The position numbers and the translations under genes were made by a program. Under the pieces are notes generated by a model. It was given only the letters and a program-made list of their open reading frames with translations. It was not told where the DNA came from and did not search any database. Positions 1-64,000 of a stretch of 64,000 nt of DNA are shown here, in pieces (the stretch's first letter is position 1; the number at the start of each line of letters is the position of its first letter). This DNA is from Pectobacterium punjabense (lineage in GTDB: Bacteria > Pseudomonadota > Gammaproteobacteria > Enterobacterales > Enterobacteriaceae): assembly GCF_012427845.1 (NCBI RefSeq), contig NZ_CP038498.1:1674001-1738000 (forward strand). Reading direction: 5' to 3'.

Positions 1-158
1 TTTTTTAGCACAACTTCCCAGCTAATGGGTAATGAATCAGGGAATTCCAGAACGTCTGTCAGATCGCGCGGGATAAAGGGCGTGATACGACGGACGGCAC
101 CGTCATGAGCAAAAAAGTAAATACTTTTCCGACAGCGTGTGTGGGCGGGAAATGTTTG
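1..158 (-). other. Open reading frame running off the left edge, no start codon
   Basis: On the minus strand a frame stays open from the in-frame TAA at 159-161 to the window edge. It reads as plausible protein (for example [18 protein letters not shown] near 60-116), but no ATG or TTG occurs between that stop and the edge, and the only GTG is at 9-11. It may be a 5'-truncated gene remnant, a frameshifted gene, or chance. I do not recognise the family. The downstream chemoreceptor is divergent from it, so this stretch may also hold that gene's promoter. Confidence 0.3.
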
Positions 159-178
159 TTAACGTCGCGGAGTGCATT

Positions 179-1858
179 ATGGAATTTCTAAGAAATGTCA
201 GCATAAAAATAATGGTGCTGCTCATAGTGGCTTCCCTGCTAGTGGCGTGGGGAGTAGCATCAGGATTCAGTCTTTACTCGCTTTATCAGGTCACCAATTT
301 GCTTGATAAAAGTGAAACTCAGCGAAAAACCTATTCCCATCTGGTCTATGGAACCGATCAATATTTTCGGGCCGTCACTCGCATGGAAAGAACGATGGAT
401 TATTTGCAGCGTAACGAGCCAGAAAACGCCAGAAAGACGTTGGAAATGGCACAGGTTGCGCTGAAAAACACCAAGGATTCGCTGGAGAAGTTCCAGGCCG
501 CGGAGCATGTTGGCGTTGAGTCAGCGACGGTGGATGCGGTAAATAAAACATGGACTACCCTGATTGCTACCGCGATCGACCCGATGAATGCGGCGCTACA
601 GCGTAATGATTACGAAGGATTTCGAGAGATATTCCGCTCCATTTACCCACCGATTAGTCTGACGTTTGGTGAAGATATCAAGCGCTATTCTGACGGCATT
701 ACCGCCTCGTCGTTGATTCCAAGCGTGAATGAGCACAATACCCAAAACCGTAATGCGCTTATTGCCGTGATGGTTATTGGCCTCATTGTGTTGATTTTCA
801 CCGAATATTACTTGAGGAACTATCTGGTTATCCCGATTTCAGTGCTTAAATCCCATTTGGCGCAGCTAACGGCGGGTCGGTTGGGATGCGAACTGGTTGA
901 GTTCGGTCGAAACTGTGCGGGAAGGTTGATCCCCGATATCAAAAAATTGCAGAAAAGTTTGCGCGATACGGTAACCGTCATCCGGCAAAGCACATCGGAA
1001 ATCAACAGTGGGACATCCAGCATTAAGGATGGCAATGATAATCTCTCTAGTCGCACAGAAGAGCAGGCGGCGGCATTGCAGCAGACGGCCGCAAGCATGG
1101 AAGAAATTAGCTCAACGATACGGCAAACGACCGACCATGTGCATCAAGTGCGTAAGCTGGCGCAGGATGCGGCTGACATGGCGCAAAAAGGCGGAAATAT
1201 CAGTACCAACGTGATGGCGACGATGGATGGTATTAGCGCCAGTTCGCGGCAAATTTCCGATATTACTTCTGTCATTAACAGCATTGCATTCCAGACCAAT
1301 ATCTTGGCACTGAATGCGGCAGTTGAAGCGGCGCGAGCGGGGGAGCAAGGACGAGGGTTTGCTGTGGTAGCGGGAGAAGTGCGTACGCTGGCGCAGCGCA
1401 GTGCGCAAGCTGCAAAAGAGATTGAGGCACTGATTGCGGAATCCGTTTCGCGGGTTAAAACCGGCGCTGGGCAAGTGAGGCAATCTGGTGAGGCGATGAC
1501 GGCCATTATCGCTTCCATCGCGCATGTGAACGATCTGATTGGTGAAATTGCGGCGGCAACGGATGAACAAACACGCGGTATTACGCAAATTAGCCAGGCG
1601 GTGCATGAAATGGATAGCGTCACACAGCAGAATGCGTTGTTGGTGACACAATCGGCAGAGGCCGCTGCACGGTTGGATGAACAAACCAGCGAGCTGTCTG
1701 CCGTTGTGGATGTGTTCAGTTTGGATTCGGACAGCGATCGGCAACCTGCCTTTTCGCGCCCGGCGTTGTCCGCACCCGCTCATCGGGCTATCGGGCAGAG
1801 CGCCACACCGCTGTTGTCGGTACAGGGTCGCCACGGCGAGGGATGGGAAAAATTCTGA
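179..1858 (+). CDS. Methyl-accepting chemotaxis protein
   Basis: Inner-membrane chemoreceptor of the Tsr/Tar class, about 559 residues, that would signal through CheA and CheW. A first membrane segment ([13 protein letters not shown]) is followed by a periplasmic helical sensor of about 160 residues and a second membrane segment ([14 protein letters not shown]). A HAMP-like linker leads to a long cytoplasmic coiled coil with the conserved hairpin tip ([20 protein letters not shown]). The protein ends in GWEKF, which fits the xWxxF pentapeptide that tethers CheR and CheB in high-abundance receptors. Start at 179 is preferred over upstream in-frame starts at 137 and 152 because it places the membrane segment directly after the N-terminus. 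The ligand cannot be told from sequence. Monocistronic. Confidence 0.93.
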
Positions 1859-2366
1859 TCCGCAATGGGGTTAACGTGTGGCAGTTGTGGAACGCAAGTA
1901 TGCGGTGAGTTTGAGATAATCAGTCAATAAGACTGGGATGAGCCGGCGGAAAGGAGTCTGCCCGGCTGCCTTGCTTTCCGTCTAAAGGCTATTTGGTACT
2001 CGCCTAAAAAGGTGAATGAAAAGGGTTAACGTCAACGTGTGTAACATCTTGGATTATCGCGGTAAAACGGAATTTTTCTGTAAATCTGACTATGGTAACG
2101 TAAAGAAATATCATATTAAGACGGGTGTCTCTAGGTTTTTAGTTGCTGAGATTAATTAATGGTATGATTTTTGCTTAATGATCCATGTCGGTTTAAGTGG
2201 TTATTTTGCCGTTTTTGCGATCAAAAAAAACCGTATTTACCCTATGGATTAGAAAGGACGGGATTTTTTGGGCGAAAAATAATCTATGTAACTTTTAGTT
2301 ACATACTAAATCTCTCATTGCTCATGTTTTCGTGACGTAAATCAAGACAGATGCTGACTTCAAAGT
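1859..2366. other. Intergenic region, about 500 bp, no gene seen
   Basis: No credible coding frame. An imperfect inverted repeat (AGCCGG/CCGGCT and GGAAAG/CTTTCC, about 1938-1980) lies behind the chemoreceptor and could be a weak terminator. The AT-rich right half leads into the promoter of the iron locus and contains a perfect inverted repeat at 2285-2305 and a Fur-like box at 2367. Confidence 0.6.
2285..2305. promoter_or_regulatory. Perfect 8-bp inverted repeat, possible operator
   Basis: Arms TATGTAAC (2285-2292) and GTTACATA (2298-2305) are exact reverse complements around a 5-base centre TTTTA. It lies about 100 bp upstream of the FTR1 gene. The geometry suits a dimeric regulator; I cannot assign the protein. 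Confidence 0.4.
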
Positions 2367-2385
2367 GATAATAAGAATAAATATC
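2367..2385 (+). promoter_or_regulatory. Fur box upstream of the iron-uptake operon
   Basis: GATAATAAGAATAAATATC matches the 19-base Fur consensus GATAATGATAATCATTATC at 15 of 19 positions. It sits 22 bp before the preferred start of the FTR1 gene, which suits iron repression of the locus. Binding is inferred. Confidence 0.6.
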
Positions 2386-2407
2386 ATTTGTGATTCATCA
2401 CTCGCTT

Positions 2408-4312
2408 ATGTCTATCTGGCAAAAAACGCTTCTGTTGCTGTGTTGGCTGTTTAGTTGTTCAGTGGCACTTGCCGCGACCGATTACGCCTCATTCATTCAC
2501 GATATTGAAACCAGGCTGGATAAAACGGCTCAGCTCTATGAGCAGCAAAAGCCGGATGACGCCCGCACTGAAGTTCAGATGGCCTATTTTGAGGTATTTG
2601 AAAACCTCGAAGGCCCTATCCGCATCAATATTTCCGCGCAAAAAAGCTATCAGTTAGAAGCGACCTTCGGTGAAATTCGCCGCATGATTGGCGAAGGAAA
2701 GCCGCAGGCCGAGGTGCAGGCAAAAATCTCATGGCTAAAAGGCGAACTGGATGCCGTTCTGCCGGTGCTGTCTGAAGGGCACAAGTTGGTCGCGCAGGAG
2801 CAGCACGGTGCTTATGACAATGCCGAAATCGCGCCGTACTGGCAGCAGAGTTTTAAAATCATCGATGACCAGCTCGCGCAGGCCGTAACGGAGTACCAGG
2901 CTGGCGATTACAAAAAGGCTAGCCAGAGCGTACAACAGGCTCATTATCAGGGTTTTAAAAATTCTGAGATGGAGATGTCGGTCAGACAGAATCGCTCGGC
3001 ACAGCAGGCCGCTTCTATTAATCAACAATTCTCCGCACTGATTACGCTAGCCAGCCAGCCCGATCAACTGACAGACGTTGCTTATCGGGTCACCACGCTG
3101 TTACAGGACATCGAAGATGTCTTGCCGGGATTACCGACAACACGCGACAGCCAGCAGGCGACAGCCACACCTGCTGCGAACGCCGATACCGGTGCCGTGC
3201 CGGATGCTAACTGGGCGAAGGTCTCCGACGATATCAATCAGGCGATTACCGCCGCAATTGCACAATACCGTGAGGGCCAGATCAAACCTGCCATCATGGC
3301 GGTGCAGGACACCTACTTCGATCTATTTGAAGCCACTGGCATGGAGAACAAGGTGGGTTCTCGTGATGCGGCGTTCAAATCTACGCTGGAAGGATATTTC
3401 ACCCGTCTGGTGAGCATGATGAACGCCAGGCAGCCTGTGGAGCAATTGCAAGGGCAGGCCGACGCGTTGCAGCAGGAACTGGCGAAGGCCGTCACCATGT
3501 TGGGCGACGGCGGTGAAACGCACTGGAGTCTGTTGATATACAGCCTGCTGATTATTGTGCGTGAAGGACTGGAAGCCCTGCTCATTGTGGCAGCGATCGT
3601 AGCCTATCTGGTGAAAAACAATCAGCAAGACAAACTGCCGCTGATTCGCCAGTCGGTTTACGTTGCGCTGCTGTGTAGCGTGATTACCGCCGTCATTTTC
3701 CAACTTGTGTTCACCAATTCCGGTGCCAGCCGTGAGCTGCTGGAAGGCATTACGATGCTGATCGCGGTGGTGATGCTGTTCTTCATGAGCTACTGGCTGT
3801 TGTCCAAAGTAGAGGCGCGGCACTGGAAGGCTTATCTGGAAGGCAAACTGTCCCATTCGCTAAGCAGCGGTTCCATGATCGGCCTGTGGCTAACCAGCTT
3901 TCTGGCGGTGTACCGCGAAGGGGCGGAAACCGTGCTGTTCTACTACGCCTTGGTGGGTGATGCCAACAATATGGCGGGGCATCTCTCCATTCTGGCTGGG
4001 TTTGCCATCGGCTGTGTGATCCTGCTGATCGCTTACGTCGTGATGCGCTACACCATCGTCAAATTACCGCTTAAGCCGTTCTTCATGTTTACCGGCTGCT
4101 TTATGTATCTGATGGCGTTTGTGTTTGCAGGAAAAGGTGTGTTGGAACTGATCGAGGGCAAACTGTTTGAACCGACGTTGCTGACTCGCGTGCCGGAAAT
4201 CAGCTGGCTGGGTATTTATCCTTATGTGGAAACGTTAATACCACAGGGTGTGCTGGTTGCCGCAGCGTTGATCGCTCTGTGGGTGATGCGACGCAGAGCG
4301 TCCGCCGTCTGA
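2408..4312 (+). CDS. fetM: FTR1-family iron permease (FetM-type)
   Basis: Inner-membrane permease of the FTR1/EfeU family with a large N-terminal periplasmic region, about 634 residues. A signal-like segment (LLLLCWLFSCSVALA) is followed by roughly 350 mostly helical residues and a seven-helix type membrane domain. The two iron-translocation motifs are present: REGLE (residues 385-389) and REGAE (503-507). The frame opens with GTG at 2390, but ATG at 2408 starts just before the signal sequence and is preferred. The next gene encodes a P19-type protein, the known partner in FetMP (E. coli), P19 (Campylobacter) and related systems for iron uptake. Family is clear; ferrous iron as substrate is inferred from relatives. 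Confidence 0.9.
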   Translation: MSIWQKTLLLLCWLFSCSVALAATDYASFIHDIETRLDKTAQLYEQQKPDDARTEVQMAYFEVFENLEGPIRINISAQKSYQLEATFGEIRRMIGEGKPQAEVQAKISWLKGELDAVLPVLSEGHKLVAQEQHGAYDNAEIAPYWQQSFKIIDDQLAQAVTEYQAGDYKKASQSVQQAHYQGFKNSEMEMSVRQNRSAQQAASINQQFSALITLASQPDQLTDVAYRVTTLLQDIEDVLPGLPTTRDSQQATATPAANADTGAVPDANWAKVSDDINQAITAAIAQYREGQIKPAIMAVQDTYFDLFEATGMENKVGSRDAAFKSTLEGYFTRLVSMMNARQPVEQLQGQADALQQELAKAVTMLGDGGETHWSLLIYSLLIIVREGLEALLIVAAIVAYLVKNNQQDKLPLIRQSVYVALLCSVITAVIFQLVFTNSGASRELLEGITMLIAVVMLFFMSYWLLSKVEARHWKAYLEGKLSHSLSSGSMIGLWLTSFLAVYREGAETVLFYYALVGDANNMAGHLSILAGFAIGCVILLIAYVVMRYTIVKLPLKPFFMFTGCFMYLMAFVFAGKGVLELIEGKLFEPTLLTRVPEISWLGIYPYVETLIPQGVLVAAALIALWVMRRRASAV

Positions 4313-4418
4313 TAAATAATTACTCTGATGTGACTGTAATACTGAAAGCAATAAGAGCAGAACATAACCATAACAACCCCAATCGCCTAGCGACATAAGC
4401 GTAGGGGAGACGACTGAG

Positions 4419-4964
4419 ATGATGAGGATGGGTTTGATGAATATGCAAAAAAGTCTGATTGCAGGTGCCGTTATTGCCGGTATTTTCACTGCGCCTGCCG
4501 CGCTGGCGTTTAAAGAATATCCAGCGGGTGAGCCGGTTTCCATCAACGAAATGGAAATTGCTGCCGTTTATCTGCAACCTATCGACATGGAACCGCGCGG
4601 GATGGGGCTGCCAGCTGCGAAAGCGGACATCCATCTGGAGGCCGATATTCACGCTGCTGAAGGCAACAAAAACGGCTTCGGTGCCGGTGAGTGGATGCCG
4701 TTCCTGACCATCGCGTACACCCTGACTAACACCGATACCGGTGCGAAACAGGAAGGGACCTTTATGCCGATGGTTGCCAGCGATGGCCCACACTACGGTG
4801 CGAACATCAAAATGATGGGCGTGGGTAACTACAAAGTGACTTACCACATCGATCCGCCATCAAAAGCGGGTATGCACCGTCACACTGACGGTGAAACGGG
4901 TGTTGGCCGCTGGTGGAAACCGTTTGATGTCAGCTTTGACTTCAAATACGTCGGCTTAGAATAA
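4419..4964 (+). CDS. fetP: P19-type periplasmic iron-binding protein
   Basis: Small periplasmic protein of the P19/Tpd/FetP family, which binds copper or iron and partners the FTR1 permease. A signal peptide ends near TAPAALA. The mature part shows the family's metal region (DIHLEADIHA), a methionine/histidine-rich central part (GPHYGANIKMMGVG) and a late histidine pair (GMHRHTDGE). ATG codons occur at 4419, 4422, 4428, 4437 and 4443. GGGGAGA at 4404-4410 fits 4419, while GAGGATGGG at 4424-4432 would fit 4437 or 4443, which give a more standard signal peptide. It follows fetM by about 100 bp in the same direction. Confidence 0.9.
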   Translation: MMRMGLMNMQKSLIAGAVIAGIFTAPAALAFKEYPAGEPVSINEMEIAAVYLQPIDMEPRGMGLPAAKADIHLEADIHAAEGNKNGFGAGEWMPFLTIAYTLTNTDTGAKQEGTFMPMVASDGPHYGANIKMMGVGNYKVTYHIDPPSKAGMHRHTDGETGVGRWWKPFDVSFDFKYVGLE

Positions 4965-5002
4965 GGTCTGCTGTCCGCGACGTGCTGTCGCGGTCATATT
5001 TA

Positions 5003-5039
5003 CGTCTCTGTGGGTTTGCTATTGCTGCCCACTGAGACG
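5003..5039 (+). terminator. Stem-loop after the P19 gene, probable attenuator
   Basis: A 12-position stem (CGTCTCTGTGGG with CCCACTGAGACG, one T-T mismatch) with a 13-base loop is followed by GTGATTTTTC. Lying between the P19 gene and the membrane-complex genes, it could lower downstream expression so that the soluble binding protein is in excess. Confidence 0.5.
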
Positions 5040-5141
5040 GTGATTTTTCGGTCAGCGTGCTGATGTCACCACACATCATGCCCAACTGATACACCTGCAA
5101 AACGCAGTCAACGCACATGTAACGTGAAGTGTGACGAGCCT

Positions 5142-6539
5142 ATGAGTTATTTCTTTATCACGACACTCCAATCCTTCCTGCCGATTGCACTATTACTGGG
5201 GCTAAGTTGGAGTCATCGTTCCACGCCGACGATCGGGCAGTTGGGCTGGATCACGCTGCTGGCGCTGTGTGCCGGTACGTTTATTGGCGTTCATTTTCCT
5301 AACGGGCAAGCGTTTCTGCTTGGGTTTACGGCGTTTCAGGCGCTTGCCTTGATCCTGTTTCTTGCCTGTCAGTGTTTTTCCCATCCGCGTCTCGGCTATT
5401 TGTGGCAGGCGTTGCTAGTGGCAGGCGCGGCGGTGCAGTGGGGCCGCGATCCCAATCTGACTGCATTGACCACCACCCATGTGGTGAATACCGATCTGCT
5501 GCTGAATTTCAGTGCCGTGGTACTGGCGTTTGGCTGGCTGGTATTTTGTGCCGCGCTGTGCGGCATGATTGTACGTCGCATTCGTTTACTGCGTTGGCCG
5601 CTGCTGGCGTTGCTGGTCGCACTTCTGTTGTTGCCGATAAGCGGTAACCTGCTGCTGTTGCTAATGAAATTGCAGACGATCGGGCTAACCAAACCGCGCC
5701 TTAGCTATGTGGCGCACGTCACCAACAGCGCGTATTTATTAAACTATCTCAGTGCGCTATGCATGGCGGTATTGGCTGTGGGGCTGGTTTGGCCGCTGTT
5801 GCATGCGCGTCGTCAGGTGCTGGTTACGCATGAGGCGATTGAAAAACGAAAAGTGACGGCAGGCTATCGCAATGTACGCCGCACGCTGCTGGCGACGGTA
5901 GCAGCGCTGCTGGTTGTCGTTTTCGTTCAGCTTTACTGGGACAAGGTCGCGTCGCAGCCGCCTCGCTTGTCTGAAGCACAGCCGGTGACGCTGGCGGCCG
6001 ATGGCAAAGTACATATTCCGATTGAACAGGTACGTGATGGCAAACTGCATCGCTTTGTGTGGATTGCCGATGATGGTAAGGCCGTGCGCTTTTTCATCAT
6101 TAACCGCTATCCCGATCGTCTGCGTCTGGGCGTGGTGTTTGATGCCTGTCTGCTGTGCGGCGATCAGGGCTACGTGATGGAAGGCAATCAGGTGATTTGT
6201 GTCGCCTGCGGGGTGCATATTTTCATTCCTTCCATCGGGAAAGCGGGTGGCTGCAATCCGGTGCCGATTGAAGGATGGAGCAACGACGATAACGAACTGG
6301 TGATTGGACGCGCTTCACTGGCAGCGGGTACTAACTACTTCTCGACGGTGGTGTCGATGGAAGTGATCGATCCGGTCGATGGTTCCAAGCTGACCAACGT
6401 GAACGCAGAGCATAAATATCGCTACGGCGGTAAAACGTACTTCTTCTCGTCAGAAGCGAACTATAACCGCTTCCGCGAAAGTCCCGCGAAATTTGCCACG
6501 GCTAAAGCGGCGGCTGGCGAACCCGCGGAGGAGGAATAA
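5142..6539 (+). CDS. DUF2318 membrane protein with C-terminal YHS-like domain
   Basis: Third gene of the P19-type iron locus, about 465 residues. The N-terminal half has about eight hydrophobic segments. The C-terminal half is a DUF2318 region with CLLC (336-339), CVAC (353-356) and GGCNPVPIEGW (Cys371), a likely metal or redox site. After it, about residues 410-455 read as a YHS domain (DPVDGSKL, then KYRYGGKTYFFSSEANYNRF), with Asp where many YHS domains have Cys (DPVCGM). GTG at 5124 also opens the frame; ATG at 5142 begins directly before the first membrane segment. Homologues sit in the same place in the Campylobacter cj1658-cj1665 locus. The precise function is not known to me; electron or metal transfer with the thioredoxin-like lipoprotein is an inference. 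Confidence 0.85.
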   Translation: MSYFFITTLQSFLPIALLLGLSWSHRSTPTIGQLGWITLLALCAGTFIGVHFPNGQAFLLGFTAFQALALILFLACQCFSHPRLGYLWQALLVAGAAVQWGRDPNLTALTTTHVVNTDLLLNFSAVVLAFGWLVFCAALCGMIVRRIRLLRWPLLALLVALLLLPISGNLLLLLMKLQTIGLTKPRLSYVAHVTNSAYLLNYLSALCMAVLAVGLVWPLLHARRQVLVTHEAIEKRKVTAGYRNVRRTLLATVAALLVVVFVQLYWDKVASQPPRLSEAQPVTLAADGKVHIPIEQVRDGKLHRFVWIADDGKAVRFFIINRYPDRLRLGVVFDACLLCGDQGYVMEGNQVICVACGVHIFIPSIGKAGGCNPVPIEGWSNDDNELVIGRASLAAGTNYFSTVVSMEVIDPVDGSKLTNVNAEHKYRYGGKTYFFSSEANYNRFRESPAKFATAKAAAGEPAEEE

Positions 6540-6541
6540 TC

Positions 6542-7831
6542 ATGCTGTGGCGACTGTTACGCCAGTCCTGGCGCAGAAATATTCGGCGCAAATCGCTGGC
6601 CGTACTGACCGTGTTTTTGGCGGCCGGGTTGATCTCCGCGCTGCTGGCGGTATCCATCGATATCGGCGATAAAATGGCGCGTGAGTTGAAGTCCTACGGC
6701 GCGAATATTTTGATTGAGCCCGCAGGTCAGGCGGCGATGCCCGCGCTGTTTGGCGAGCGCAGTAATCCGCTGGAAGGACAGGATTTTCTAGATGAAGCCG
6801 AGCTGCCGAATATCAAAGACATCTTCTGGCGCAATAATATTGTCGGTTTCGCGCCGCTGTTGAGCGGTGATGTCGAGATCAATGGTCAGCCCGTTGCCGT
6901 ACTGGGCACCTTCTTTTCTCAGCCGGTCGCGGTGCCGGATGAGGAGGACTATCGCACGGGACAAATAACCGTTAGTCCTTACTGGCAGGTGGCAGGGCAG
7001 TGGCCCCAGGAACCGGTGACGACAGAAAATGTAGCGCAGGCACTGGTGGGAAAACAGCTGGCGACGCAAATGGGCTGGAAAGTGGGGGATAAACTCGCGC
7101 TGCACGGCTCGAAAGGCGACGTGACGGTAGACATTAGCGGCATTCTGAGCAGCGGCGGTGATGAAGAAGGTCGGCTGGTGATGCCGCTGGCAACGGTGCA
7201 GTCGCTACTTGGGCTAGCCGGTAAAATCCAGGCTATTCGCGTGTCAGCGTTAACCGTGCCAGAAAATGAGCTGTCGCGGCGGGCGCGTGAAAATCTGGAA
7301 GCGCTCAACGCCGAAGAATATGACCTCTGGTACTGCACTGCGTATGTCTCTTCGATTGCGCACCAGTTGGAAGAGGCGATTTCCGGTTCGGTTGTGCGCC
7401 CCATCTGGCAGGTGGCTGCGTCGGAAGGCGTGGTGATCGACAAGATTCAACTGCTATTGGCGGTGGTGACCTTCGCGGCGCTGGTGGCTTCTGCGATGGG
7501 GATCGCCTCACTGATGACCAGCACCATCATGGAGCGTGCCAAAGAAATCGGGCTGATGAAAGCACTGGGTGCGCGCCAGTGGCAGATCATGCTGCTGTTT
7601 TATCTCGAAGCGGCGCTGAGCGGCCTGGCGGGCGGTATCGCAGGCTGTGTCGCAGGCTGGGGGCTGGCAAAAGCGATTGGCCTGATGCTGTTCGGTGTAC
7701 CGTTGAGTTTCGCGTGGATCGTCATCCCCTGCGTACTGGTGATCTCGATGCTGATTGCCATCATCGGAACGTGGTTCCCAGCACGAAAAATTGCCAAACT
7801 GTATCCGGTGGAGGTGCTGTATGGGCGCTAA
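6542..7831 (+). CDS. FtsX-like ABC transporter permease, first of the iron locus
   Basis: About 429 residues with MacB/FtsX topology: an N-terminal membrane helix (AVLTVFLAAGLISALLAVSI), a large extracytoplasmic domain, and three C-terminal helices with the family's cytoplasmic segment ERAKEIGLMKALGA. It starts 2 bp after the previous stop and overlaps the next permease by 11 bp, so translation is probably coupled. With its sister permease and the LolD-like ATPase it would make a heterodimeric exporter-fold complex. In Campylobacter homologues this complex supports P19-dependent iron acquisition; the transported or energised species is unknown. Confidence 0.88.
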   Translation: MLWRLLRQSWRRNIRRKSLAVLTVFLAAGLISALLAVSIDIGDKMARELKSYGANILIEPAGQAAMPALFGERSNPLEGQDFLDEAELPNIKDIFWRNNIVGFAPLLSGDVEINGQPVAVLGTFFSQPVAVPDEEDYRTGQITVSPYWQVAGQWPQEPVTTENVAQALVGKQLATQMGWKVGDKLALHGSKGDVTVDISGILSSGGDEEGRLVMPLATVQSLLGLAGKIQAIRVSALTVPENELSRRARENLEALNAEEYDLWYCTAYVSSIAHQLEEAISGSVVRPIWQVAASEGVVIDKIQLLLAVVTFAALVASAMGIASLMTSTIMERAKEIGLMKALGARQWQIMLLFYLEAALSGLAGGIAGCVAGWGLAKAIGLMLFGVPLSFAWIVIPCVLVISMLIAIIGTWFPARKIAKLYPVEVLYGR

Positions 7832-8960
7832 TAGCTGGATGAACAGTATGTTCTGGCGTCTGGTGTTCCGTGCGTTGCGGCTCCGTATGCAGCGCGTTAG
7901 CGTCGTGTTTGCTGCTCTGACGGTAGGGGCGGCGATTGTGACAGCGATGTCCGCCGTCTATTTTGATATCAACGCCAAGATGAGCCAGGAACTGCGTACC
8001 TTTGGGGCAAATTTTTACATCGGTCCGGCGCGCGGGAATTCACTTCCACAAAGCACGTTTCAGCCAATTATCGATAATGCACCTGCGGGGTTAATCAATG
8101 CGTCCAGCCCTTATCTGTATGGCATGGCGCGTACGGAGCTGGAAAAAGTGGTGCTGATGGGCGTGTGGTTCGAATCGCTGCGTCAGTTGGCACCGTACTG
8201 GCAGGTTACGGGTAACTGGATTGGCGTCAGCTTCGACGATCGTAATGCCATGATCGGGGTGAAGCTGGCGGAACGGTTAAACGTTAAAGTCGGCGACAGC
8301 ATCACGCTGGTGGGTGACGGCGGGAAGCAGCGCTTGCAGATTAAAGGCATCGTGGAATCCGGCGATGCAACGGACAACATGCTGATCGTGAATCTGGATC
8401 TGGCGCAAAAGTGGCTAGATAAAGAAGGCGCGATCAGTAATGCGTTGCTGAGCGTCAGCAACGATCTGGGACAGGTCGATCGTTTCGCTGCACAGCTTCA
8501 ACAACAGTATCCGCAACTGGAGATCCGCCCGATTCTGAAAGTGTCGGCGTCGGAAGGTCAGGTGCTGAATAAAATCAAAGGGCTGATGGGGTTGGTATCG
8601 GCGGTGATCCTCGTCTTGTCTTCACTGTGTGTGAACACCACGCTGATGGCGATTGTCGGCGAGCGCGCGCGCGAATTTGCGTTACAGAAAGCACTGGGCG
8701 CGAGTGGGCGGGACATTATTCGGCAGATGCTGGCAGAAACTGGCATCATCGCGCTGGCGGCCGTGGTGTGTGGTTCGCTGCTGGGGTTCTTGTTGGCACA
8801 GGTGCTAGGTATGGCGGTATTCAACGCGACCATTTCGCTGCGCTTGCCCGTGTTTCCGCTCACGCTGGGGCTGTCTTTGCTGGTGGCGGCGGTTGCCGCT
8901 GTCGTTCCCACTCGGCGGGCGATTTATGTCGAACCGGCCAAAGTTTTGAAAGGAGAGTAG
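7821..8960 (+). CDS. FtsX-like ABC transporter permease, second of the iron locus
   Basis: About 379 residues with the same architecture as its upstream neighbour: N-terminal helix, extracytoplasmic domain, three C-terminal helices, and the segment ERAREFALQKALGA. The open frame begins at 7755, but the true start is ATG 7821: GGAGGTG at 7810-7816 is an almost perfect ribosome binding site at the right spacing, and the start lies within the end of the previous gene (stop at 7829). The neighbouring permeases are probably an ancient duplication. Same operon and role as the previous gene. Confidence 0.88.
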   Translation: MGANSWMNSMFWRLVFRALRLRMQRVSVVFAALTVGAAIVTAMSAVYFDINAKMSQELRTFGANFYIGPARGNSLPQSTFQPIIDNAPAGLINASSPYLYGMARTELEKVVLMGVWFESLRQLAPYWQVTGNWIGVSFDDRNAMIGVKLAERLNVKVGDSITLVGDGGKQRLQIKGIVESGDATDNMLIVNLDLAQKWLDKEGAISNALLSVSNDLGQVDRFAAQLQQQYPQLEIRPILKVSASEGQVLNKIKGLMGLVSAVILVLSSLCVNTTLMAIVGERAREFALQKALGASGRDIIRQMLAETGIIALAAVVCGSLLGFLLAQVLGMAVFNATISLRLPVFPLTLGLSLLVAAVAAVVPTRRAIYVEPAKVLKGE

Positions 8961-8964
8961 GTCG

Positions 8965-9681
8965 ATGTCTGTAGAAGTAAACGTGCAGGAAAAGACGCAG
9001 GCAGCGGAGGCGGTGATTGAAACTCGCCAGCTCTATAAACGCTTTGGTCAGGTTACCGCGCTGGAAGATATTAATATCCGCATCGCACGCGGCGAGTTTG
9101 TCGCCATCATGGGCGCGTCTGGTTCCGGTAAAACCACGTTGATGAACATTCTCACCTGTCTGGATACGGTAAGCGAAGGGCAGGTGCTGTTGGATGGCAT
9201 TGATGCTGCTGGGCTGGACGAGGAAGGGCGGCGACAGTTCCGTGCCGATAAAATTGGGCTGGTATTCCAGCAGTTCCACCTGATCCCGTTTTTGACCGCG
9301 TTGGAGAATGTGATGCTGGCGCAGCATTACCACAGCGTGGTGGATGAAGCCGCGGCGCAGCGCGTACTTGAGCAGGTTGGGCTGGCGCATCGCGTTGATC
9401 ACTTACCGAGCCAGCTTTCCGGGGGGGAGCAGCAGCGTGTCTGCATCGCCCGCGCGCTGGTGAATGAACCTCCGGTGATTTTTGCCGATGAACCGACGGG
9501 AAATCTGGACGAAGAGAACGAACGACGGGTGCTGGATCTGCTGAAAGATCTGCATCGGCAGGGGCGCACCATCGTGATGGTGACGCACAATCCTGAATTG
9601 GGGCGGTTTGCCGATCGCATTATCCGCCTGCAACACGGTAAGTATTTCGGTGAAGAGGTGAATCATCATGAAATGGCGTAA
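8965..9681 (+). CDS. LolD-like ABC transporter ATPase
   Basis: ATP-binding subunit of 238 residues serving the two FtsX-like permeases. Walker A is GASGSGKT, the signature is LSGGEQQR, Walker B is VIFADEP followed by TGNLDEEN, and the switch histidine lies in VTHNPE. Sequence type is LolD/MacB, which matches the permease fold. It starts four bases after the second permease stop, with AAAGGAGAG just upstream, and overlaps the following lipoprotein gene by 14 bp. Confidence 0.9.
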
Positions 9682-10165
9682 CGGAATTACCGCACTCTGT
9701 CTACTGGGGGCAGTGGCGCTGAGCGGCTGCAAGGAAGAACAGGTTAGCGTCGGGGCACAGGCACCTGCGTTGGCAGCCTACGATCTCGCGGGGCAGCAGG
9801 TGGATCTGTCGCGCTGGCAGGGGAAAAGTGTCTATCTGAATTTCTGGTCGTCGGGCTGTGGTGGTTGCATGATTGAAATGGGGGCGCTGGAAAAGCTGAG
9901 CAAGGAGTTCGGTGATAAAGTGGTTGTTGTGGCAGTGAACACCGATCCTGACGGTGTAGATATCACCTCGATGCTGGCACACCATAACGTGACGTATCCG
10001 GTGGTACGCGATCAGTTGGGTATTACCAAAGAGCGCTATCAGGTCAGCGGTACGCCGACCTCATTTATCATTGATGCCAACGGTAAGGTGACCGATCAGC
10101 ATCAGGGCGCAAGAGATGAAGCGCAACTGACCGAACTGTTTCAGAAGCTGGCAAGCCGGACATAA
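9668..10165 (+). CDS. TlpA-like thioredoxin-fold lipoprotein
   Basis: About 165 residues, exported and lipid-anchored: the signal ends in the lipobox LSGC. The mature part is a TlpA/ResA-type thioredoxin fold with active site CGGC in SSGCGGCMIEM and the cis-proline region SGTPTSFII. It closes the iron locus, overlapping the ATPase gene by 14 bp. Periplasmic thiol-disulfide exchange, perhaps toward the cysteine pairs of the DUF2318 protein, is an inference from position. Thioredoxin-like proteins also end the Campylobacter locus. Confidence 0.87.
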   Translation: MKWRNGITALCLLGAVALSGCKEEQVSVGAQAPALAAYDLAGQQVDLSRWQGKSVYLNFWSSGCGGCMIEMGALEKLSKEFGDKVVVVAVNTDPDGVDITSMLAHHNVTYPVVRDQLGITKERYQVSGTPTSFIIDANGKVTDQHQGARDEAQLTELFQKLASRT

Positions 10166-10197
10166 CGGACGACTTGCCTTATTTCTTCACTGACCGA

Positions 10198-11175
10198 TCA
10201 CTCTGTCCGTGAAACCGGAACCGTGACTTCTACCACGACAGGTTCTGGTTTCACTCGCATGGCGTAGATTACACCGATAATCAGGCAGGCGATGCCGCAG
10301 AGCGTCAACAGCGGCGGCAAGGATTGCCGAATCATAAAGGCATAGGCCAGCCCCGCCAGCGTTTCAAATACAATCAACGGTCCGACCAACACCGTCGGCA
10401 GACGTTGGCTCGCCTCGTTCCAAAATAGCGTGCCGATCCATGAACACAACAGCCCAATGGCCAGCATGAGTGAAATGAAAACCTCAGGCCGTGGGCCGAA
10501 CGGTTGCGCAAACGACGCATCCGTCAGCGCCAGATGACCACACACCAGAATATAACCCAATAGCGCCAGCGGTAGCGTGACCAGACCTTGTGCGGTGGCC
10601 CAGGTAAGCGGCGTATGGTTTTTGTGGTCGCGCAACCAGCGGGCGTTACGCAGCGGATACCAGGTCCAGCAAATGACGGCGCAAAACGCCATTGCAATAC
10701 CGCTGGCGTAACGCCAGAAATCGAAGGCGATCTCAGTTCCCTTTAGCTCCGCGATGTTCACGCAGACAAGCCCGGAAGCAATCAGCAGCAGCGAGGGTAG
10801 CAACCGACGCCAAGCCACGCGACCGTCATGTTTGCTGTACAGGACATTCGCGGTGACGGAAATCACGACGGGCAGCGTGCCAATAATCATCGTCGATATT
10901 GGTGCCCCCGTGCGTTGGATCGCGCTGGCAAGCAGAAAGTAGTACAGCAGGTTGCCAATAACCGTGAGCTTTGTGGCTTCCAACCAATCGCTGCGGGTTA
11001 GCTTGCGCAGGCGACGGCGATCGAGCCAGGCTAGCGGCAGGGCAATCAGCCCAAAAGCCAGATAGCGCCCAGTGGACTGCAAGGCAGCAGAGTAGTCCGG
11101 TACGATCAAGGGGCCAACGAAAATCAGTCCCCACATCAGCCCGGCGGCAAGCGCAAATAAAACACCAATCAGCAT
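10198..11175 (-). CDS. EamA/DMT-superfamily transporter
   Basis: Inner-membrane protein of 325 residues with about ten hydrophobic helices in two EamA-type halves; the first begins GVLFALAAGLMWGLIFVG. Members export metabolites or amino acids; the substrate cannot be read here. It converges with the iron locus and lies 96 bp downstream of an AraC-family gene in the same direction, so that regulator may control it. Confidence 0.82.
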   Translation of the reverse strand: MLIGVLFALAAGLMWGLIFVGPLIVPDYSAALQSTGRYLAFGLIALPLAWLDRRRLRKLTRSDWLEATKLTVIGNLLYYFLLASAIQRTGAPISTMIIGTLPVVISVTANVLYSKHDGRVAWRRLLPSLLLIASGLVCVNIAELKGTEIAFDFWRYASGIAMAFCAVICWTWYPLRNARWLRDHKNHTPLTWATAQGLVTLPLALLGYILVCGHLALTDASFAQPFGPRPEVFISLMLAIGLLCSWIGTLFWNEASQRLPTVLVGPLIVFETLAGLAYAFMIRQSLPPLLTLCGIACLIIGVIYAMRVKPEPVVVEVTVPVSRTE

Positions 11176-11271
11176 AATAAACCTGTTTGTTCACAATATT
11201 TCATCGCGCCAGTCTAGGGAGAGTTGGCGACGAATTATTGTAGGATATTGCTGTTTATTATCAGAAGGGAA

Positions 11272-12105
11272 CTAGCGTTGAATCGGATAAACCTGCTTTT
11301 GATAGCGAATAGGTGTGACGCCATAGCGCTGAGCAAAAGTGCGGGTCAGATGCGCCTGATCGGCCAGCCCAACGGCGACGGCGACATGGGAGGCCGCCAT
11401 ACCGCGTGTCAGCATCTGCTTGGCCTCATACAGCCGAATTGCCATCAGCATCTGGTGCGGCGTCACGTGAAACTGAGCTTTGAACTGGCGCAGGAAGTGG
11501 TACGGGCTGAGGGAAACCAGTGCCGCTAACTCTTTTAAGGTAATGGTGTGGGCGAAATTCTCTCGCAGATAGGCTTTCACTATGTCAAAGCGATGGAACG
11601 GTTCAACAATTTGACGTTGTGCAATACGCGCATGGGGGCGGAAAAGCGCAATCAGCGACAGCAGCAGGCTTTCGCTTGCTAATGGGTCGGTCGTCTGCCA
11701 TAGCGCAGCCAGCGTCATTGCCAGTTGACGTGCGGTCGCCGGATCGTGGCGCACGACGTCGGTAAACCACCAGCCTTTCTCGCCGGAGACGCTCTCCAGC
11801 ACATCGGGCGGAATGTAGATCATGCGATAGCGCCAGCCGTCTTCCGTGGCGGACTCCCCGGTATGCAGTTCATCGGGGTTCATCAAGACTAACGAATCGA
11901 CAGGCGCAATATGTTTGGCACCGCGGTAGCGGAATCGCTCTGCACCGTCGTCGATGGTACCGATGCCAAACGCCTCATGCGTGTGTGGCTCAAAGGCATA
12001 GCGGCAGATATGCGCGTGATAAAGCTCTATGCCGGGCAGCGTCGGCAAGTGCCGAAACTGGGCATAGTCTCTTTCATCGGTAAAGTGTTCTGGTACGCCC
12101 TGCAT
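11272..12105 (-). CDS. AraC-family transcriptional regulator
   Basis: About 277 residues: an N-terminal cupin-like ligand domain (the histidines in YAFEPHTHEAFGIG are typical) and a C-terminal AraC double helix-turn-helix (TLKELAALVSLSPYHFLRQFKAQF, then ASHVAVAVGLADQAHLTRTF). The open frame extends to 12174 inside an ERIC repeat; ATG 12105 with AGGTGG just upstream is preferred. It precedes the DMT transporter, a common pairing for regulation of an amino-acid or metabolite exporter. Effector unknown. Confidence 0.83.
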   Translation of the reverse strand: MQGVPEHFTDERDYAQFRHLPTLPGIELYHAHICRYAFEPHTHEAFGIGTIDDGAERFRYRGAKHIAPVDSLVLMNPDELHTGESATEDGWRYRMIYIPPDVLESVSGEKGWWFTDVVRHDPATARQLAMTLAALWQTTDPLASESLLLSLIALFRPHARIAQRQIVEPFHRFDIVKAYLRENFAHTITLKELAALVSLSPYHFLRQFKAQFHVTPHQMLMAIRLYEAKQMLTRGMAASHVAVAVGLADQAHLTRTFAQRYGVTPIRYQKQVYPIQR

Positions 12106-12149
12106 GCTGCCACCTTGTCTCTGATTCTGCCCGTTATCATAGCAGTGAT

Positions 12150-12275
<126 letters not shown>

Positions 12276-12591
12276 GCGCGTCAGCTTGAAGTCGTGCGTC
12301 CTATTTAGCCTGAGCAGAAATACTGGAAAAAGGGAATAAAAGCACCGAGATAAATAGATCAGAAAAGCATAAATCATAGCGAAATGGTTGATTGACGCTG
12401 TGTGAGATATAAAACTGATTTTATCTAACATTTTGATTTTACTATTTATGTCTATTCCTTGTTAGATAATCTATATCGGCAGACATACCGTTAGTATAAA
12501 AAAATATAATCAACTCCATTTGCTTATTTGTTCTGCCTCTCATTCCTTGGATCAATGTTGCTATCTGTAATAAAGAACAAGGGAGTGAAAG
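12276..12591. other. Intergenic region upstream of cbl
   Basis: AT-rich, about 316 bp, with no convincing gene. It should contain the cbl promoter and, by analogy with E. coli, a CysB site, but I could not pick one out reliably. Confidence 0.5.
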
Positions 12592-13545
12592 GTGAACTTT
12601 CAGCAACTGAAGATTATTCGTGAATCAGCACGGTGCAACTACAACCTGACCGAGGTAGCGAATACGCTGTTTACCTCTCAATCCGGCGTGAGTCGCCATA
12701 TCCGCGAGCTGGAAGAAGAGCTGGGGATTGAAATTTTTATCCGTCGCGGTAAGCGCCTGTTAGGGATGACTGAACCGGGGAAAGAGCTACTGGTGGTGGC
12801 GGAGCGCATTCTGAATGACGCTAGCAACATTCGTCGGTTGGCGAATGTCTTCACCAATAACGACACCGGGCAACTGGTGATCGCGACCACGCATACGCAG
12901 GCGCGTTACAGCCTGCCGCCGGTGATTAAAGCCTTCCGCTCTTTGTATCCACAGGTGCGTCTGGTGCTGAATCAGGGCACGCCGGATGAAATCGTGGCGA
13001 TGCTCCATTCCGGCGAAGCTGATATCGGCATTGCCAGCGAACAATTGATTAACGATCCCTCACTGGCGGCGTTCTCCTACTACCGCTGGCACCACTCGGT
13101 GATTGTGCCAGAGCACCATCCGCTGACACAGGAGCCGGTTATTACGCTGGAAATGCTCAATGCAGAACCACTGATTACCTATCGTCAGGGGATTACGGGG
13201 CGTTCGCGCTTGGATCGTGCATTTCAGGCGGTGGGAATGTCGCCGGATATTACGCTGAGTGCGCAGGATTCGGATGTGATTAAAACCTATGTTGAGCTGG
13301 GACTTGGCGTCGGGATTCTGGCCGATATGTCATACGACGCCGTGCGTGACAAAGGCTTGGTACGGTTAAATGCCGAGCATTTGTTTGAGGCCAACACGGT
13401 CTGGCTGGGGCTAAAAAAAGGTCAGTTACAGCGTAACTATGCCTGGAAATTTATTCAGCTGTGTAATACAGAGCTGTCGCTGGATGACATTAAGGACAAG
13501 GTCTTCTCGGATAACGATGAAGCGGTGATTGACTACCAAATCTGA
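12592..13545 (+). CDS. cbl: LysR-family regulator Cbl
   Basis: 317 residues, very close to E. coli Cbl (remembered sequence MNFQQLKIIRE..., ending EEIDYQI). It has an N-terminal winged helix (FTSQSGVSRHIRELEEELG) and the CysB-type effector domain (ATTHTQARYSLP, ITGRSRLD, AQDSDVIKTYVELGLG). Cbl activates sulfonate and taurine utilisation genes during sulfate limitation. The start is GTG at 12592, with GGGAG at 12581-12585. A possible target in this window is the sulfonate/sulfate-ester type ABC locus at 50.6-54.4 kb. Monocistronic, followed by a terminator. Confidence 0.93.
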   Translation: MNFQQLKIIRESARCNYNLTEVANTLFTSQSGVSRHIRELEEELGIEIFIRRGKRLLGMTEPGKELLVVAERILNDASNIRRLANVFTNNDTGQLVIATTHTQARYSLPPVIKAFRSLYPQVRLVLNQGTPDEIVAMLHSGEADIGIASEQLINDPSLAAFSYYRWHHSVIVPEHHPLTQEPVITLEMLNAEPLITYRQGITGRSRLDRAFQAVGMSPDITLSAQDSDVIKTYVELGLGVGILADMSYDAVRDKGLVRLNAEHLFEANTVWLGLKKGQLQRNYAWKFIQLCNTELSLDDIKDKVFSDNDEAVIDYQI

Positions 13546-13571
13546 GTCGCGACACCGTTTCCTAACCTGAT

Positions 13572-13610
13572 GCCTAGCCAGCATTTTTTCTGGCTGGGCG
13601 GACGTTTTTC
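13572..13610 (+). terminator. Rho-independent terminator after cbl
   Basis: Ten-pair stem GCCTAGCCAG / CTGGCTGGGC (one G-T pair) with an 8-base loop, followed at short distance by GTTTTTC. Confidence 0.7.
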
Positions 13611-13968
13611 TTTCTGCATCGTCGCTATTTCTTGCCACGCGACACCCGCCTTTTTCTGTTCTCGATTCAGCATAAATATGGTTTATCGTGACGATAATCT
13701 GCTTGATATGATCGTGGTGGAATAGTAGCATTCCTATCATAACAATAACTTATATGTTTGTTTTTGTTAAGTGATACAAATAGTTGTGCATTTTTATTGA
13801 ATAATTATGTTAACGATTTTTGTGTCGCAGTAGAAAAATAACGATAGCAACCAATCAGATATTCTTACTAGTCAATCACCTCCACGTTGATTTTTTCGGT
13901 TCGTATTGCGCCGGAGTCGCGCTAGCGCCATGTTTGTGATGGCGGGGAGTTTAAAACGGAAAATGACG
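13611..13968. other. Intergenic region upstream of gltP
   Basis: About 358 bp, AT-rich, with no gene seen; it presumably holds the gltP promoter. Confidence 0.5.
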
Positions 13969-15285
13969 ATGAAAACACAAAAAATCAGCCTTGCCTGGCA
14001 AATCCTTATTGCGTTGGTTCTTGGTATTGCACTCGGTGCCGTGCTGCATGAACAGCAGGAAAGTCGCCAGTGGCTCATCAGCAATATTCTCAGCCCTGCG
14101 GGCGATATCTTTATCCGCCTGATTAAAATGATTGTTGTCCCCATTGTTATCGCAACCCTGATCGTCGGGATTGCAGGCGTAGGGGATGCCAAAAAACTTG
14201 GGCGCATCGGCTTCAAAACTATCCTCTATTTTGAAATCATCACGACAGTGGCGATTATTCTGGGCATCACGCTGGCTAACATCTTCCAACCGGGTCATGG
14301 CATTGATATGTCGACGCTGACTGCCGTTGATATCTCGCAGTATCAAAAGACAACGGAACAGGTGCAGAGTGGTTCACATAGTCTGGTTGGCACGATACTG
14401 TCGCTGATTCCGCCGAATATCTTCGCGGCGATGGCGCGCGGTGACATGTTGCCGATCATCTTCTTCTCGGTGCTATTTGGTTTGGGCTTGTCTTCGTTGC
14501 CTAAAGAACATCGTGATCCACTGCTGAACGTCTTTCGTGGTGTATCGGAAACGATGTTTAAAGTGACGCATATGATCATGCGTTACGCGCCGGTTGGGGT
14601 GTTTGCGCTGATTTCCGTCACCGTGGCCAACTTCGGTTTCGCTTCGCTGTGGCCACTGGCTAAGCTGGTGATGCTGGTTTATGCGGCGATATTCTTCTTC
14701 GGGCTGGTGGTGCTCGGCGCGGTGGCACGGTTGTGTAAGCTGCGTATCACCGTGTTGATTCGTATTTTGAAAGATGAGCTGATCCTCGCCTATTCCACCG
14801 CCAGCTCTGAAACCGTGCTGCCACGTATCATCGAAAAAATGGAAGCCTATGGCGCGCCAAAATCGATAACCAGCTTCGTAGTGCCGACGGGCTACTCCTT
14901 TAACCTCGATGGTTCGACGCTGTACCAGAGTATTGCAGCTATTTTCATCGCACAGCTGTACGGTATCGACCTGTCGATTGGGCAGGAAATCGTGCTGGTA
15001 TTGACGCTGATGCTAACTTCCAAAGGTATTGCTGGTGTACCGGGTGTGTCGTTTGTCGTACTGCTCGCCACGCTGGGTAGCGTTGGCATTCCGCTGGAAG
15101 GTCTGGCATTTATTGCGGGTGTTGACCGCATTCTCGATATGGCGAGAACTGCGCTGAACGTGGTAGGAAATGCGCTGGCGGTGCTGGTGATTGCCAAGTG
15201 GGAACACCAGTTCGACGAAAAGAAAGCGCAGGCCTATGAGCGTGAACTTAAAGGGATAAGTACGCAGCCGGCTCAGCAGGGATAA
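13969..15285 (+). CDS. gltP: Proton/glutamate-aspartate symporter GltP
   Basis: Inner-membrane dicarboxylate/amino acid:cation symporter, 438 residues from ATG 13969 (E. coli GltP is 437). Family signatures are intact: the serine-rich reentrant loop AYSTASSETVLP, the NLDGSTLYQ motif, GVPGVSFVVL and the binding helix RTALNVVGN. In-frame upstream starts (13906, 13930, 13963) would add a hydrophilic extension absent from homologues; a GGA at 13958-13960 fits 13969. Imports glutamate and aspartate. Monocistronic, convergent with a dehydrogenase gene. Confidence 0.94.
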   Translation: MKTQKISLAWQILIALVLGIALGAVLHEQQESRQWLISNILSPAGDIFIRLIKMIVVPIVIATLIVGIAGVGDAKKLGRIGFKTILYFEIITTVAIILGITLANIFQPGHGIDMSTLTAVDISQYQKTTEQVQSGSHSLVGTILSLIPPNIFAAMARGDMLPIIFFSVLFGLGLSSLPKEHRDPLLNVFRGVSETMFKVTHMIMRYAPVGVFALISVTVANFGFASLWPLAKLVMLVYAAIFFFGLVVLGAVARLCKLRITVLIRILKDELILAYSTASSETVLPRIIEKMEAYGAPKSITSFVVPTGYSFNLDGSTLYQSIAAIFIAQLYGIDLSIGQEIVLVLTLMLTSKGIAGVPGVSFVVLLATLGSVGIPLEGLAFIAGVDRILDMARTALNVVGNALAVLVIAKWEHQFDEKKAQAYERELKGISTQPAQQG

Positions 15286-15302
15286 TTCAGGAAAGAAAAA
15301 GA

Positions 15303-15338
15303 GAAACGGGCGCATCGATGATTCGAGGCGCCCGTTTC
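15303..15338 (-). terminator. Terminator between gltP and the HcxA-like gene
   Basis: Perfect 11-bp stem GAAACGGGCGC / GCGCCCGTTTC with a 14-base loop. On the minus strand it is followed by TCTTTTTCTTT, so it mainly serves the minus-strand dehydrogenase; the hairpin could stop gltP transcripts as well. Confidence 0.75.
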
Positions 15339-15363
15339 CATGTTGAATGCATGCTGATGCTCA

Positions 15364-16467
15364 CTATGCCGCATGGCTGTTGATTGTATTCTCTTCCAGC
15401 GTTTGTGTGCGCCATAGTGCCTGCTGAATACGTTCAGCATCCGTTGCGAAAGGCAGACGTGCGGCAATTTTTGGCGCGATCTTTACGTTTTGCGCGAGGC
15501 TTTCAACTAACTGCGGGCGTTCGTTCAAACCGAGGGCGCTTAGCGTTATCGGGCTACCATAGCGGCGCAGTTGCGCAAACAGTTCTTCGCGGTCAGCGGC
15601 GTTATCGTGTTCCAGAAAAGCCTGTGCAGCCAGCCCAAAACCTACTTTTTCCCCATGTAGCCAGTCATGTAATTCCGGCAGACGCGTCATGCTGTTGTGA
15701 ATAGCATGCGCGACGCCAATACGCGGCACCTCATCTTTCATGCTGTTCGCGATGCCAGCCAGCGCGATAACGGCGTCGATCACGCGGCGTAGTGCTGGTG
15801 TGACCACACCTTGCTCATTATCTGCAATGGCCTGCTCGCCATACGCGTTAAACGTCTCCACGGCCAGTCGTGCCGCCTGCGCTTTGAGCGCCAACGCCAG
15901 CCCATCATCACCGCGACGTAAATAAGACTGAAATTCGTACCACGTTGCCAGCGCATCCACGATACCAGCTTTGAGGTAACGTGAGGGGCTATGGGCGATA
16001 ATTTCGCTATCTACCAGCACCCATATTGGCAACCGAGTCAGTGGGAAGGAGCCATTGTGTGCGCCACTGTCGCTGTAAATCACGCTGATCGGCGACCAGG
16101 CGGCGCAGGTAGCGGCAATGGTGGGTACGGTGATGACGGGGATCTGTCCCAGTATGTCGCCAACGGCTTTCGCGGCATCCAGCACGCGCCCGCCGCCAAT
16201 ACCTAAAATCAGTTCCGCGCCGAGTGCACGCGCCTGTGTGGTTAGCACTTCTATCGCGGGTTTGGTGCAATCACCCGACAAAAATTCAACCTGATACCGG
16301 AGGCCATGCTCATTGAGACTGTGCTCGACGGCATCCGACGTTGTTTTCCATGCCTGCGGGCTGGTAATAACCAACACTGTGCTCGCATAGGGAGCGGCGT
16401 ATTCGCCGACAGAACGAATGACGCCATCACGATTCAGATAGGTTTGTGGCGCTTGTATTGCAATCAT
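15364..16467 (-). CDS. Iron-containing alcohol dehydrogenase family oxidoreductase (HcxA/YbdH-like)
   Basis: 367-residue NAD(P)-dependent, metal-dependent dehydrogenase of the glycerol-dehydrogenase/HcxA branch. The nucleotide-binding motif is GIGGGRVLDAAKA, and PTIAATCAAWSPISVIYSDSG matches E. coli HcxA closely. Metal ligands are expected in GIVDALATWYE, VAHAIHNSM and LHGEKVGFG, and all three carry the right Asp or His. E. coli HcxA reduces 2-oxo acids such as 2-oxobutanoate; the substrate here could differ, as similarity is moderate. Monocistronic, between gltP and dcuB. Confidence 0.82.
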   Translation of the reverse strand: MIAIQAPQTYLNRDGVIRSVGEYAAPYASTVLVITSPQAWKTTSDAVEHSLNEHGLRYQVEFLSGDCTKPAIEVLTTQARALGAELILGIGGGRVLDAAKAVGDILGQIPVITVPTIAATCAAWSPISVIYSDSGAHNGSFPLTRLPIWVLVDSEIIAHSPSRYLKAGIVDALATWYEFQSYLRRGDDGLALALKAQAARLAVETFNAYGEQAIADNEQGVVTPALRRVIDAVIALAGIANSMKDEVPRIGVAHAIHNSMTRLPELHDWLHGEKVGFGLAAQAFLEHDNAADREELFAQLRRYGSPITLSALGLNERPQLVESLAQNVKIAPKIAARLPFATDAERIQQALWRTQTLEENTINSHAA

Positions 16468-16652
16468 GTTCGCGATCTCTCATCTCTGTAGGAAAAGACC
16501 AATCAGTTGTAACAGTGATATCGAACGCTGCAAAAGAATAATTCTGGCTATGAATGGGTAGATTCTGCATAACCAGAAGAGTATTTAGCGCTGCATTCCC
16601 CGGCGTTTCACCGCGATCTTTTTGATGGCCGGAGGGAGGAGAGTAAGCGATG

Positions 16653-16680
16653 AAAAGCCGCCCATTGCTGGACGGCTTTT
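16653..16680 (-). terminator. Terminator after dcuB
   Basis: Stem AAAAGCCG / CGGCTTTT, extended by an inner CC/GG pair, immediately downstream of the dcuB stop on the minus strand. Confidence 0.75.
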
Positions 16681-16697
16681 AGGGGTAGAGAACGGAA

Positions 16698-18038
16698 TTA
16701 CAGGAAGCCGTACATTGCGGCGAACACCCAGCCAAAGACGCAAGAGGTGCTCACACCGATCAAACCAGGAAGAATGAAGCTGTGGTTGATAACGAAACGG
16801 CCGATTTTGGTGGTGCCAGAACGGTCAAACTGGATAGCAGCCAGATCGCTTGGATAGGTCGGCAGAATATAGTAACCGTAGCAGGCAGGTGCTGACGCCA
16901 CGATATACGCCGGGTCAACCCCGATAGCCAGCGCAACAGGGACAATCGCAGCCAGTGCCGCTGCCTGTGAGTTAACGAATTTGGACACGATCAGCAGGAT
17001 AATAGCGTAAGCCCAAGGATAGACCTTCACCAACGAGCCAAGCGTGGATTTGATCTGTTCCAGATGTGCACCGAACATGGTTTCTGCCATCCAGGCGATA
17101 CCATATACCGCGACGATGGCAATCATCCCTGAGCGGAACACTTCGTTTTTCGAGATCGATGACGGATTGGTTTTAGTGGCGATAATGATGATTGCGCCGG
17201 AGAGCAGCATAAACATCTGAATGACCAGCACCATCGACAGCGGCTTACCTGCGAAAACCGGACGCAGCTCTTCAACCGCCCCTAGAATTGCTACTGCACC
17301 GATAGTTGCCAGAAAAATCCACATGGCAACCCAGTTGCTGCGCGGCAGTTTTCTGTCCAGCAGCGTGGCGGTATCGCCATACACATACTGTTTGTTTTCC
17401 GGGTCGGCGATGAATTTCTGGAAATCGGCATCTTTGTCGAGATCTTTCCCGCGGAACCAGCTGAAAATCCCTATCGCCAGAATACCCAACAGGGTAGAAG
17501 GGATGGTGATTGACAGCAGGTCGAGGAATCCCAGATGCTTACCCTGGAAGGTGAAATTAGCCAGCATGGCAACCAGTGAAACGACGGCAACGGAAACCGG
17601 GCTGGCAATAATCCCCATCTGTGCGCCGATTGAACTGGCAGCCATTGGCCTTTCAGGACGAATATTATTCTTGATGGCGACATCATAAATAATTGGCAGA
17701 ATGGTATACACCACGTGGCCCGTACCACACAGGATCGTCAGAATACAGGTGACAAACGGCGCGATAATCGAAACGTATTTCGGGTTACGTCTCAGCATAC
17801 GCTCCGCGAGTTGCAGCATCACATCCAGCCCGCCCGATGCCTGAAGCGTTGCCGATGCGGCCACCACGGCAATGATAACCAGCATGACGTCAACGGGCGG
17901 TTTACCCGGTTGCAGTTTAAAAATAAAGACCAGAATAACGAGTCCGACCCCGCCTAATAAACCCAGCGCGATCCCGCCTTTTCTTGCCCCGTAAAAAAGG
18001 CAGATAAGGACAATGACTAATTGAATGATGAAATCCAT
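16698..18038 (-). CDS. dcuB: Anaerobic C4-dicarboxylate transporter DcuB
   Basis: 446 residues, the length of E. coli DcuB and nearly identical in many stretches ([38 protein letters not shown], the closing [12 protein letters not shown]). An inner-membrane fumarate/succinate antiporter used in anaerobic fumarate respiration. An FNR-like site lies 104 bp upstream. In E. coli dcuB is activated by FNR and DcuSR. Here it is alone rather than beside fumB. Confidence 0.95.
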
Positions 18039-18541
18039 AGTAGCCCCATTGCAGTATTTTATAAGATGAACTGATTAGTTAGAATTAAAATAAGTGAGTT
18101 TTTACTGTGGGTACTATATGGACGTGTTGTTATTTGTTTTCTTGATCTAAATCTATTAATTTTTATCTTTGTCCTATTTCCTGAAAATAAAAGATCTCGC
18201 TCGCAATAATCATGTCTTTCTGGTTTCTTTAGTTTTTTAAGTGTAATTTTAATTTATTAATGATTCTGATGAGCGTTCGTTGGCGCGGTTGTTAATGATT
18301 GGTGGGGTGTTTTTAATAGTAATTAAATTCATGTTCTTATTTTGTTGTGGTTTGTGTCGTTTTATTTTTTATTTTCGTTAACGAACACCACAAAAAAATC
18401 ATACTTTAATGTCAATCAATCTACCTCTAATGGGGTATTTTATCATATTTCATTGTTTTTAAATGATTAGTTTTAAAAATGGCATAATGAATCCCTTTTT
18501 GGTAATGAAGTCAACGCCAGACCATAGCGGGATTATCGAAA
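18039..18541. other. dcuB upstream region, AT-rich
   Basis: About 500 bp without a gene. It holds the FNR-like site at 18142 and an imperfect inverted repeat (TTGTGGT at 18345 and ACCACAA at 18387, about 35 bp apart). The composition is much more AT-rich than neighbouring genes, as for a complex promoter. Confidence 0.55.
18142..18155 (-). promoter_or_regulatory. FNR-like site upstream of dcuB
   Basis: TTGATCTAAATCTA matches TTGAT-N4-ATCAA at nine of ten defined positions. Its distance to the dcuB start (about 90-104 bp) is compatible with an activator site at a promoter with a leader. Confidence 0.55.
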
Positions 18542-18571
18542 AATAAAAATAGCGGCTACGTCACCGCTATT
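18541..18571 (-). terminator. Terminator at the end of the has operon
   Basis: On the minus strand AATAGCGG-N8-CCGCTATT is followed by TTTATTTTTC, a good intrinsic terminator downstream of the TolC-type gene. A second perfect 9-bp stem (CTAGCGGCA / TGCCGCTAG, 18762-18786) overlaps that gene's stop codon but has no T run. Confidence 0.7.
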
Positions 18572-18782
18572 CACCTCAAGAATATAGCTAACGTATTTTC
18601 TGCTATGTTTGCATTAGATGCGAAGGAGAACGTTCTTTATAGTGTGATTAGTTATTAATATAAAAATTCTATAAGTTTTATCGAATATATGGATGCAAAC
18701 TATTTTCATTTCAAAGAAGAATATGGCCGAATATCGGCACGTCAGCGACCCTGTCTTCTTTCTAGCGGCACCCTTTATGCCG

Positions 18783-20138
18783 CTAGGTATGCACGAAATA
18801 GGTCGCTAACTGGCGTAATGTCTGCTCATCCAGCGTGCCTGCGTAGTAACGCAGCTGTAGCCAGGCCGTCAGCCAGGTATAGCGTGCTTCGGTCAGGTTG
18901 CGCCGGGCGCCGTAAAGCTGCTGTTCAGCATTCAGCACATCAAGATTCACGCGCTCCCCACCCTGAACGCTCTTTTGGGTCGCGGTAACCAACGCCAGCG
19001 CTGATTTTTCCGCTAGTTCATAGGCGCGGATTTTCGCCTGACTGCTGGTGACCAAATTAAACTGGCGACGCAGTTCCGTCTGGATGGTCGCCGTCTGTTC
19101 GTCCTTTTCCCGCGCGGTTTGCTGATAGCGCTCCTTTGCCTGACGCGTTGCGGCAGAGACGCCGCCGCCCGCAAAAATCGGTACGCTAACGCGGATGCCA
19201 ATCGAACGCGTATCGTATTTCTGGTTATAACTGTTTTCAGTATCTGATTGCGTGTTACGGGTGCTGGCGACCAGCGTGACCTGCGGCAGGTGGCCTGCCC
19301 GATTGCGTTCAATGCTGTATTTCGCCACGGCGAGCGATTGATTCAGCGCCAGTAGCTGAGCGTTGTGACGTAACGCCAGCGATTGCCAGTGCTGATAGCC
19401 CGAAGGTTGAAGTGGCAGCGCGGTGAAGCGCGGGGTTAATACCGCAAGCTGCTCTACGCCAACGGGCATCCCCAGCAGTGTTTCCAATTCCCGCAGGCTG
19501 ATATCCAGGTTGTCTTGCGCTTCGATGAGCTGTGCTTCCGTCAGGTTGACCCGTGCCTCAGTTTCCAGCATATCGGTGCGGGTGCCTTCTCCCTGCTGGA
19601 AGAGGCGTTGATTCAGTTGATATTGTTCGCGATAGGCACGCTGCTGTGCCTGAACCAGCGCAATCTGTTCGCGGCTAAACAGCACGTTGGTGTAGGCCTG
19701 AAACAGGCGTACCAACAGCTGCTGGCTGGCATCGCGCAGCTGTTCGTCTGCCAGCACGGCGCTGGCTTCACCTTGCTGATAGCGCGACCACGCGGCGTAG
19801 TCGATCAACGGCTGTTGCACGGAAAAGCTGGAAGCGCGGCTAGTGTAATCCCGCTCTGACTGTTGGTTTCCCGCCGTAACGGTAGAATCGTTACGGGACT
19901 GGCTGTAGTCATAGGTGATTTTTGGTAGCAGTCCGGCACGCCCGATATGCTTCTCTTCGCTGTCGGCGTTGCGCGCATGTACGGCAGCCAGGAAAGCGGG
20001 ATCGTGCGTTAACGCATGCTGCCAGGCTTCCATGAGCCCCAGAGCCTGACTCGGCGCGCTGTAGCTCAGTATGAGAAAGAGAGGGGCGAAATAGCAGGAG
20101 CGGATCGCCGCGCGATAAACAGATGAGAGGCGCAGCAT
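18783..20138 (-). CDS. hasF: TolC-family outer membrane channel of the hemophore secretion system
   Basis: About 451 residues with a signal sequence (PLFLILSYSAPSQALG) and the repeated coiled-coil OEP architecture of TolC/PrtF proteins: 'GRAGLLPKITYDYS', 'RNRAGHLPQVTLVAS', and alternating helical stretches. It would be the outer-membrane duct of the type I secretion system formed with HasD and HasE. It starts 2 bp after the hasE stop, so the operon carries its own channel. In Serratia marcescens the has operon uses chromosomal TolC (HasF) and ends with hasB instead. The symbol is given by role. Confidence 0.85.
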   Translation of the reverse strand: MLRLSSVYRAAIRSCYFAPLFLILSYSAPSQALGLMEAWQHALTHDPAFLAAVHARNADSEEKHIGRAGLLPKITYDYSQSRNDSTVTAGNQQSERDYTSRASSFSVQQPLIDYAAWSRYQQGEASAVLADEQLRDASQQLLVRLFQAYTNVLFSREQIALVQAQQRAYREQYQLNQRLFQQGEGTRTDMLETEARVNLTEAQLIEAQDNLDISLRELETLLGMPVGVEQLAVLTPRFTALPLQPSGYQHWQSLALRHNAQLLALNQSLAVAKYSIERNRAGHLPQVTLVASTRNTQSDTENSYNQKYDTRSIGIRVSVPIFAGGGVSAATRQAKERYQQTAREKDEQTATIQTELRRQFNLVTSSQAKIRAYELAEKSALALVTATQKSVQGGERVNLDVLNAEQQLYGARRNLTEARYTWLTAWLQLRYYAGTLDEQTLRQLATYFVHT

Positions 20139-20140
20139 GG

Positions 20141-21499
20141 TTATTCCTCGGTCAGTGCCAGATGCAGGCGGTCGGCAAGCGGTTTGAACAGATAGTTGAG
20201 CAGGGAACGCTCACCGGTACGAATAAAAGCCTCCACTGGCATACCAGGGCGAACATCCAGCCCGGCAAGCTGCTGTTTACCCTGTTCATCGACATGTATA
20301 CGCAGGGCGTAATAGGGTTTTCCCGTCTGTTGCTCGACTAACTGGTCGGCACCGATGAGTGCGACCACGCCGGAAATACGCGGCGTGGTGCTTTGATTAA
20401 AAGCGGAAAATAGCAGCTCGACCGGCAGCCCGTTGCTGACTCTGTCCACCAGCTCGATAGGCAGCTGTGCGTCAATCAAGAGCGGTTGTCCAGCGGGAAC
20501 GATTTCCATCAACATCTGTCCGCTATTCACTACGCCACCTTCGGTGTGCAGCACCAGCCCGACCACCGTGCCGCTGGCGGGCGCGCGAATGTGCGTGTGC
20601 TGAAGTTCATACTCCGCTGTTTTCAGCCTCTGGGTGAGATCTTGAATGGAACGTTGAGTATCGGCGAGTTGGGTGCGTACCTCTTTCTGGTATTCGTTCT
20701 GGCGTTGCTGGATCTTTTGCTCCAGTTCGACGACCTGCTGCTGGAGCTGTACCTGATTATTCCGTTCCTGCGCGATCGCACCAGCCAGTTGGGCGGCTTG
20801 CCGCTCGACGTCCAGCAGGCGATTACGGGCGATATAGCCTTCCTGTGCCAGCGGACGCAGCCCGCGCAGCTGTTCGCTGACGATCTGAAATTGCGTTTGG
20901 CTGCTGGCAAGCAGCGCCTGTGAACCTTGCGACTGCGCTTTTGCCCCGATGATAGCGGCCTGTATCGCTGTGTGTTCCTGTTGAAGGGCTGCACGACGGC
21001 TGATGAACAGCTGCTGCTGGGCAATCTGAATTTGTTGCGTGACGGTGTTGTGTTGCTCAGTGGGAGCAGGGAAGGCGATCGTGTTCAGATCGTCGCGTTC
21101 CGCCCGCAAGCGCGCTTCGCCCGCGAACGCTTCCTGAAGCTGGGTGACGAGATTGTCGCGCTGTGCCTGAGCGGGCGTTTGGTCCAGCGTGGCAAGGATT
21201 TGCCCAGCCTGCACACGATCGCCATCCCGTACGGTGAGTGAGGCGATGCGTCCACTACTGACGGGCTGCACCACTTTACGGTTATCCGCAACGACAACCC
21301 GACCGGATACCGCGACGCCTTTATCCAACGGTGCCATGCCTGCCCAGAGTAGCAAGCCACCAAAGCCGACAAGTACCAGCCAGAGGCCATGCTTCAAATA
21401 GCGTCCGGCATCAGTATGTAACGGCATCGCTGCAACGTTATCCTCCACTTGAGGAAGTGGGGCTGTCGATTGTGATGTGACTTCGCGTAACGCGGACAT
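20141..21499 (-). CDS. hasE: HlyD-family membrane fusion protein HasE
   Basis: 452 residues: short cytoplasmic N-terminus, one membrane helix (LVLVGFGGLLLWAGMAPLDKGVAVSG), a lipoyl/barrel half (GRIASLTVRDGDRVQAGQIL), a long coiled coil rich in Gln and Glu, and a C-terminal barrel (HIRAPASGTVVGLVLHTEGGVV). This is the periplasmic adaptor of PrtE/HasE type I secretion systems. It lies between the ABC exporter and the outer-membrane channel in one operon (gaps 64 and 1 bp). Confidence 0.9.
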   Translation of the reverse strand: MSALREVTSQSTAPLPQVEDNVAAMPLHTDAGRYLKHGLWLVLVGFGGLLLWAGMAPLDKGVAVSGRVVVADNRKVVQPVSSGRIASLTVRDGDRVQAGQILATLDQTPAQAQRDNLVTQLQEAFAGEARLRAERDDLNTIAFPAPTEQHNTVTQQIQIAQQQLFISRRAALQQEHTAIQAAIIGAKAQSQGSQALLASSQTQFQIVSEQLRGLRPLAQEGYIARNRLLDVERQAAQLAGAIAQERNNQVQLQQQVVELEQKIQQRQNEYQKEVRTQLADTQRSIQDLTQRLKTAEYELQHTHIRAPASGTVVGLVLHTEGGVVNSGQMLMEIVPAGQPLLIDAQLPIELVDRVSNGLPVELLFSAFNQSTTPRISGVVALIGADQLVEQQTGKPYYALRIHVDEQGKQQLAGLDVRPGMPVEAFIRTGERSLLNYLFKPLADRLHLALTEE

Positions 21500-21563
21500 G
21501 GTTATCCTCTTCTTTCCATGATGCTTTTCTGACGGCAGGCGTTCGTTATCAATGCGCTAAGCC

Positions 21564-23411
21564 TCATTTATCCGGAGCGGCACGGCGTGGCGTCGGCGCG
21601 CTGTATACCATGCTCAGCCCGGCAGAACCGGGTTCTTTTGGGGTAAAGGCATTTGCGGCGTTGCCTGTCTTAGCTGGCGTGGATTGGGCGCTGGCGGATT
21701 TGGTAACAGATGTATTAGCGGGCTTAGCGCGCTGTAGTTCTTTCAGTACCTGCTCGGTTGTGCCGAAATACTGGATCTGCCCAGCGCGCAGGACTAATAG
21801 CTTATTGGCGCAGGACAGTAGCGCGGGTTTATGGGTGATTAATATCTGCGTGCTTTGGTTTTCCTGTTGGGCGGCAATGGCGGCCAATAAGGCTTTCTCG
21901 CCATCGTCATCCAGGCTGGCATTCGGTTCATCCATCACAATCAGGCGTGGCTGGTTGTAAATGGCTCTGGCGAGAGCGACACGCTGCTTTTGGCCGCCGG
22001 ATAGTCTGGCACCGCCTTCCCCCAACAGCGTATCGTAGCCCTGCGGCAACCGTAGAATCATCTCGTGAACGCCTGCCGTGATGGCGGCGGCAACGATCTT
22101 TTCTGCATCCGGCTGAGTGAAGCGCGCAATGTTTTCGGCAATCGTTCCGTTAAAAAGCTGCACATCCTGCGGCAGATAGCCGATGAACCGACCTAGTTCG
22201 CCTTTGTCCCATTGGTGCATGTCTGCGCCATCTAGCCTGACTTTGCCGCTGAGGGCGGGCATGGCCGCAACCAGCAGGCGGGCGAGGGTGGATTTACCTG
22301 AACCGGAGGGGCCTAAGACGCCGAGCACATCGCCGGGGGCCAGTTCAAACGTAATATTGGCGAGTAGGGGCGTTCGGGAGTTGGGGGCGTTGGCGCTGAG
22401 TTGTTCGACCTGGAGTCTCCCTGCTGGTGCAGGAAGCGCCATGCCAACAGGTCGTGCCGGGTGATTATCGAGCAAGATGTTGACACGTTGCCAGGCGAGA
22501 CGTGCCTGCATCCACTGTTTCCAGACGCCAATGATTTGATCGATTGGGCTGAGAACGCGGCTTACCAGAATGGAACCTGCGATCATCATACCCGGCGTGA
22601 TATCGCCGTTGACGGCCAGCAGTGCGCCCAGACCCAGCATCAGCGACTGAAGTGCCAGCCGGGTGCTTTTCGTCAGCGAGGTAATGTTGGCGCTTTTTTC
22701 GCTGGCAACGTTCTGATAATAGAGAAAAGCGTTATGCTGCGTCAGCCAACGTTCACGCATGGCGGGCAGCATTCCCATGGCTTCAATCGCATCGGCGTTG
22801 CGCAGGTTAGCGTTAGCCTGCTGTGTCGCCTGAACGGTGTTTTGTGCCGCTAAGGCCAAAGGTTCGCGCGTCAGTTTTTGATTCAGCCAGGCCAGCACAA
22901 TCAGCACTATTGCCCCCGCCAGCGCCATCGCGCCCAGCCAGGGATGAAGTAAGAAGATCACCAGAAGGTAAACGGGAAACCACGGTGCATCAAAGAAGGC
23001 GAACAGCGCATTCCCGGTGGCGAACTGGCGCAGGGCGGTCAGATCGTTTAAGGCTTGCCCGGCTCCCGCCGTGCCGTTCCTGAGATTACTTTCGAATGCG
23101 GCGTTATAGATACGCTGATTCAGCCGCATATCCATCTGTGTACCGAGTCGGATCACCACGGCGCTGCGTATCCATTCCAGTAATCCCATCAATAAAAACA
23201 GGCCCAGCATCATGATCGTCAGCATCGCCAGCGTCATGGTGCTGCTGGAAGGCAGGACGCGGTCATAGACTTGGAGCATATAAATTGCTGGTGCCAGCAT
23301 CAGCAGGTTGATGACGGCGCTAAACAGGCCAATACCCCAGAACCCCCGACGATAGGCGGCCAGCGCGTCAATGATCTCCCGGCCTGATGGCGCCGGATGG
23401 AGTGCGGGCAT
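21564..23411 (-). CDS. hasD: Type I secretion ABC transporter HasD
   Basis: About 615 residues from ATG 23411 (AAGGA eight bases upstream). ATG codons at 23441 and 23450 extend the frame but lack such a site. An N-terminal exporter membrane domain contains the PrtD-family stretch LMLAPAIYMLQVYDRVLPS. The ATPase domain has Walker A GPSGSGKS (367-374), signature LSGGQ (470-474), Walker B LIVMDEP (490-496) and the switch His in ITHKP. The last 60 residues are a low-complexity Ala/Thr/Ser/Pro tail. It would recognise the C-terminal signal of HasA and drive its export. Confidence 0.92.
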   Translation of the reverse strand: MPALHPAPSGREIIDALAAYRRGFWGIGLFSAVINLLMLAPAIYMLQVYDRVLPSSSTMTLAMLTIMMLGLFLLMGLLEWIRSAVVIRLGTQMDMRLNQRIYNAAFESNLRNGTAGAGQALNDLTALRQFATGNALFAFFDAPWFPVYLLVIFLLHPWLGAMALAGAIVLIVLAWLNQKLTREPLALAAQNTVQATQQANANLRNADAIEAMGMLPAMRERWLTQHNAFLYYQNVASEKSANITSLTKSTRLALQSLMLGLGALLAVNGDITPGMMIAGSILVSRVLSPIDQIIGVWKQWMQARLAWQRVNILLDNHPARPVGMALPAPAGRLQVEQLSANAPNSRTPLLANITFELAPGDVLGVLGPSGSGKSTLARLLVAAMPALSGKVRLDGADMHQWDKGELGRFIGYLPQDVQLFNGTIAENIARFTQPDAEKIVAAAITAGVHEMILRLPQGYDTLLGEGGARLSGGQKQRVALARAIYNQPRLIVMDEPNASLDDDGEKALLAAIAAQQENQSTQILITHKPALLSCANKLLVLRAGQIQYFGTTEQVLKELQRAKPANTSVTKSASAQSTPAKTGNAANAFTPKEPGSAGLSMVYSAPTPRRAAPDK

Positions 23412-23635
23412 GGGGTATTCCTTCTTCAATAAAATCGCCATGGTTCTCACTGTGGTGTGCCTACAGCGTGGCAGAGGGGAAAGCGGTTAGCCGTATCGCT
23501 ATTGACGCGGTTTGCCAACGGTTATTACACTCAATAAGCCGCCGCGGTGCCGTACCCGCCATAATTCACGCTGCGTCCCTGCAACGCGCATTATTTAGGG
23601 TACATACTCTCTCCGTACCGCGACGGTGTTCACTC

Positions 23636-23667
23636 AAACGGCTAAAAGCGTCATCTTTTAGCCGTTT
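23636..23667 (-). terminator. Perfect 13-bp stem-loop directly after hasA
   Basis: AAACGGCTAAAAG / CTTTTAGCCGTTT with a 6-base loop begins 2 bp beyond the hasA stop. There is no long T run on the minus strand, so it is probably a 3'-end stabiliser and partial terminator giving more hemophore than secretion-apparatus mRNA. Confidence 0.75.
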
Positions 23668-23669
23668 TC

Positions 23670-24287
23670 TTATGCCGCCAGCAGATCAGCCGTTTCGGCG
23701 ACGCCAACGACGTCAACCACGGTATCGGCAGAAAGCGCGGCATCGGAGGTCGCCGTGGCGAAGCTCAGGCTATCCAGGCTCGCGTTAATATCGATACCCG
23801 CATTTGTCAGTGCAGTCAGCAGCGGCTGAACCTGTCCGCTCATCAGGCCATAAATCACGTCATGTACCACGCCGCGATCGTCAACATTCTGGTTGGCAAT
23901 ATCCGTGGAGAGACCCAGCCCGCTGAAGGTGACTTCTGGCTCAGCAAGAGAATAGGTGGTGCCTGCGGTAGTGCCACCTTGCAGAACGTTCCCGAAGGAC
24001 AGCGTGTCTAACTGACCCCACAGCGTATGAGCAGGAGGAGAGAAGAGGCTGTAGGTCAGATCGCCGCCGGCAATAAGTGCAGAAAAGTCATTCTGCGTAC
24101 TCGTGATCGCATATTGAGTACCGTCTATAAAGGTGTCGCCGCCGTAAAAGCCCCCGGTATTATTGCCACCGACTTGTGTATTACCCGCGGTATGATTAAC
24201 GTCGCCAAAGGCTGCAGACCATTCAGTCAGGTAGCTGGCAATGCTGTAATTGGCATAGTAGGCATCGTAGGTAATTGCAAAACTCAT
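23670..24287 (-). CDS. hasA: Secreted haem-binding hemophore HasA
   Basis: 205 residues from ATG 24287 (AGGAA upstream); the open frame to 24389 adds residues not found in HasA. Similarity to Serratia HasA is clear (GFYGG, [23 protein letters not shown]-like block, [12 protein letters not shown]). The haem ligands are present: His32 in FGDVNHT and Tyr79 in GGDLTYSLF, with the Tyr-supporting His87 in PPAHTL. There is no N-terminal signal; the C-terminus ADLLAA matches the type I signal of HasA. It takes haem from host haemoproteins and delivers it to HasR. Two small stem-loops (24320-24333 and 24348-24360) lie in the gap after hasR. Confidence 0.95.
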   Translation of the reverse strand: [205 protein letters not shown]

Positions 24288-24404
24288 AATAGATTCCTCA
24301 TTAACTAACGATCTACAGGCACGGTCATCCGTGTCTGTCGTGAAAGAGGATGAGCCATCCCATCCCCTTTGTTTTCCTGCCTCCCGCATTGGGAAACAGA
24401 GAAA

Positions 24405-27083
24405 TTAGAATCGATACTCCACGCCAGCCTGCACCGTTCTTCCCCGGCTTGGCGTGTAGCCCAGTGATTCGCCATAGCTCACGATGTAAGTACGGTTAGC
24501 GATATTCTCGACGGAACCGCGTACCGTCAGGCTGTCGGTCAGACGATAGCTGGCGTACAGATCGTAAACTTCATATTTGGGCCAGTCGGCTAAATAGGCG
24601 GAGTTGGCCGGTGCGGCAGCGTCCTGATAGCCGGGAGCAAAGCGCATCGTGACGCCCATATCCAGCTTGCGATCGAAGACGCGCGTCCCCAGCGTGACCG
24701 AACCGCGGTCGCCCGGCAGATAGGCGGCGTTGCTGAGTAACAGCGTTTTTTGGCAAGTGAAATCACTGGCCGTGGTATCGACAGGTGTGGAGTAGTAGTT
24801 TCTTCTGGAGCCACCAACGGTCGTGACGCCGCCCATCCAGGCCACTGGCGCACAGAAATCGTTATTGCCGATCATATGGGTGTAGGTCGCATCGACGTAC
24901 AGAAAGCCCGCGTCGTAATTAAGTTGATATTCCATCCCGCGGAAACGGCTTTTCACTAGATTGTTCTGGAACACGGAATTGCTGAGCGAATAGCCGTTAT
25001 AGCCCGGCTTATTACGCGCACCGTTCAGGCTGATGTAGTCGTTTATCCGGGTGTCGAAGTAGGACACTTTGGTGACCAGCCTGTCGCCATCCATAAACAA
25101 TTCGGGTTTCTGTATATTGAACCCGACCTCCCAGGCGCGGGAACGCTCCGGTTTGAGATTAGGATTTGGATACAGGTAATAGTTACCTGCGCTGTAGGTG
25201 CCGTTGGCAAAGGTTTCACTGACTGACGGCGGCCGCCAGGACAGGCCATAGCTGGTGAACAGCTGTAGCCATTCAACGCCGGGTCGGACACCAGCAAATA
25301 GCGTAGGGGATAGCTTGCCTTGCTCGTCATCGACATTCCAATCCTGCGTGGTGGTCACAAACGGCGGGCAGAGTGCGATCGACCTTTGCCTACAGGGGTC
25401 CGTGATGGTATAGGGAATGTCCCGATAGCTGATGCTGGTGGTGCCGCGTAACCGATAACGATCGTAACGCAGGCCACCTTGCAGCGTTACCCACTCGTCG
25501 TAGGCGTAATTCAGATTCGCGAACAGGCTGGCCATCGCGCGGTTCCCTTCCGGGGTGGCGTTACTGGCCGTACTGTTGGTGCTGTCCGTCGTGATTTTGT
25601 CATAATAAAAATCTAACCCGTAATCGGCTTTTAGCTCGTGTGCGCCCCGTTGTAACAGCGTCGAGGTGTTTTGCGCCTGCGCGCCGTAGGTACGCAATCG
25701 CGTGCGTTCGTGATAGGCGCTGGTATTGGAGAGGGCATAGTTATCGGTGTCGTTATTGGTATCGGCGTAGTAAATTTTGGTCTTCAAATCCAGCCAGCGC
25801 TGGTTGTCTGGCTTCAGGCTGTAATCGAGCGCGGTACTGCGCGCCATAATATTGCTGTGCCCGCTGGCTCGCCATCCCAGATCGGTATTGGAGAGATTGG
25901 ATAGCGTCCCTGCGTTTTCAGAAGAGGTTTGCGTTTGCATATAGCTGAGCTGGAAGCGCTGATTAGCTGGCAGATTCCAGCCGATTTTCGCCAGCCGCGA
26001 GCGCATGGTATAAGCTGCGCTGGTCACTTTTTGATGCTTTAAGTTATTGGCCCACTCTTCGTAATTATTTGAATTGCCGGGGATACGGATATTACCGAGG
26101 TTGCCGTCGTTACCCGGCCAGTAGTCGCCGAGATGACGTTCGCTGGCACCCACCAGAATATCGCCGCTTTCATTGCCCAGTGCGAGGATGCCGCTGCCAA
26201 TGAAATGTGTCCCGTTGTCGCCCGTGCTGGCGTGCAGTTTTCCGCCGAGTTCTTTACCCGGTGCTAGAAAATCGTGGGCGCTGGCGGTATTAAAGGTGGC
26301 GACGCCGCCCAAGGTTCCTGCGCTGCCCATCACATTTGTCGCGCCTTTTTCAATGGTTGCGCCGGTGAGCAATTCCGAGTCGATATACATCTGCCCGTTA
26401 CGCTGGCCGTAACCGGTTTTTTGAAAATTTTGCCGTACGCCGTCAATGTTCATATTCACGCGACCAAAGTCCTGTATCCCGCGAATGTTTACCGACAATG
26501 AAGGGTCTTGCTGGCTGACGCTGGAGTAAACACCAGCAGATTGTTCCAACATATCGGCAGCGTGGCGTGCAGGACGCTGATCCATCTGTTCACGTGAAAT
26601 CACGCTGATGGCGCGGGGTTGCTCGTAGATCCAGTCGCCCGGATTGGCAACCGTAAAAGCGCGTACCGTCATCACATCGTCTATTTTTGCCGTATCGACA
26701 TTGACTGAACGAGGTCGCAGGGTAATCACGCCGTTGTTGTCGATCTGAAAATCAACCGGGTTGGTGCCAATCAACTGGCGTAGCCCTTGCTCGGGCGTGA
26801 AGCGGCCTTGAAGCGCGGCGGCCTGCATATTTTCGAGTTTGACGTCAGCAAAGAACACCTGTAGCCCGGCCTGCTCGGCGAAGCGGAGCAATGCGCTACT
26901 CAAGGGTTGTGGATTAATGGAAAAGGTAACGCTTTGACGAGCGGCTTCCTGAATGTTGGCGGCCTGTGTTTCTGCTTGTGCATAGTGGTACGAACTAAGC
27001 AGTGAGAGTGCAATGCCGACGGCAAGAGAAAGAGGACTAAGTTGTAACAAACGGACATTTTGCTGTGGTGTTTTTTTAAACAT
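24405..27083 (-). CDS. hasR: TonB-dependent haem/hemophore receptor HasR
   Basis: 892-residue outer-membrane receptor. After a signal sequence (LAVGIALSLLSSYHYAQA) comes an STN signalling domain (about residues 52-126, PLSSALLRFAEQAGLQVFF...), a plug (about 135-265, with the ISREQMDQRPARHAADMLEQ region) and a beta barrel ending in VQAGVEYRF, with terminal Phe as usual. The STN domain fits the adjacent hasI-hasS pair: the loaded receptor signals through HasS to HasI. Spaced 117 bp from hasA and preceded by a Fur-like box. Confidence 0.93.
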   Translation of the reverse strand: MFKKTPQQNVRLLQLSPLSLAVGIALSLLSSYHYAQAETQAANIQEAARQSVTFSINPQPLSSALLRFAEQAGLQVFFADVKLENMQAAALQGRFTPEQGLRQLIGTNPVDFQIDNNGVITLRPRSVNVDTAKIDDVMTVRAFTVANPGDWIYEQPRAISVISREQMDQRPARHAADMLEQSAGVYSSVSQQDPSLSVNIRGIQDFGRVNMNIDGVRQNFQKTGYGQRNGQMYIDSELLTGATIEKGATNVMGSAGTLGGVATFNTASAHDFLAPGKELGGKLHASTGDNGTHFIGSGILALGNESGDILVGASERHLGDYWPGNDGNLGNIRIPGNSNNYEEWANNLKHQKVTSAAYTMRSRLAKIGWNLPANQRFQLSYMQTQTSSENAGTLSNLSNTDLGWRASGHSNIMARSTALDYSLKPDNQRWLDLKTKIYYADTNNDTDNYALSNTSAYHERTRLRTYGAQAQNTSTLLQRGAHELKADYGLDFYYDKITTDSTNSTASNATPEGNRAMASLFANLNYAYDEWVTLQGGLRYDRYRLRGTTSISYRDIPYTITDPCRQRSIALCPPFVTTTQDWNVDDEQGKLSPTLFAGVRPGVEWLQLFTSYGLSWRPPSVSETFANGTYSAGNYYLYPNPNLKPERSRAWEVGFNIQKPELFMDGDRLVTKVSYFDTRINDYISLNGARNKPGYNGYSLSNSVFQNNLVKSRFRGMEYQLNYDAGFLYVDATYTHMIGNNDFCAPVAWMGGVTTVGGSRRNYYSTPVDTTASDFTCQKTLLLSNAAYLPGDRGSVTLGTRVFDRKLDMGVTMRFAPGYQDAAAPANSAYLADWPKYEVYDLYASYRLTDSLTVRGSVENIANRTYIVSYGESLGYTPSRGRTVQAGVEYRF

Positions 27084-27166
27084 TTTCGCCTGGTCTACCG
27101 TCAGTTAAATGACTAATAAGCATTAACAAACAAAGGGATGATTAATCTCTTTGCTCTTAATGAAAA

Positions 27167-27181
27167 TGATAATAAAAATCA
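27167..27181 (-). promoter_or_regulatory. Fur-like box upstream of hasR
   Basis: TGATAATAAAAATCA matches the 7-1-7 Fur motif TGATAAT-N-ATTATCA at 12 of 14 defined positions, in the 264-bp gap between hasS and hasR. It suggests hasR has its own iron-repressed, HasI-dependent promoter. A GC-rich stem (CCGCTCC/GGAGCGG, 27293-27320) after hasS may separate the two transcripts. Confidence 0.6.
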
Positions 27182-27347
27182 TTACCTAAATATGAAGACG
27201 GTTGAGAAAGCAGAACCCGTAAAAAAATATTTAAAATTTTTTCACCGGTGAGTTGCGGCATTGTAAACGCCGTGGTTCTTAATGAACGCTCACCGCTCCC
27301 GAACGGCGTTGCAGGAGCGGCAGAGAAAGGAAACCGGGGGAGGAGAA

Positions 27348-28301
27348 TCAGTACAGAATGGTGACACCGGGCAGAGCAACGGTTTTGGCGCCCAGTTCAG
27401 CGGTCATGGTTTGCAGCGCGTTATCCAGTTCGTTCAGAGAAAAAATGCCGCTAACCTGACGTTGGCGCAACGCTGAACTCGGGATGACGATCGTACCAGA
27501 ACGGTACTGGTTGATACGTGCGATCACGATAGCGAGCGGCTGTTGATCAAATATCAGCAAGCCACGCCGCCAATCGCCACGTTCGCGACTATTCCACCCG
27601 GGCAGACGCGTCAGGCCTTGTTCGGTATAACGTGCTGCTTGCTCCTCATCAAGCCGTAGTGTTTGTCCATTTGCCGTGACCTGAACGCTGTGCTCCACCA
27701 CGCCGACCGTCGTGATCTGCGATGTATTCTGCACAATGAATTGCGTACCGAGTGCCTGTGTTGTTCCTGACGCCGCATCGACCAGGAAAGGACGTTTTTC
27801 CTGTGCATTCGTCGGGGCAACGGTGAACCAGGCCGAGCCTTGCAGCAATGTGACGCGCCGTTCTTGCGGCGTGTAAGCAAGAGCAATAGCGCTACCCGCA
27901 TCCATATCGACCTGGCTGCCGTCCGGTAGCGTAACCTGTTTGACCTGATGATCGGCATGATAATCCGAGCGCAGCGTTATAATACCGTCGGAAATCCACG
28001 TTGTGCCGAGACTGAAACCCAGCAGTAATAAGGCCGCGATTTTCCACTGTGTCGCACGGTGGGGGCGTCTGGTGGGCAACTTGACTAACGGCTGTGGTTG
28101 CAGCACCTTTTTTTGCTCGGCGCTGAGCGACCCTAACTCGTGCCAGAGCATCCCTGCCTGTTCCAAAGCATGGCGATGGCGTGAGTCCTGCGCCAGCCAA
28201 TGCTGAAATGCCAGTTCCTGTTCATCGTCCAGCGGCGCTTCGGCTAAACGTATAGCCCATCGTGCTGCCTGCTGATGGATTTCAGGGGGATAATCGTTCA
28301 T
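27348..28301 (-). CDS. hasS: FecR-type anti-sigma factor HasS
   Basis: About 317 residues from ATG 28301. The N-terminal cytoplasmic part is the FecR-type sigma-binding domain (PPEIHQQAARWAIRLAEAP..., FQHWLAQDSRHRHALEQA). A single membrane helix (IAALLLLGFSLGTTWI) precedes the periplasmic FecR domain (TLPDGSQVDMDAGSAIAL, VTLLQGSAWFTVAP) and a C-terminal STN-interacting region. It holds HasI inactive until haem-loaded HasA occupies HasR. It follows hasI with a 100-bp gap. Confidence 0.9.
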   Translation of the reverse strand: MNDYPPEIHQQAARWAIRLAEAPLDDEQELAFQHWLAQDSRHRHALEQAGMLWHELGSLSAEQKKVLQPQPLVKLPTRRPHRATQWKIAALLLLGFSLGTTWISDGIITLRSDYHADHQVKQVTLPDGSQVDMDAGSAIALAYTPQERRVTLLQGSAWFTVAPTNAQEKRPFLVDAASGTTQALGTQFIVQNTSQITTVGVVEHSVQVTANGQTLRLDEEQAARYTEQGLTRLPGWNSRERGDWRRGLLIFDQQPLAIVIARINQYRSGTIVIPSSALRQRQVSGIFSLNELDNALQTMTAELGAKTVALPGVTILY

Positions 28302-28401
28302 GTTGATAGGCCTGGAGTGTGTAGGGTCTCTAAATACGTAGACGTCTGACGGCAATAAACCCGTAAATAATTTGTGATTATTTCATTATTGGCGGCGATT
28401 T

Positions 28402-28911
28402 TCACGAGGAGCGGATCGTCAGCATGGCATGCAGTGTCATCGCAAGATGCTTTTCAACGGTGCTGAGGGATATGTCCAACTGCTGGGCAATCTGCGCCTG
28501 TGTCATGTGTTCAAACCGGTGTAAATGAAATATCTGCTGTGTACGCTCAGGCAGAGTCAACAGTACGTTTGCCAGACGTTCCAGCTCCTGTTGGGCGATC
28601 GCTGTCCGATCGAGTTGGGGAGCGGCATCAGGCAGAGAGTCCAGCGTCGTATCCACGTCGTCAACACCCGTTGTCATCTGCCAACGCTGCTGGTGGCGGA
28701 CATGGTCAAGCAGCAAATTATTGGCTGTTTTATAGAGATATGCTTTCTTGTCGTCTACATCATCTTGCTGTTCCAGTCGTTGTGCCAACCGTAAAAAACT
28801 CTCTTGCACCAGATCTGCCGCTGCCTGAGGGTCGCGCAGTTTATGATTGAGATAGCGTTCTAACCGTTCTGCATAGTGGTTGAACAGCATTCTGAGTTCA
28901 GACTCTGACAT
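28402..28911 (-). CDS. hasI: ECF sigma factor HasI
   Basis: 169-residue FecI-group sigma factor: region 2 (LRDPQAAADLVQESFLRLAQRLE, then AYLYKTANNLLLDHVRHQQR) and region 4 (LPERTQQIFHLHRFEHMTQAQIAQQLDISLSTVEKHL). It heads the hasISRA-DEF cluster and would direct transcription of hasR and probably hasS. A near-perfect Fur box lies about 130 bp upstream. Confidence 0.92.
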   Translation of the reverse strand: MSESELRMLFNHYAERLERYLNHKLRDPQAAADLVQESFLRLAQRLEQQDDVDDKKAYLYKTANNLLLDHVRHQQRWQMTTGVDDVDTTLDSLPDAAPQLDRTAIAQQELERLANVLLTLPERTQQIFHLHRFEHMTQAQIAQQLDISLSTVEKHLAMTLHAMLTIRSS

Positions 28912-29039
28912 GCCAACGTCCCGTCAGGTGACCTTCCCGCCGACTCTGCGGCAACAGAACTCCTTTCCCTTGTCACGGTGCTATCTATCGTGATTGTCCG
29001 CTGGCGGGGTAAGGCCCTGAATAATAAATATGATGTAAT

Positions 29040-29054
29040 TGATAATTATTATCA
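29040..29054 (-). promoter_or_regulatory. Perfect Fur box upstream of hasI
   Basis: TGATAATTATTATCA is an exact match to the 7-1-7 Fur motif. It lies between the divergent hasI and the small gene at 29162. It most likely represses hasI; it could also affect the rightward gene 108 bp away. Confidence 0.75.
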
Positions 29055-29161
29055 CATATGACGAACGGGAAAGCAGAGTTAAATCTTCTTCAGATTGGCG
29101 GATTTTAGCTGTCGACTACACTTACCTTTGTTGACGTATCATTTGATTAAGAGGAATGACA

Positions 29162-29323
29162 ATGACGACAAAGGACGATCCCAAAGACGTGACGGTCAGC
29201 GAAGGGCTGGCAAAGGTGCATGAGGCGTCAGGTCAACTGACGAAAGAAGAGATTGAGGCGCTGGCGGAGGAAGCACGACAGGCCGCGACGCAGACGAAGC
29301 AAGAGTCGGGTAACACGCCTTAG
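29162..29323 (+). CDS. Small acidic helical protein, 53 residues
   Basis: ATG 29162 to TAG 29321-29323, preceded by AAGAGGAATGAC, a strong ribosome binding site. The product is charged, cysteine-free and mainly helical by eye (LTKEEIEALAEEARQAAT), with no signal or membrane segment. I do not recognise the family. It lies 120 bp before patD in the same direction and 108 bp from the Fur box, so could be co-transcribed with patD or be iron-responsive. Confidence 0.65.
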   Translation: MTTKDDPKDVTVSEGLAKVHEASGQLTKEEIEALAEEARQAATQTKQESGNTP

Positions 29324-29443
29324 TCTGATGCCGCCTGTTGCAGAACGGATTGACGCCCAAACATAACGTGGCAGGTTTTTTGCACAGACATTTTGCAGAT
29401 AGTGATGAAAAACACGATCGTTTTCTCTCTGTAAGGAAAATGT

Positions 29444-30868
29444 ATGCATGACAAATTACTGATAGAAGGCAAGCTGGTTGCAGGAAAAGGCGAGGCATTG
29501 GCGGTATTCAACCCCGCAACGGGAGAGCAAATTGCTACCATTGCGCAGGCCGATCTGCACCAGGTTGATGCAGCCGTTCTGGCTGCGGAGTCCGCCTTTG
29601 CACACTGGGGACAGACCACGCCGAAAACACGCGCCACGCTGTTGCTACGGATTGCCGATGCCATTGAGGAAAACGCTGAGACGTTCGCCGAGCTGGAGTC
29701 ATTGAACTGCGGTAAACCTTACCATGCCGCGCTAAATGATGAAGTCCCCGCGGTGGCTGATGTCTTTCGTTTTTTTGCCGGGGCGGCACGTTGCTTGAGC
29801 GGTTCAGCCGCGGGAGAATATCTGGAAGGACACACCTCGATGATACGGCGCGATCCGGTTGGTGTGGTAGCGTCCATTGCCCCATGGAATTACCCGCTGA
29901 TGATGGCATCGTGGAAGCTGGCACCCGCGCTGGCGGCAGGAAACTGTGTGGTGCTGAAACCGGCGGAGCAAACCCCGCTGACGACATTCTATCTGGCGCA
30001 CCTGCTGGCGGAGATACTTCCTGCTGGCGTGGTGAATATCCTGTTTGGTCGTGGTGCAGATATCGGTGATGCGCTGACAGGGCATGAGAAAGTCAATATG
30101 GTGTCGCTAACCGGTTCGATTGCGACCGGAGCGCATATTCTTGCCCATACTGCTGCTAGCGTAAAGCGCACGCATATGGAGTTGGGCGGCAAAGCGCCAG
30201 TGATTGTGTTCGATGATGCCGATATCGATCAGGTGGTTGATGGCATTCGCAGTTTCGGTTTCTACAACGCGGGGCAAGACTGTACTGCTGCCTGTCGACT
30301 GTATGTACAGCGTGCGATTTACGATGAGGTCGTGGAAGCATTAGGAAAAGCGGTGGCAACGCTGAAAATAGGCGATCCGCACGATGAAACGACCGAGCTG
30401 GGGCCGTTGATTACTGAGCCGCAGCTTGAACGTGTGATTGGTTTTGTCGAACGAGCAAAAGCGCTGCCGCACATCACGGTGGTGACGGGTGGCGAACGGG
30501 TGAAAGGGCAGGGATTCTATTTCCAGCCTACGGTGTTGGCAGGCGCAAAGCAGGAAGATGAAATCGTCCAGAAAGAGGTGTTTGGTCCCGTCATTTCTAT
30601 TACGCCGTTTGACGATGAGGCGCAGGTGATTGGCTGGGCGAATGCCTCGCATTACGGGCTGGCTTCGTCGGTCTGGACGCGCGATATCGGGCGAGCACAC
30701 CGTCTTGCCGCATGTCTTCAGTACGGCTGCACCTGGGTGAATACTCACTTTATGTTGGTGAGCGAAATGCCGCACGGCGGACAGAAGTTGTCTGGCTACG
30801 GCAAAGATATGTCGATGTACGGACTGGAAGATTACACCATCGTGCGTCATATCATGATTCGGCACTGA
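29444..30868 (+). CDS. patD: Gamma-aminobutyraldehyde dehydrogenase PatD
   Basis: 474-residue NAD-dependent aldehyde dehydrogenase, nearly colinear with E. coli PatD/YdcW ([44 protein letters not shown], closing [23 protein letters not shown]). The catalytic Glu is in [11 protein letters not shown] and the catalytic Cys in [12 protein letters not shown]. It oxidises 4-aminobutanal to GABA, the second step of the transaminase route of putrescine breakdown. The next gene in the same direction is patA, so both steps are adjacent here, unlike in E. coli. Confidence 0.94.
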
Positions 30869-32600
<1,732 letters not shown>

Positions 32601-32643
32601 AAAACAAGACGGAAACACGCAGAACGCGATTATGGCCACACCG

Positions 32644-32677
32644 AAAACCAGTCAGCTTTCACTGACTGGTTTTTTTT
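32644..32677 (+). terminator. Rho-independent terminator after patA
   Basis: Twelve-pair stem AAAACCAGTCAG / CTGACTGGTTTT with a 6-base loop and a run of T residues. Confidence 0.9.
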
Positions 32678-33217
32678 ATATTGCCAGGCACAAGTGGTCT
32701 ACTTTCATGCTTAAAATCTAATTAGTTCATCTATGTTACGCTATATCGAACGGCTCACAACGTCGTGGTGTGGGCGTTATTATGATGCTTCGTAAACTAT
32801 TAGCCTTCTAATGTATAAGTTCAATTTAATGAATGAAAACCGGAACTTCTTTTCTGATAGAAAAAATCGATCGAATACAGGGGATTGAACGGTTTAATGA
32901 TCGTTATTTTCGATCGATATTCTATTTATGATAGTGTAAAGTTATAGAACGTAGACTACGGAACCTTTATGTTCTTTTTATCAGTTCATAACATTAATTA
33001 AGCGCAACGTATGCCAGTAGGGTAAGGGCGAAAATGAAAACGGAGCCGTTTTTATAAATGGTTTGTTTCCAACTAGTCGCGTGTACCTGTGATTTTTAGG
33101 ATGGAATAAAAAGGGGCTTGAATTACTTTACCAAGTAAACAATTTCAGTAAGTAAATGTCGTCTACATAATTATTATTTTAAAACTATATATGGCTAAAT
33201 GAGTTTCTTATGCCTCT
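32678..33217. other. AT-rich intergenic region with an imperfect inverted repeat
   Basis: No gene seen. Imperfect inverted arms ATAGAA..ATCGATCGAA (32858-32876) and TTCGATCGATATTCTAT (32909-32925), each with a CGATCGAT-type core, stand about 30 bp apart. The remainder up to the ERIC element shows nothing I can name. Confidence 0.45.
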
Positions 33218-33343
33218 ATACTCGTCATACTTCAAGTTGCATGTGCGTTGACAGCGTTCAGTCACCTGAATCACTTACTTAAGTAAGCTCATCGGGACTC
33301 CTTCGCTTGCCGCCTGCCTGAAACTCGAATTATTTAGAGTGTA
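33218..33343. repeat. ERIC element, second copy (126 bp)
   Basis: Same family and orientation as the copy at 12150-12275: begins ATACTCG, core CACTTACTTAAGTAAGCTC, ends GAGTGTA. The central CTTACTTAAGTAAG palindrome is intact here, while the first copy has CTTACTTGTGTAAG. Confidence 0.88.
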
Positions 33344-33512
33344 CTCTGCTGTTTACATCAGAAAATAAGAAATTTAGAAGGGCCAGGGACCCTGTTGTGA
33401 TAACGATTCACTTTACCGTTTGTCGTATTTTATTTAGACCAGTCATCGGTAATATGTTTATCAATCGCCATAGGGAAAATATTTTGCAAAAATGTAAAGT
33501 TCTGGTGCTGAC

Positions 33513-35174
33513 ATGGATTTATTTAAAAATATAAAAATTGGGAAGCGGCTTTCTCTGGGCTTTGGTTTGTTAATCATGCTGACGCTTGTTTTGTCATCTG
33601 TGGGCTATTATTTCATGAAAAACATTGGTGCCGAGGTTGATGAAATTACCGAGGGCCGAATGATAAAAGTCGACATGCTGCGTGATATTCAAGATATATT
33701 AAATACTAACATTCGTACTTTACGCGACATTATCCTCCTTCCAGCAGATCAACAACAGGAAAAGCAGGAACTCAAGGTTATCATAGTAAAAACGACCAAC
33801 TCGGCAAGTGAAATATATAAAAATCTCGATAGCGGTATCAACTCGCAAAAAGGGCGGGAGTTATTTAATCAACTTATCGATATCAGAAAACAGTATAGCC
33901 TGAGTATTAATAAAGCCATTGATTATGCGATGGAAGATCAGGATACGTTGGCTACTGAATTAGTGTTTGGCGATATCGCTACTATCCAGTCGCTTTATTT
34001 TACCAAGCTCCGTGAGTTAACGGAGTTACAGGTGTCGTTCGTTGACCATGCCAAACAGGTGACGAAAGAATATATCAATAATGCGCTGTTGTGGATGGCA
34101 GTGCTATCGGTCTTCTCTGCTGTTTTAGGCTGCTTTATCGCCTGGTTATTAACCCGAAGTGTCACCGTTCCGCTCTCTGTTGCGCTTTCTTCTGCGAAGC
34201 GCATCAGTGTGGGGGACTTGAGTGGTTCTATTGTGGTCAATAACCGTGATGAGACAGGTTTGCTGCTAGAGGCTATGCAGGAAATGCAAGCGGCGCTGAC
34301 GCAAATGGTTGTTGGCGTCAGAAACAATGCGGAGAGCGTTGCTACGGCCAGTATGCAGATTGCTCAGGGTAATGCCGATTTGTCATCACGGACTGAAGAG
34401 CAGGCGAGTGCGCTGGAAGAAACGTCTTCGACCATGACGCAATTAGGCATGACGGTAAAAAACAATGCCGACAATGCTCGTCAGGCTAATGCGCTGGCCC
34501 AAAATGCGAGTACCGTCGCGCTTCAGGGAGGGGAGGTTGTCAATGACGTCGTGGATACGATGAAGTCCATTAATGAGAGCTCGCGCAGTATTGTCGATAT
34601 CATTAATGTCATCGATAGCATTGCGTTCCAGACGAATATTTTGGCGCTTAACGCCGCCGTTGAAGCGGCGCGAGCGGGCGAGCAGGGGCGAGGATTTGCC
34701 GTTGTTGCGGGTGAAGTGCGCAATCTGGCGCAGCGTAGCGCAGAAGCCGCTAAAGAAATTAAAAATCTGATTACTGCGAGCGTTGAGCGCGTCGAGCGTG
34801 GTTCTGTGCTGGTGAATAAAGCGGGGGAAACAATGCAGCAGGTTGTGGTGTCTATCCGCCAACTGAGCGATACCGTATCAGAGATTAGCTCCGCCAGTGC
34901 CGAACAGTCGACGGGAGTCGAACAGGTAGGCATTGCGGTGAGCCAAATGGATCAGACTACGCAGCAGAATGCCGCGTTGGTGGAAGAGTCTGCGGCAGCA
35001 GCACAAAGTCTTAAGGAACAAGCGGATCAGCTTGTCAGAGAGGTCTCGGTGTTCAAAATCGCGAGTTATGGACTATCCACACCGAAGCCAGCAACGCAGA
35101 CGCTCCCGATTGCCAGGCTTCCAGCCTCTGCCAGTGCATCGGCTTCAGGGGCGTCAGATTGGACGAGTTTCTAA
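33513..35174 (+). CDS. Methyl-accepting chemotaxis protein, second
   Basis: 553 residues. First membrane helix [20 protein letters not shown], a four-helix-bundle periplasmic domain of about 150 residues (acidic, with [26 protein letters not shown] typical of 4HB_MCP), second helix [24 protein letters not shown] domain, and the conserved signalling tip [21 protein letters not shown]-terminus DWTSF is an xWxxF tether. The signalling domain is about as close to the receptor at 179 as any pair of enterobacterial receptors, while the sensor domains differ. Ligand unknown. Confidence 0.93.
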
Positions 35175-35267
35175 TATATAAACGTTATGTTATGGCTGCC
35201 AGCATGTCAGGGATATAGAGAGAATAGCGAAGTATAATAAATAGATATTGTTATAAGAGATTTGTTT

Positions 35268-35296
35268 GCCAGTCAGCACACACTGACTGGCTTTTT
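35268..35296 (+). terminator. Rho-independent terminator after the second chemoreceptor
   Basis: Stem GCCAGTCAG / CTGACTGGC, 6-base loop, then TTTTTG. Confidence 0.88.
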
Positions 35297-35305
35297 GCCT
35301 ATGTC

Positions 35306-36868
35306 TTACCGCGTTTCACATCTGCTAGGGGCACCGCTTTCCGCCAGTTTCTCGATCAAATCGAGACGCACCCGCCACGGATCGACCATCTCTCTGGTAT
35401 GTTCCGCACCTGTGGCAGGGATAAACAGAATGTTGTCTTTCTGGCTGCTATAGGCGTTCCAGGCTGGTAAGCCAGAGGCATTAGGGTTACCGGTACGAGC
35501 GAAATTAACCCAATATTGGTTCATTTGCTGCGCCACCGCGCGATCCTGTGGCGTGGTTTTCTCGCCATAGCGTGCGGCTACCGTGTTAAAGACATACGGA
35601 ATCTCACTGGCGTGAACGGCAGCAGGCCACTGTGCGCGCATGCTGTCGGCAACATAGCCAAAGCGGAATTGCCAAACGGGCAACGCAGCTTTTTCCCAAA
35701 TACGTGCGACAAAACGTGCCGGTTCGACCATGAAACGATCGCTTGAAACAGCCTTTGCTATCTCCTGCGGTGACATACCGTGGTAAGCCTGAAGCGCCTG
35801 CTGTCGATCGCTGGCAGGGAAGACAGCAACGGCATCGTCTGATGTCGTGACCTTCGGCGGGAAGCTGATATCGGCATCCGTGGCACCAATCATCAACGGT
35901 ACTCGCTGGAAATTACCCTGACGATAGCTATCCTGCGGTTCTGCGGCGATCGCTTTGCCATCAAGCATCGGTCCAGAATAATCCGGTGTATTCATGGAGG
36001 CCATATTCAGGCCATTCACCACTTTTTCCGCAGGGATCTGCCGCAGCGCCGTCAGGGCTTTCGCATCGTGACCGCTAATGCCATTTGCGCTGGCGAAGGC
36101 GAGACCGGCCTGTTCTGCTTTTTGCCAACTTTGGTTAGGCACGATATTTTGTCTGCCGGAGCCGGATTGGATAATCGCTTTCTGGAATAATCCCTGCGAG
36201 AGCTCGCTGGTCAGCAGCGAGCCGACGGCAAAACCGCCGGCAGATTCACCAAACAGCGTGACGTTTTGCGGGTCGCCCTGAAAAACGACGATGTTTTTCT
36301 GCACCCACTTCAGCGCCGCCACTTGATCCATCAGACCGTAGTTGCCACGCAGCGGCTGGTCGGCCAATGCCGGATGTGCAAAAAAGCCAAAGCGGCCGAC
36401 GCGATAGTTAAAGCTGACGAAAACGACGCCCTGACGGGCAAACTCCTGCCCGGAGTAAATCTCAGGCGACGCGCCGCCGTTGACGAAGCCGCCGCCATAG
36501 ATCCATACCATCACAGGCAGCGGGCCTGTGGCATTGGCTGGACGCCATACGTTGATAGTCAGGCAATCCTCACTAAACCCTACGCCGAGCGGCGCGGCAT
36601 CGCCGGGAAAAGGGTTCTGCATACAATCCTTGCCGTATGCCGTTGCCGGACGAATACCGTTCCAGCTTTGTACCGGCTGCGGCGGTTGCCAGCGCAGCTC
36701 GCCGATGGGAGGGGCAGCAAAGGGAATGCCTGTAAAGGCGTCGACGCCTTGCGTCTCGGTCCCGCTGATACGGCCGCTGTCTAACGCAACCTGCGGATCG
36801 TTTGCCAGTGCTGAGTGGCTGGCGGCAGCCATCAGTAATATCAGGCTGGCAGTGATTTTTTTATCCAT
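35306..36868 (-). CDS. Secreted type B carboxylesterase
   Basis: About 520 residues from ATG 36868 (AAGGAA upstream), with a signal peptide ending near SHSALA. Carboxylesterase family signatures: oxyanion loop YGGGFVNGG, nucleophile elbow FGESAGGFA, and a catalytic His region ASEIPYVF. It would hydrolyse esters in the periplasm or outside. The substrate is not readable; cell-wall, pectin or siderophore esters are possible. A strong minus-strand terminator ends only 25-30 bp upstream of its start, leaving no room for an ordinary promoter between them. Confidence 0.85.
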   Translation of the reverse strand: MDKKITASLILLMAAASHSALANDPQVALDSGRISGTETQGVDAFTGIPFAAPPIGELRWQPPQPVQSWNGIRPATAYGKDCMQNPFPGDAAPLGVGFSEDCLTINVWRPANATGPLPVMVWIYGGGFVNGGASPEIYSGQEFARQGVVFVSFNYRVGRFGFFAHPALADQPLRGNYGLMDQVAALKWVQKNIVVFQGDPQNVTLFGESAGGFAVGSLLTSELSQGLFQKAIIQSGSGRQNIVPNQSWQKAEQAGLAFASANGISGHDAKALTALRQIPAEKVVNGLNMASMNTPDYSGPMLDGKAIAAEPQDSYRQGNFQRVPLMIGATDADISFPPKVTTSDDAVAVFPASDRQQALQAYHGMSPQEIAKAVSSDRFMVEPARFVARIWEKAALPVWQFRFGYVADSMRAQWPAAVHASEIPYVFNTVAARYGEKTTPQDRAVAQQMNQYWVNFARTGNPNASGLPAWNAYSSQKDNILFIPATGAEHTREMVDPWRVRLDLIEKLAESGAPSRCETR

Positions 36869-36892
36869 GCGTTTTTCCTTAGGGATGAAAAC

Positions 36893-36935
36893 AAAAAAAC
36901 CTGCCAGACGTGATGGAAACATCACGTCTGGCAGG
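36893..36935 (-). terminator. Very strong stem-loop with GNRA-type loop
   Basis: A perfect 16-bp stem (36900-36915 with 36920-36935, arms CCTGCCAGACGTGATG and its complement) closes a 4-base loop. On the minus strand TTTTTTTGTTTT follows. It terminates the methyltransferase gene and directly precedes the esterase start. Confidence 0.92.
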
Positions 36936-37091
36936 TTCGCCTTTTTTCAATCAGTCACGCCCTGTAATGTCATTTATAGGCGCTTTGCATCAGCCTGACA
37001 ACCTTAGGTACGCAGAAATATGATAATCATCAACATGATGCACAACGGTATCGTCAGTTTTTCGACTCCAAACGCAGCTGAACAGATGTGG

Positions 37092-38078
37092 TTACCGACG
37101 TTTACGGGCAATCAGGACATTGAGCGGAGCCATGGGAAAAGCCTGATGACGTCGGGTTTCGACAGAGGTAAAGCCAGCAGCCAGTAACCACTGAGTGAGC
37201 TGTCCTTCTCGTGTGACGTGGCGTCCACTCATTTGCATCGGTAGATAAAACGGCAGAACGGGAGCCGCATCGTTGGCCTCTTCGGCAATTTCCGCCTGTG
37301 CAAGGACCAGTGTTCCCTCTGGTGCGAGTGTGTGGTGAAGCGTTGCCAGCATGGTGGGAATATCCTCAACAAAATGCAGGAAGGAGGAGCTCCAGATCAG
37401 ATCGTATTTTTCGCTGGGAAACGCGCCGCTTTGTGCTGACAGCCGTGAGGATAACCCGGCATCGTTGATATTACGCTGTGCCACGGCAGCGGTTTGCGGC
37501 AGGTCATAGACCGTGCCGGAGATCTGCGCGTGGCGCAGCGCCAGCGTAATTGCCACCCAGCCAGGGCCACCGCCCAGATCGAGAACGTGCCTGATTTGTG
37601 GGAAATCCGGCAGGCTGGAGATCAGTTGCTCAGCAAGGTCTGCGGTTACCGAGCGCTGCTCCTGCGCGATTTGCTGTTCTGCCGCGTTGGCCCACGCCGC
37701 ATCGCGCGGTAATTCGCTCAACTGTGTGGGCAGTGGCTGGGGCATTCCGCCGCCGAGTCCCTGACCGAACTGGCGCAGGCTGGTGAGGCGAAAACGCCAG
37801 GCGTCACCGAGAAAACGCGGGCTGCGGCGACAGAGCACGGCTGCGCTGGCGGGGGCGATTCTATAACCGCCATGATGGCGCGTCAAAAGCTGCATACTCC
37901 ACAGGATCTCAAGCAAAAATTCGGTTTTCTCCGGCTGCCACCCCAGCGCTTCCGCCAGTTGTTCCGGCGTGGTGGCGTCCTCCAACTGGTCGAAAATCTG
38001 CTGTTCCAGCGCAAGATGTAACGCGTCGGCCTGCACGCTGCTAGCGGCAAGCTGCCATAATGTCTCTAGTGGGTTCAT
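37092..38078 (-). CDS. SAM-dependent O-methyltransferase family protein
   Basis: 328 residues: an N-terminal winged-helix dimerisation domain (LHLALEQQIFDQLEDATTPEQLAEALGW) and a Rossmann methyltransferase domain with motif I VLDLGGGPGWVAITLA and the downstream SSFLHFVED region. This is the plant-type/acetylserotonin O-methyltransferase class found with small-molecule biosynthesis. Substrate unknown. It diverges from an AraC-type regulator across a 120-bp gap containing a Fur-like box, suggesting iron-linked expression. Confidence 0.82.
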   Translation of the reverse strand: MNPLETLWQLAASSVQADALHLALEQQIFDQLEDATTPEQLAEALGWQPEKTEFLLEILWSMQLLTRHHGGYRIAPASAAVLCRRSPRFLGDAWRFRLTSLRQFGQGLGGGMPQPLPTQLSELPRDAAWANAAEQQIAQEQRSVTADLAEQLISSLPDFPQIRHVLDLGGGPGWVAITLALRHAQISGTVYDLPQTAAVAQRNINDAGLSSRLSAQSGAFPSEKYDLIWSSSFLHFVEDIPTMLATLHHTLAPEGTLVLAQAEIAEEANDAAPVLPFYLPMQMSGRHVTREGQLTQWLLAAGFTSVETRRHQAFPMAPLNVLIARKRR

Positions 38079-38130
38079 AAGCGATCTTTCTCATTGATGG
38101 TCAGTCGATAGGGAATATGCTATCTATAAA

Positions 38131-38145
38131 TGAGAATGGTTATTA
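38131..38145. promoter_or_regulatory. Fur-like box between the methyltransferase and AraC genes
   Basis: TGAGAATGGTTATTA matches the 7-1-7 Fur motif at 11 of 14 positions. It differs by one base from the box at 61498 (TGAGAATAGTTATTA) in the yersiniabactin-type locus. It lies in the divergent promoter region. Confidence 0.45.
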
Positions 38146-38200
38146 TGTTCATTGTTATGCGAGACGGCGTTTTTCATATGCGAAACGGCGAGGGAAGATG

Positions 38201-39136
38201 ATGCAAAGACAGCGACACAGGCGAAGTGAAAAACCAGCAGGCGATCGGTGCTGTGCGAGTGAGGCTGATATCTCAGGTTCACGCCGTACTTTGCCAGATG
38301 GCATCGGAGAATGCTGGTCGGATTTCAGTCGTATTGATGCCGATCTGTCGTTGGCGCGCTCGCAATACCGGCCACGTCGTGCATGGGTGGAGGAAACCCA
38401 AAATCCACATTCACAGCCAATGCTGGTTATGACGTTTGCGCTGGCAGGGGAGTCTACCTATTGTGACAGCAGTGGCTCACAGATCTGGTTTCGTCAGCAA
38501 CATGTCACTATCACGACGTTTGGCTCCAGCGTGGGCGAACGCCGTTATCAGGCCCAGCAGCATGTCGATCAACTGCGGCTGCGGATAGGGAAAACGGCGG
38601 CGGCGCGCTATTTGGGGTCGGACTGTGCGGAACAACTGTTCAGTGACGATGGTGTGCGACAGCGCGCGTTTACATCGATATCTGCGGCTAGTCAGGTTCA
38701 TGTCAATGCGTTGTGCAGTGACACCGATCCGCTGAATCGCCACATCCATGCGTTAAGCCTGCTGTCACAGTATCGACATCTTCTACAACCGAAAGACAGG
38801 CGTGATGCTGTTTATCCACAGGAGCGGCAGCAGTTGGAGCGGATATGTTGCTGGATGCGGGAACATTTGGCTGAGCCGCTGACGCTGGCCTGCATTGCGA
38901 CTCAGGCAGGGATGAGTGAATCCCGACTCAAACTAGGGTTTCACCGCTGTTTCGCAACGACGCCGGGTCAAATGCTATTACGAATGCGAATGGAACGGGC
39001 GCACCAGCTATTGGATCAAGGGTTTCAGGTGGCGCAGACGGCCTGGCAAGTCGGCTATCGGCATCCCGCCAATTTCAGTCTGGCATTTACGCGCTATTTT
39101 AACCGTAATCCGAAAATGATTGCGGCACGTAAGTAA
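38201..39136 (+). CDS. AraC-family regulator of the PchR/YbtA type
   Basis: About 311 residues. The open frame begins at 38117, but GAGGGAAG just before the ATG pair 38198/38201 and the Fur-like box at 38131 argue for the later start. The C-terminal AraC domain reads PLTLACIATQAGMSESRLKLGFHRCF and VAQTAWQVGYRHPANFSLAFTRYF, like PchR and YbtA, regulators that respond to siderophores. The N-terminal half is poorly conserved and effector unknown. Divergent from the methyltransferase gene. Confidence 0.82.
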   Translation: MQRQRHRRSEKPAGDRCCASEADISGSRRTLPDGIGECWSDFSRIDADLSLARSQYRPRRAWVEETQNPHSQPMLVMTFALAGESTYCDSSGSQIWFRQQHVTITTFGSSVGERRYQAQQHVDQLRLRIGKTAAARYLGSDCAEQLFSDDGVRQRAFTSISAASQVHVNALCSDTDPLNRHIHALSLLSQYRHLLQPKDRRDAVYPQERQQLERICCWMREHLAEPLTLACIATQAGMSESRLKLGFHRCFATTPGQMLLRMRMERAHQLLDQGFQVAQTAWQVGYRHPANFSLAFTRYFNRNPKMIAARK

Positions 39137-39207
39137 TCTATCTTGTTGGCATTAATATCAGACCGTTAACAAATCTACTTGCGGCACGAATCAGAAATAT
39201 GCCGCGC

Positions 39208-39447
39208 TCAGCGACCAATAAGCCGCAACTGGGTACAAAATGGGCAACCACAGCCGTTAATGGAGGTCGCATCACACTGGCCGGGGTGAATAGTTTCCAG
39301 CCCCATTGGCGTAAAGCCAGAAAAGGTGCGCTTAGGTTCATCGATATTGTTCAATCCACTCTCCGTAGACTGGGCTATTTTGGCCTGAAACGCAGAAGCT
39401 TGTGCCGCAACCAGGGAAAGAAATAGAACTGACAGACCTTTTTTCAT
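39208..39447 (-). CDS. Small secreted cysteine-containing protein under a Zur-like operator
   Basis: 79 residues: signal peptide MKKGLSVLFLSLVAAQASA with cleavage after AQASA, then a 60-residue mature protein with four cysteines near the C-terminus (GQCDATSINGCGCPFCTQ), ending LRLIGR. The CxCxxC cluster could bind metal or form disulfides. I do not recognise the family. GGAT lies near the expected ribosome site. A perfect TGTTAT-N3-ATAACA Zur-like palindrome sits 28 bp upstream of the start. It follows amn by 108 bp in the same direction but seems to have its own promoter. Confidence 0.75.
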   Translation of the reverse strand: MKKGLSVLFLSLVAAQASAFQAKIAQSTESGLNNIDEPKRTFSGFTPMGLETIHPGQCDATSINGCGCPFCTQLRLIGR

Positions 39448-39474
39448 CGAGTTTATCCGTTATGGAATTTGGTT

Positions 39475-39489
39475 TGTTATAACATAACA
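39475..39489 (-). promoter_or_regulatory. Zur-like operator upstream of the small secreted protein
   Basis: TGTTATAACATAACA agrees with the core of the enterobacterial Zur consensus (TGTTATA-N-TATAACA) at 13 of 14 positions and is a perfect six-base inverted repeat. Flanking bases match the longer consensus poorly. A related site lies at 47554-47568. Confidence 0.65.
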
Positions 39490-39555
39490 AGTTAAGCCAT
39501 GCCAGCTCAGGCGAGCGCACAAATGCGGCCGCCTGTCCTAATAAAAGCCATGTAA

Positions 39556-41016
39556 TCAGCGGAACGGTGGCTCGTTAAAGGTGCGTAGTTTACGTGAGTG
39601 CAGCTTGTCGCTTTCCGCTCGCAGTAGATCGATGGCGCAGATACCAATCTGCAAATGCTCCGAAATCGCCCCTTCATAGAAACGGTTTGCCTGTCCCGGC
39701 AGCTTGATCTCACCGTGCAACGGTTTATCCGAGACACACAGTAGCGTACCGTAAGGCACACGGAAGCGATAACCCTGTGCGGCAATCGTCGCGCTTTCCA
39801 TATCGACTGCGACAGCGCGGCTGAGATTAAACCGCAGTGCGGAAGCGGCATAGCGTAGCTCCCAGTTGCGATCGTCGGTGGTGACCACGGTGCCGGTACG
39901 CAGGCGTTGCTTCACTTCTTCCCCCGGCATACCGCTGACCATCTTGGTGGCGTCATACAATGCGCGCTGCACCTCGGCGATACTGGGTATCGGGATATCC
40001 GGCGGTAAAACGGCGTCCAGTACATGATCGTCACGTAGATAAGCATGTGCCAGTACGTAATCGCCAATAGACTGACTTTCGCGTAGACCGCCGCAGTGGC
40101 CGATCATCAACCAGGCATGCGGGCGCATTACCGCGAGATGATCGCAGATGGTTTTCGCATTAGATGGCCCGACACCGATATTAACCATCGTAATACCTTT
40201 CCCGTGGCGGGGAATCAGATGATAGGCGGGCATCTGGTGGTTTTTCCATGCCAGATCGGATACGGTTTGCTCGGGATTGGGCGTCTCGGCTGTGATGTAG
40301 ATACCGCCCGCGCAGGACAGTGCCTCATAGGGGCTAGCGGGATCGGCAATTTGCGCACAGGCCCAGCGCACAAACTCATCAACATAGCGGGTGTAGTTGG
40401 TGAAGAGAATGAATGGCTGAATGTGTTCCACTGGCGTGCCGGTATAGTGACGAAGCCGGGCAAGCGAGAAGTCGGTACGCAGTGCGTCAAAATGCGATAA
40501 TGGCGACGTGGTGGTGGCATGATACAAGCCATCAGCCGTTTCATCCCCAATCTGTGACAGCTCCGTGGTCGGAAAATGTTTCGCGATGCCCGCGCTCATG
40601 GAACGATCAAGAATCAGGTCGGAACCGTCGAGCACGTAGGGGAACGGGATCTCCTGCTGTGATGGACTGACTTCAATGCTGACGTCATAGTCTCCTTCAA
40701 GCAGCGCCAGCTGTTCCGCGAGATAAGCGCGCAGAAACGCGGGGCGGGTGACGGTGGTAGAATAACTGCCGGGATGGGTAAAACGCCCATAGGCACGATG
40801 TCGAGGATGTCCGGTCGATTCACCGTTCCAGCTCACGCGCAAGGCGGGGTAGGAAAACAGCCCGGCGGCACGCGCGTTGGTATCGGGTAGCGTGCCGTGG
40901 GTGATAAAGTCTCCGATGGCGTCGCGCAGCGCCGAGACGGCATCATCATACAGCGCTTCCAGTTTATCCAGAGCCTGAGTGACGGTGAGGCTGATGTGGG
41001 ATTCGCTGCTATGCAT
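39556..41016 (-). CDS. amn: AMP nucleosidase Amn
   Basis: 486 residues from ATG 41016 (GGAGAG upstream), nearly colinear with E. coli Amn: FGRFTHPGSYSTTVTRP, TLDRSMSAG-like block, SCAGGIYITAETPNPEQ, the phosphorylase-fold stretch VNIGVGPSNAKTICDHLAV, and closing LHSRKLRTFNEPPFR. It hydrolyses AMP to adenine and ribose 5-phosphate in the cytoplasm. It follows the ABC importer operon by 129 bp on the same strand, so read-through is possible. Confidence 0.95.
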   Translation of the reverse strand: MHSSESHISLTVTQALDKLEALYDDAVSALRDAIGDFITHGTLPDTNARAAGLFSYPALRVSWNGESTGHPRHRAYGRFTHPGSYSTTVTRPAFLRAYLAEQLALLEGDYDVSIEVSPSQQEIPFPYVLDGSDLILDRSMSAGIAKHFPTTELSQIGDETADGLYHATTTSPLSHFDALRTDFSLARLRHYTGTPVEHIQPFILFTNYTRYVDEFVRWACAQIADPASPYEALSCAGGIYITAETPNPEQTVSDLAWKNHQMPAYHLIPRHGKGITMVNIGVGPSNAKTICDHLAVMRPHAWLMIGHCGGLRESQSIGDYVLAHAYLRDDHVLDAVLPPDIPIPSIAEVQRALYDATKMVSGMPGEEVKQRLRTGTVVTTDDRNWELRYAASALRFNLSRAVAVDMESATIAAQGYRFRVPYGTLLCVSDKPLHGEIKLPGQANRFYEGAISEHLQIGICAIDLLRAESDKLHSRKLRTFNEPPFR

Positions 41017-41145
41017 GTTCTCTCCTTTATTCACACTCTTCATATTCTGTACTTCGGCAGAGGTTAGCTAACAGCGTAACTGAAGATGCACTGACCCGCC
41101 ATCGTCAAATCTGGCGGGTAAACGCTCATGAAGCGAAGCATGCGG

Positions 41146-42924
41146 TTAGTGCTTGTGGCGACCAGAGAGATTCGCTGCGCTCACGGCCAGTATCGACAGC
41201 ACGCCGAGTGCGGCAGCCGGTGCCAGAACGCCCCAGAAGGCGCGTTCGATATATGGCATACCTTCCGCTAATACGCGTCCCCATTCCGGCGTTGGCGGTG
41301 ACGCGCCCAGACCTAAAAAACCGAGTGATGCCAGCGCCAGCGCGATGCCGGGGAGCCGCAGCATGGCGTGACGAAAAAGCGGGCCAGCCAGCGCGGGCAG
41401 AATATAGAACAGGCTACGCCGTATCGGGCCCACGCCGAGTATCGGCAACATCCGAATATAAGGGCGCGCATTAATTTCAGCGACCAGCGCTGCGGTGTGG
41501 GCAGCGAGTGGAGCCCAACTGACGGCGATGACCGCTATCGCCGCACCTGTGGCCGTTGGGCCATTGACGGCGGCAACCAGCAGCCCGGCGATCACTGGCG
41601 GCAGGGCGTTAGTCACTTCGATGGGGCCGGTGAACAGACGCGGGAACAGCCCGACCAACAGGCCAATGGCGAGACAGGCCAGCGATACCGCCAGTGCCAA
41701 CAGGCAGGTATTCAGCGTGCCGTGTGCAACGCGTGCGAGTAAATCACGCCCCATCGCGTCTGCGCCAAAGGGCAGCGCGAATGAAGGCGGTTGCAGGCGT
41801 AAAAAAGAGGAGGTAACGGGATCGCGCGGCAGACCCGCGAGTAGCAGAAGTGCCAACAGCAGTACGCAGACAATCGGTAGCCAGATGGCGTGGCGAGACA
41901 CGAGGCTAGCGCGTTCTTCCGGCACCGGCATTGCCCCGCTGCGCAGTGCACGTCCGAGGATCAGCAGCCGCACACCGCCAGCCGCCATGCCAGCTAGCGA
42001 GGCGATAAGGAGTAATATCAGCACGCCGACCTGCAATGCGGGCAAATCCTGCGCGGCAGCGGCGCCCAGCGTTGCGCGTCCCAGACCGGGAATAGCAAAC
42101 ACTTTTTCGACGGCAATGGCACCGCCAGTTAGCGATACCAGTACCAATCCGACCAGTGGCATCACGCTGGGCAGCGTGCGTTTCAGCACGGCCAGCGCGA
42201 TATGACGACGGCTCACGCCTGCCACACTCCAGGTGGTGAGCCAGTTTTCGCTAAAGGTGGCGGAGAGCGCATCGGCAATAATCCGGCCAAGGTAACCGCC
42301 TGCCGGAATACCGAGCGCCAGCGACGGCAGCACCGCGTAGTGCAGGCCTAGCCAGCCATAAGGGGGAAACCACTGTAGCCAGACGGCACCGACAATCAGC
42401 AGAAATGACGCCAGCAGGAATTCGGGCAGCGCGGTAAAGAAGGCGGCAAACAGACCGCCTGAACGGTGAATATGACCACGAAGCCCCTGCCGGAACGTTG
42501 GGGCGCACAGCACCGCAGCCAGCGTGAAAGCCACCAGCGCTGAAGAGGCCATCAGCGTGAGCGAGACGCCCGCCGCTTGCAACATGCCTGGGAGCACGGG
42601 TTGACCAGAAACCCAGGAATTGCCGGCATCGCCGTGCAACAGGCCGGTCAGCCAGTTCAACAGTAGCTGCAACGGGCCTTTATCCAGCCCGAGCGACTGA
42701 CGAATCGCGTTGAGCGTTTCCGCTGTTGCTTCCTGTTCACCAGAGCGGGCGCGTAACAATGCCAGCGCCGGGTCCTGGCCAGATAGCCACGGCAGCATAC
42801 CAATCAGTACCACAATGCCCGCTAGCGTTAGCAGTCGCGAAAACAATGGGATCAGTACGCCATAGCGTGGGCGTTGCGTCTGGTTAATGTTGGCACAGGT
42901 GCGGCAGTACAGCGATTCGCTCAT
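41146..42924 (-). CDS. Fused double permease of a nickel/peptide-type ABC importer
   Basis: 592 residues combining a DppB-like half (about 25-325) and a DppC-like half (about 345-590), normally separate. The first half has the DppB signature GGAIAVEKVFAIPGLGR, the second the DppC end FLGLGASPPTPEWGRVLAEG. The N-terminal 20 residues carry CRTC and are not obviously membrane. With the lipoprotein binding protein and two ATPases it would form a complete importer. The other genes are in the same order on the minus strand. Peptide, nickel or metallophore substrates are all possible for the family. Confidence 0.88.
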   Translation of the reverse strand: MSESLYCRTCANINQTQRPRYGVLIPLFSRLLTLAGIVVLIGMLPWLSGQDPALALLRARSGEQEATAETLNAIRQSLGLDKGPLQLLLNWLTGLLHGDAGNSWVSGQPVLPGMLQAAGVSLTLMASSALVAFTLAAVLCAPTFRQGLRGHIHRSGGLFAAFFTALPEFLLASFLLIVGAVWLQWFPPYGWLGLHYAVLPSLALGIPAGGYLGRIIADALSATFSENWLTTWSVAGVSRRHIALAVLKRTLPSVMPLVGLVLVSLTGGAIAVEKVFAIPGLGRATLGAAAAQDLPALQVGVLILLLIASLAGMAAGGVRLLILGRALRSGAMPVPEERASLVSRHAIWLPIVCVLLLALLLLAGLPRDPVTSSFLRLQPPSFALPFGADAMGRDLLARVAHGTLNTCLLALAVSLACLAIGLLVGLFPRLFTGPIEVTNALPPVIAGLLVAAVNGPTATGAAIAVIAVSWAPLAAHTAALVAEINARPYIRMLPILGVGPIRRSLFYILPALAGPLFRHAMLRLPGIALALASLGFLGLGASPPTPEWGRVLAEGMPYIERAFWGVLAPAAALGVLSILAVSAANLSGRHKH

Positions 42925-42961
42925 AGACTCTTCATCTTTCTGGTTACAGGTGCGTTACCTG

Positions 42962-44470
42962 CTATTTCGTCGCAGCAATATGCGTGGCTGAATTGATCAG
43001 CGTACGTTCACGTGGGTCGCGCAGTGCGTCTTTCACCTGTGCGCCTTCCCCCTGGATGACGCGTTCATGCAGCATTGGGATCGCGGCATCGCTGGCAAGG
43101 ATCAGATTTTCTGCCTGCATAATGGCCTGACGGCGCGCTTCTCCTGCGGGAATGGCCGCTGCTTTTTGCAGAGCCTGATCGATTTCCGGGCGGCACAACT
43201 GAGCGATATTGAACGACCCTTCACAGGCAAAGTCGCTATACAGATAAGCAACGGGATCGCCGGAGTCTAGCACCGTTGCTCGCGATAAAATAAAGGCGTC
43301 AAACTTGCCTGCCAGCGCGTCAGACTCAATCTGCGCATACTCACGTACAACTTGCTTTACCGTAAATCCAGCGGCAGTGAGTTGCTGTGCCAGATAGACC
43401 GCGACTTCAGGTAGCTCGGCGCGATCGCTGAAAGTGGCTAGCGTGATGGTGGCACCCGCAGGCGTACCGGCTTTAACCGGATTCGCCACGGGTTGGCGCA
43501 GCTCGGCAGCCCATGGCAGCGCAGGGCCTAACAACCCTTGGGCGACATCGGCACGCTTCTCATACACATTATCCACCAATTGCTGGCGGTTGATCGCATC
43601 GCGTACGGCAGCCCGCATTGTGGGATCTTGCATCACGCCATGGCGCGTATTCAGATACAGCGTGTTGGTGCGTGGCATGGGGACTTCATGTACCAGTGAT
43701 TGATCCAGCAGCGGAGCCTGAGAAACCGGAATGGCTTCGACAATATCTGCCGTACCGGTACGTAAGGCGGCAGCACGTGCTGCGCCATCGGACACAAAGC
43801 TGACATCAATACCGCTGGCCTGTGCTTTCTCCCCCCAGTAGCCGTCGAACCGATCCAATACCGCGCTGCTGGTGCCCGTGACGCTACGCAGAGCGAACGG
43901 GCCGCTTCCGGTGTTGATCGGATTAACGACTCGATTTTTACCGTACGCATGCGTGGAGAGGATCGCCAATTGCGGGCTGGATAAACGCTGTGGCAGCAGT
44001 GGATCGGGTTTAGCAGTGGAAACGATAACAGCACTATCGCCATCGGCTTTTATCGTTAACTGCACGCCGTCCAGAATACGCGGCTTGGGCGATGCGGTGG
44101 AGGCCACCGTCAGCGCATTCACTACCGTGGCGGCGTTTAATGTGGTGTTGTCATGAAAATGGACGTTGGGACGCAGTTCAAAACGCCAGGATTTATCATC
44201 GATCTGCTGCCATTTTGTCGCCAGCGCGGGCTGGGCTTCACCCAGTTTGTCGAGCACCACCAGCGTTTCTGCCGTACTCCAGCGTGACAGCTTAAAGGCG
44301 TCATCGCTCAGCGGCGTCAGGCCGGAGCGCGGTGGCTGGAGCATCGCCAGTTTGATTCGACCGTCATGATGTGAAGTAGGGGTTTCTTCCGGTTCATTGA
44401 AGCAGCCTGAAAGCAGTAGCGTGGCTGACAGCAGGCCGGAAACGGGCCACAGGAGATTACGCATATTCAT
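42962..44470 (-). CDS. Lipoprotein substrate-binding protein, DppA/NikA family
   Basis: About 502 residues: lipobox LLLSGC, then a family 5 extracellular binding fold (TAETLVVLDKLGEAQPALATKW, RFELRPNVHFHDNTTLNAATVV, the tail DAAIPMLHERVIQG). Family 5 proteins bind peptides, nickel complexes or opine metallophores such as staphylopine (CntA). Start 44470 is preferred because AAGGA lies seven bases upstream; ATG 44488 overlaps the MFS gene by 8 bp. The Zur-like box before the operon favours a metal complex. Confidence 0.85.
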   Translation of the reverse strand: MNMRNLLWPVSGLLSATLLLSGCFNEPEETPTSHHDGRIKLAMLQPPRSGLTPLSDDAFKLSRWSTAETLVVLDKLGEAQPALATKWQQIDDKSWRFELRPNVHFHDNTTLNAATVVNALTVASTASPKPRILDGVQLTIKADGDSAVIVSTAKPDPLLPQRLSSPQLAILSTHAYGKNRVVNPINTGSGPFALRSVTGTSSAVLDRFDGYWGEKAQASGIDVSFVSDGAARAAALRTGTADIVEAIPVSQAPLLDQSLVHEVPMPRTNTLYLNTRHGVMQDPTMRAAVRDAINRQQLVDNVYEKRADVAQGLLGPALPWAAELRQPVANPVKAGTPAGATITLATFSDRAELPEVAVYLAQQLTAAGFTVKQVVREYAQIESDALAGKFDAFILSRATVLDSGDPVAYLYSDFACEGSFNIAQLCRPEIDQALQKAAAIPAGEARRQAIMQAENLILASDAAIPMLHERVIQGEGAQVKDALRDPRERTLINSATHIAATK

Positions 44471-44480
44471 CAATCTGTCC

Positions 44481-45728
44481 TTATTCATTCACGGTTGACG
44501 CGGATTTAAACGGGCGGCAGATAACCATCATGGCTAGCGAGCTGCACAGGGGGACGGCGGCGAGCAGCACCCACGGAATGGCGGCCTGTGGCGATGGTGT
44601 CAGTGCACGATCGAGTTGGCTACCGAGTATAAAATTACCGACCAGCACGGCGATGCCGCCCATTGACGCTAATGCACCATAGTGCGCGCCCAGATTCTGG
44701 TTGTTAGCAAAGCGGGGAATAAGATCCATGCCAACGGGAACGATTAACATCTGCCCCAGCGTCAGCAGGGTAATTAATGAGATAGCGGGAAGCAGACGTT
44801 GCCATCCCTCAGGCGGCGTGCTGGAGGCAAACAGCGCCACGCTAAAGAACGACGCGGCCAGCAGTGCGAAACCCAATGGCAGCATGCGTGCTGCGCCAAT
44901 CCGGCGGGCAAAACGTGCTAGCGGGAGCTGTAACCCGATCACCAGCAGGGAAGCCAGCACAAACAGCGGGCCGAGATCTTTCTCACTGCTGCCAGAGCGA
45001 TGCAGTTCAACTGGCAGCGCCAGATAGAGCTGGTTGTAGCTGAACAGGTAAGCGCTATAGGCGATGATGAATGCGACAAAGCGCCGTTGGCGGAAGGTCT
45101 CCCACCAGGGGGCAATCTGCAATTCGCCCCGATTGCGCTGCGTTGGCGGCAGGCTGAAAAACAGGATAATGAGCGCGATAACAAACACTCCCGCACCGGC
45201 TAGCGCCACGCGCTGGAATCCGTATCCCGCCAGCACCGAGCCGAGCAACGGCCCTAGCACGGCACCCAGCTCGCCGCAAATGGCAAACAGGGCGAACCAT
45301 TCGGAACGGCTACGCTTTCCCTCTTTTTCGCTTTGCGTACCGGCCTGCGCCATCAGCGCTTCAATGGCGGGAGAGAACAGGGCACCACCAACCCCAGTCA
45401 GACAGGCGCCTAGGATGATCGGCCACAGCGAGTCGCCTAACGCCAGCAGTAAATAGCCGCTAATGCGCACCACACAGCCGCACAGGATAATCACGCGTGC
45501 ACCGAAGCGGTCTGCCAGTGCGCCGCCGACTAAAAACATGCCCTGCTGAGAAAAGGTGCGTAAGCCAATCACTAGCCCGATAGCCCAGCCGGACAGCAGC
45601 ATGTCATCGCGCAGGAAAATAGCCAGAAACGGCACAACGGCATAAAAACCAATGTTGAAAACAAGCTGGCTACCCAGAAGTAGCGGGGGATAAGGCCGTG
45701 GAGCGCGGTTGGCGGTAAGGTCTAACAT
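44481..45728 (-). CDS. MFS transporter within the ABC importer operon
   Basis: 415 residues, twelve hydrophobic helices, MdtH-like drug-efflux type (NIGFYAVVPFLAIFLRDDMLLSGWAIGLVIGLRTFSQQ, GGALADRFGAR). It is sandwiched between the ATPase and binding-protein genes. In staphylopine, pseudopaline and yersinopine loci an exporter of this kind releases the free metallophore while the ABC system takes it back. Here that role is an inference, as no synthesis genes are present. Confidence 0.82.
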   Translation of the reverse strand: MLDLTANRAPRPYPPLLLGSQLVFNIGFYAVVPFLAIFLRDDMLLSGWAIGLVIGLRTFSQQGMFLVGGALADRFGARVIILCGCVVRISGYLLLALGDSLWPIILGACLTGVGGALFSPAIEALMAQAGTQSEKEGKRSRSEWFALFAICGELGAVLGPLLGSVLAGYGFQRVALAGAGVFVIALIILFFSLPPTQRNRGELQIAPWWETFRQRRFVAFIIAYSAYLFSYNQLYLALPVELHRSGSSEKDLGPLFVLASLLVIGLQLPLARFARRIGAARMLPLGFALLAASFFSVALFASSTPPEGWQRLLPAISLITLLTLGQMLIVPVGMDLIPRFANNQNLGAHYGALASMGGIAVLVGNFILGSQLDRALTPSPQAAIPWVLLAAVPLCSSLAMMVICRPFKSASTVNE

Positions 45729-45828
45729 TCAATCATCCGTTATAGAACAAGCCGTGATAGAAATCCCCGTGATGGGGAAATGTGTTATTGACGCGGTATT
45801 TTATTGTGAAACGGGTGTTTTGAGCGAG

Positions 45829-46647
45829 CTAATAGCCTAGGGTCGACAGTACGGGAACGGCCTGCAATAGGCGGGCGGTGTGCGGTTGCTGCGGTGAAGT
45901 CAAGACCGCAGCCGTGGGGCGATCTTCGATGATACGCCCGCTATCCATAACCAGCATTCTGTCGCACAACCCGGCGAGCATAGAAATGTCGTGCGATACC
46001 ATCAGCAATCCCATCTTGTTTTGTTCAGTGACGTGTTGCAGCAGGGTTTTGATCTGTTCACGTAACGGTAAATCCAGACCGCTGACAGGTTCATCCGCCA
46101 GTAAAAAATCGGGGCGAATAATCAACGCTCGCGCCAGCGCGACGCGCTGCGCCTGCCCACCAGAAAGCTGACCAGCGGCTTTGTCCAACAGCGTTGTACT
46201 GAGTTCGACTTGTTCCATGACATTGCGCAGGGATACTGGCGCATTTTCACCAGGACGCAGGCGCTTTAGCGGCTCAGTGAGGAGATCGGCGACGCGTTGG
46301 CGTGGGGCAAGCGATCCTGCTGGATCTTGCGGAATATACTGAACGCGGCGGCGATACCAAAGCAACGAACGTACCGAACCGGGCTTAATCAGGTTACCGT
46401 CACAGTACACCGTACCACTCTCCGGCTCTTCAAGTGCGAGCAGCGTTTTCAGTAAGGTAGATTTACCGCAGCCCGAGGCACCAACCAGACCGACACGTTC
46501 GTGACGGTGCAAGTGTAGCGACAGGTCGTGAAAAATCGCACTGGCAGGATCGGCCTTTTGCCACGGTAAACGCGACGTCTGGCGATAGCGGCTGACGTGC
46601 TCAAGACTTAAAAAAGGTGAAGGAACTGCATGCAGGTGGTGATTCAT
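45829..46647 (-). CDS. ABC importer ATPase, DppF-like
   Basis: 272 residues: Walker A GASGCGKST, signature QLSGGQAQRVALARAL, Walker B FLLADEPVSGLDL, and switch His in VSHDIS. Four-base overlap with the upstream ATPase gene. Partners the other ATPase on the fused permease. Separated by 100 bp from the MFS gene. Confidence 0.9.
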   Translation of the reverse strand: MNHHLHAVPSPFLSLEHVSRYRQTSRLPWQKADPASAIFHDLSLHLHRHERVGLVGASGCGKSTLLKTLLALEEPESGTVYCDGNLIKPGSVRSLLWYRRRVQYIPQDPAGSLAPRQRVADLLTEPLKRLRPGENAPVSLRNVMEQVELSTTLLDKAAGQLSGGQAQRVALARALIIRPDFLLADEPVSGLDLPLREQIKTLLQHVTEQNKMGLLMVSHDISMLAGLCDRMLVMDSGRIIEDRPTAAVLTSPQQPHTARLLQAVPVLSTLGY

Positions 46648-47522
46648 CCGGCAAGCGCTCCGGCAACGGGTAACACACTAGTGGGTAAGATATTGATGGG
46701 TAAAACATGGGTTGATAAAACATTGGTTGATAAAAAATTGGTTGATAAAACATCGTCAGCGCGACGGGCAGCAGCCACCAAACGACGAGTATAAGGATGT
46801 TGTGGTGCATTCAGTAGTTGCAGCATACTGCCGGATTCAACGATCTGACCATTTTCCATTACCAGACCGCGCTGGCAGAGTTGGGCGGCGACAGCAATAT
46901 CATGCGTAATAAACAGCAGTGCAGGTGCATCCGGCTGCGCGCTACGTTCCTGTAAGACGCGTAATACCTGCTGCTGAGTGATGACATCAAGCGCGGTTGT
47001 GGGTTCGTCTGCCACCAGTAACCGAGTTTTGCCAAGCAGCGCGAGGGTAATACAAACACGCTGACGCTGACCGCCGGACAGTTCGGCAGGGTAGCGCTGC
47101 AATAGGTTGGGAATATCGTCCAGCTTCATGGCTGTCAGAAGCGCAGCAAGCTCAGCAGAAGAGGGGGATTTCAACGCCAGCGAGAGCTGTTTCCCTAACG
47201 GCATGAGCGGATTCAGCGCCGTCGCAGAGTCTTGAAAAACGGCAGATGCCCGACTGGTATGCGGGCGCGCCAGCGCTTTCAACTGACTGACCTCTTCACC
47301 ATTTACCTTAATACTGCCGCTAATCTGGCAGCCTGTGGCTGGGGTGCCGATCACGGCTTTAGCCGTGAGGGATTTACCTGAACCCGATGCGCCGAGTAAA
47401 CAGACGCGTTCGCCTGCGAACAGCGTAAAGCTGATGTCACTGACTTTGGTTTCACCACCAATAGACAGGCGAAGGTTCTCCACCTGAAGAATGGCGTCTG
47501 TGTGTCTGTCCCAACTGATCAT
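46644..47522 (-). CDS. ABC importer ATPase, DppD-like, with pentapeptide-repeat tail
   Basis: About 292 residues from ATG 47522: Walker A GASGSGKS, signature LSGGQRQRVCITLAL, Walker B LLVADEPTTALDV, switch His in ITHDIAV, and the HPYTRRL segment of OppD/DppD ATPases. After it come about six pentapeptide units of the pattern VLSTN (residues about 256-285), encoded by 15-bp tandem repeats in place of the usual C-terminal region. The open frame extends to 47564, across a Zur-like site, so 47522 is preferred, though no good ribosome site precedes it. Confidence 0.87.
   Translation of the reverse strand: MISWDRHTDAILQVENLRLSIGGETKVSDISFTLFAGERVCLLGASGSGKSLTAKAVIGTPATGCQISGSIKVNGEEVSQLKALARPHTSRASAVFQDSATALNPLMPLGKQLSLALKSPSSAELAALLTAMKLDDIPNLLQRYPAELSGGQRQRVCITLALLGKTRLLVADEPTTALDVITQQQVLRVLQERSAQPDAPALLFITHDIAVAAQLCQRGLVMENGQIVESGSMLQLLNAPQHPYTRRLVAAARRADDVLSTNFLSTNVLSTHVLPINILPTSVLPVAGALAG
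46667..46756. repeat. 15-bp tandem repeat, about six units, inside an ATPase gene
   Basis: Units at 46667, 46682, 46697, 46712, 46727 and 46742; the cleanest are TTGATAAAACATTGG and TTGATAAAAAATTGG, with outer units diverged (TGGGTAAAACATGGG, TGGGTAAGATATTGA). The length is a multiple of three, so copy changes keep the frame. Confidence 0.85.
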
Positions 47523-47553
47523 GGTTAAGGTATACGGTTGATGTAAATAGATA

Positions 47554-47568
47554 TGTAATAACATAACA
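47554..47568 (-). promoter_or_regulatory. Zur-like operator before the ABC importer operon
   Basis: On the minus strand TGTTATGTTATTACA agrees with the Zur core TGTTATA-N-TATAACA at 12 of 14 positions. It lies 32-46 bp before the preferred start of the first ATPase gene, over a likely promoter. Weaker than the 39475 site. Confidence 0.5.
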
Positions 47569-47724
47569 AATTAAAGCGAAATGATGCAAAGGAAATGTGA
47601 TCCAGAGCGAATAAATTGGCGCAGAGACGCCGTCTTAGTCGACTGCGTCGATGATTAAATAGAGGGGGTAAAGAATAAACCGTAGGGAAGTGCGGACTAT
47701 CTCGTGGCGTTGTATTTTTAGAGC

Positions 47725-48645
47725 CTACTCATTCGGTGAGTCAACAAGCTGTGCCAGTTCCGTTGCGCTCAACTGAGTAATCTGACAAACCTGAGCAGGT
47801 TCCATGCCGCTAAGCAGGAGCTGACGAGCAATGTTTCGAGCACTGGCTTTCATACCATGCTGTATTCCTTGCTGCATGCCATGTTTGATGCCTTTTTCAA
47901 ACCCGATTTTCTCAAGCTGCTGTGCGATGGTCATGATCGCCTCCCGATCCGTTGACAGAGACTGCGCGACGGCCTCAATAAACTCTGCCGGTTTTGATGT
48001 ATTGCCGCTCCGCGCGATGTAAAACAGAATCGCTCTTTTTTGCGGCAGCGGTACCTGCCAGCGCTCAAATAATAGCCCGATATCCTGCGCCAGTTCCAGC
48101 ATATCTCGCGTGCGAATGTGTTTTTGTACTAATTCTAGTAGTGCTACGCGGCGATGCGTCTTGATTTCTTCATCTGGCATCACCGTCAGGTCAACCAAAG
48201 GAAAGGGGGCGTTGTAGAGTTTTTCTGCCTGAATAGAGTCAGCAAAACCGTCGAGCCAACGCAGCGTATAGGGATAAGGGCTACGCTGGCCGTGATAAAA
48301 CAGTAAAGGAACGACGAGCGGCAACGTGTCATGACCTTGAGAGAGGTGCTGTTGCATAGCAGCCAGCGCGTAGCGCAGCAGGCGAAATGGCATCAGTTTT
48401 TCTGGGCGGCTCTGATGTTCAATCACACAATAGATATAACCTTGTCCTGTGGTGGTATGAATCGAATACAGCATATCCGATATTCTTGCGCGTAGTTCTT
48501 CGTCGACAAAAGAAGCCGATTGCAGTTGTAATGAGCTGAAATCACAGATATTCCTGATTTCTTCTGGCAGGTGAGCGGCGAAGAAATCCTTTGCGATGGC
48601 TGGATCGCTGAGAAACTGTTTAAACATCGCATCGTGCGCGGCCAT
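47725..48645 (-). CDS. Rpn/YhgA-family PD-(D/E)XK nuclease
   Basis: About 306 residues from ATG 48645 (MAAHDAMFKQFLSDPAIAKDFF is the standard Rpn N-terminus). Putative catalytic residues in ARISDMLYSI and YIYCVIEHQSRPE. The C-terminal part has short G-(I/M)-xxG repeats (KGIKHGMQQGIQHGMK). Family members are endonucleases that promote recA-independent recombination and often vary in repeat number. Monocistronic. Confidence 0.88.
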   Translation of the reverse strand: MAAHDAMFKQFLSDPAIAKDFFAAHLPEEIRNICDFSSLQLQSASFVDEELRARISDMLYSIHTTTGQGYIYCVIEHQSRPEKLMPFRLLRYALAAMQQHLSQGHDTLPLVVPLLFYHGQRSPYPYTLRWLDGFADSIQAEKLYNAPFPLVDLTVMPDEEIKTHRRVALLELVQKHIRTRDMLELAQDIGLLFERWQVPLPQKRAILFYIARSGNTSKPAEFIEAVAQSLSTDREAIMTIAQQLEKIGFEKGIKHGMQQGIQHGMKASARNIARQLLLSGMEPAQVCQITQLSATELAQLVDSPNE

Positions 48646-48817
48646 GCTGTTTTTCCGTCCCTGAATGTCTGTCCACAATGATAAAAGAGGCGGATATGAG
48701 CAGGGAAGAAACGCAGAGGATAATTACTCTGATATGGAAGCGTACACGCAAGAAAAGGACGAAATGAAAGAAACGCAGCGATCTCACTGGGAGCGAGATC
48801 GCGTTAAGGTGTGAGAG

Positions 48818-50611
48818 TTAAATCTGTTGCTCGGCCAGCCACTGGCGCAGGCGTTCGGACTGCTGTGCGCCGCTCAGGCGAGCACGTTCTTCACCGTTTT
48901 CAAGCCATAGCAGCGTCGGTAGCGTCCTGACTGCCAATTGCTCCGCCAGTGTAATGTGATGATCGGCGTCCAGATAATGGCTCGACACATGTTGGTATTC
49001 CTCGTTATCCAGCATCGTTTCCAACTGGCGGTAGAGGCTCTTACAGTGGACGCAGCGCTCGGCACCGACTAGCAACAGCTGTGGTTCAGCTTGTGCTGCT
49101 AGTTCCGGCCAGTCGTCGGCGGTAAGCGGAGCAAAGCGCTCACGGTTGACGGCAAAGAGTTTCGGGCTGCGTTTAAGGTCTTCGCTGTCGGTCGCGACAC
49201 ACAGGGCATCGCCGCTCTTTTTGTAGGGGCGCGTGCCGTCAATACGAATGATGCTGGCGAAGCCTGGCGCGGCGGCACCGGGCTGACGTAGCTGGGTGTT
49301 ATCCGGGGCGATCACCGGCGTTTCCTGTGGGCGCGGCAGTTGTGGTACCCACTCATAGGGGACGCGGTAGGCGCGATACAGCATATTGGTGTTCACCGTC
49401 TTGCCCCAGTAAGGTGAAACAAATTCCCAGACAATTTCATGATCGACGGTGACTTCAAACAGCCGGCCGTTAGCCCCTTCGTTAATCAGTGTATTGCCGT
49501 TTGGCAGGCGTTGGATATTGCTGATGTACGGGCTGTAAAAACGAAAGGCGTCGGTCGGGTGTGGAATGCCGGCTTCATAAGGCGAATAGCGCCAGACAAT
49601 ATCCAGCGTCACTGGGTTGATTTCCAGCACGCGGGAATGGTCGCGCCAGGCGTTTTTCACTCCATCAGGGGATGCTGGGTTGGGCGCGCCGTAGCCTGCC
49701 CAGCCGCCGTTATCAAACACCAGAATATTGCCTGCGCCTGGCAAGCCGGCGGGGATCATATGCGCATGATGTTGACCGATAATCCAGCCGATGTGTTTGA
49801 GTTCGGGCGTATTGTAATTGGGACCAAGCTGCCAGACGATATCGCCGCTTTGCTTGTCGATGATGGCAATAATATTGGATTCGCGGGCGTCCCAGATGAT
49901 GTTATCGGGGTGGAAACGGGTATCGCCCTGATCGAACCACGGATTGGGGCCGAGTGCCGACATCGAGTTGATATGCATCCAGTCGCCCATCCCGCCGCCG
50001 CTTTTGCGCAGGTTAGGATTATTGTACAGCGCGGTTTTGGCATCGTCGTCAAAGCCCAATTCATCGAAATGGTCGCTGCACCGCCACTCCCATAAAATAT
50101 TGCCCTGCCAGTCTACCTCGATGATGGTGTCATCAAGTAATAGTTTGTCGCTGATGCGTTCGTTATGCAGGTTGGTGTGCGCCAGTAATAGCGTGTTGCC
50201 GCCAATCGACTGCGGTTCTTGCCCCGGTGCGTAATAGCCGACTGGGTTGCCGCTGCGCTGGTAGTCATGATGGACGCGCGCCATCCACTCGGGCGGGAGA
50301 TCAGGATCGGTGATGTGCTCATAGCCGTTGAATTTCCAGACGACGTTGCCATCCCAGTCTACCTGAATCAGATCGACCATATCTTGCATACCGTAGCGCG
50401 AGTCACGTTCGCCGCTGTGACCGAGGATGTAACCGCCGGGCAGAATTTTGTTGGGGAAGCCGTGCAGACCTTCCCACAGGCGCAGTTCGGTGCCGTTCAT
50501 ATCCACCAGCACCGCGCCGCGCTCCAGTGCCTGAAAAACGGTGTAGCCGCCCCAGGCTTTTTCTGGGTTGTAAATCGTTGTGCCGGTTGGATAGACGGAT
50601 GGGTGTCCCAT
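48818..50611 (-). CDS. Arylsulfotransferase-like protein fused to a thioredoxin-like domain
   Basis: 597 residues. Residues about 1-470 are an arylsulfotransferase-family repeat domain (GGYTVFQALERGAVLVDMNG, the metal-like HHAHMIPAGLPGAGNILVFDNGG, RLPNGNTLINEGANGRLFEV). Residues about 500-597 are a thioredoxin fold with CVHC at 520-523 and cis-proline region RTLPTLLWLENGEE. There is no signal peptide, unlike classical periplasmic arylsulfate sulfotransferases. It starts 17 bp after the ATPase gene end on the same strand, so it belongs with the sulfur-type ABC importer. A role in sulfate-ester or sulfonate breakdown is inferred. Confidence 0.82.
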   Translation of the reverse strand: MGHPSVYPTGTTIYNPEKAWGGYTVFQALERGAVLVDMNGTELRLWEGLHGFPNKILPGGYILGHSGERDSRYGMQDMVDLIQVDWDGNVVWKFNGYEHITDPDLPPEWMARVHHDYQRSGNPVGYYAPGQEPQSIGGNTLLLAHTNLHNERISDKLLLDDTIIEVDWQGNILWEWRCSDHFDELGFDDDAKTALYNNPNLRKSGGGMGDWMHINSMSALGPNPWFDQGDTRFHPDNIIWDARESNIIAIIDKQSGDIVWQLGPNYNTPELKHIGWIIGQHHAHMIPAGLPGAGNILVFDNGGWAGYGAPNPASPDGVKNAWRDHSRVLEINPVTLDIVWRYSPYEAGIPHPTDAFRFYSPYISNIQRLPNGNTLINEGANGRLFEVTVDHEIVWEFVSPYWGKTVNTNMLYRAYRVPYEWVPQLPRPQETPVIAPDNTQLRQPGAAAPGFASIIRIDGTRPYKKSGDALCVATDSEDLKRSPKLFAVNRERFAPLTADDWPELAAQAEPQLLLVGAERCVHCKSLYRQLETMLDNEEYQHVSSHYLDADHHITLAEQLAVRTLPTLLWLENGEERARLSGAQQSERLRQWLAEQQI

Positions 50612-50627
50612 AATGGTGCTCCAGTAT

Positions 50628-51437
50628 TTACGTGTTCAGAGTAGAGGAGATGGCCGCCGTATCGGCTGGCTGTGTCAGCAGTGCGAGCAGATCGCTACAC
50701 TGCTGGTGAAAGTCTTGGCTGTCACGCTGGCGCGGGTGCGGCAGAGAAATGGTTGCAATCTGGCGGATACGCCCCGGTCGTGGTGCCAGTACGACAACGC
50801 GGTCTGCGAGGTAGACGGCTTCTTCGACGTCGTGCGTCACCAGTAGGGTAGTGGTGCCTTCTGCCTGATGAATACGACGCAACTCTTGCTGCATCTGCTG
50901 GCGAGTCAGGGCATCTAATGCACCAAAAGGTTCATCCAGCATTAGGATGCGGGGATTGGCGACGAGCCCGCGCGCGATGGCGACACGCTGCGCCATACCG
51001 CCGGAAAGTTGGGCGGGCAGGGCATCGGCAAAATCCTGCAAATGCACTAACTGAATAAAGTGGTCGATCAGGCGTTTGCGCTCTTTTTCGCTGATTGATT
51101 CATTCGCCAGCCCGAGTGCGATGTTTTGCCGCACGGTCAGCCATGGAAACAGGCGTGGTTCCTGAAACACCATGCCGCGCTCGCGTCCAATACCACGAAC
51201 GGTTTTTCCTTCAACCAGCACGCGTCCCTGATAGTCGTTGTCTAATCCGACCAACATGCGCAGCAGTGTGGATTTTCCGCAGCCGCTGCTGCCGACAATC
51301 GCCACCAGCTCACCGCTGTGAATCGACAGTGAAAAATCATCGATTACCGTCAGCGGTTCGCCTTGTACACGAAACTGTTTGCGTAGATGGTCGAATTGCA
51401 CCACGGGCGGCGACACATCAAGGGAAGGGGACGTCAT
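50628..51437 (-). CDS. ABC transporter ATPase, SsuB/TauB type
   Basis: 269 residues: Walker A GSSGCGKST, signature LSGGMAQRVAIARGL, Walker B ILMLDEPFGALD, switch His in VTHDVEEAVYLAD, all of the nitrate/sulfonate/taurine ATPase class. Four-base overlap with the permease gene upstream. Confidence 0.9.
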   Translation of the reverse strand: MTSPSLDVSPPVVQFDHLRKQFRVQGEPLTVIDDFSLSIHSGELVAIVGSSGCGKSTLLRMLVGLDNDYQGRVLVEGKTVRGIGRERGMVFQEPRLFPWLTVRQNIALGLANESISEKERKRLIDHFIQLVHLQDFADALPAQLSGGMAQRVAIARGLVANPRILMLDEPFGALDALTRQQMQQELRRIHQAEGTTTLLVTHDVEEAVYLADRVVVLAPRPGRIRQIATISLPHPRQRDSQDFHQQCSDLLALLTQPADTAAISSTLNT

Positions 51438-53011
51438 ACGATTTCTCCTGCGGAACGCCAGCGCGTCATCCGCTGTTCCAGACTGAGTCCGACGCGATTG
51501 AGCACCGCGCCTGTTAATCCAATCAGCAGCATACCGCTGATAATCAAAGGCATATCCAGCAACTGTTGGGCATTGATCATCAGGCTGCCGATTCCGGTGC
51601 CGGATGACATGAAATATTCTGCGCCGATGGTGCCAAGCCAGGCATAAATCAGCGACAGGCGTAAACCCGTGAAGATGGCAGGCGCTGCGCCTGGCAGGAT
51701 CAAGACTCGCAGACGGGTCGATAAACGGAGTTGCAACACGTGAGCGACTTCCTCTAATGCCTGTGAACGTTGGCGAATGCCGCGATGGCTGGCCACCAGC
51801 ATAGGAAAGAAGGAGGCGAGTGCGACAAACGTGATTTTTCCAGTTTCATCGTTACCGACCCAAGCGGTCAGCAGCGGTAGCCAGGCAAACAGCGCAATTT
51901 GGCGCAGCGTCGCGACAGTCGGCGTGAAGAGGGCGTCGCTGGTGGGATGTAGCCCCAGCAGAACACCGCATATGAGGCCCGCGACAATACCGCCTATCGC
52001 ACCGGCCAGCGCACGAGTCAGGCTGGCCTGCATCGCCTCGGTAAGCGAACCGTCGCGAATGCCTTGTAGCAGGATGTGCCACACATCGGCGGGCGGAGGA
52101 AGCAAGAGCGGGTCGATCCAGCCAAAGCGGCTGGCCTGCTGCCAGAACAGCAGAAGCAGAAAGGGTAAAACCAGTGCCGATAGGCGGCGAGACGGTGCCG
52201 TGGTTAAGCGGCTGATTGGTGGATGCGGCCAGAAGACCAGACGGCGATCCAACTGATTGATCATCCATTCCATCGTCAACCCTGCCAGTCCGATGGTGGC
52301 AATGCAGACAAACACGATGTCTAGCTGAAACAGCTGACGTCCCCATACCAGCAGGTAACCAATCCCCTGAGATGACGCCAGCAGTTCGACTACGATCAGC
52401 GATACCCACGCCTGTGAGAGTGCGAGCCGCAGGCCAGTGAGCCAGGTCGGGAACGCAGCGGGCAGTGTTAATTTGATGAGACGCTGATGCCACGGTAGGC
52501 GCAGCGTACGTGCGACTTCCTGTAGTGCATGCGGCACATTACGCACGCCCGTTTGCGTATGCAGCGTCACGGGAATAATGACGGCTTTGATAATCACCGC
52601 CAGCTTCAGGCCGTCATCAATACCGAATAGCACCATAAACAGAGGTATCCACCCCAGCGTTGGGATCTGCGCCAGCACGTATACCGTTGGGTGCAGCAGG
52701 TGTTCGGCGCGCCGTGATGCCCCCATCAGCGCGCCAAGTAAGGTTCCTGCGAGTAAACCGGCCAGCAGGCCGCTCGCTAAGCGTTGCAAACTGATAAAGA
52801 GCTGTGGCAGGAGATCGTTGTGCCAAAGCTCGACGGCGGTGTTGGCGACAATATGAGGGGCAGGAAGAATCTGGGAGGGCATCCAGCCGTAGTAGGTACT
52901 GATATACCACAGTGCCAGCAACGCCAGCGGCACGACGAGCGGATAGGCCAGCGCTATCGGCAGCGAAGGCCAGACGATCACGGTTTTTTTCAGCACTATC
53001 GACTTATTCAT
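51434..53011 (-). CDS. Fused double permease, sulfonate/sulfate-ester ABC importer
   Basis: About 525 residues from ATG 53011; the frame opens at 53116 but the first membrane segment follows 53011. Two complete SsuC/TauC-type permease domains in one chain: EAA-loop regions at about 162-200 (LQEVARTLRLPWHQRLIKLTLPAAFPTWLTG) and 418-455 (ALEEVAHVLQLRLSTRLRVLILPGAAPAIFTG). The Pseudomonas AtsB-type sulfate-ester importers are the closest comparison I know of. Pairs with the adjacent ATPase and the divergent binding protein. Confidence 0.88.
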   Translation of the reverse strand: MNKSIVLKKTVIVWPSLPIALAYPLVVPLALLALWYISTYYGWMPSQILPAPHIVANTAVELWHNDLLPQLFISLQRLASGLLAGLLAGTLLGALMGASRRAEHLLHPTVYVLAQIPTLGWIPLFMVLFGIDDGLKLAVIIKAVIIPVTLHTQTGVRNVPHALQEVARTLRLPWHQRLIKLTLPAAFPTWLTGLRLALSQAWVSLIVVELLASSQGIGYLLVWGRQLFQLDIVFVCIATIGLAGLTMEWMINQLDRRLVFWPHPPISRLTTAPSRRLSALVLPFLLLLFWQQASRFGWIDPLLLPPPADVWHILLQGIRDGSLTEAMQASLTRALAGAIGGIVAGLICGVLLGLHPTSDALFTPTVATLRQIALFAWLPLLTAWVGNDETGKITFVALASFFPMLVASHRGIRQRSQALEEVAHVLQLRLSTRLRVLILPGAAPAIFTGLRLSLIYAWLGTIGAEYFMSSGTGIGSLMINAQQLLDMPLIISGMLLIGLTGAVLNRVGLSLEQRMTRWRSAGEIV

Positions 53012-53248
53012 TTTATTCCACGAAAGCATCACTATTGGATGGATAAGGAATAAAAAACAGGTTTCAGCGTTGAACGCCAATGCAATAAAGCGATGGGCAT
53101 CGTGCAATAAATGCATATGCGTAGCTCAAGCCCGCCAGCGCTGATTTATGCTTTTTTCCGCTGAACAAACCTGTAAATGTTATTTAAGCCTGACACCAAC
53201 GGTTCGCTAGTTTCATGGCAGATAAAACGGATGACTGAGGAAAACCGT

Positions 53249-54379
53249 ATGCAGCAAGCAACTCCTTTAGATGTGATCGCCCCCTATGCTCGCTGGCGGC
53301 AGGGAATGAATAAGATGCTAGCTATTACGCTACTGATGAGCACCGCGCTGGTTTCTACGGTGCAGGCGAACGAGAGCGTAGCGTCGGATGCGCAGAAGCC
53401 GACGGAAATTCGTATCGGTTTGCCAGACCAAAGCGCGGGTAGTAAGCCCTTTATCCGCGGGCCGCTGGGGCTGGCGCATATTCAAAAACAGTTGGAGAAG
53501 GAATTTGAGCCGCAGGGCATCAAAATTCAGTGGTCGTTCTTTAAAGGCGCAGGGCCAGCGGTGAATGAAGCGCTGGCAAACAAGCAGTTGGACGTGGTGT
53601 ATCTGGGCGATCTCGCCGCCATTATTGGTCGTGCTGGGGGGCTCCCGACGCGGGTGCTGGTGGGATCGCGCGGTTCGAATTCCTACCTGGCGGCAACCCC
53701 GGAATCGGGTATTCAGCGTATTGAGGATTTACGCGGCAAGCGGATTGCGGTCTACAAAGGAACGGCCGATCAACTGTCATTTGAGCGCGCAATTAAAAGC
53801 GTCGGGCTGAACGAGCGTGATGTACGAGTCATCAATCTGGATTGGACGGCGGGCAAAGCCGCGCTGGCGGCCAGACGTGTGGATGCGGTGTGGGGCGGTG
53901 TCTCTCTGCTGGCGCTGCGTAAGCAGGGCATCAATATTGTCACGACCAGTCGGGCGCTGGGCTGGGCGAATACCACGCAGGCTGCGGTGCTGGCGACGCA
54001 GGATTTTATCGATCGCTATCCGGGTACAACGCAGCAACTGGTGAATGTGTTGGTGGATAATGCGCAATGGATCGGCGATGCGCAGCACCTACCGGAATAC
54101 ACTGCGCTGATGTCCGAACAGAGCCAGATACCGCAGGCAATCTTTCAGGAAGAACTGAAAGCGGAAGATCTCCCATTCCAAAGCTCGCCGCGTCTCGACC
54201 CGTTCCTGCTCAGCAGCTTGCAGGACAGTATCGAGCGGGCGAAAGCGGCAGGGCTGATTCGCAACACGTTTTCAGCCAGCGATTGGTTTGCCGGCGAGTT
54301 TGCCGCTCGGGCATTGAAGGCCAAATCGCTGGAGTCGAACTGGCCGGTGTATGACGCCAGCGGTCATCCGACAAAATAA
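53249..54379 (+). CDS. Periplasmic sulfonate/sulfate-ester-type binding protein
   Basis: SsuA/TauA-like solute-binding protein, 376 residues from ATG 53249 (GAGGAAA seven bases before it). The signal sequence is MLAITLLMSTALVSTVQANES; ATG 53306 or 53315 would start directly at it. The family stretch GSRGSNSYLAATPESGIQRIEDLRGKRIAVYKGTADQLSFERA is present. Divergent from its permease across about 240 bp, with a LysR gene convergent at its end. Confidence 0.85.
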   Translation: MQQATPLDVIAPYARWRQGMNKMLAITLLMSTALVSTVQANESVASDAQKPTEIRIGLPDQSAGSKPFIRGPLGLAHIQKQLEKEFEPQGIKIQWSFFKGAGPAVNEALANKQLDVVYLGDLAAIIGRAGGLPTRVLVGSRGSNSYLAATPESGIQRIEDLRGKRIAVYKGTADQLSFERAIKSVGLNERDVRVINLDWTAGKAALAARRVDAVWGGVSLLALRKQGINIVTTSRALGWANTTQAAVLATQDFIDRYPGTTQQLVNVLVDNAQWIGDAQHLPEYTALMSEQSQIPQAIFQEELKAEDLPFQSSPRLDPFLLSSLQDSIERAKAAGLIRNTFSASDWFAGEFAARALKAKSLESNWPVYDASGHPTK

Positions 54380-54391
54380 TCATGAAGGCGC

Positions 54392-55330
54392 TCACAGGGT
54401 CGACAGTGCCGGAACGGGGGAGCGTAGCCTATCTTGTGCCAGTAGAGTTTCAATCATCAGTTCGGCTAGCGGGGGCAGCGTTCTTTGCAAACAGGTGACA
54501 ATCCCGAATCGGGTTTGCATGTTTCCCCATTCCGGTGGTGTGCCCGTGAGCGGAATTTCTACCAACTGATGGCTTAATCGTCCTAGTGCAAAGCCATCCT
54601 CACTGGCGAAGCTGATGGCCTGCGTGTGCCGTAGGATGCTGAAGACAGAGTAGATATGGTCACACTGAATCTGAGGGCGGTAGTCGGGCTGACGCGTCAG
54701 GGCGGCCAGAATTTTGCGCATGCCGACAGGCATAAAAGGAGAGGCGAGCGGAAAGCGCAAGAGGTCGTCCGGCGTCACGTTTTCCTGCTGAGTCAGCGGG
54801 TGTGAGGAGTGACAGATAAAGAAACAACGCTGCGGGCTTAATGGTTGCACGTGGAGGCCCGTTTCCATTTCAGCCTGCCAGGTATCCGCGACAATAAAAG
54901 GCCACTCGTCGGCGAGCAGACGCTCTCGCAGGGATTGCCAATTATCCACGCTGTAAGTGACCTTGGCACGTGGCCGTAGAGCATGGAAATGTGCGACCGC
55001 TTTGGGGATCAACGTGGTAGACGGTGCCGGGCCACAGCCAAACGTCAGTTCGCCTTCCTGCGCCTCGCTGATCTGCCGCATGTCGGTCATCAGCTCCCAG
55101 GACAACTCCTGCATACGCCGCGCAAACGGCAGCAGCGTATTGCCTTGCCACGTCAGTGCAAAGCGTCGGCTCTGGCGATCGATAAGCGGATGTCCCACCG
55201 TCTGTTCCAACGCCTGAATGCTGCGGCTGAACGCTGATTGTGACAGACAGACCGCTTCTGCAGCCTGTACGAAACTCCCCTGTTCGGCCAGTGCAAGAAA
55301 ATTGCGTAATTGCCGTAAATCCAGATGCAT
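54392..55330 (-). CDS. LysR-family regulator
   Basis: About 312 residues from ATG 55330. HTH: MHLDLRQLRNFLALAEQGSFVQAAEAVCLSQSAFSRSIQALE; effector domain with the usual two-lobe pattern (LTFGCGPAPSTTLIPKAVAHFHAL). It ends 13 bp from the binding-protein gene, convergent. Likely regulates the sulfur importer; the signal is unknown. Cbl at 12.6 kb could act on the same locus. Confidence 0.85.
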   Translation of the reverse strand: MHLDLRQLRNFLALAEQGSFVQAAEAVCLSQSAFSRSIQALEQTVGHPLIDRQSRRFALTWQGNTLLPFARRMQELSWELMTDMRQISEAQEGELTFGCGPAPSTTLIPKAVAHFHALRPRAKVTYSVDNWQSLRERLLADEWPFIVADTWQAEMETGLHVQPLSPQRCFFICHSSHPLTQQENVTPDDLLRFPLASPFMPVGMRKILAALTRQPDYRPQIQCDHIYSVFSILRHTQAISFASEDGFALGRLSHQLVEIPLTGTPPEWGNMQTRFGIVTCLQRTLPPLAELMIETLLAQDRLRSPVPALSTL

Positions 55331-55466
55331 GTTGCAGCTACCTACCCTATCGATTTTCCCCACTTTTTAGGCGGAGGTTGGCTGGCAACGCAATGAACAA
55401 AAAGTCATAACTTATAGCGAATTGATTGCTATAGGCCTTCAGGCCGCTGTCTGGCGCGGTCAGCGG

Positions 55467-56225
55467 CTATTGTGCCAGCGCACAGGAAAAATCCTGAATT
55501 TCCTCGACGGAACCGAGACTCATATTGAACACGTCAAGACTGCTGGCAAGTAGCACCTTGTTACCCGTCGGCGCAGAAACCATCGCCAGGCCGTATTTGC
55601 CGATGGATTCGTTCCGCTGCTGTGCATAGCGATCTAAGGTTTTGAACGGATCGCTTTGCGTCAGTTCGTTCGCTGTGATCATTTTTGCCAGATAGACGTG
55701 CCCGTTAATTTTCACAGGTAGTGGTTTCCAGTCGGCAGAGATCATGGGGAACTGCTGATTCAGCGTTTGATAAACCTCTGGGCGCAGACAGGCTATGTGG
55801 ATATGCAGTTGGTTTTGCGTGCGACCATAGCGTGAGTTTATTGCCAGCGACAGATAATCATCTTTGATCGGTTTGCCCGCTTCACGTGAAAGATGGCCGC
55901 GTCGATCCCACGCCTGCATGAAAAAATTAGGTGTGTTTTGCTGTAGGAGTTCAGGACTCTCGATGCCACTGATTTTATCGGTTGGGAGCAACAGATCGTG
56001 ATAGGGGCCGTTTCTGTCATCAAAAAGCACATAGCCGTCCGCCAGGTTGACCTCTAGACAAGGGGCTGGATTGCCGCTGCGCTGCTGGTTTGGTACGCAC
56101 TGTTCGCTGACGATGTCCCACAGCGCATTGCTGTTTCCCCGGCCAACCTTCCACCCTATTGCTGTGGCTGCCGTGAGTAAAATGATGGCAGAAACCGTGA
56201 AGAGCAGGATCGTGTTGCGTTTCAT
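55467..56225 (-). CDS. cdh: CDP-diacylglycerol pyrophosphatase Cdh
   Basis: About 252 residues from ATG 56225; one N-terminal membrane helix (LLFTVSAIILLTAATAIGWKVG) and the HIT-like catalytic region LAINSRYGRTQNQLHIHIACLRP, as in E. coli Cdh (QNHFHIHISC). It hydrolyses CDP-diacylglycerol to CMP and phosphatidate. Ordinary house-keeping gene beside the siderophore locus. Confidence 0.9.
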   Translation of the reverse strand: MKRNTILLFTVSAIILLTAATAIGWKVGRGNSNALWDIVSEQCVPNQQRSGNPAPCLEVNLADGYVLFDDRNGPYHDLLLPTDKISGIESPELLQQNTPNFFMQAWDRRGHLSREAGKPIKDDYLSLAINSRYGRTQNQLHIHIACLRPEVYQTLNQQFPMISADWKPLPVKINGHVYLAKMITANELTQSDPFKTLDRYAQQRNESIGKYGLAMVSAPTGNKVLLASSLDVFNMSLGSVEEIQDFSCALAQ

Positions 56226-56388
56226 GACGAATCTCCGGTTGGCGCAAAACATCAGGGTAAACGGAGCATGTGAAAGTGGCGACGGTCAGTATGGAACAGG
56301 AGCGATGTCATTAATATGACCTGTGGTGAAAGGAGAAAGGCTAATCGGTAACGGATTGTAAGAGGCAAGAAGAATGGATGATAACGTG

Positions 56389-56413
56389 CTGGGATGACAA
56401 AACGTCATCCCAG
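56389..56413 (-). terminator. Stem-loop after fyuA
   Basis: Perfect 10-bp stem CTGGGATGAC / GTCATCCCAG with a 5-base loop (AAAAC), 36 bp past the fyuA stop on the minus strand. No long T run; a stabilising or partial terminator. Confidence 0.65.
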
Positions 56414-56448
56414 TAGAGAATTGTGTTACGGATGCGGGACGATATAAA

Positions 56449-58458
56449 TCAGAATAAATCGACTCGCACATCCATGCCGACGGTTCGGCCTTCATTGACC
56501 TGTGCGTAGCCCGATGTACCGCTCATAAAGCCAAAGGTGCGGTAGCGGCGGTCGAAGACGTTATCCACATAGCCAGCGATATTCACCCGATCGGTGGCCT
56601 GCCAACTGAGGCGCAGATCGGTGGTGGTATAGGTCCCCTGACGCAACGCGTTATCACCGTCGAAGTAGTGTGGTCCCACTACGTTGAACGCCAGACGCGG
56701 CATTAATGCGCCAAACGAGGTATCGACTAGCCCGTTTAGGCTGGTGCCAGCACCGTAGCGCGGCACGAAGGGAACGCGTTTGTCCTGATAACTTTCACTG
56801 TCGCCACTAAATTCAGAGCGCACATAGGTGCCGTTGATGTCCCATGACCAGTTAGGAACGAACTGCCACTTCAGCATCATTTCTACGCCGCTGGCGTCAG
56901 CGCTGCCTGCGTTGCTGAGCGTTTGCATACCAACCGGGCCGGAATACAGTTGCATATCACGCGTATGCGTGTGGAACACCGCCCCCTGAAGCTGTACATC
57001 TCCACTCTGATAGCGCGAGCCGATTTCATAGTTAATCGATTTCTCTGCACTGTAAGGAATGGCTTGTGTTCCTGCGGCGGGCGAGTAGTTAAAGCCAGTT
57101 GGCTTGTAGCCCTGTGCGACGCGAGTATAGACGCGCCAGTCGTTATTGAGCAGATAGCTGGCGGAGAGTTGCCCCAGTACTTGATCGTCATCAACGCTAT
57201 TGCTATCGCCCACGTTCATGCCGGAGAACTGCTGGTGGTAGCGGGTTTTGGCCTTATCGTGCGATACGCGCAGCCCGCCGCCCAGATCGATACGGTCGGT
57301 CAGGTGCCAGGTCAGATCGCTGTAGGCGGCTAAGGTCTCCGATGCCGTGTTGGCATTGCTCTGCATGAACGGCGATCCCGCCTGGATGTAGGTCAGATCG
57401 AGTTTCTCTCGCGTGTTTTGTCGGTAAAGGCCGAACACCATATCCACCGTACGGCCAGCACCGTGCGTGGCCGCCCGCAGTTCCTGCATGTCCTGATTCC
57501 ATCGCTCCGGCATGTTGGCAATCAGCGTACTGTTTGGGAAGGTACGGTCGTAATTCTGTTGTTGCCATGCGCCGATCAGGCTAAAGATCCAGTTGTCGGT
57601 GGTGTATTTTCCGCTTAGCGACTGGCTATGGGTACAACGGCGTAGTTTAGGATCGGGCGCGCCAGCGACGATCTCCAGCGTACGATTTTTGGCATCGCCA
57701 AACGGCAGATAGGTATCCTGTGTGGCGCGCGTACAGTCTTCCGTCAGTGCCAGACTGGTTTCCCACGGTTGCCCATCGGGAGCCAGCCGTAGTCGAAGAT
57801 TTCCGACGCTGGATTTTGTCCCTCCGAGGTTATCACTGCCCGTCGCAGGGTTGGTCATCGCGCCTGAATCGACCTGGCGCAGCAGTGTCACGCTACCATA
57901 CAACAGACCATCCTGAATGGGGCCGCTGAGATTGATTTTGCCATGGTAGCCATCGCGGCTGGCGACGCCACCTTCGACGTAGCCACGCGGCGTGCTGTCC
58001 GGCTGCTGGGTGACGATGTTGATAATGCCGCCCTGTGCGCTTTTACCGTACAGCGTCCCCTGTGGGCCGCGTAGCATTTCAATGCTTTCCACATCGGAGA
58101 GCGCCTGCACGGTGTTGGTGGCGAGCTGTGGCACGCCATCCACATAGACTGTCACGGCAGGGCTGTAGAAATCCTGCGCGGAAGAGACGCCGCGCAGTGA
58201 AATGGAGGGAAACAACAGGCTACCGTTATTACCGAGGTTCAGGCCGGGCAGAACCCGAGTCAGCTTGTCGGTACTGGTGACGCCCGCATCTTTCAGCTCT
58301 GGCGCCGTTACGACGGTGGAGGAAACGTTATTAGCCGAAGCGGAATAGGGTGACTGTTTGCTGGCGGAGACAACCAGCGTATCGTCCTGAGCGGCAAAGG
58401 CACAGGAAGAGAGAAACACGCCGGTCAAGGCGAGTGGATAAAGGAGCATTATTTTCAT
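56449..58458 (-). CDS. fyuA: Yersiniabactin-type TonB-dependent receptor FyuA
   Basis: About 669 residues from ATG 58458 (AGGGA upstream); MKIMLLYPLALTGVFLSSCAFA is the signal peptide. The mature protein is close to FyuA/Psn of Yersinia over its length: ASKQSPYSASANNVSSTVV, SLRGVSSAQDFYSPAVT, GPQGTLYGKSAQGGIINIVTQQPDSTPRGY, VFGLYRQNTREKLDL, and C-terminal Phe. It imports ferric yersiniabactin or a closely similar compound across the outer membrane. The last gene of the leftward transcript group; a paired CTACCCG operator and a Fur-like box lie upstream. Confidence 0.93.
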   Translation of the reverse strand: MKIMLLYPLALTGVFLSSCAFAAQDDTLVVSASKQSPYSASANNVSSTVVTAPELKDAGVTSTDKLTRVLPGLNLGNNGSLLFPSISLRGVSSAQDFYSPAVTVYVDGVPQLATNTVQALSDVESIEMLRGPQGTLYGKSAQGGIINIVTQQPDSTPRGYVEGGVASRDGYHGKINLSGPIQDGLLYGSVTLLRQVDSGAMTNPATGSDNLGGTKSSVGNLRLRLAPDGQPWETSLALTEDCTRATQDTYLPFGDAKNRTLEIVAGAPDPKLRRCTHSQSLSGKYTTDNWIFSLIGAWQQQNYDRTFPNSTLIANMPERWNQDMQELRAATHGAGRTVDMVFGLYRQNTREKLDLTYIQAGSPFMQSNANTASETLAAYSDLTWHLTDRIDLGGGLRVSHDKAKTRYHQQFSGMNVGDSNSVDDDQVLGQLSASYLLNNDWRVYTRVAQGYKPTGFNYSPAAGTQAIPYSAEKSINYEIGSRYQSGDVQLQGAVFHTHTRDMQLYSGPVGMQTLSNAGSADASGVEMMLKWQFVPNWSWDINGTYVRSEFSGDSESYQDKRVPFVPRYGAGTSLNGLVDTSFGALMPRLAFNVVGPHYFDGDNALRQGTYTTTDLRLSWQATDRVNIAGYVDNVFDRRYRTFGFMSGTSGYAQVNEGRTVGMDVRVDLF

Positions 58459-58548
58459 TATTAAATCCCTGAAAAAGCTGAAATTAATGTCAAAAGCAAC
58501 GGTTTTCATCACAACATGAAAAATGGGTGATACAGAGAATGATGAAAG

Positions 58549-58612
58549 TCAAATGATAATCGTTTGCACTTTTTGGGCTACCCGCATCGGGTCTATTTCA
58601 ACCCGAATACAG
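58549..58612 (-). promoter_or_regulatory. Fur-like box and YbtA-type direct repeats before fyuA
   Basis: TCAAATGATAATCGTTTGC (58549-58567) matches 13 of 19 Fur consensus bases. CTACCCGCATCGGG (58578-58591) and CAACCCGAATACAG (58599-58612) form a direct repeat with ACCCG units 21 bp apart, two helical turns. The same geometry occurs at 60352 and 61461. Confidence 0.7.
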
Positions 58613-58639
58613 CAGACATCCTGTACGATTTCCCTTACG

Positions 58640-59878
58640 TTAATCTTGCTCCCGGTGGCTTGCAGTTGCAGTAGGAATACCTTCTGAAAACACGTGGGAA
58701 AGTCGCATAGATAGCCTCTTGGCGGGCCACAGGCTGGCGACGGCAAAGCAGGCCAGCACGCCTAGCGTGGTCTGATAGTTTGTGTGGTGTGCGAGCTGAA
58801 GTGCGGCGATCGACACGATCATAGCGACGGCAGCATCGGTGGATTGAAACAGTGCATAGTCGGACGCGGGTTGATACGGTCTGACTAGCCCCATCAGAAC
58901 GTTGTATAGCGTGACAAACCCGACAGCGGCAGCCAGATTGACCACGCCAAAGAGTGCAATCCAGGCATTCAACGGATACCGCGGGTAACCGACGGCTAGC
59001 ACGATAGCGAGCAGGGCGTGCACGATCATCACGGGCAATAGGCAGTGCAGCGCGCCCATGCGTCGAATCAGAAGGTTAGCGAGCACAATCCCTACGCCGC
59101 TGACTGCGGTGCTGTACACGGTCATGACAATACCTAACTGGCTCAGGCTAAGTTGTTGATCGATGAGCATAACGGTCTGTAGCGCCATCATGCCGCGCAT
59201 CGCCAGATAGAAAATGGCCGTGAAGGCTAATACTGGCCAGAGCGCCTTAAATGTCTGGCGATTTAGCGTCGGGGGCGCAGTGGGATCAGAATGACGCACG
59301 GTTTGGCGGGTATAGCGCAGCGGCAGAATGAGCATCAGCAGCGACAGCCCTGCCAGCGCGAAGAAACCGCCTTGCCACCCCGTATGCTCGGTAATACTCA
59401 GAAACGCATAAGAGCCGAATAGAATGCCCAGATAGCTCCCGCCGACCTGTGCAGTATTTGCCAGCGCGCGACTGGACGTGTTGGTGGTGCAGATTGTAAT
59501 ACCATCTGCATAGATATCGTGGCTGGCAGAGAGCAGCGCCAACAACATCAGCGCGATAACGATAGCTAAAACAGATTGCTCCGGTGAGATCAGGCCAATT
59601 ACAGTCAGCGTTACCGCCATGGCGATCTGGAGCAGTACCAGACTGCCTAAATAGGGGTTACCGCGCAAAGGAAGGGCGTGGCGCTCTCCCCACGGTGCCC
59701 ACAGGCACTTGGCAATCCATGGAACGAAGGTCAGTGACAGCCAGCTTAATTGCGCAAGATCTAATCCGGCATGGCGGAAATAGCCTACAACGCCTTGCAT
59801 GATGAGCGCAGTGATCATGCCTTGATGCAGGTAGAAACACCAATAGGGCAGGTAGCGTGTGAATGGGCTGTGCGTCAT
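58640..59878 (-). CDS. ybtX: YbtX/RhtX-like MFS siderophore transporter
   Basis: 412 residues, twelve hydrophobic helices. The N-terminus MTHSPFTRYLPYWCFYLHQGMITALIMQGVVGYF fits the RhtX/FptX/YbtX family of inner-membrane siderophore permeases. Overlaps the next upstream gene by 4 bp. Ends 28 bp before the fyuA operator region. Symbol by family and context. Confidence 0.83.
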   Translation of the reverse strand: MTHSPFTRYLPYWCFYLHQGMITALIMQGVVGYFRHAGLDLAQLSWLSLTFVPWIAKCLWAPWGERHALPLRGNPYLGSLVLLQIAMAVTLTVIGLISPEQSVLAIVIALMLLALLSASHDIYADGITICTTNTSSRALANTAQVGGSYLGILFGSYAFLSITEHTGWQGGFFALAGLSLLMLILPLRYTRQTVRHSDPTAPPTLNRQTFKALWPVLAFTAIFYLAMRGMMALQTVMLIDQQLSLSQLGIVMTVYSTAVSGVGIVLANLLIRRMGALHCLLPVMIVHALLAIVLAVGYPRYPLNAWIALFGVVNLAAAVGFVTLYNVLMGLVRPYQPASDYALFQSTDAAVAMIVSIAALQLAHHTNYQTTLGVLACFAVASLWPAKRLSMRLSHVFSEGIPTATASHREQD

Positions 59879-60297
59879 GGTTGGTCGCGATCCAGCAGCG
59901 TTATCGCCAGCGCCTGTGCTTCAGGCAACGTGGCGACGACAAAATAGGTGTAAGGGGCTTGTTCGGATTGTGCCCAGTTATCTGCCCGTTCCACGTATTT
60001 TTGTCTTTTGGCCTCGTCGCTTTCGATACGGATCGCGCCTGCGCAGTATTGTTGTTGCAGGCTAACGTTATCGCGCGTCCACTGAAGATAAGCCTTCATA
60101 AAGACAGGAGAATGGTAGGGCAGGTCGGCACCGGTCATACAGAGTACAAAACGTTCTTGAGCGGCATACAGCTGAGTAACCTGTGCCATATAGGCAGCGG
60201 ATTTATCGTCAGGCACCTGTTCTGGCATGTGTAAGAAAACGATTGGCCAGGTATGCGTATCAAGAAAAGGAGGCGGTGTTACGATGGAATCGGGCAT
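59875..60297 (-). CDS. Uncharacterised 140-residue protein of the siderophore locus
   Basis: First gene of the leftward siderophore transcript, coupled by a 4-bp overlap with the ybtX-like gene. Soluble, no signal peptide, one Cys pair far apart (Cys53 and Cys85 approximately), rich in aromatic residues (PIVFLHMPEQVPDD, PYHSPVFMKAYLQW, QAPYTYFVVATLPEAQALAITLLD). I do not recognise it among the known ybt genes. Preceded by Fur and YbtA-type sites at 60323-60386. Confidence 0.75.
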   Translation of the reverse strand: MPDSIVTPPPFLDTHTWPIVFLHMPEQVPDDKSAAYMAQVTQLYAAQERFVLCMTGADLPYHSPVFMKAYLQWTRDNVSLQQQYCAGAIRIESDEAKRQKYVERADNWAQSEQAPYTYFVVATLPEAQALAITLLDRDQP

Positions 60298-60322
60298 GAC
60301 GGTTTCTCCTGCGTGTAATGGA

Positions 60323-60386
60323 GAAAATGATAATCATTCGCTATTGTGGCGCTACCCGAATCCAGTCTATTTGTACCCGTATCGGG
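60323..60386 (-). promoter_or_regulatory. Fur box and YbtA-type direct repeats before the 140-residue gene
   Basis: GAAAATGATAATCATTCGC (60323-60341) matches 16 of 19 Fur bases. CTACCCGAATCCAG (60352-60365) and GTACCCGTATCGGG (60373-60386) repeat with ACCCG units again 21 bp apart. Confidence 0.8.
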
Positions 60387-60409
60387 ATGATTGTTACGTC
60401 AACTGCCCG

Positions 60410-61378
60410 CTAAATATTCAGGCGTTTGAACGCAGAGGGCGTGACGCCAAACTGTTTCTGGAATGCCGCACTAAAGTGGCTGGCGTTGGCATAGCCCAAA
60501 TCGGTGGCGACGACCATGACCGGCGCACCCGTGACAAACAGACGACGACGTGCTTCATGCATACGTTCGGCCTGGAATAATCCATAGATACTGTTATTGA
60601 AGAGCTGACGGAATCCGCGTTTCAGCTTGAGTACGCTTAATCCAGTTTCTCTGGACAACATGGCGATGGTCGGAGCCTGTGACAGATCTGCCAGCAGCCG
60701 ATCTTTTGCCCGCAGCAGTTTCTGGCGATCGGCCAGACTCAGCGTGTCCTGCTGGGGAACCGCATCGGAATGTCCGGCGACGGCGAGGCTGACTAGAATC
60801 ATACTTTGTCCCAGCAGCCACAATGGTGTATGGCGATTTTCACCTGCCTGCTGTGGATGCGTCAGGCTGGACAGCGCGTGGCTTAATACCTGAGCGGTAC
60901 CCCGCATTTCGGCATTACAGTCGCAATGCGTACAGAGCCGACCAGAATCCAACTGCTGTTGCAGTTTACCCGTGAGATCCGGTACCCAATTAGCCAGTAA
61001 CGCTGGGCTTAGCGACACCGTGACACTTTCAAACTGTCCGGCATAGGACGATGTGCCCTGACAGTCTGGCGTGTAGCTAATGCAGCCCGACCCCTGCTTC
61101 AGTACATGTTCTCGTCCCCGATCGCCCTTCAGTGAAAATTGCGAATCCCCCTGCAATGAACAGGAAAAGTTGATGCGACCCCAGTCATCATGCAAATGCA
61201 TTGTCGTGGGCTGTCGGAACGTCCCCCGCCACACCAGAATGTCTAATCCCTCCTGAAGTGTAGCGCGCAGTAGGCTACAGTCCGCGCCAGTATCCGGCCG
61301 CATGACGTGCAGTTCAGCGATTAAATTTGAAATGGTGACTTCAGGCTCGCGGGAGGATTTCAGTGGGGAAGCATTCAA
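60410..61378 (-). CDS. ybtA: AraC-family siderophore-locus regulator YbtA
   Basis: 322 residues, recognisably YbtA over its length: RPDTGADCSLLRATLQEGLDILVWRGTFRQPTTMHLHDDWGRINFSCSL, and the C-terminal AraC domain APTIAMLSRETGLSVLKLKRGFRQLF then LGYANASHFSAAFQKQFGVTPS. YbtA with bound siderophore activates receptor and transport genes. It has two Cys pairs (CTHCDC) in the central region. Divergent from ybtP, with operator at 61448-61512. Confidence 0.9.
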   Translation of the reverse strand: MNASPLKSSREPEVTISNLIAELHVMRPDTGADCSLLRATLQEGLDILVWRGTFRQPTTMHLHDDWGRINFSCSLQGDSQFSLKGDRGREHVLKQGSGCISYTPDCQGTSSYAGQFESVTVSLSPALLANWVPDLTGKLQQQLDSGRLCTHCDCNAEMRGTAQVLSHALSSLTHPQQAGENRHTPLWLLGQSMILVSLAVAGHSDAVPQQDTLSLADRQKLLRAKDRLLADLSQAPTIAMLSRETGLSVLKLKRGFRQLFNNSIYGLFQAERMHEARRRLFVTGAPVMVVATDLGYANASHFSAAFQKQFGVTPSAFKRLNI

Positions 61379-61447
61379 TGGGCAAACTCCTGAAGATGCT
61401 GGTTGCCGTCATCGGACGATCGCGGCAATGCGCTTGATGACAGTACA

Positions 61448-61512
61448 TCCCGTACCGATCCGGGTAGAAATCGGCTCGAATCGGGTAGATACGCAATTGA
61501 GAATAGTTATTA
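61448..61512 (+). promoter_or_regulatory. YbtA-type direct repeats and Fur-like box between ybtA and ybtP
   Basis: On the minus strand CTACCCGATTCGAG and CTACCCGGATCGGT have their ACCCG units (plus-strand CGGGT at 61461 and 61482) 21 bp apart, in opposite orientation to the two leftward sites but with the same orientation relative to the controlled gene. TGAGAATAGTTATTA (61498-61512) is a Fur-like box with 11 of 14 matches. Confidence 0.75.
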
Positions 61513-61595
61513 TTCCTGACTTTATTGTCGCCGTCGAGTTGATTTGCTGGCCTTGCGGGTAACCGACTGTGTAGGAAGGAGAAAAGAGAGAAGCT

Positions 61596-63422
61596 ATGCC
61601 ACATTCTGCTGTTGATGGTGATTCATCCGCTGCCACGTCGCCTTCTACGCCACAACGTCGAGCCTGGCAGATTATGCATCCCGTGCGAGGACAGATTCGT
61701 CTGGCGATGTTCCTGTCTGGGCTGTCGGTGTTGGCGGGAATCGCTTTTTTACTCTCTCTGGCGTGGAGTATCCAACTCCTGATCGTACAGCCTGCGTCAT
61801 GGCCGCGAATTCCGATGGGGGGAGCCGTGCTGTGTCTGTGCGCCAGTTATCTGCTGCGTTTGCAAGCCTTTAATCAATCCCACTATGCCGCGTTTCGGCT
61901 GGAAAATCAGATTCGTAGCGCGCTGGCGGAACGGTTGGCGTGCATTCCGCTCGGTGAGGTACAGCGCCTGGGTACCGGTTTGCTGGTGAAGATCGTGCAG
62001 GATGATGTAAAAGCGCTTCATCTGTTTGTGGCGGATAGCACGCCGCTTTATGCCCGTGCTTTTGTGGCGCCGCTGTGTACGGGCGCGTTGCTGTTCTGGC
62101 TGGATTGGCGTTTGGCATTGGCGGCCTTGTTGGTGCTGGTCGTCGGCGCGGTGGTGCTGATGTTGGCGATGCGCCATGCCGGTGAGATGAGCCAGCGTTA
62201 TAACCAGGCGCGCGAGCAGGTCAGTGCCGCCGTGATTGAATTTGTACAGGCGATGCCAGTGGTGCGTACTTTCGATACGGGAGCTTCAACATTTGGGCGC
62301 TACCAACTGGCGTTGGAAAACTATCTGGATGTGCTTACCCGCTGGTATCAGCAGGCAGGATTCTCGGCGCGTTTCTCCTTTGCGGTACTTAACCCGCTTC
62401 CTACGTTGCTGGCGTTGTGCTGGGTGGCATTCGGTTTCTACAGTCACGGTAGTCTCGATTTCGGTCTGTGGGTGGCCGTGCTGCTGCTTGGCAATGGTAT
62501 GGCGGAGGCGGTCATGCCGATGATGGCCCTGAATCATATGGTAGCGAAAACCCGATTGAGTATTGCTCGGATTCAGGACGTACTGGCGTTACCGTCGCTG
62601 CCGGAAACGGACAGTGATGCTTTCCCTATCGATGCCAGCGTGCATTTTGAACAGGTCAATTTCCGCTACGACCGGCATGCGAGTGACGGGGTGCTGGAGG
62701 ACGTCAGCTTTCAGGTGCCGGCTGGTTCGGTTACGGCGCTGGTGGGATCATCTGGCGCAGGGAAAACCACGGTGGCTCGCCTTATTCCTCGCTTTTGGGA
62801 TGTGACGGCTGGACGTATTTTGATTGGCGGTGTCGATATCCGACAGATGAAAACTGAGACGCTCATGCAGCAGGTGTCGTTTGTTTTTCAGGAGTCTTTC
62901 CTGTTTGCGGACACCCTCGCGAATAACATTCGGCTTGGTTTGCCTGAAAAAACGATGGACGAGGTGATTGCCGCAGCGACGGCAGCGCAAGCGCACGATT
63001 TTATCATGGCGCTGCCGCACGGTTACGACACGCTGGCCGGTGAACGCGGTCAGTTCCTCTCTGGCGGCCAGCGTCAGCGCATCGCCATTGCACGTGCATT
63101 GCTGCATAACCGGCCGATTCTGGTGCTGGATGAACCGACGGCTTTTGCCGACCCGGAGAATGAAGCTGCGCTGCTGGCGGCGCTTGGCATCCTGATGCGG
63201 GGGAAAACGGTCATTATGATAGCGCACCGTCTGTCGACGATCCGCGATGCCGATCAGATACTGGTCTTCGATCGCGGACGGCTGAGCGAGTCTGGTCAGC
63301 ATGACGCGTTGCTGGCCGCACAAGGTCGCTATAGCGAATTGTGGCGACATTATGAGCAGGCGCAGAATTGGGCGCTGGGTAGCGTACCACCGAGCGGCGG
63401 GCAAGCAGGAGAGCGCGAGTGA
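61596..63422 (+). CDS. ybtP: ABC transporter YbtP-type, membrane-ATPase fusion
   Basis: 608 residues: exporter-fold membrane domain (about 30-320) and ATPase domain: Walker A GSSGAGKT (384-391), signature LSGGQ (489-493), Walker B ILVLDEP, His544. Close to YbtP, which with YbtQ imports ferric yersiniabactin across the inner membrane despite an exporter fold. The stop overlaps the next start by one base. Confidence 0.9.
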   Translation: MPHSAVDGDSSAATSPSTPQRRAWQIMHPVRGQIRLAMFLSGLSVLAGIAFLLSLAWSIQLLIVQPASWPRIPMGGAVLCLCASYLLRLQAFNQSHYAAFRLENQIRSALAERLACIPLGEVQRLGTGLLVKIVQDDVKALHLFVADSTPLYARAFVAPLCTGALLFWLDWRLALAALLVLVVGAVVLMLAMRHAGEMSQRYNQAREQVSAAVIEFVQAMPVVRTFDTGASTFGRYQLALENYLDVLTRWYQQAGFSARFSFAVLNPLPTLLALCWVAFGFYSHGSLDFGLWVAVLLLGNGMAEAVMPMMALNHMVAKTRLSIARIQDVLALPSLPETDSDAFPIDASVHFEQVNFRYDRHASDGVLEDVSFQVPAGSVTALVGSSGAGKTTVARLIPRFWDVTAGRILIGGVDIRQMKTETLMQQVSFVFQESFLFADTLANNIRLGLPEKTMDEVIAAATAAQAHDFIMALPHGYDTLAGERGQFLSGGQRQRIAIARALLHNRPILVLDEPTAFADPENEAALLAALGILMRGKTVIMIAHRLSTIRDADQILVFDRGRLSESGQHDALLAAQGRYSELWRHYEQAQNWALGSVPPSGGQAGERE

Positions 63423-64000
63423 TGAACGAAAATCATGTCGTAATAGCGACACGGCTATCTGCGTGGTGGCATACATATCGTCAACTGGAGCGGGTCACGG
63501 GCTCACAGTCGAGGGTATTTCGTTGGTGTTGCCTGAACCTGCTGGCGGCGGCTATCGCGCAAGGACTGGCACTGGCATGCCTGTTTCCACTGTTGTCGGC
63601 GTTTACCCTCGTAGAGGCGTCGCACGAGATAGCGAGCTGGCTGGTGGTTATGACGCTCCTGAGCCTGTTGACGCTGATGTTGCGCTGGTATGGGCAGGGA
63701 TTTGAATATCGCGGGCAGCTTGCGGCGGTGACCCATGAACTGCGTATGCGTCTGGGAGAGAAACTGCGGAGTATGCCGTTGACCACGCTTCAGTCCTCGC
63801 GGGCGGGGGATATTAACGCGCTGCTGCTGGGGAGTGTGGATGAAAATCTGAACTATATGTTGGCGATAATAAACCAACTGCTGTTGGCCATCGTGACGCC
63901 TGTCGTGATAGCGCTCGTCATGCTGACGGTGGAGTGGCGGTTAGGCGTGAGTCTGCTGTTGCTCTTTCCGGCCATCGTACTGCTTTATCGCTGGCGGCGG
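63422..64000 (+). CDS. ybtQ: ABC transporter YbtQ-type, 3' end beyond window
   Basis: ATG at 63422 overlaps the ybtP stop (TGATG), and the frame is open to the window end: 193 residues of the membrane domain (for example LELAAAIAQGLALACLFPLL-like helices, GLAVTHELRMRLGEKLRSMPLTTLQ coupling region). The ATPase domain lies outside. Expected partner of YbtP. Confidence 0.85.
   Translation, partial: MNENHVVIATRLSAWWHTYRQLERVTGSQSRVFRWCCLNLLAAAIAQGLALACLFPLLSAFTLVEASHEIASWLVVMTLLSLLTLMLRWYGQGFEYRGQLAAVTHELRMRLGEKLRSMPLTTLQSSRAGDINALLLGSVDENLNYMLAIINQLLLAIVTPVVIALVMLTVEWRLGVSLLLLFPAIVLLYRWRR

Follow-up and report, generated by a model that had tools for sequence, protein, structure and literature searches.

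A transport operon of a soft-rot plant bacterium that looks to be induced by zinc starvation, with a close relative on Klebsiella virulence plasmids

Introduction

A set of transport genes in the soft-rot plant bacterium Pectobacterium punjabense looks to be induced by zinc starvation, and a close relative of this set is carried by Klebsiella virulence plasmids. These genes lie within a 64-kb stretch of contig NZ_CP038498.1 (positions 1,674,001 to 1,738,000), i.e., the whole of the DNA analysed, which is referred to here as the window. The reading that is preferred, at a probability of roughly 60%, is of a Zur-regulon importer of zinc bound to a small ligand, with an MFS protein exporting that ligand, plus a small cysteine-containing (Cys) protein. 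As a prediction, zinc-responsive and Zur-controlled transport is strongly supported, that is, by the quality of the operators, by their conservation across species, by the presence of a Zur gene, and by zinc-gene neighbourhoods seen independently on plasmids. The original prediction had been of a zinc-responsive metallophore transport system; its zinc and Zur part is well supported, and its metallophore part is plausible.

Withholding of zinc is a main host defence, to which the opine zincophores are, along with ZnuABC, the best-known bacterial answers. A zinc-starvation importer separate from these and conserved widely would add another zinc route. As the Klebsiella form is found on 499 plasmid records, the question of what serves as zinc carrier bears on infection biology and on plant disease alike.

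Table 1. Features of the predicted zinc-responsive block (positions are those of the window)
Feature	Position	Strand	Basis
Zur-like operator of ABC operon	47549..47568		dyad 47554-47568 plus weaker overlapping dyad 47549-47563; 15-mer TGTTATGTTATTACA at 47554-47568, minus strand (window sequence check)
ABC ATPase 1, NikD/OppD-like	46644..47522	-	ORF; PF00005; oligo_HPY below its cutoff
ABC ATPase 2, NikE-like	45829..46647	-	ORF; NikE models below cutoffs
MFS transporter, DHA1/MdtH-like	44481..45728	-	PF07690; antiporter motif C core GAVLGPLLG
Family 5 (SBP_bac_5) substrate-binding lipoprotein, NikA-like	42962..44488	-	lipobox-like LLLSGC
Fused ABC permease, NikB-like then NikC-like, single chain	41146..42924	-	592-residue ORF
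amn, AMP nucleosidase, next gene in same direction	39556..41043	-	PRK08292 810 bits, cutoff 307
Zur-like operator of small Cys protein	39470..39489		dyad 39475-39489 plus overlapping dyad 39470-39484; 15-mer TGTTATAACATAACA at 39475-39489 (window sequence check)
Small exported-looking protein, 79 aa	39208..39447	-	translation; ends ...HPGQCDATSINGCGCPFCTQLRLIGR

Zur-like operators

Two TGTTAT-N3-AT(A/T)ACA sites had been proposed, at 39475 and 47554, and both are indeed present, these being the sole matches to TGTTAT-N3-ATWACA, at zero mismatches, in the window. If up to two mismatches are allowed, then nine matches are seen versus 5.0 expected, a count equalled by 11 of 100 shuffles. The two-mismatch pattern thus is not rare, and the case for these sites as operators therefore rests on other tests. 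The enterobacterial Zur core used for a genome scan, TGTTATANTATAACA, occurs with at most one mismatch at six places in the 4.79 Mb genome, including at 39475 (site 47554 is two mismatches away from this core), and well-known zinc-starvation genes lie downstream of four of the other five. A weight matrix trained solely on those other five sites, i.e., with both window sites left out, places the proposed sites as the top two in the window, with 25.7 bits for 39475 and, as the best-scoring place, 27.6 bits for 47554. None of 30,000,000 simulated positions of the window's dinucleotide make-up reached 25 bits or more. Accompanying each main dyad, at a distance of five bases, is a weaker second one (20.5 bits at 39470, 14.8 bits at 47549), as also is seen at the training sites, with 13.5 to 24.9 bits at four of five and 9.5 bits at znu. 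That is, 39475 and 47554 are real sites which, judging from their sequence, look like genuine Zur operators.

The 79-residue Cys-protein ORF begins about 28 bases downstream of operator 39475. For operator 47554 the distance to the first ATPase gene is about 32 bases, taking 47522 as the putative start of that gene, chosen since the longer ORF would begin at 47564, inside of the operator. The two operators head separate units that run in the same direction, with the AMP nucleosidase gene between. Consensus promoters within 39000-48000 are no more frequent than expected by chance.

The importer operator is conserved across species. A site ahead of the gene for ATPase 1 recurs in each of 40 additional enterobacterial loci (40 of 40) and, over a wider bacterial sample, in 69 of 80. 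Eleven of those 80 have no site of at least 16 bits there, seven of which are from Actinobacteria, where the matrix is not expected to work. Actinobacterial Zur boxes near the operon display three to five mismatches in five of seven loci and are absent from the other two (a Streptomyces plasmid not being counted), and at one of the seven a better match lies elsewhere than near the operon; given such poor matches, Zur boxes are not claimed for Actinobacteria outside of the Streptomyces plasmid. The operator of the Cys gene is kept in the 10 full-length Pectobacterium copies and in Samsonia. The genome itself has a Zur gene, as identified by profile search (319 bits, cutoff 167).

KEGG files Opp/Nik-type ABC subunits under 'quorum sensing'. 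There is a hint that the KEGG 'quorum sensing' enrichment in a P. odoriferum zur mutant reflects this operon. Counting against the preferred reading, znuABC are the only metal transport genes named for that mutant, in which 56 genes are up, in the available portion of the paper's text (PMC10298282).

Composition of the importer operon

An ABC importer operon with a family 5 lipoprotein and an embedded MFS transporter was correctly foreseen, the order being two ATPases, MFS, SBP_bac_5 lipoprotein, and then permease. As a refinement, the permease turns out to be a single 592-residue chain that joins a NikB-like to a NikC-like part, with matches to Opp1B (residues 32-306), Opp2B (32-307) and Opp2C (368-578), all below cutoffs. 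The best NCBIfam model for ATPase 1 is NikD, at 188 bits versus a cutoff of 319, and the MFS protein scores 133 bits versus a cutoff of 469 with MdtH, its antiporter motif C core being seen in 12 of 12 aligned MFS rows, including the window's own. The transporter is not assigned to any zinc-transport model of NCBIfam or Pfam. Certain Pectobacterium genomes have the operon in disrupted form (G016/L117, L126).

The MFS partner is not constant. In 47 of 80 loci the stretch retrieved contains no MFS relative of more than 100 bits, and seven changes in its presence are needed on a 34-row tree, from which it follows that the MFS protein is not essential to the importer.

Distribution and zinc-gene neighbourhoods

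The fused permease is present in 33 of 343 genomes of the family, and the importer in 19 of the family's 154 genera as well as outside of the family. Within Paracoccus, relatives are recorded under P. versutus and one further member of the genus. The Klebsiella plasmid pLVPK has the same five-gene layout, with proteins 62 to 81% identical to those of the window, and there the operon is near zigA, hisI and a Fur-family repressor, extras by which the plasmid's cluster differs from that of the window. The 499 records with this form, at 99% identity or above, are from among 72,556 plasmid records and consist of 479 from Klebsiella and 20 from Escherichia. In the available portion of PMC2770081 the Zur-linked cluster of pLVPK is marked for its COG0523 and zinc-paralog genes, and the main text of that article contains 'ABC transporter' zero times. 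A related operon occurs on a Streptomyces plasmid, in the vicinity of rpmF, of a COG0523 gene and of a gene of the Fur family. The product of this last gene exceeds the cutoff of no regulator model, with the Zur model ranking just sixth for it.

Proposed mechanism

Under the preferred reading, Zur would occupy both operators when zinc is plentiful, keeping the five-gene importer operon as well as the small Cys protein off, and shortage of zinc would release both. The NikA-like lipoprotein then may capture zinc complexed with a small organic ligand, a complex which the fused permease and two ATPases would draw across the inner membrane. The MFS protein, with its antiporter signature, most likely would export the metal-free ligand, whether as recycling of that ligand or instead as release of a common metabolite serving as zinc carrier.

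As no dedicated ligand-synthesis gene is recognised, the ligand presumably is a widely available metabolite or a chelator made by others. That is, when neighbours within about 9 kb to each side were clustered for 80 loci, no recurring family among the 40 most widespread clusters was recognised as a synthesis family, nor was a synthesis gene recognised in a gene-by-gene reading of parts of 14 loci. Neighbours were named by eye, going by N-terminal sequence instead of profiles. Candidates would be a histidine-like metabolite, as for NikA, or a chelator supplied by the plant or by neighbouring bacteria.

More tentatively, and with the odds somewhat against it, the operon may represent a mobile zinc-carrier shuttle of a kind so far undescribed. 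Here a conserved, fused-permease Nik-type importer plus MFS protein would bring zinc in along with a ligand for which the cell has no dedicated enzymes and send the empty ligand back out, with this shuttle spread over Proteobacteria and Actinobacteria and found on plasmids, Klebsiella virulence plasmids (e.g., pLVPK) included, near zinc genes and a Fur-family repressor of its own. Under this reading a chelator of plant origin, nicotianamine for instance, might be the ligand in soft-rot bacteria.

Alternative cargoes

The staphylococcal staphylopine system, CntABCDF-CntE with CntKLM, is zinc-related and consists of an Opp/Nik-type ABC importer plus an MFS exporter, and the combination of Nik/Opp-type ABC and MFS exporter seen in the window resembles that S. 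aureus cnt locus. The fallback of the original prediction, uptake of an opine metallophore of the staphylopine/pseudopaline kind that is made by neighbours, can draw on this resemblance as well as on the 178 bits of ATPase 1 with the CntD model (cutoff 380), but it is improbable. CntM (PF10100) was found in none of 40 relatives, in a search in which control genomes also were silent, and in one of 343 family genomes, which serves as positive control and lies outside of the set of 33 that have a fused permease, both counts being over the same 343. The CntL model (PF03059) gave nothing in any of the 24 Pectobacterium genomes, with one weak, below-cutoff match among 40 genomes searched, yet it picks up the true CntL of G357 (30.3 bits, cutoff 27.1). 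The search for cntL/cntM-like genes, in other words, found no opine-metallophore genes in the genus Pectobacterium. That CntL/CntM locus of the family (G357, L204) moreover has its own EamA-like exporter and FecCD-type importer, both named by eye, without the MFS exporter or Nik-type importer of the window operon, and this different build renders the Cnt analogy a loose one. The window's permeases also are fused, and an MFS protein with antiporter motif is present. CntL and CntM being undetected, and the score of the binding protein with the CntA model (NF047575) being just 40 bits versus a cutoff of 800, membership among opine-metallophore (Cnt) systems was rejected. CntA structures are missing from the 50 fold matches listed as well, which alone excludes nothing.

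The nearest profiles and folds instead are those of nickel transporters. The best profile of the binding protein is Opp5A_nikA, though below the family cutoff, and its best solved fold by Z is S. aureus NikA, i.e., a NikA-type fold; when Foldseek matches are ranked by E-value, the nickel ABC binding protein of Bacillus halodurans takes first place, ahead of S. aureus NikA. Fold and profile thus point to NikA-type metal-ligand binding proteins. It accordingly might be supposed that the operon is a Zur-repressed importer of nickel or cobalt, that is, of another metal to fill zinc sites during zinc starvation. This is unlikely, however, as the NikA, NikB, NikC, NikD and NikE models all score far below cutoffs and as, on two plasmids, the operon has zinc-starvation genes rather than nickel enzymes for neighbours. 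Membership as a direct nickel importer (NikABCDE) was rejected on those same below-cutoff equivalog scores, and from the NikABCDE nickel-histidine importers the window operon differs too in its fused permease, Zur-like operator and MFS partner. Other cargo is conceivable for the importer given that the genome already has, elsewhere, znuABC plus another ZnuA-family ABC. A peptide or amino-acid importer could be under Zur for metabolic reasons, e.g., for recovering zinc-binding peptides or histidine but not zinc itself. Little probability is assigned to this, since 64 to 71% binding-protein identity between the window and aligned Actinobacteria and Alphaproteobacteria, along with the zinc neighbourhoods, argues for one specific zinc-linked cargo.

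Comparison with described systems

The closest precedent for the preferred reading, going by the available portion of PMC5387054, is pden1341-1344 of Paracoccus denitrificans, a nickel/dipeptide-class ABC (cluster C) of the same broad class as the window operon, which is under direct Zur control and near a COG0523 gene. Its cargo was not determined by its authors, who regard it as somewhat unusual for this class to be controlled by Zur. What is shared is a Zur operator before a nickel/dipeptide-class ABC operon. Gene order and subunit make-up differ, with binding protein, permease, permease and ATPase, no MFS and one ATPase listed in that article's Table 1, versus two ATPases, MFS, binding protein and fused permease in the window. 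The ZnuABC and AztABCD zinc importers also are Zur controlled, but are of a different ABC class (ZnuA-family binding protein). So far as their available portions go, ZepA (PMC10957091) and a Cupriavidus zinc-resistance ABC (PMC7912956) are unrelated, and no such transporter was found in those of PMC10797113, PMC6103462 and PMC10563805. In the partly available literature searched, no published description of the five-gene operon as a zinc system was found.

The small Cys protein and amn

The small secreted Cys protein that had been expected after 39475 exists as an ORF whose start resembles a signal peptide and whose end reads C-x7-C-x-C-x2-C. It has no match in Pfam or NCBIfam profile searches and 11 homologous clusters, the named ones of which are solely from Pectobacterium, Samsonia and Brenneria. 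From its sequence it is a candidate, putative zinc-binding protein. Chances are even that, with the operators being real, this protein and the importer are nonetheless unrelated members of the regulon, close to each other by chance. Consistent with that, the range of its named homologs is much narrower than that of the importer, and, of 20 importer-bearing Pectobacterium loci, eight yielded no copy of it. On the other hand, where present in Pectobacterium and Samsonia loci it adjoins amn and the importer, and the full-length gene there has its own Zur-like site. For amn there is no evidence of membership in the system. It is a neighbour, one that adjoins in Pectobacterium, in Samsonia, in three of four Brenneria loci, and in one Pantoea.

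Zur-like operators in the genome

Control of the importer operon and the small Cys gene by Zur is the reading that we favor, at a probability of about 0.93. The window corresponds to G000:C1:1674001-1738000 of a chromosome assigned to Pectobacterium through its named relatives. The original prediction placed Zur-like operators at 39475, before a small Cys gene, and at 47554, before an ABC importer operon. Both are indeed found in the sequence, and each is accompanied by a further, weaker dyad at a distance of 5 bases. The whole genome was searched with the Zur core, TGTTATANTATAACA, at up to one mismatch, which yielded six places (see table; some neighboring genes there were named by eye), and then at two mismatches, which yielded six more distinct places, the importer operon included. 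Four of these latter six are without evident zinc genes. One two-mismatch site (G000:C1:3411938, locus L047) precedes genes of DUF1007, NicO, and Peripla_BP_2 type, the first two of which we take to be a zevAB-like pair.

Features of the window and genomic places matching the Zur core with at most one mismatch
Feature	Coordinates	Strand	Remarks
Importer operon	41146-47522	minus	two ABC ATPases, MFS transporter, family 5 binding lipoprotein, permease
Small Cys protein			79 residues, exported-looking, four Cys near end
Site before small Cys gene	39475		in window
Site before FecCD-type ABC	G000:C1:179759-179778		loci L041, L203
Site before ZnuA-family ABC			azt-like by gene order
Site before rpmE2-rpmJ2			rpmJ2 named by eye
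Site before znuA/znuCB
Site before zinT			with COG0523 gene

Scored with a matrix trained on the five other sites of the table, that is, with the two window sites left out, the importer operator reaches 27.6 bits and the Cys-gene operator 25.7. Of 30,000,000 simulated positions, none reached 25 bits, one reached at least 20, and 26 reached at least 15. The genome also encodes a Zur protein. The site before the FecCD-type ABC system is doubled and scores 33.0, second-best among the five training sites; that system's binding protein has as its best model an F420-0 type, below cutoff, and the system is possibly a second chelate importer.

The importer operon and its conservation

The remaining predicted parts are likewise present, i.e., an importer operon with a family 5 lipoprotein and an embedded MFS transporter, and, behind the 39475 site, a small protein of secreted appearance. 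The permease, of 592 residues, is a fusion, with NikB-like models covering residues 32-307 and a NikC-like model residues 368-578 (profile search). Downstream of the operon, in the same direction, is the gene for AMP nucleosidase, followed by that of the Cys protein.

The binding protein is found in 24/24 Pectobacterium genomes (split in one, G016), with no ortholog in 16 order-level genomes searched alongside. Across the phylum it is rare (6/299 genomes at 1e-90 or better), and the fused permease occurs in 33/343 family genomes and 19/154 genera. Of the other Pectobacterium loci 20 of 23 were fetched, and of the non-Pectobacterium loci 20 of 29; in all 40 a Zur-like site stands directly upstream of the first ATPase gene, scoring at least 25.9 in the former and at least 16.6 in the latter; the operator, that is, is conserved between species. 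When a single genome was scanned for each species, 193 related loci emerged, and the 80 best were retained. Within these 80, from 220 bases before to 60 after the inferred first-ATPase start, a site of at least 16 bits was seen in 69. The 11 without one (L160, L163, L187, L189, L192, L194, L196, L197, L199, L200, and L201) comprise seven loci from Actinobacteria, three from Alphaproteobacteria, and a broken operon from an insect symbiont; L200 (Paracoccus) has a 25.4-bit site instead before a ZigA-type gene close to the operon. Because the operon genes are in pieces in L117 (G016) and L126 (Pectobacterium sp. PL152), the system appears not to be invariably retained, with sequencing error possible in both. 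Near the operon in L187 (Goekera) and L197 (Rhodococcus) is a related large ORF whose start resembles, by eye, a metal P-type ATPase.

Homologs of the Cys protein form 11 clusters, with named members from Pectobacterium, Samsonia, and Brenneria. Its gene is present in 12 of the 20 other Pectobacterium loci (two partial) and in Samsonia, and full-length copies have upstream Zur-like sites of at least 20.7. From its Cys/His pattern, we would guess that the protein binds zinc. In several Pectobacterium genomes an AztD-like gene faces the Cys gene in convergent orientation and has its own strong Zur-like site (~30 bits), but none was seen at the corresponding place in the window; the sole copy profile-scanned (L104:12228-13547) reached 119.5 bits, below the cutoff of 400, and others lie near the Cys gene in L122, L123, L124, and L132.

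Zinc-gene context on plasmids

Annotated plasmids were searched with a Paracoccus relative as query, giving 525 records, 479 of them Klebsiella. Plasmid pLVPK carries five genes of the same kind, in an order identical to that of the window operon (protein identity 62 to 81%); zigA, hisI, and the gene for a Fur-family repressor are ~4 kb away. Zur-like sites are found there at the importer operon start and between hisI and the repressor gene, the former overlapping the annotated start, just as the window operator is overlapped by the longest ORF. A Zur-regulated cluster is marked on pLVPK in PMC2770081, the main text of which does not mention "ABC transporter". The pLVPK operon DNA occurs in 499 of 72,556 plasmid records, always at 99% identity or more; in 493 of them a single place covers 80% or more of the query. 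It occurs also in 19 of 5,426 E. coli genomes, plasmid-borne every time, at least two of these carriers being labelled as conjugation-assay derived.

A Streptomyces plasmid has rpmF, a COG0523 GTPase gene (518 bits with the ZigA model, cutoff 600), and a Fur-family gene, then the binding protein and permease; no regulator model exceeded cutoff for its Fur-family protein. Three positions on this plasmid best match what we take to be the actinobacterial Zur box, with 1, 2, and 3 mismatches; they stand before the binding protein, the Fur-family gene, and rpmF, respectively. This independent zinc-gene context, seen in two phyla, is, besides the operators, the strongest reason for linking the system to zinc.

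What is transported

Zur control of a nickel/dipeptide-class ABC system has precedent, as P. denitrificans pden1341-1344, a system of that class to which PMC5387054, as seen in part, assigns no cargo, is up 12.6 to 16-fold under zinc depletion, with Zur binding the pden1341 promoter (PMC5387054). By description rather than by sequence, transporter class is shared with the window operon whereas the reported layout differs. In P. odoriferum, the available part of PMC10298282 describes 56 genes up upon zur deletion, naming znuABC, with ABC transporters and quorum sensing enriched. Zur-controlled ABC uptake is a known kind; the version here is conserved, its permease is fused and its MFS partner optional, and no description of it was found in those portions of the literature consulted.

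Uptake of zinc as a ligand complex is the somewhat favored view of what the importer does. That this ligand would be an opine metallophore is improbable. Elsewhere, in family genome G357, L204:5941-11829 holds CntL-like and CntM-like genes along with an EamA-like gene and a FecCD-type importer (these last two by eye), with a 23.8-bit Zur-like site before the binding protein; this is an opine zincophore locus, its build unlike the window's.

An MFS relative of more than 100 bits is present in 33 of the best 80 loci. In 28 of these (26 from Enterobacterales, 2 from Arthrobacter) it separates the second ATPase gene from the binding protein, and in the other five it lies beside the operon. Among these five, it is upstream in L135, it follows the permease in L197, and in L196 and two Vibrio loci it is located downstream in convergent orientation, the Vibrio copies having their own 23.0-bit site. 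The antiporter core GxxxGPxxG, an exporter signature, is kept in all 12 aligned rows (window, pLVPK, and 10 of the 33 loci). MFS presence requires 7 changes on a 34-row tree, and therefore the importer can function without it. That the MFS protein exports the emptied ligand is our inference, a tentative view at slightly under even odds.

Immediately upstream of the importer operon, at window 47725-48678, is an Rpn-like transposase/nuclease-type ORF (by eye), which in other Pectobacterium loci is variously present, partial, or undetected. Window 48818-54379 holds a large conserved gene and then a cluster of ABC genes of sulfonate/nitrate type (by eye); in Samsonia and Brenneria, too, relatives are found close to the importer.
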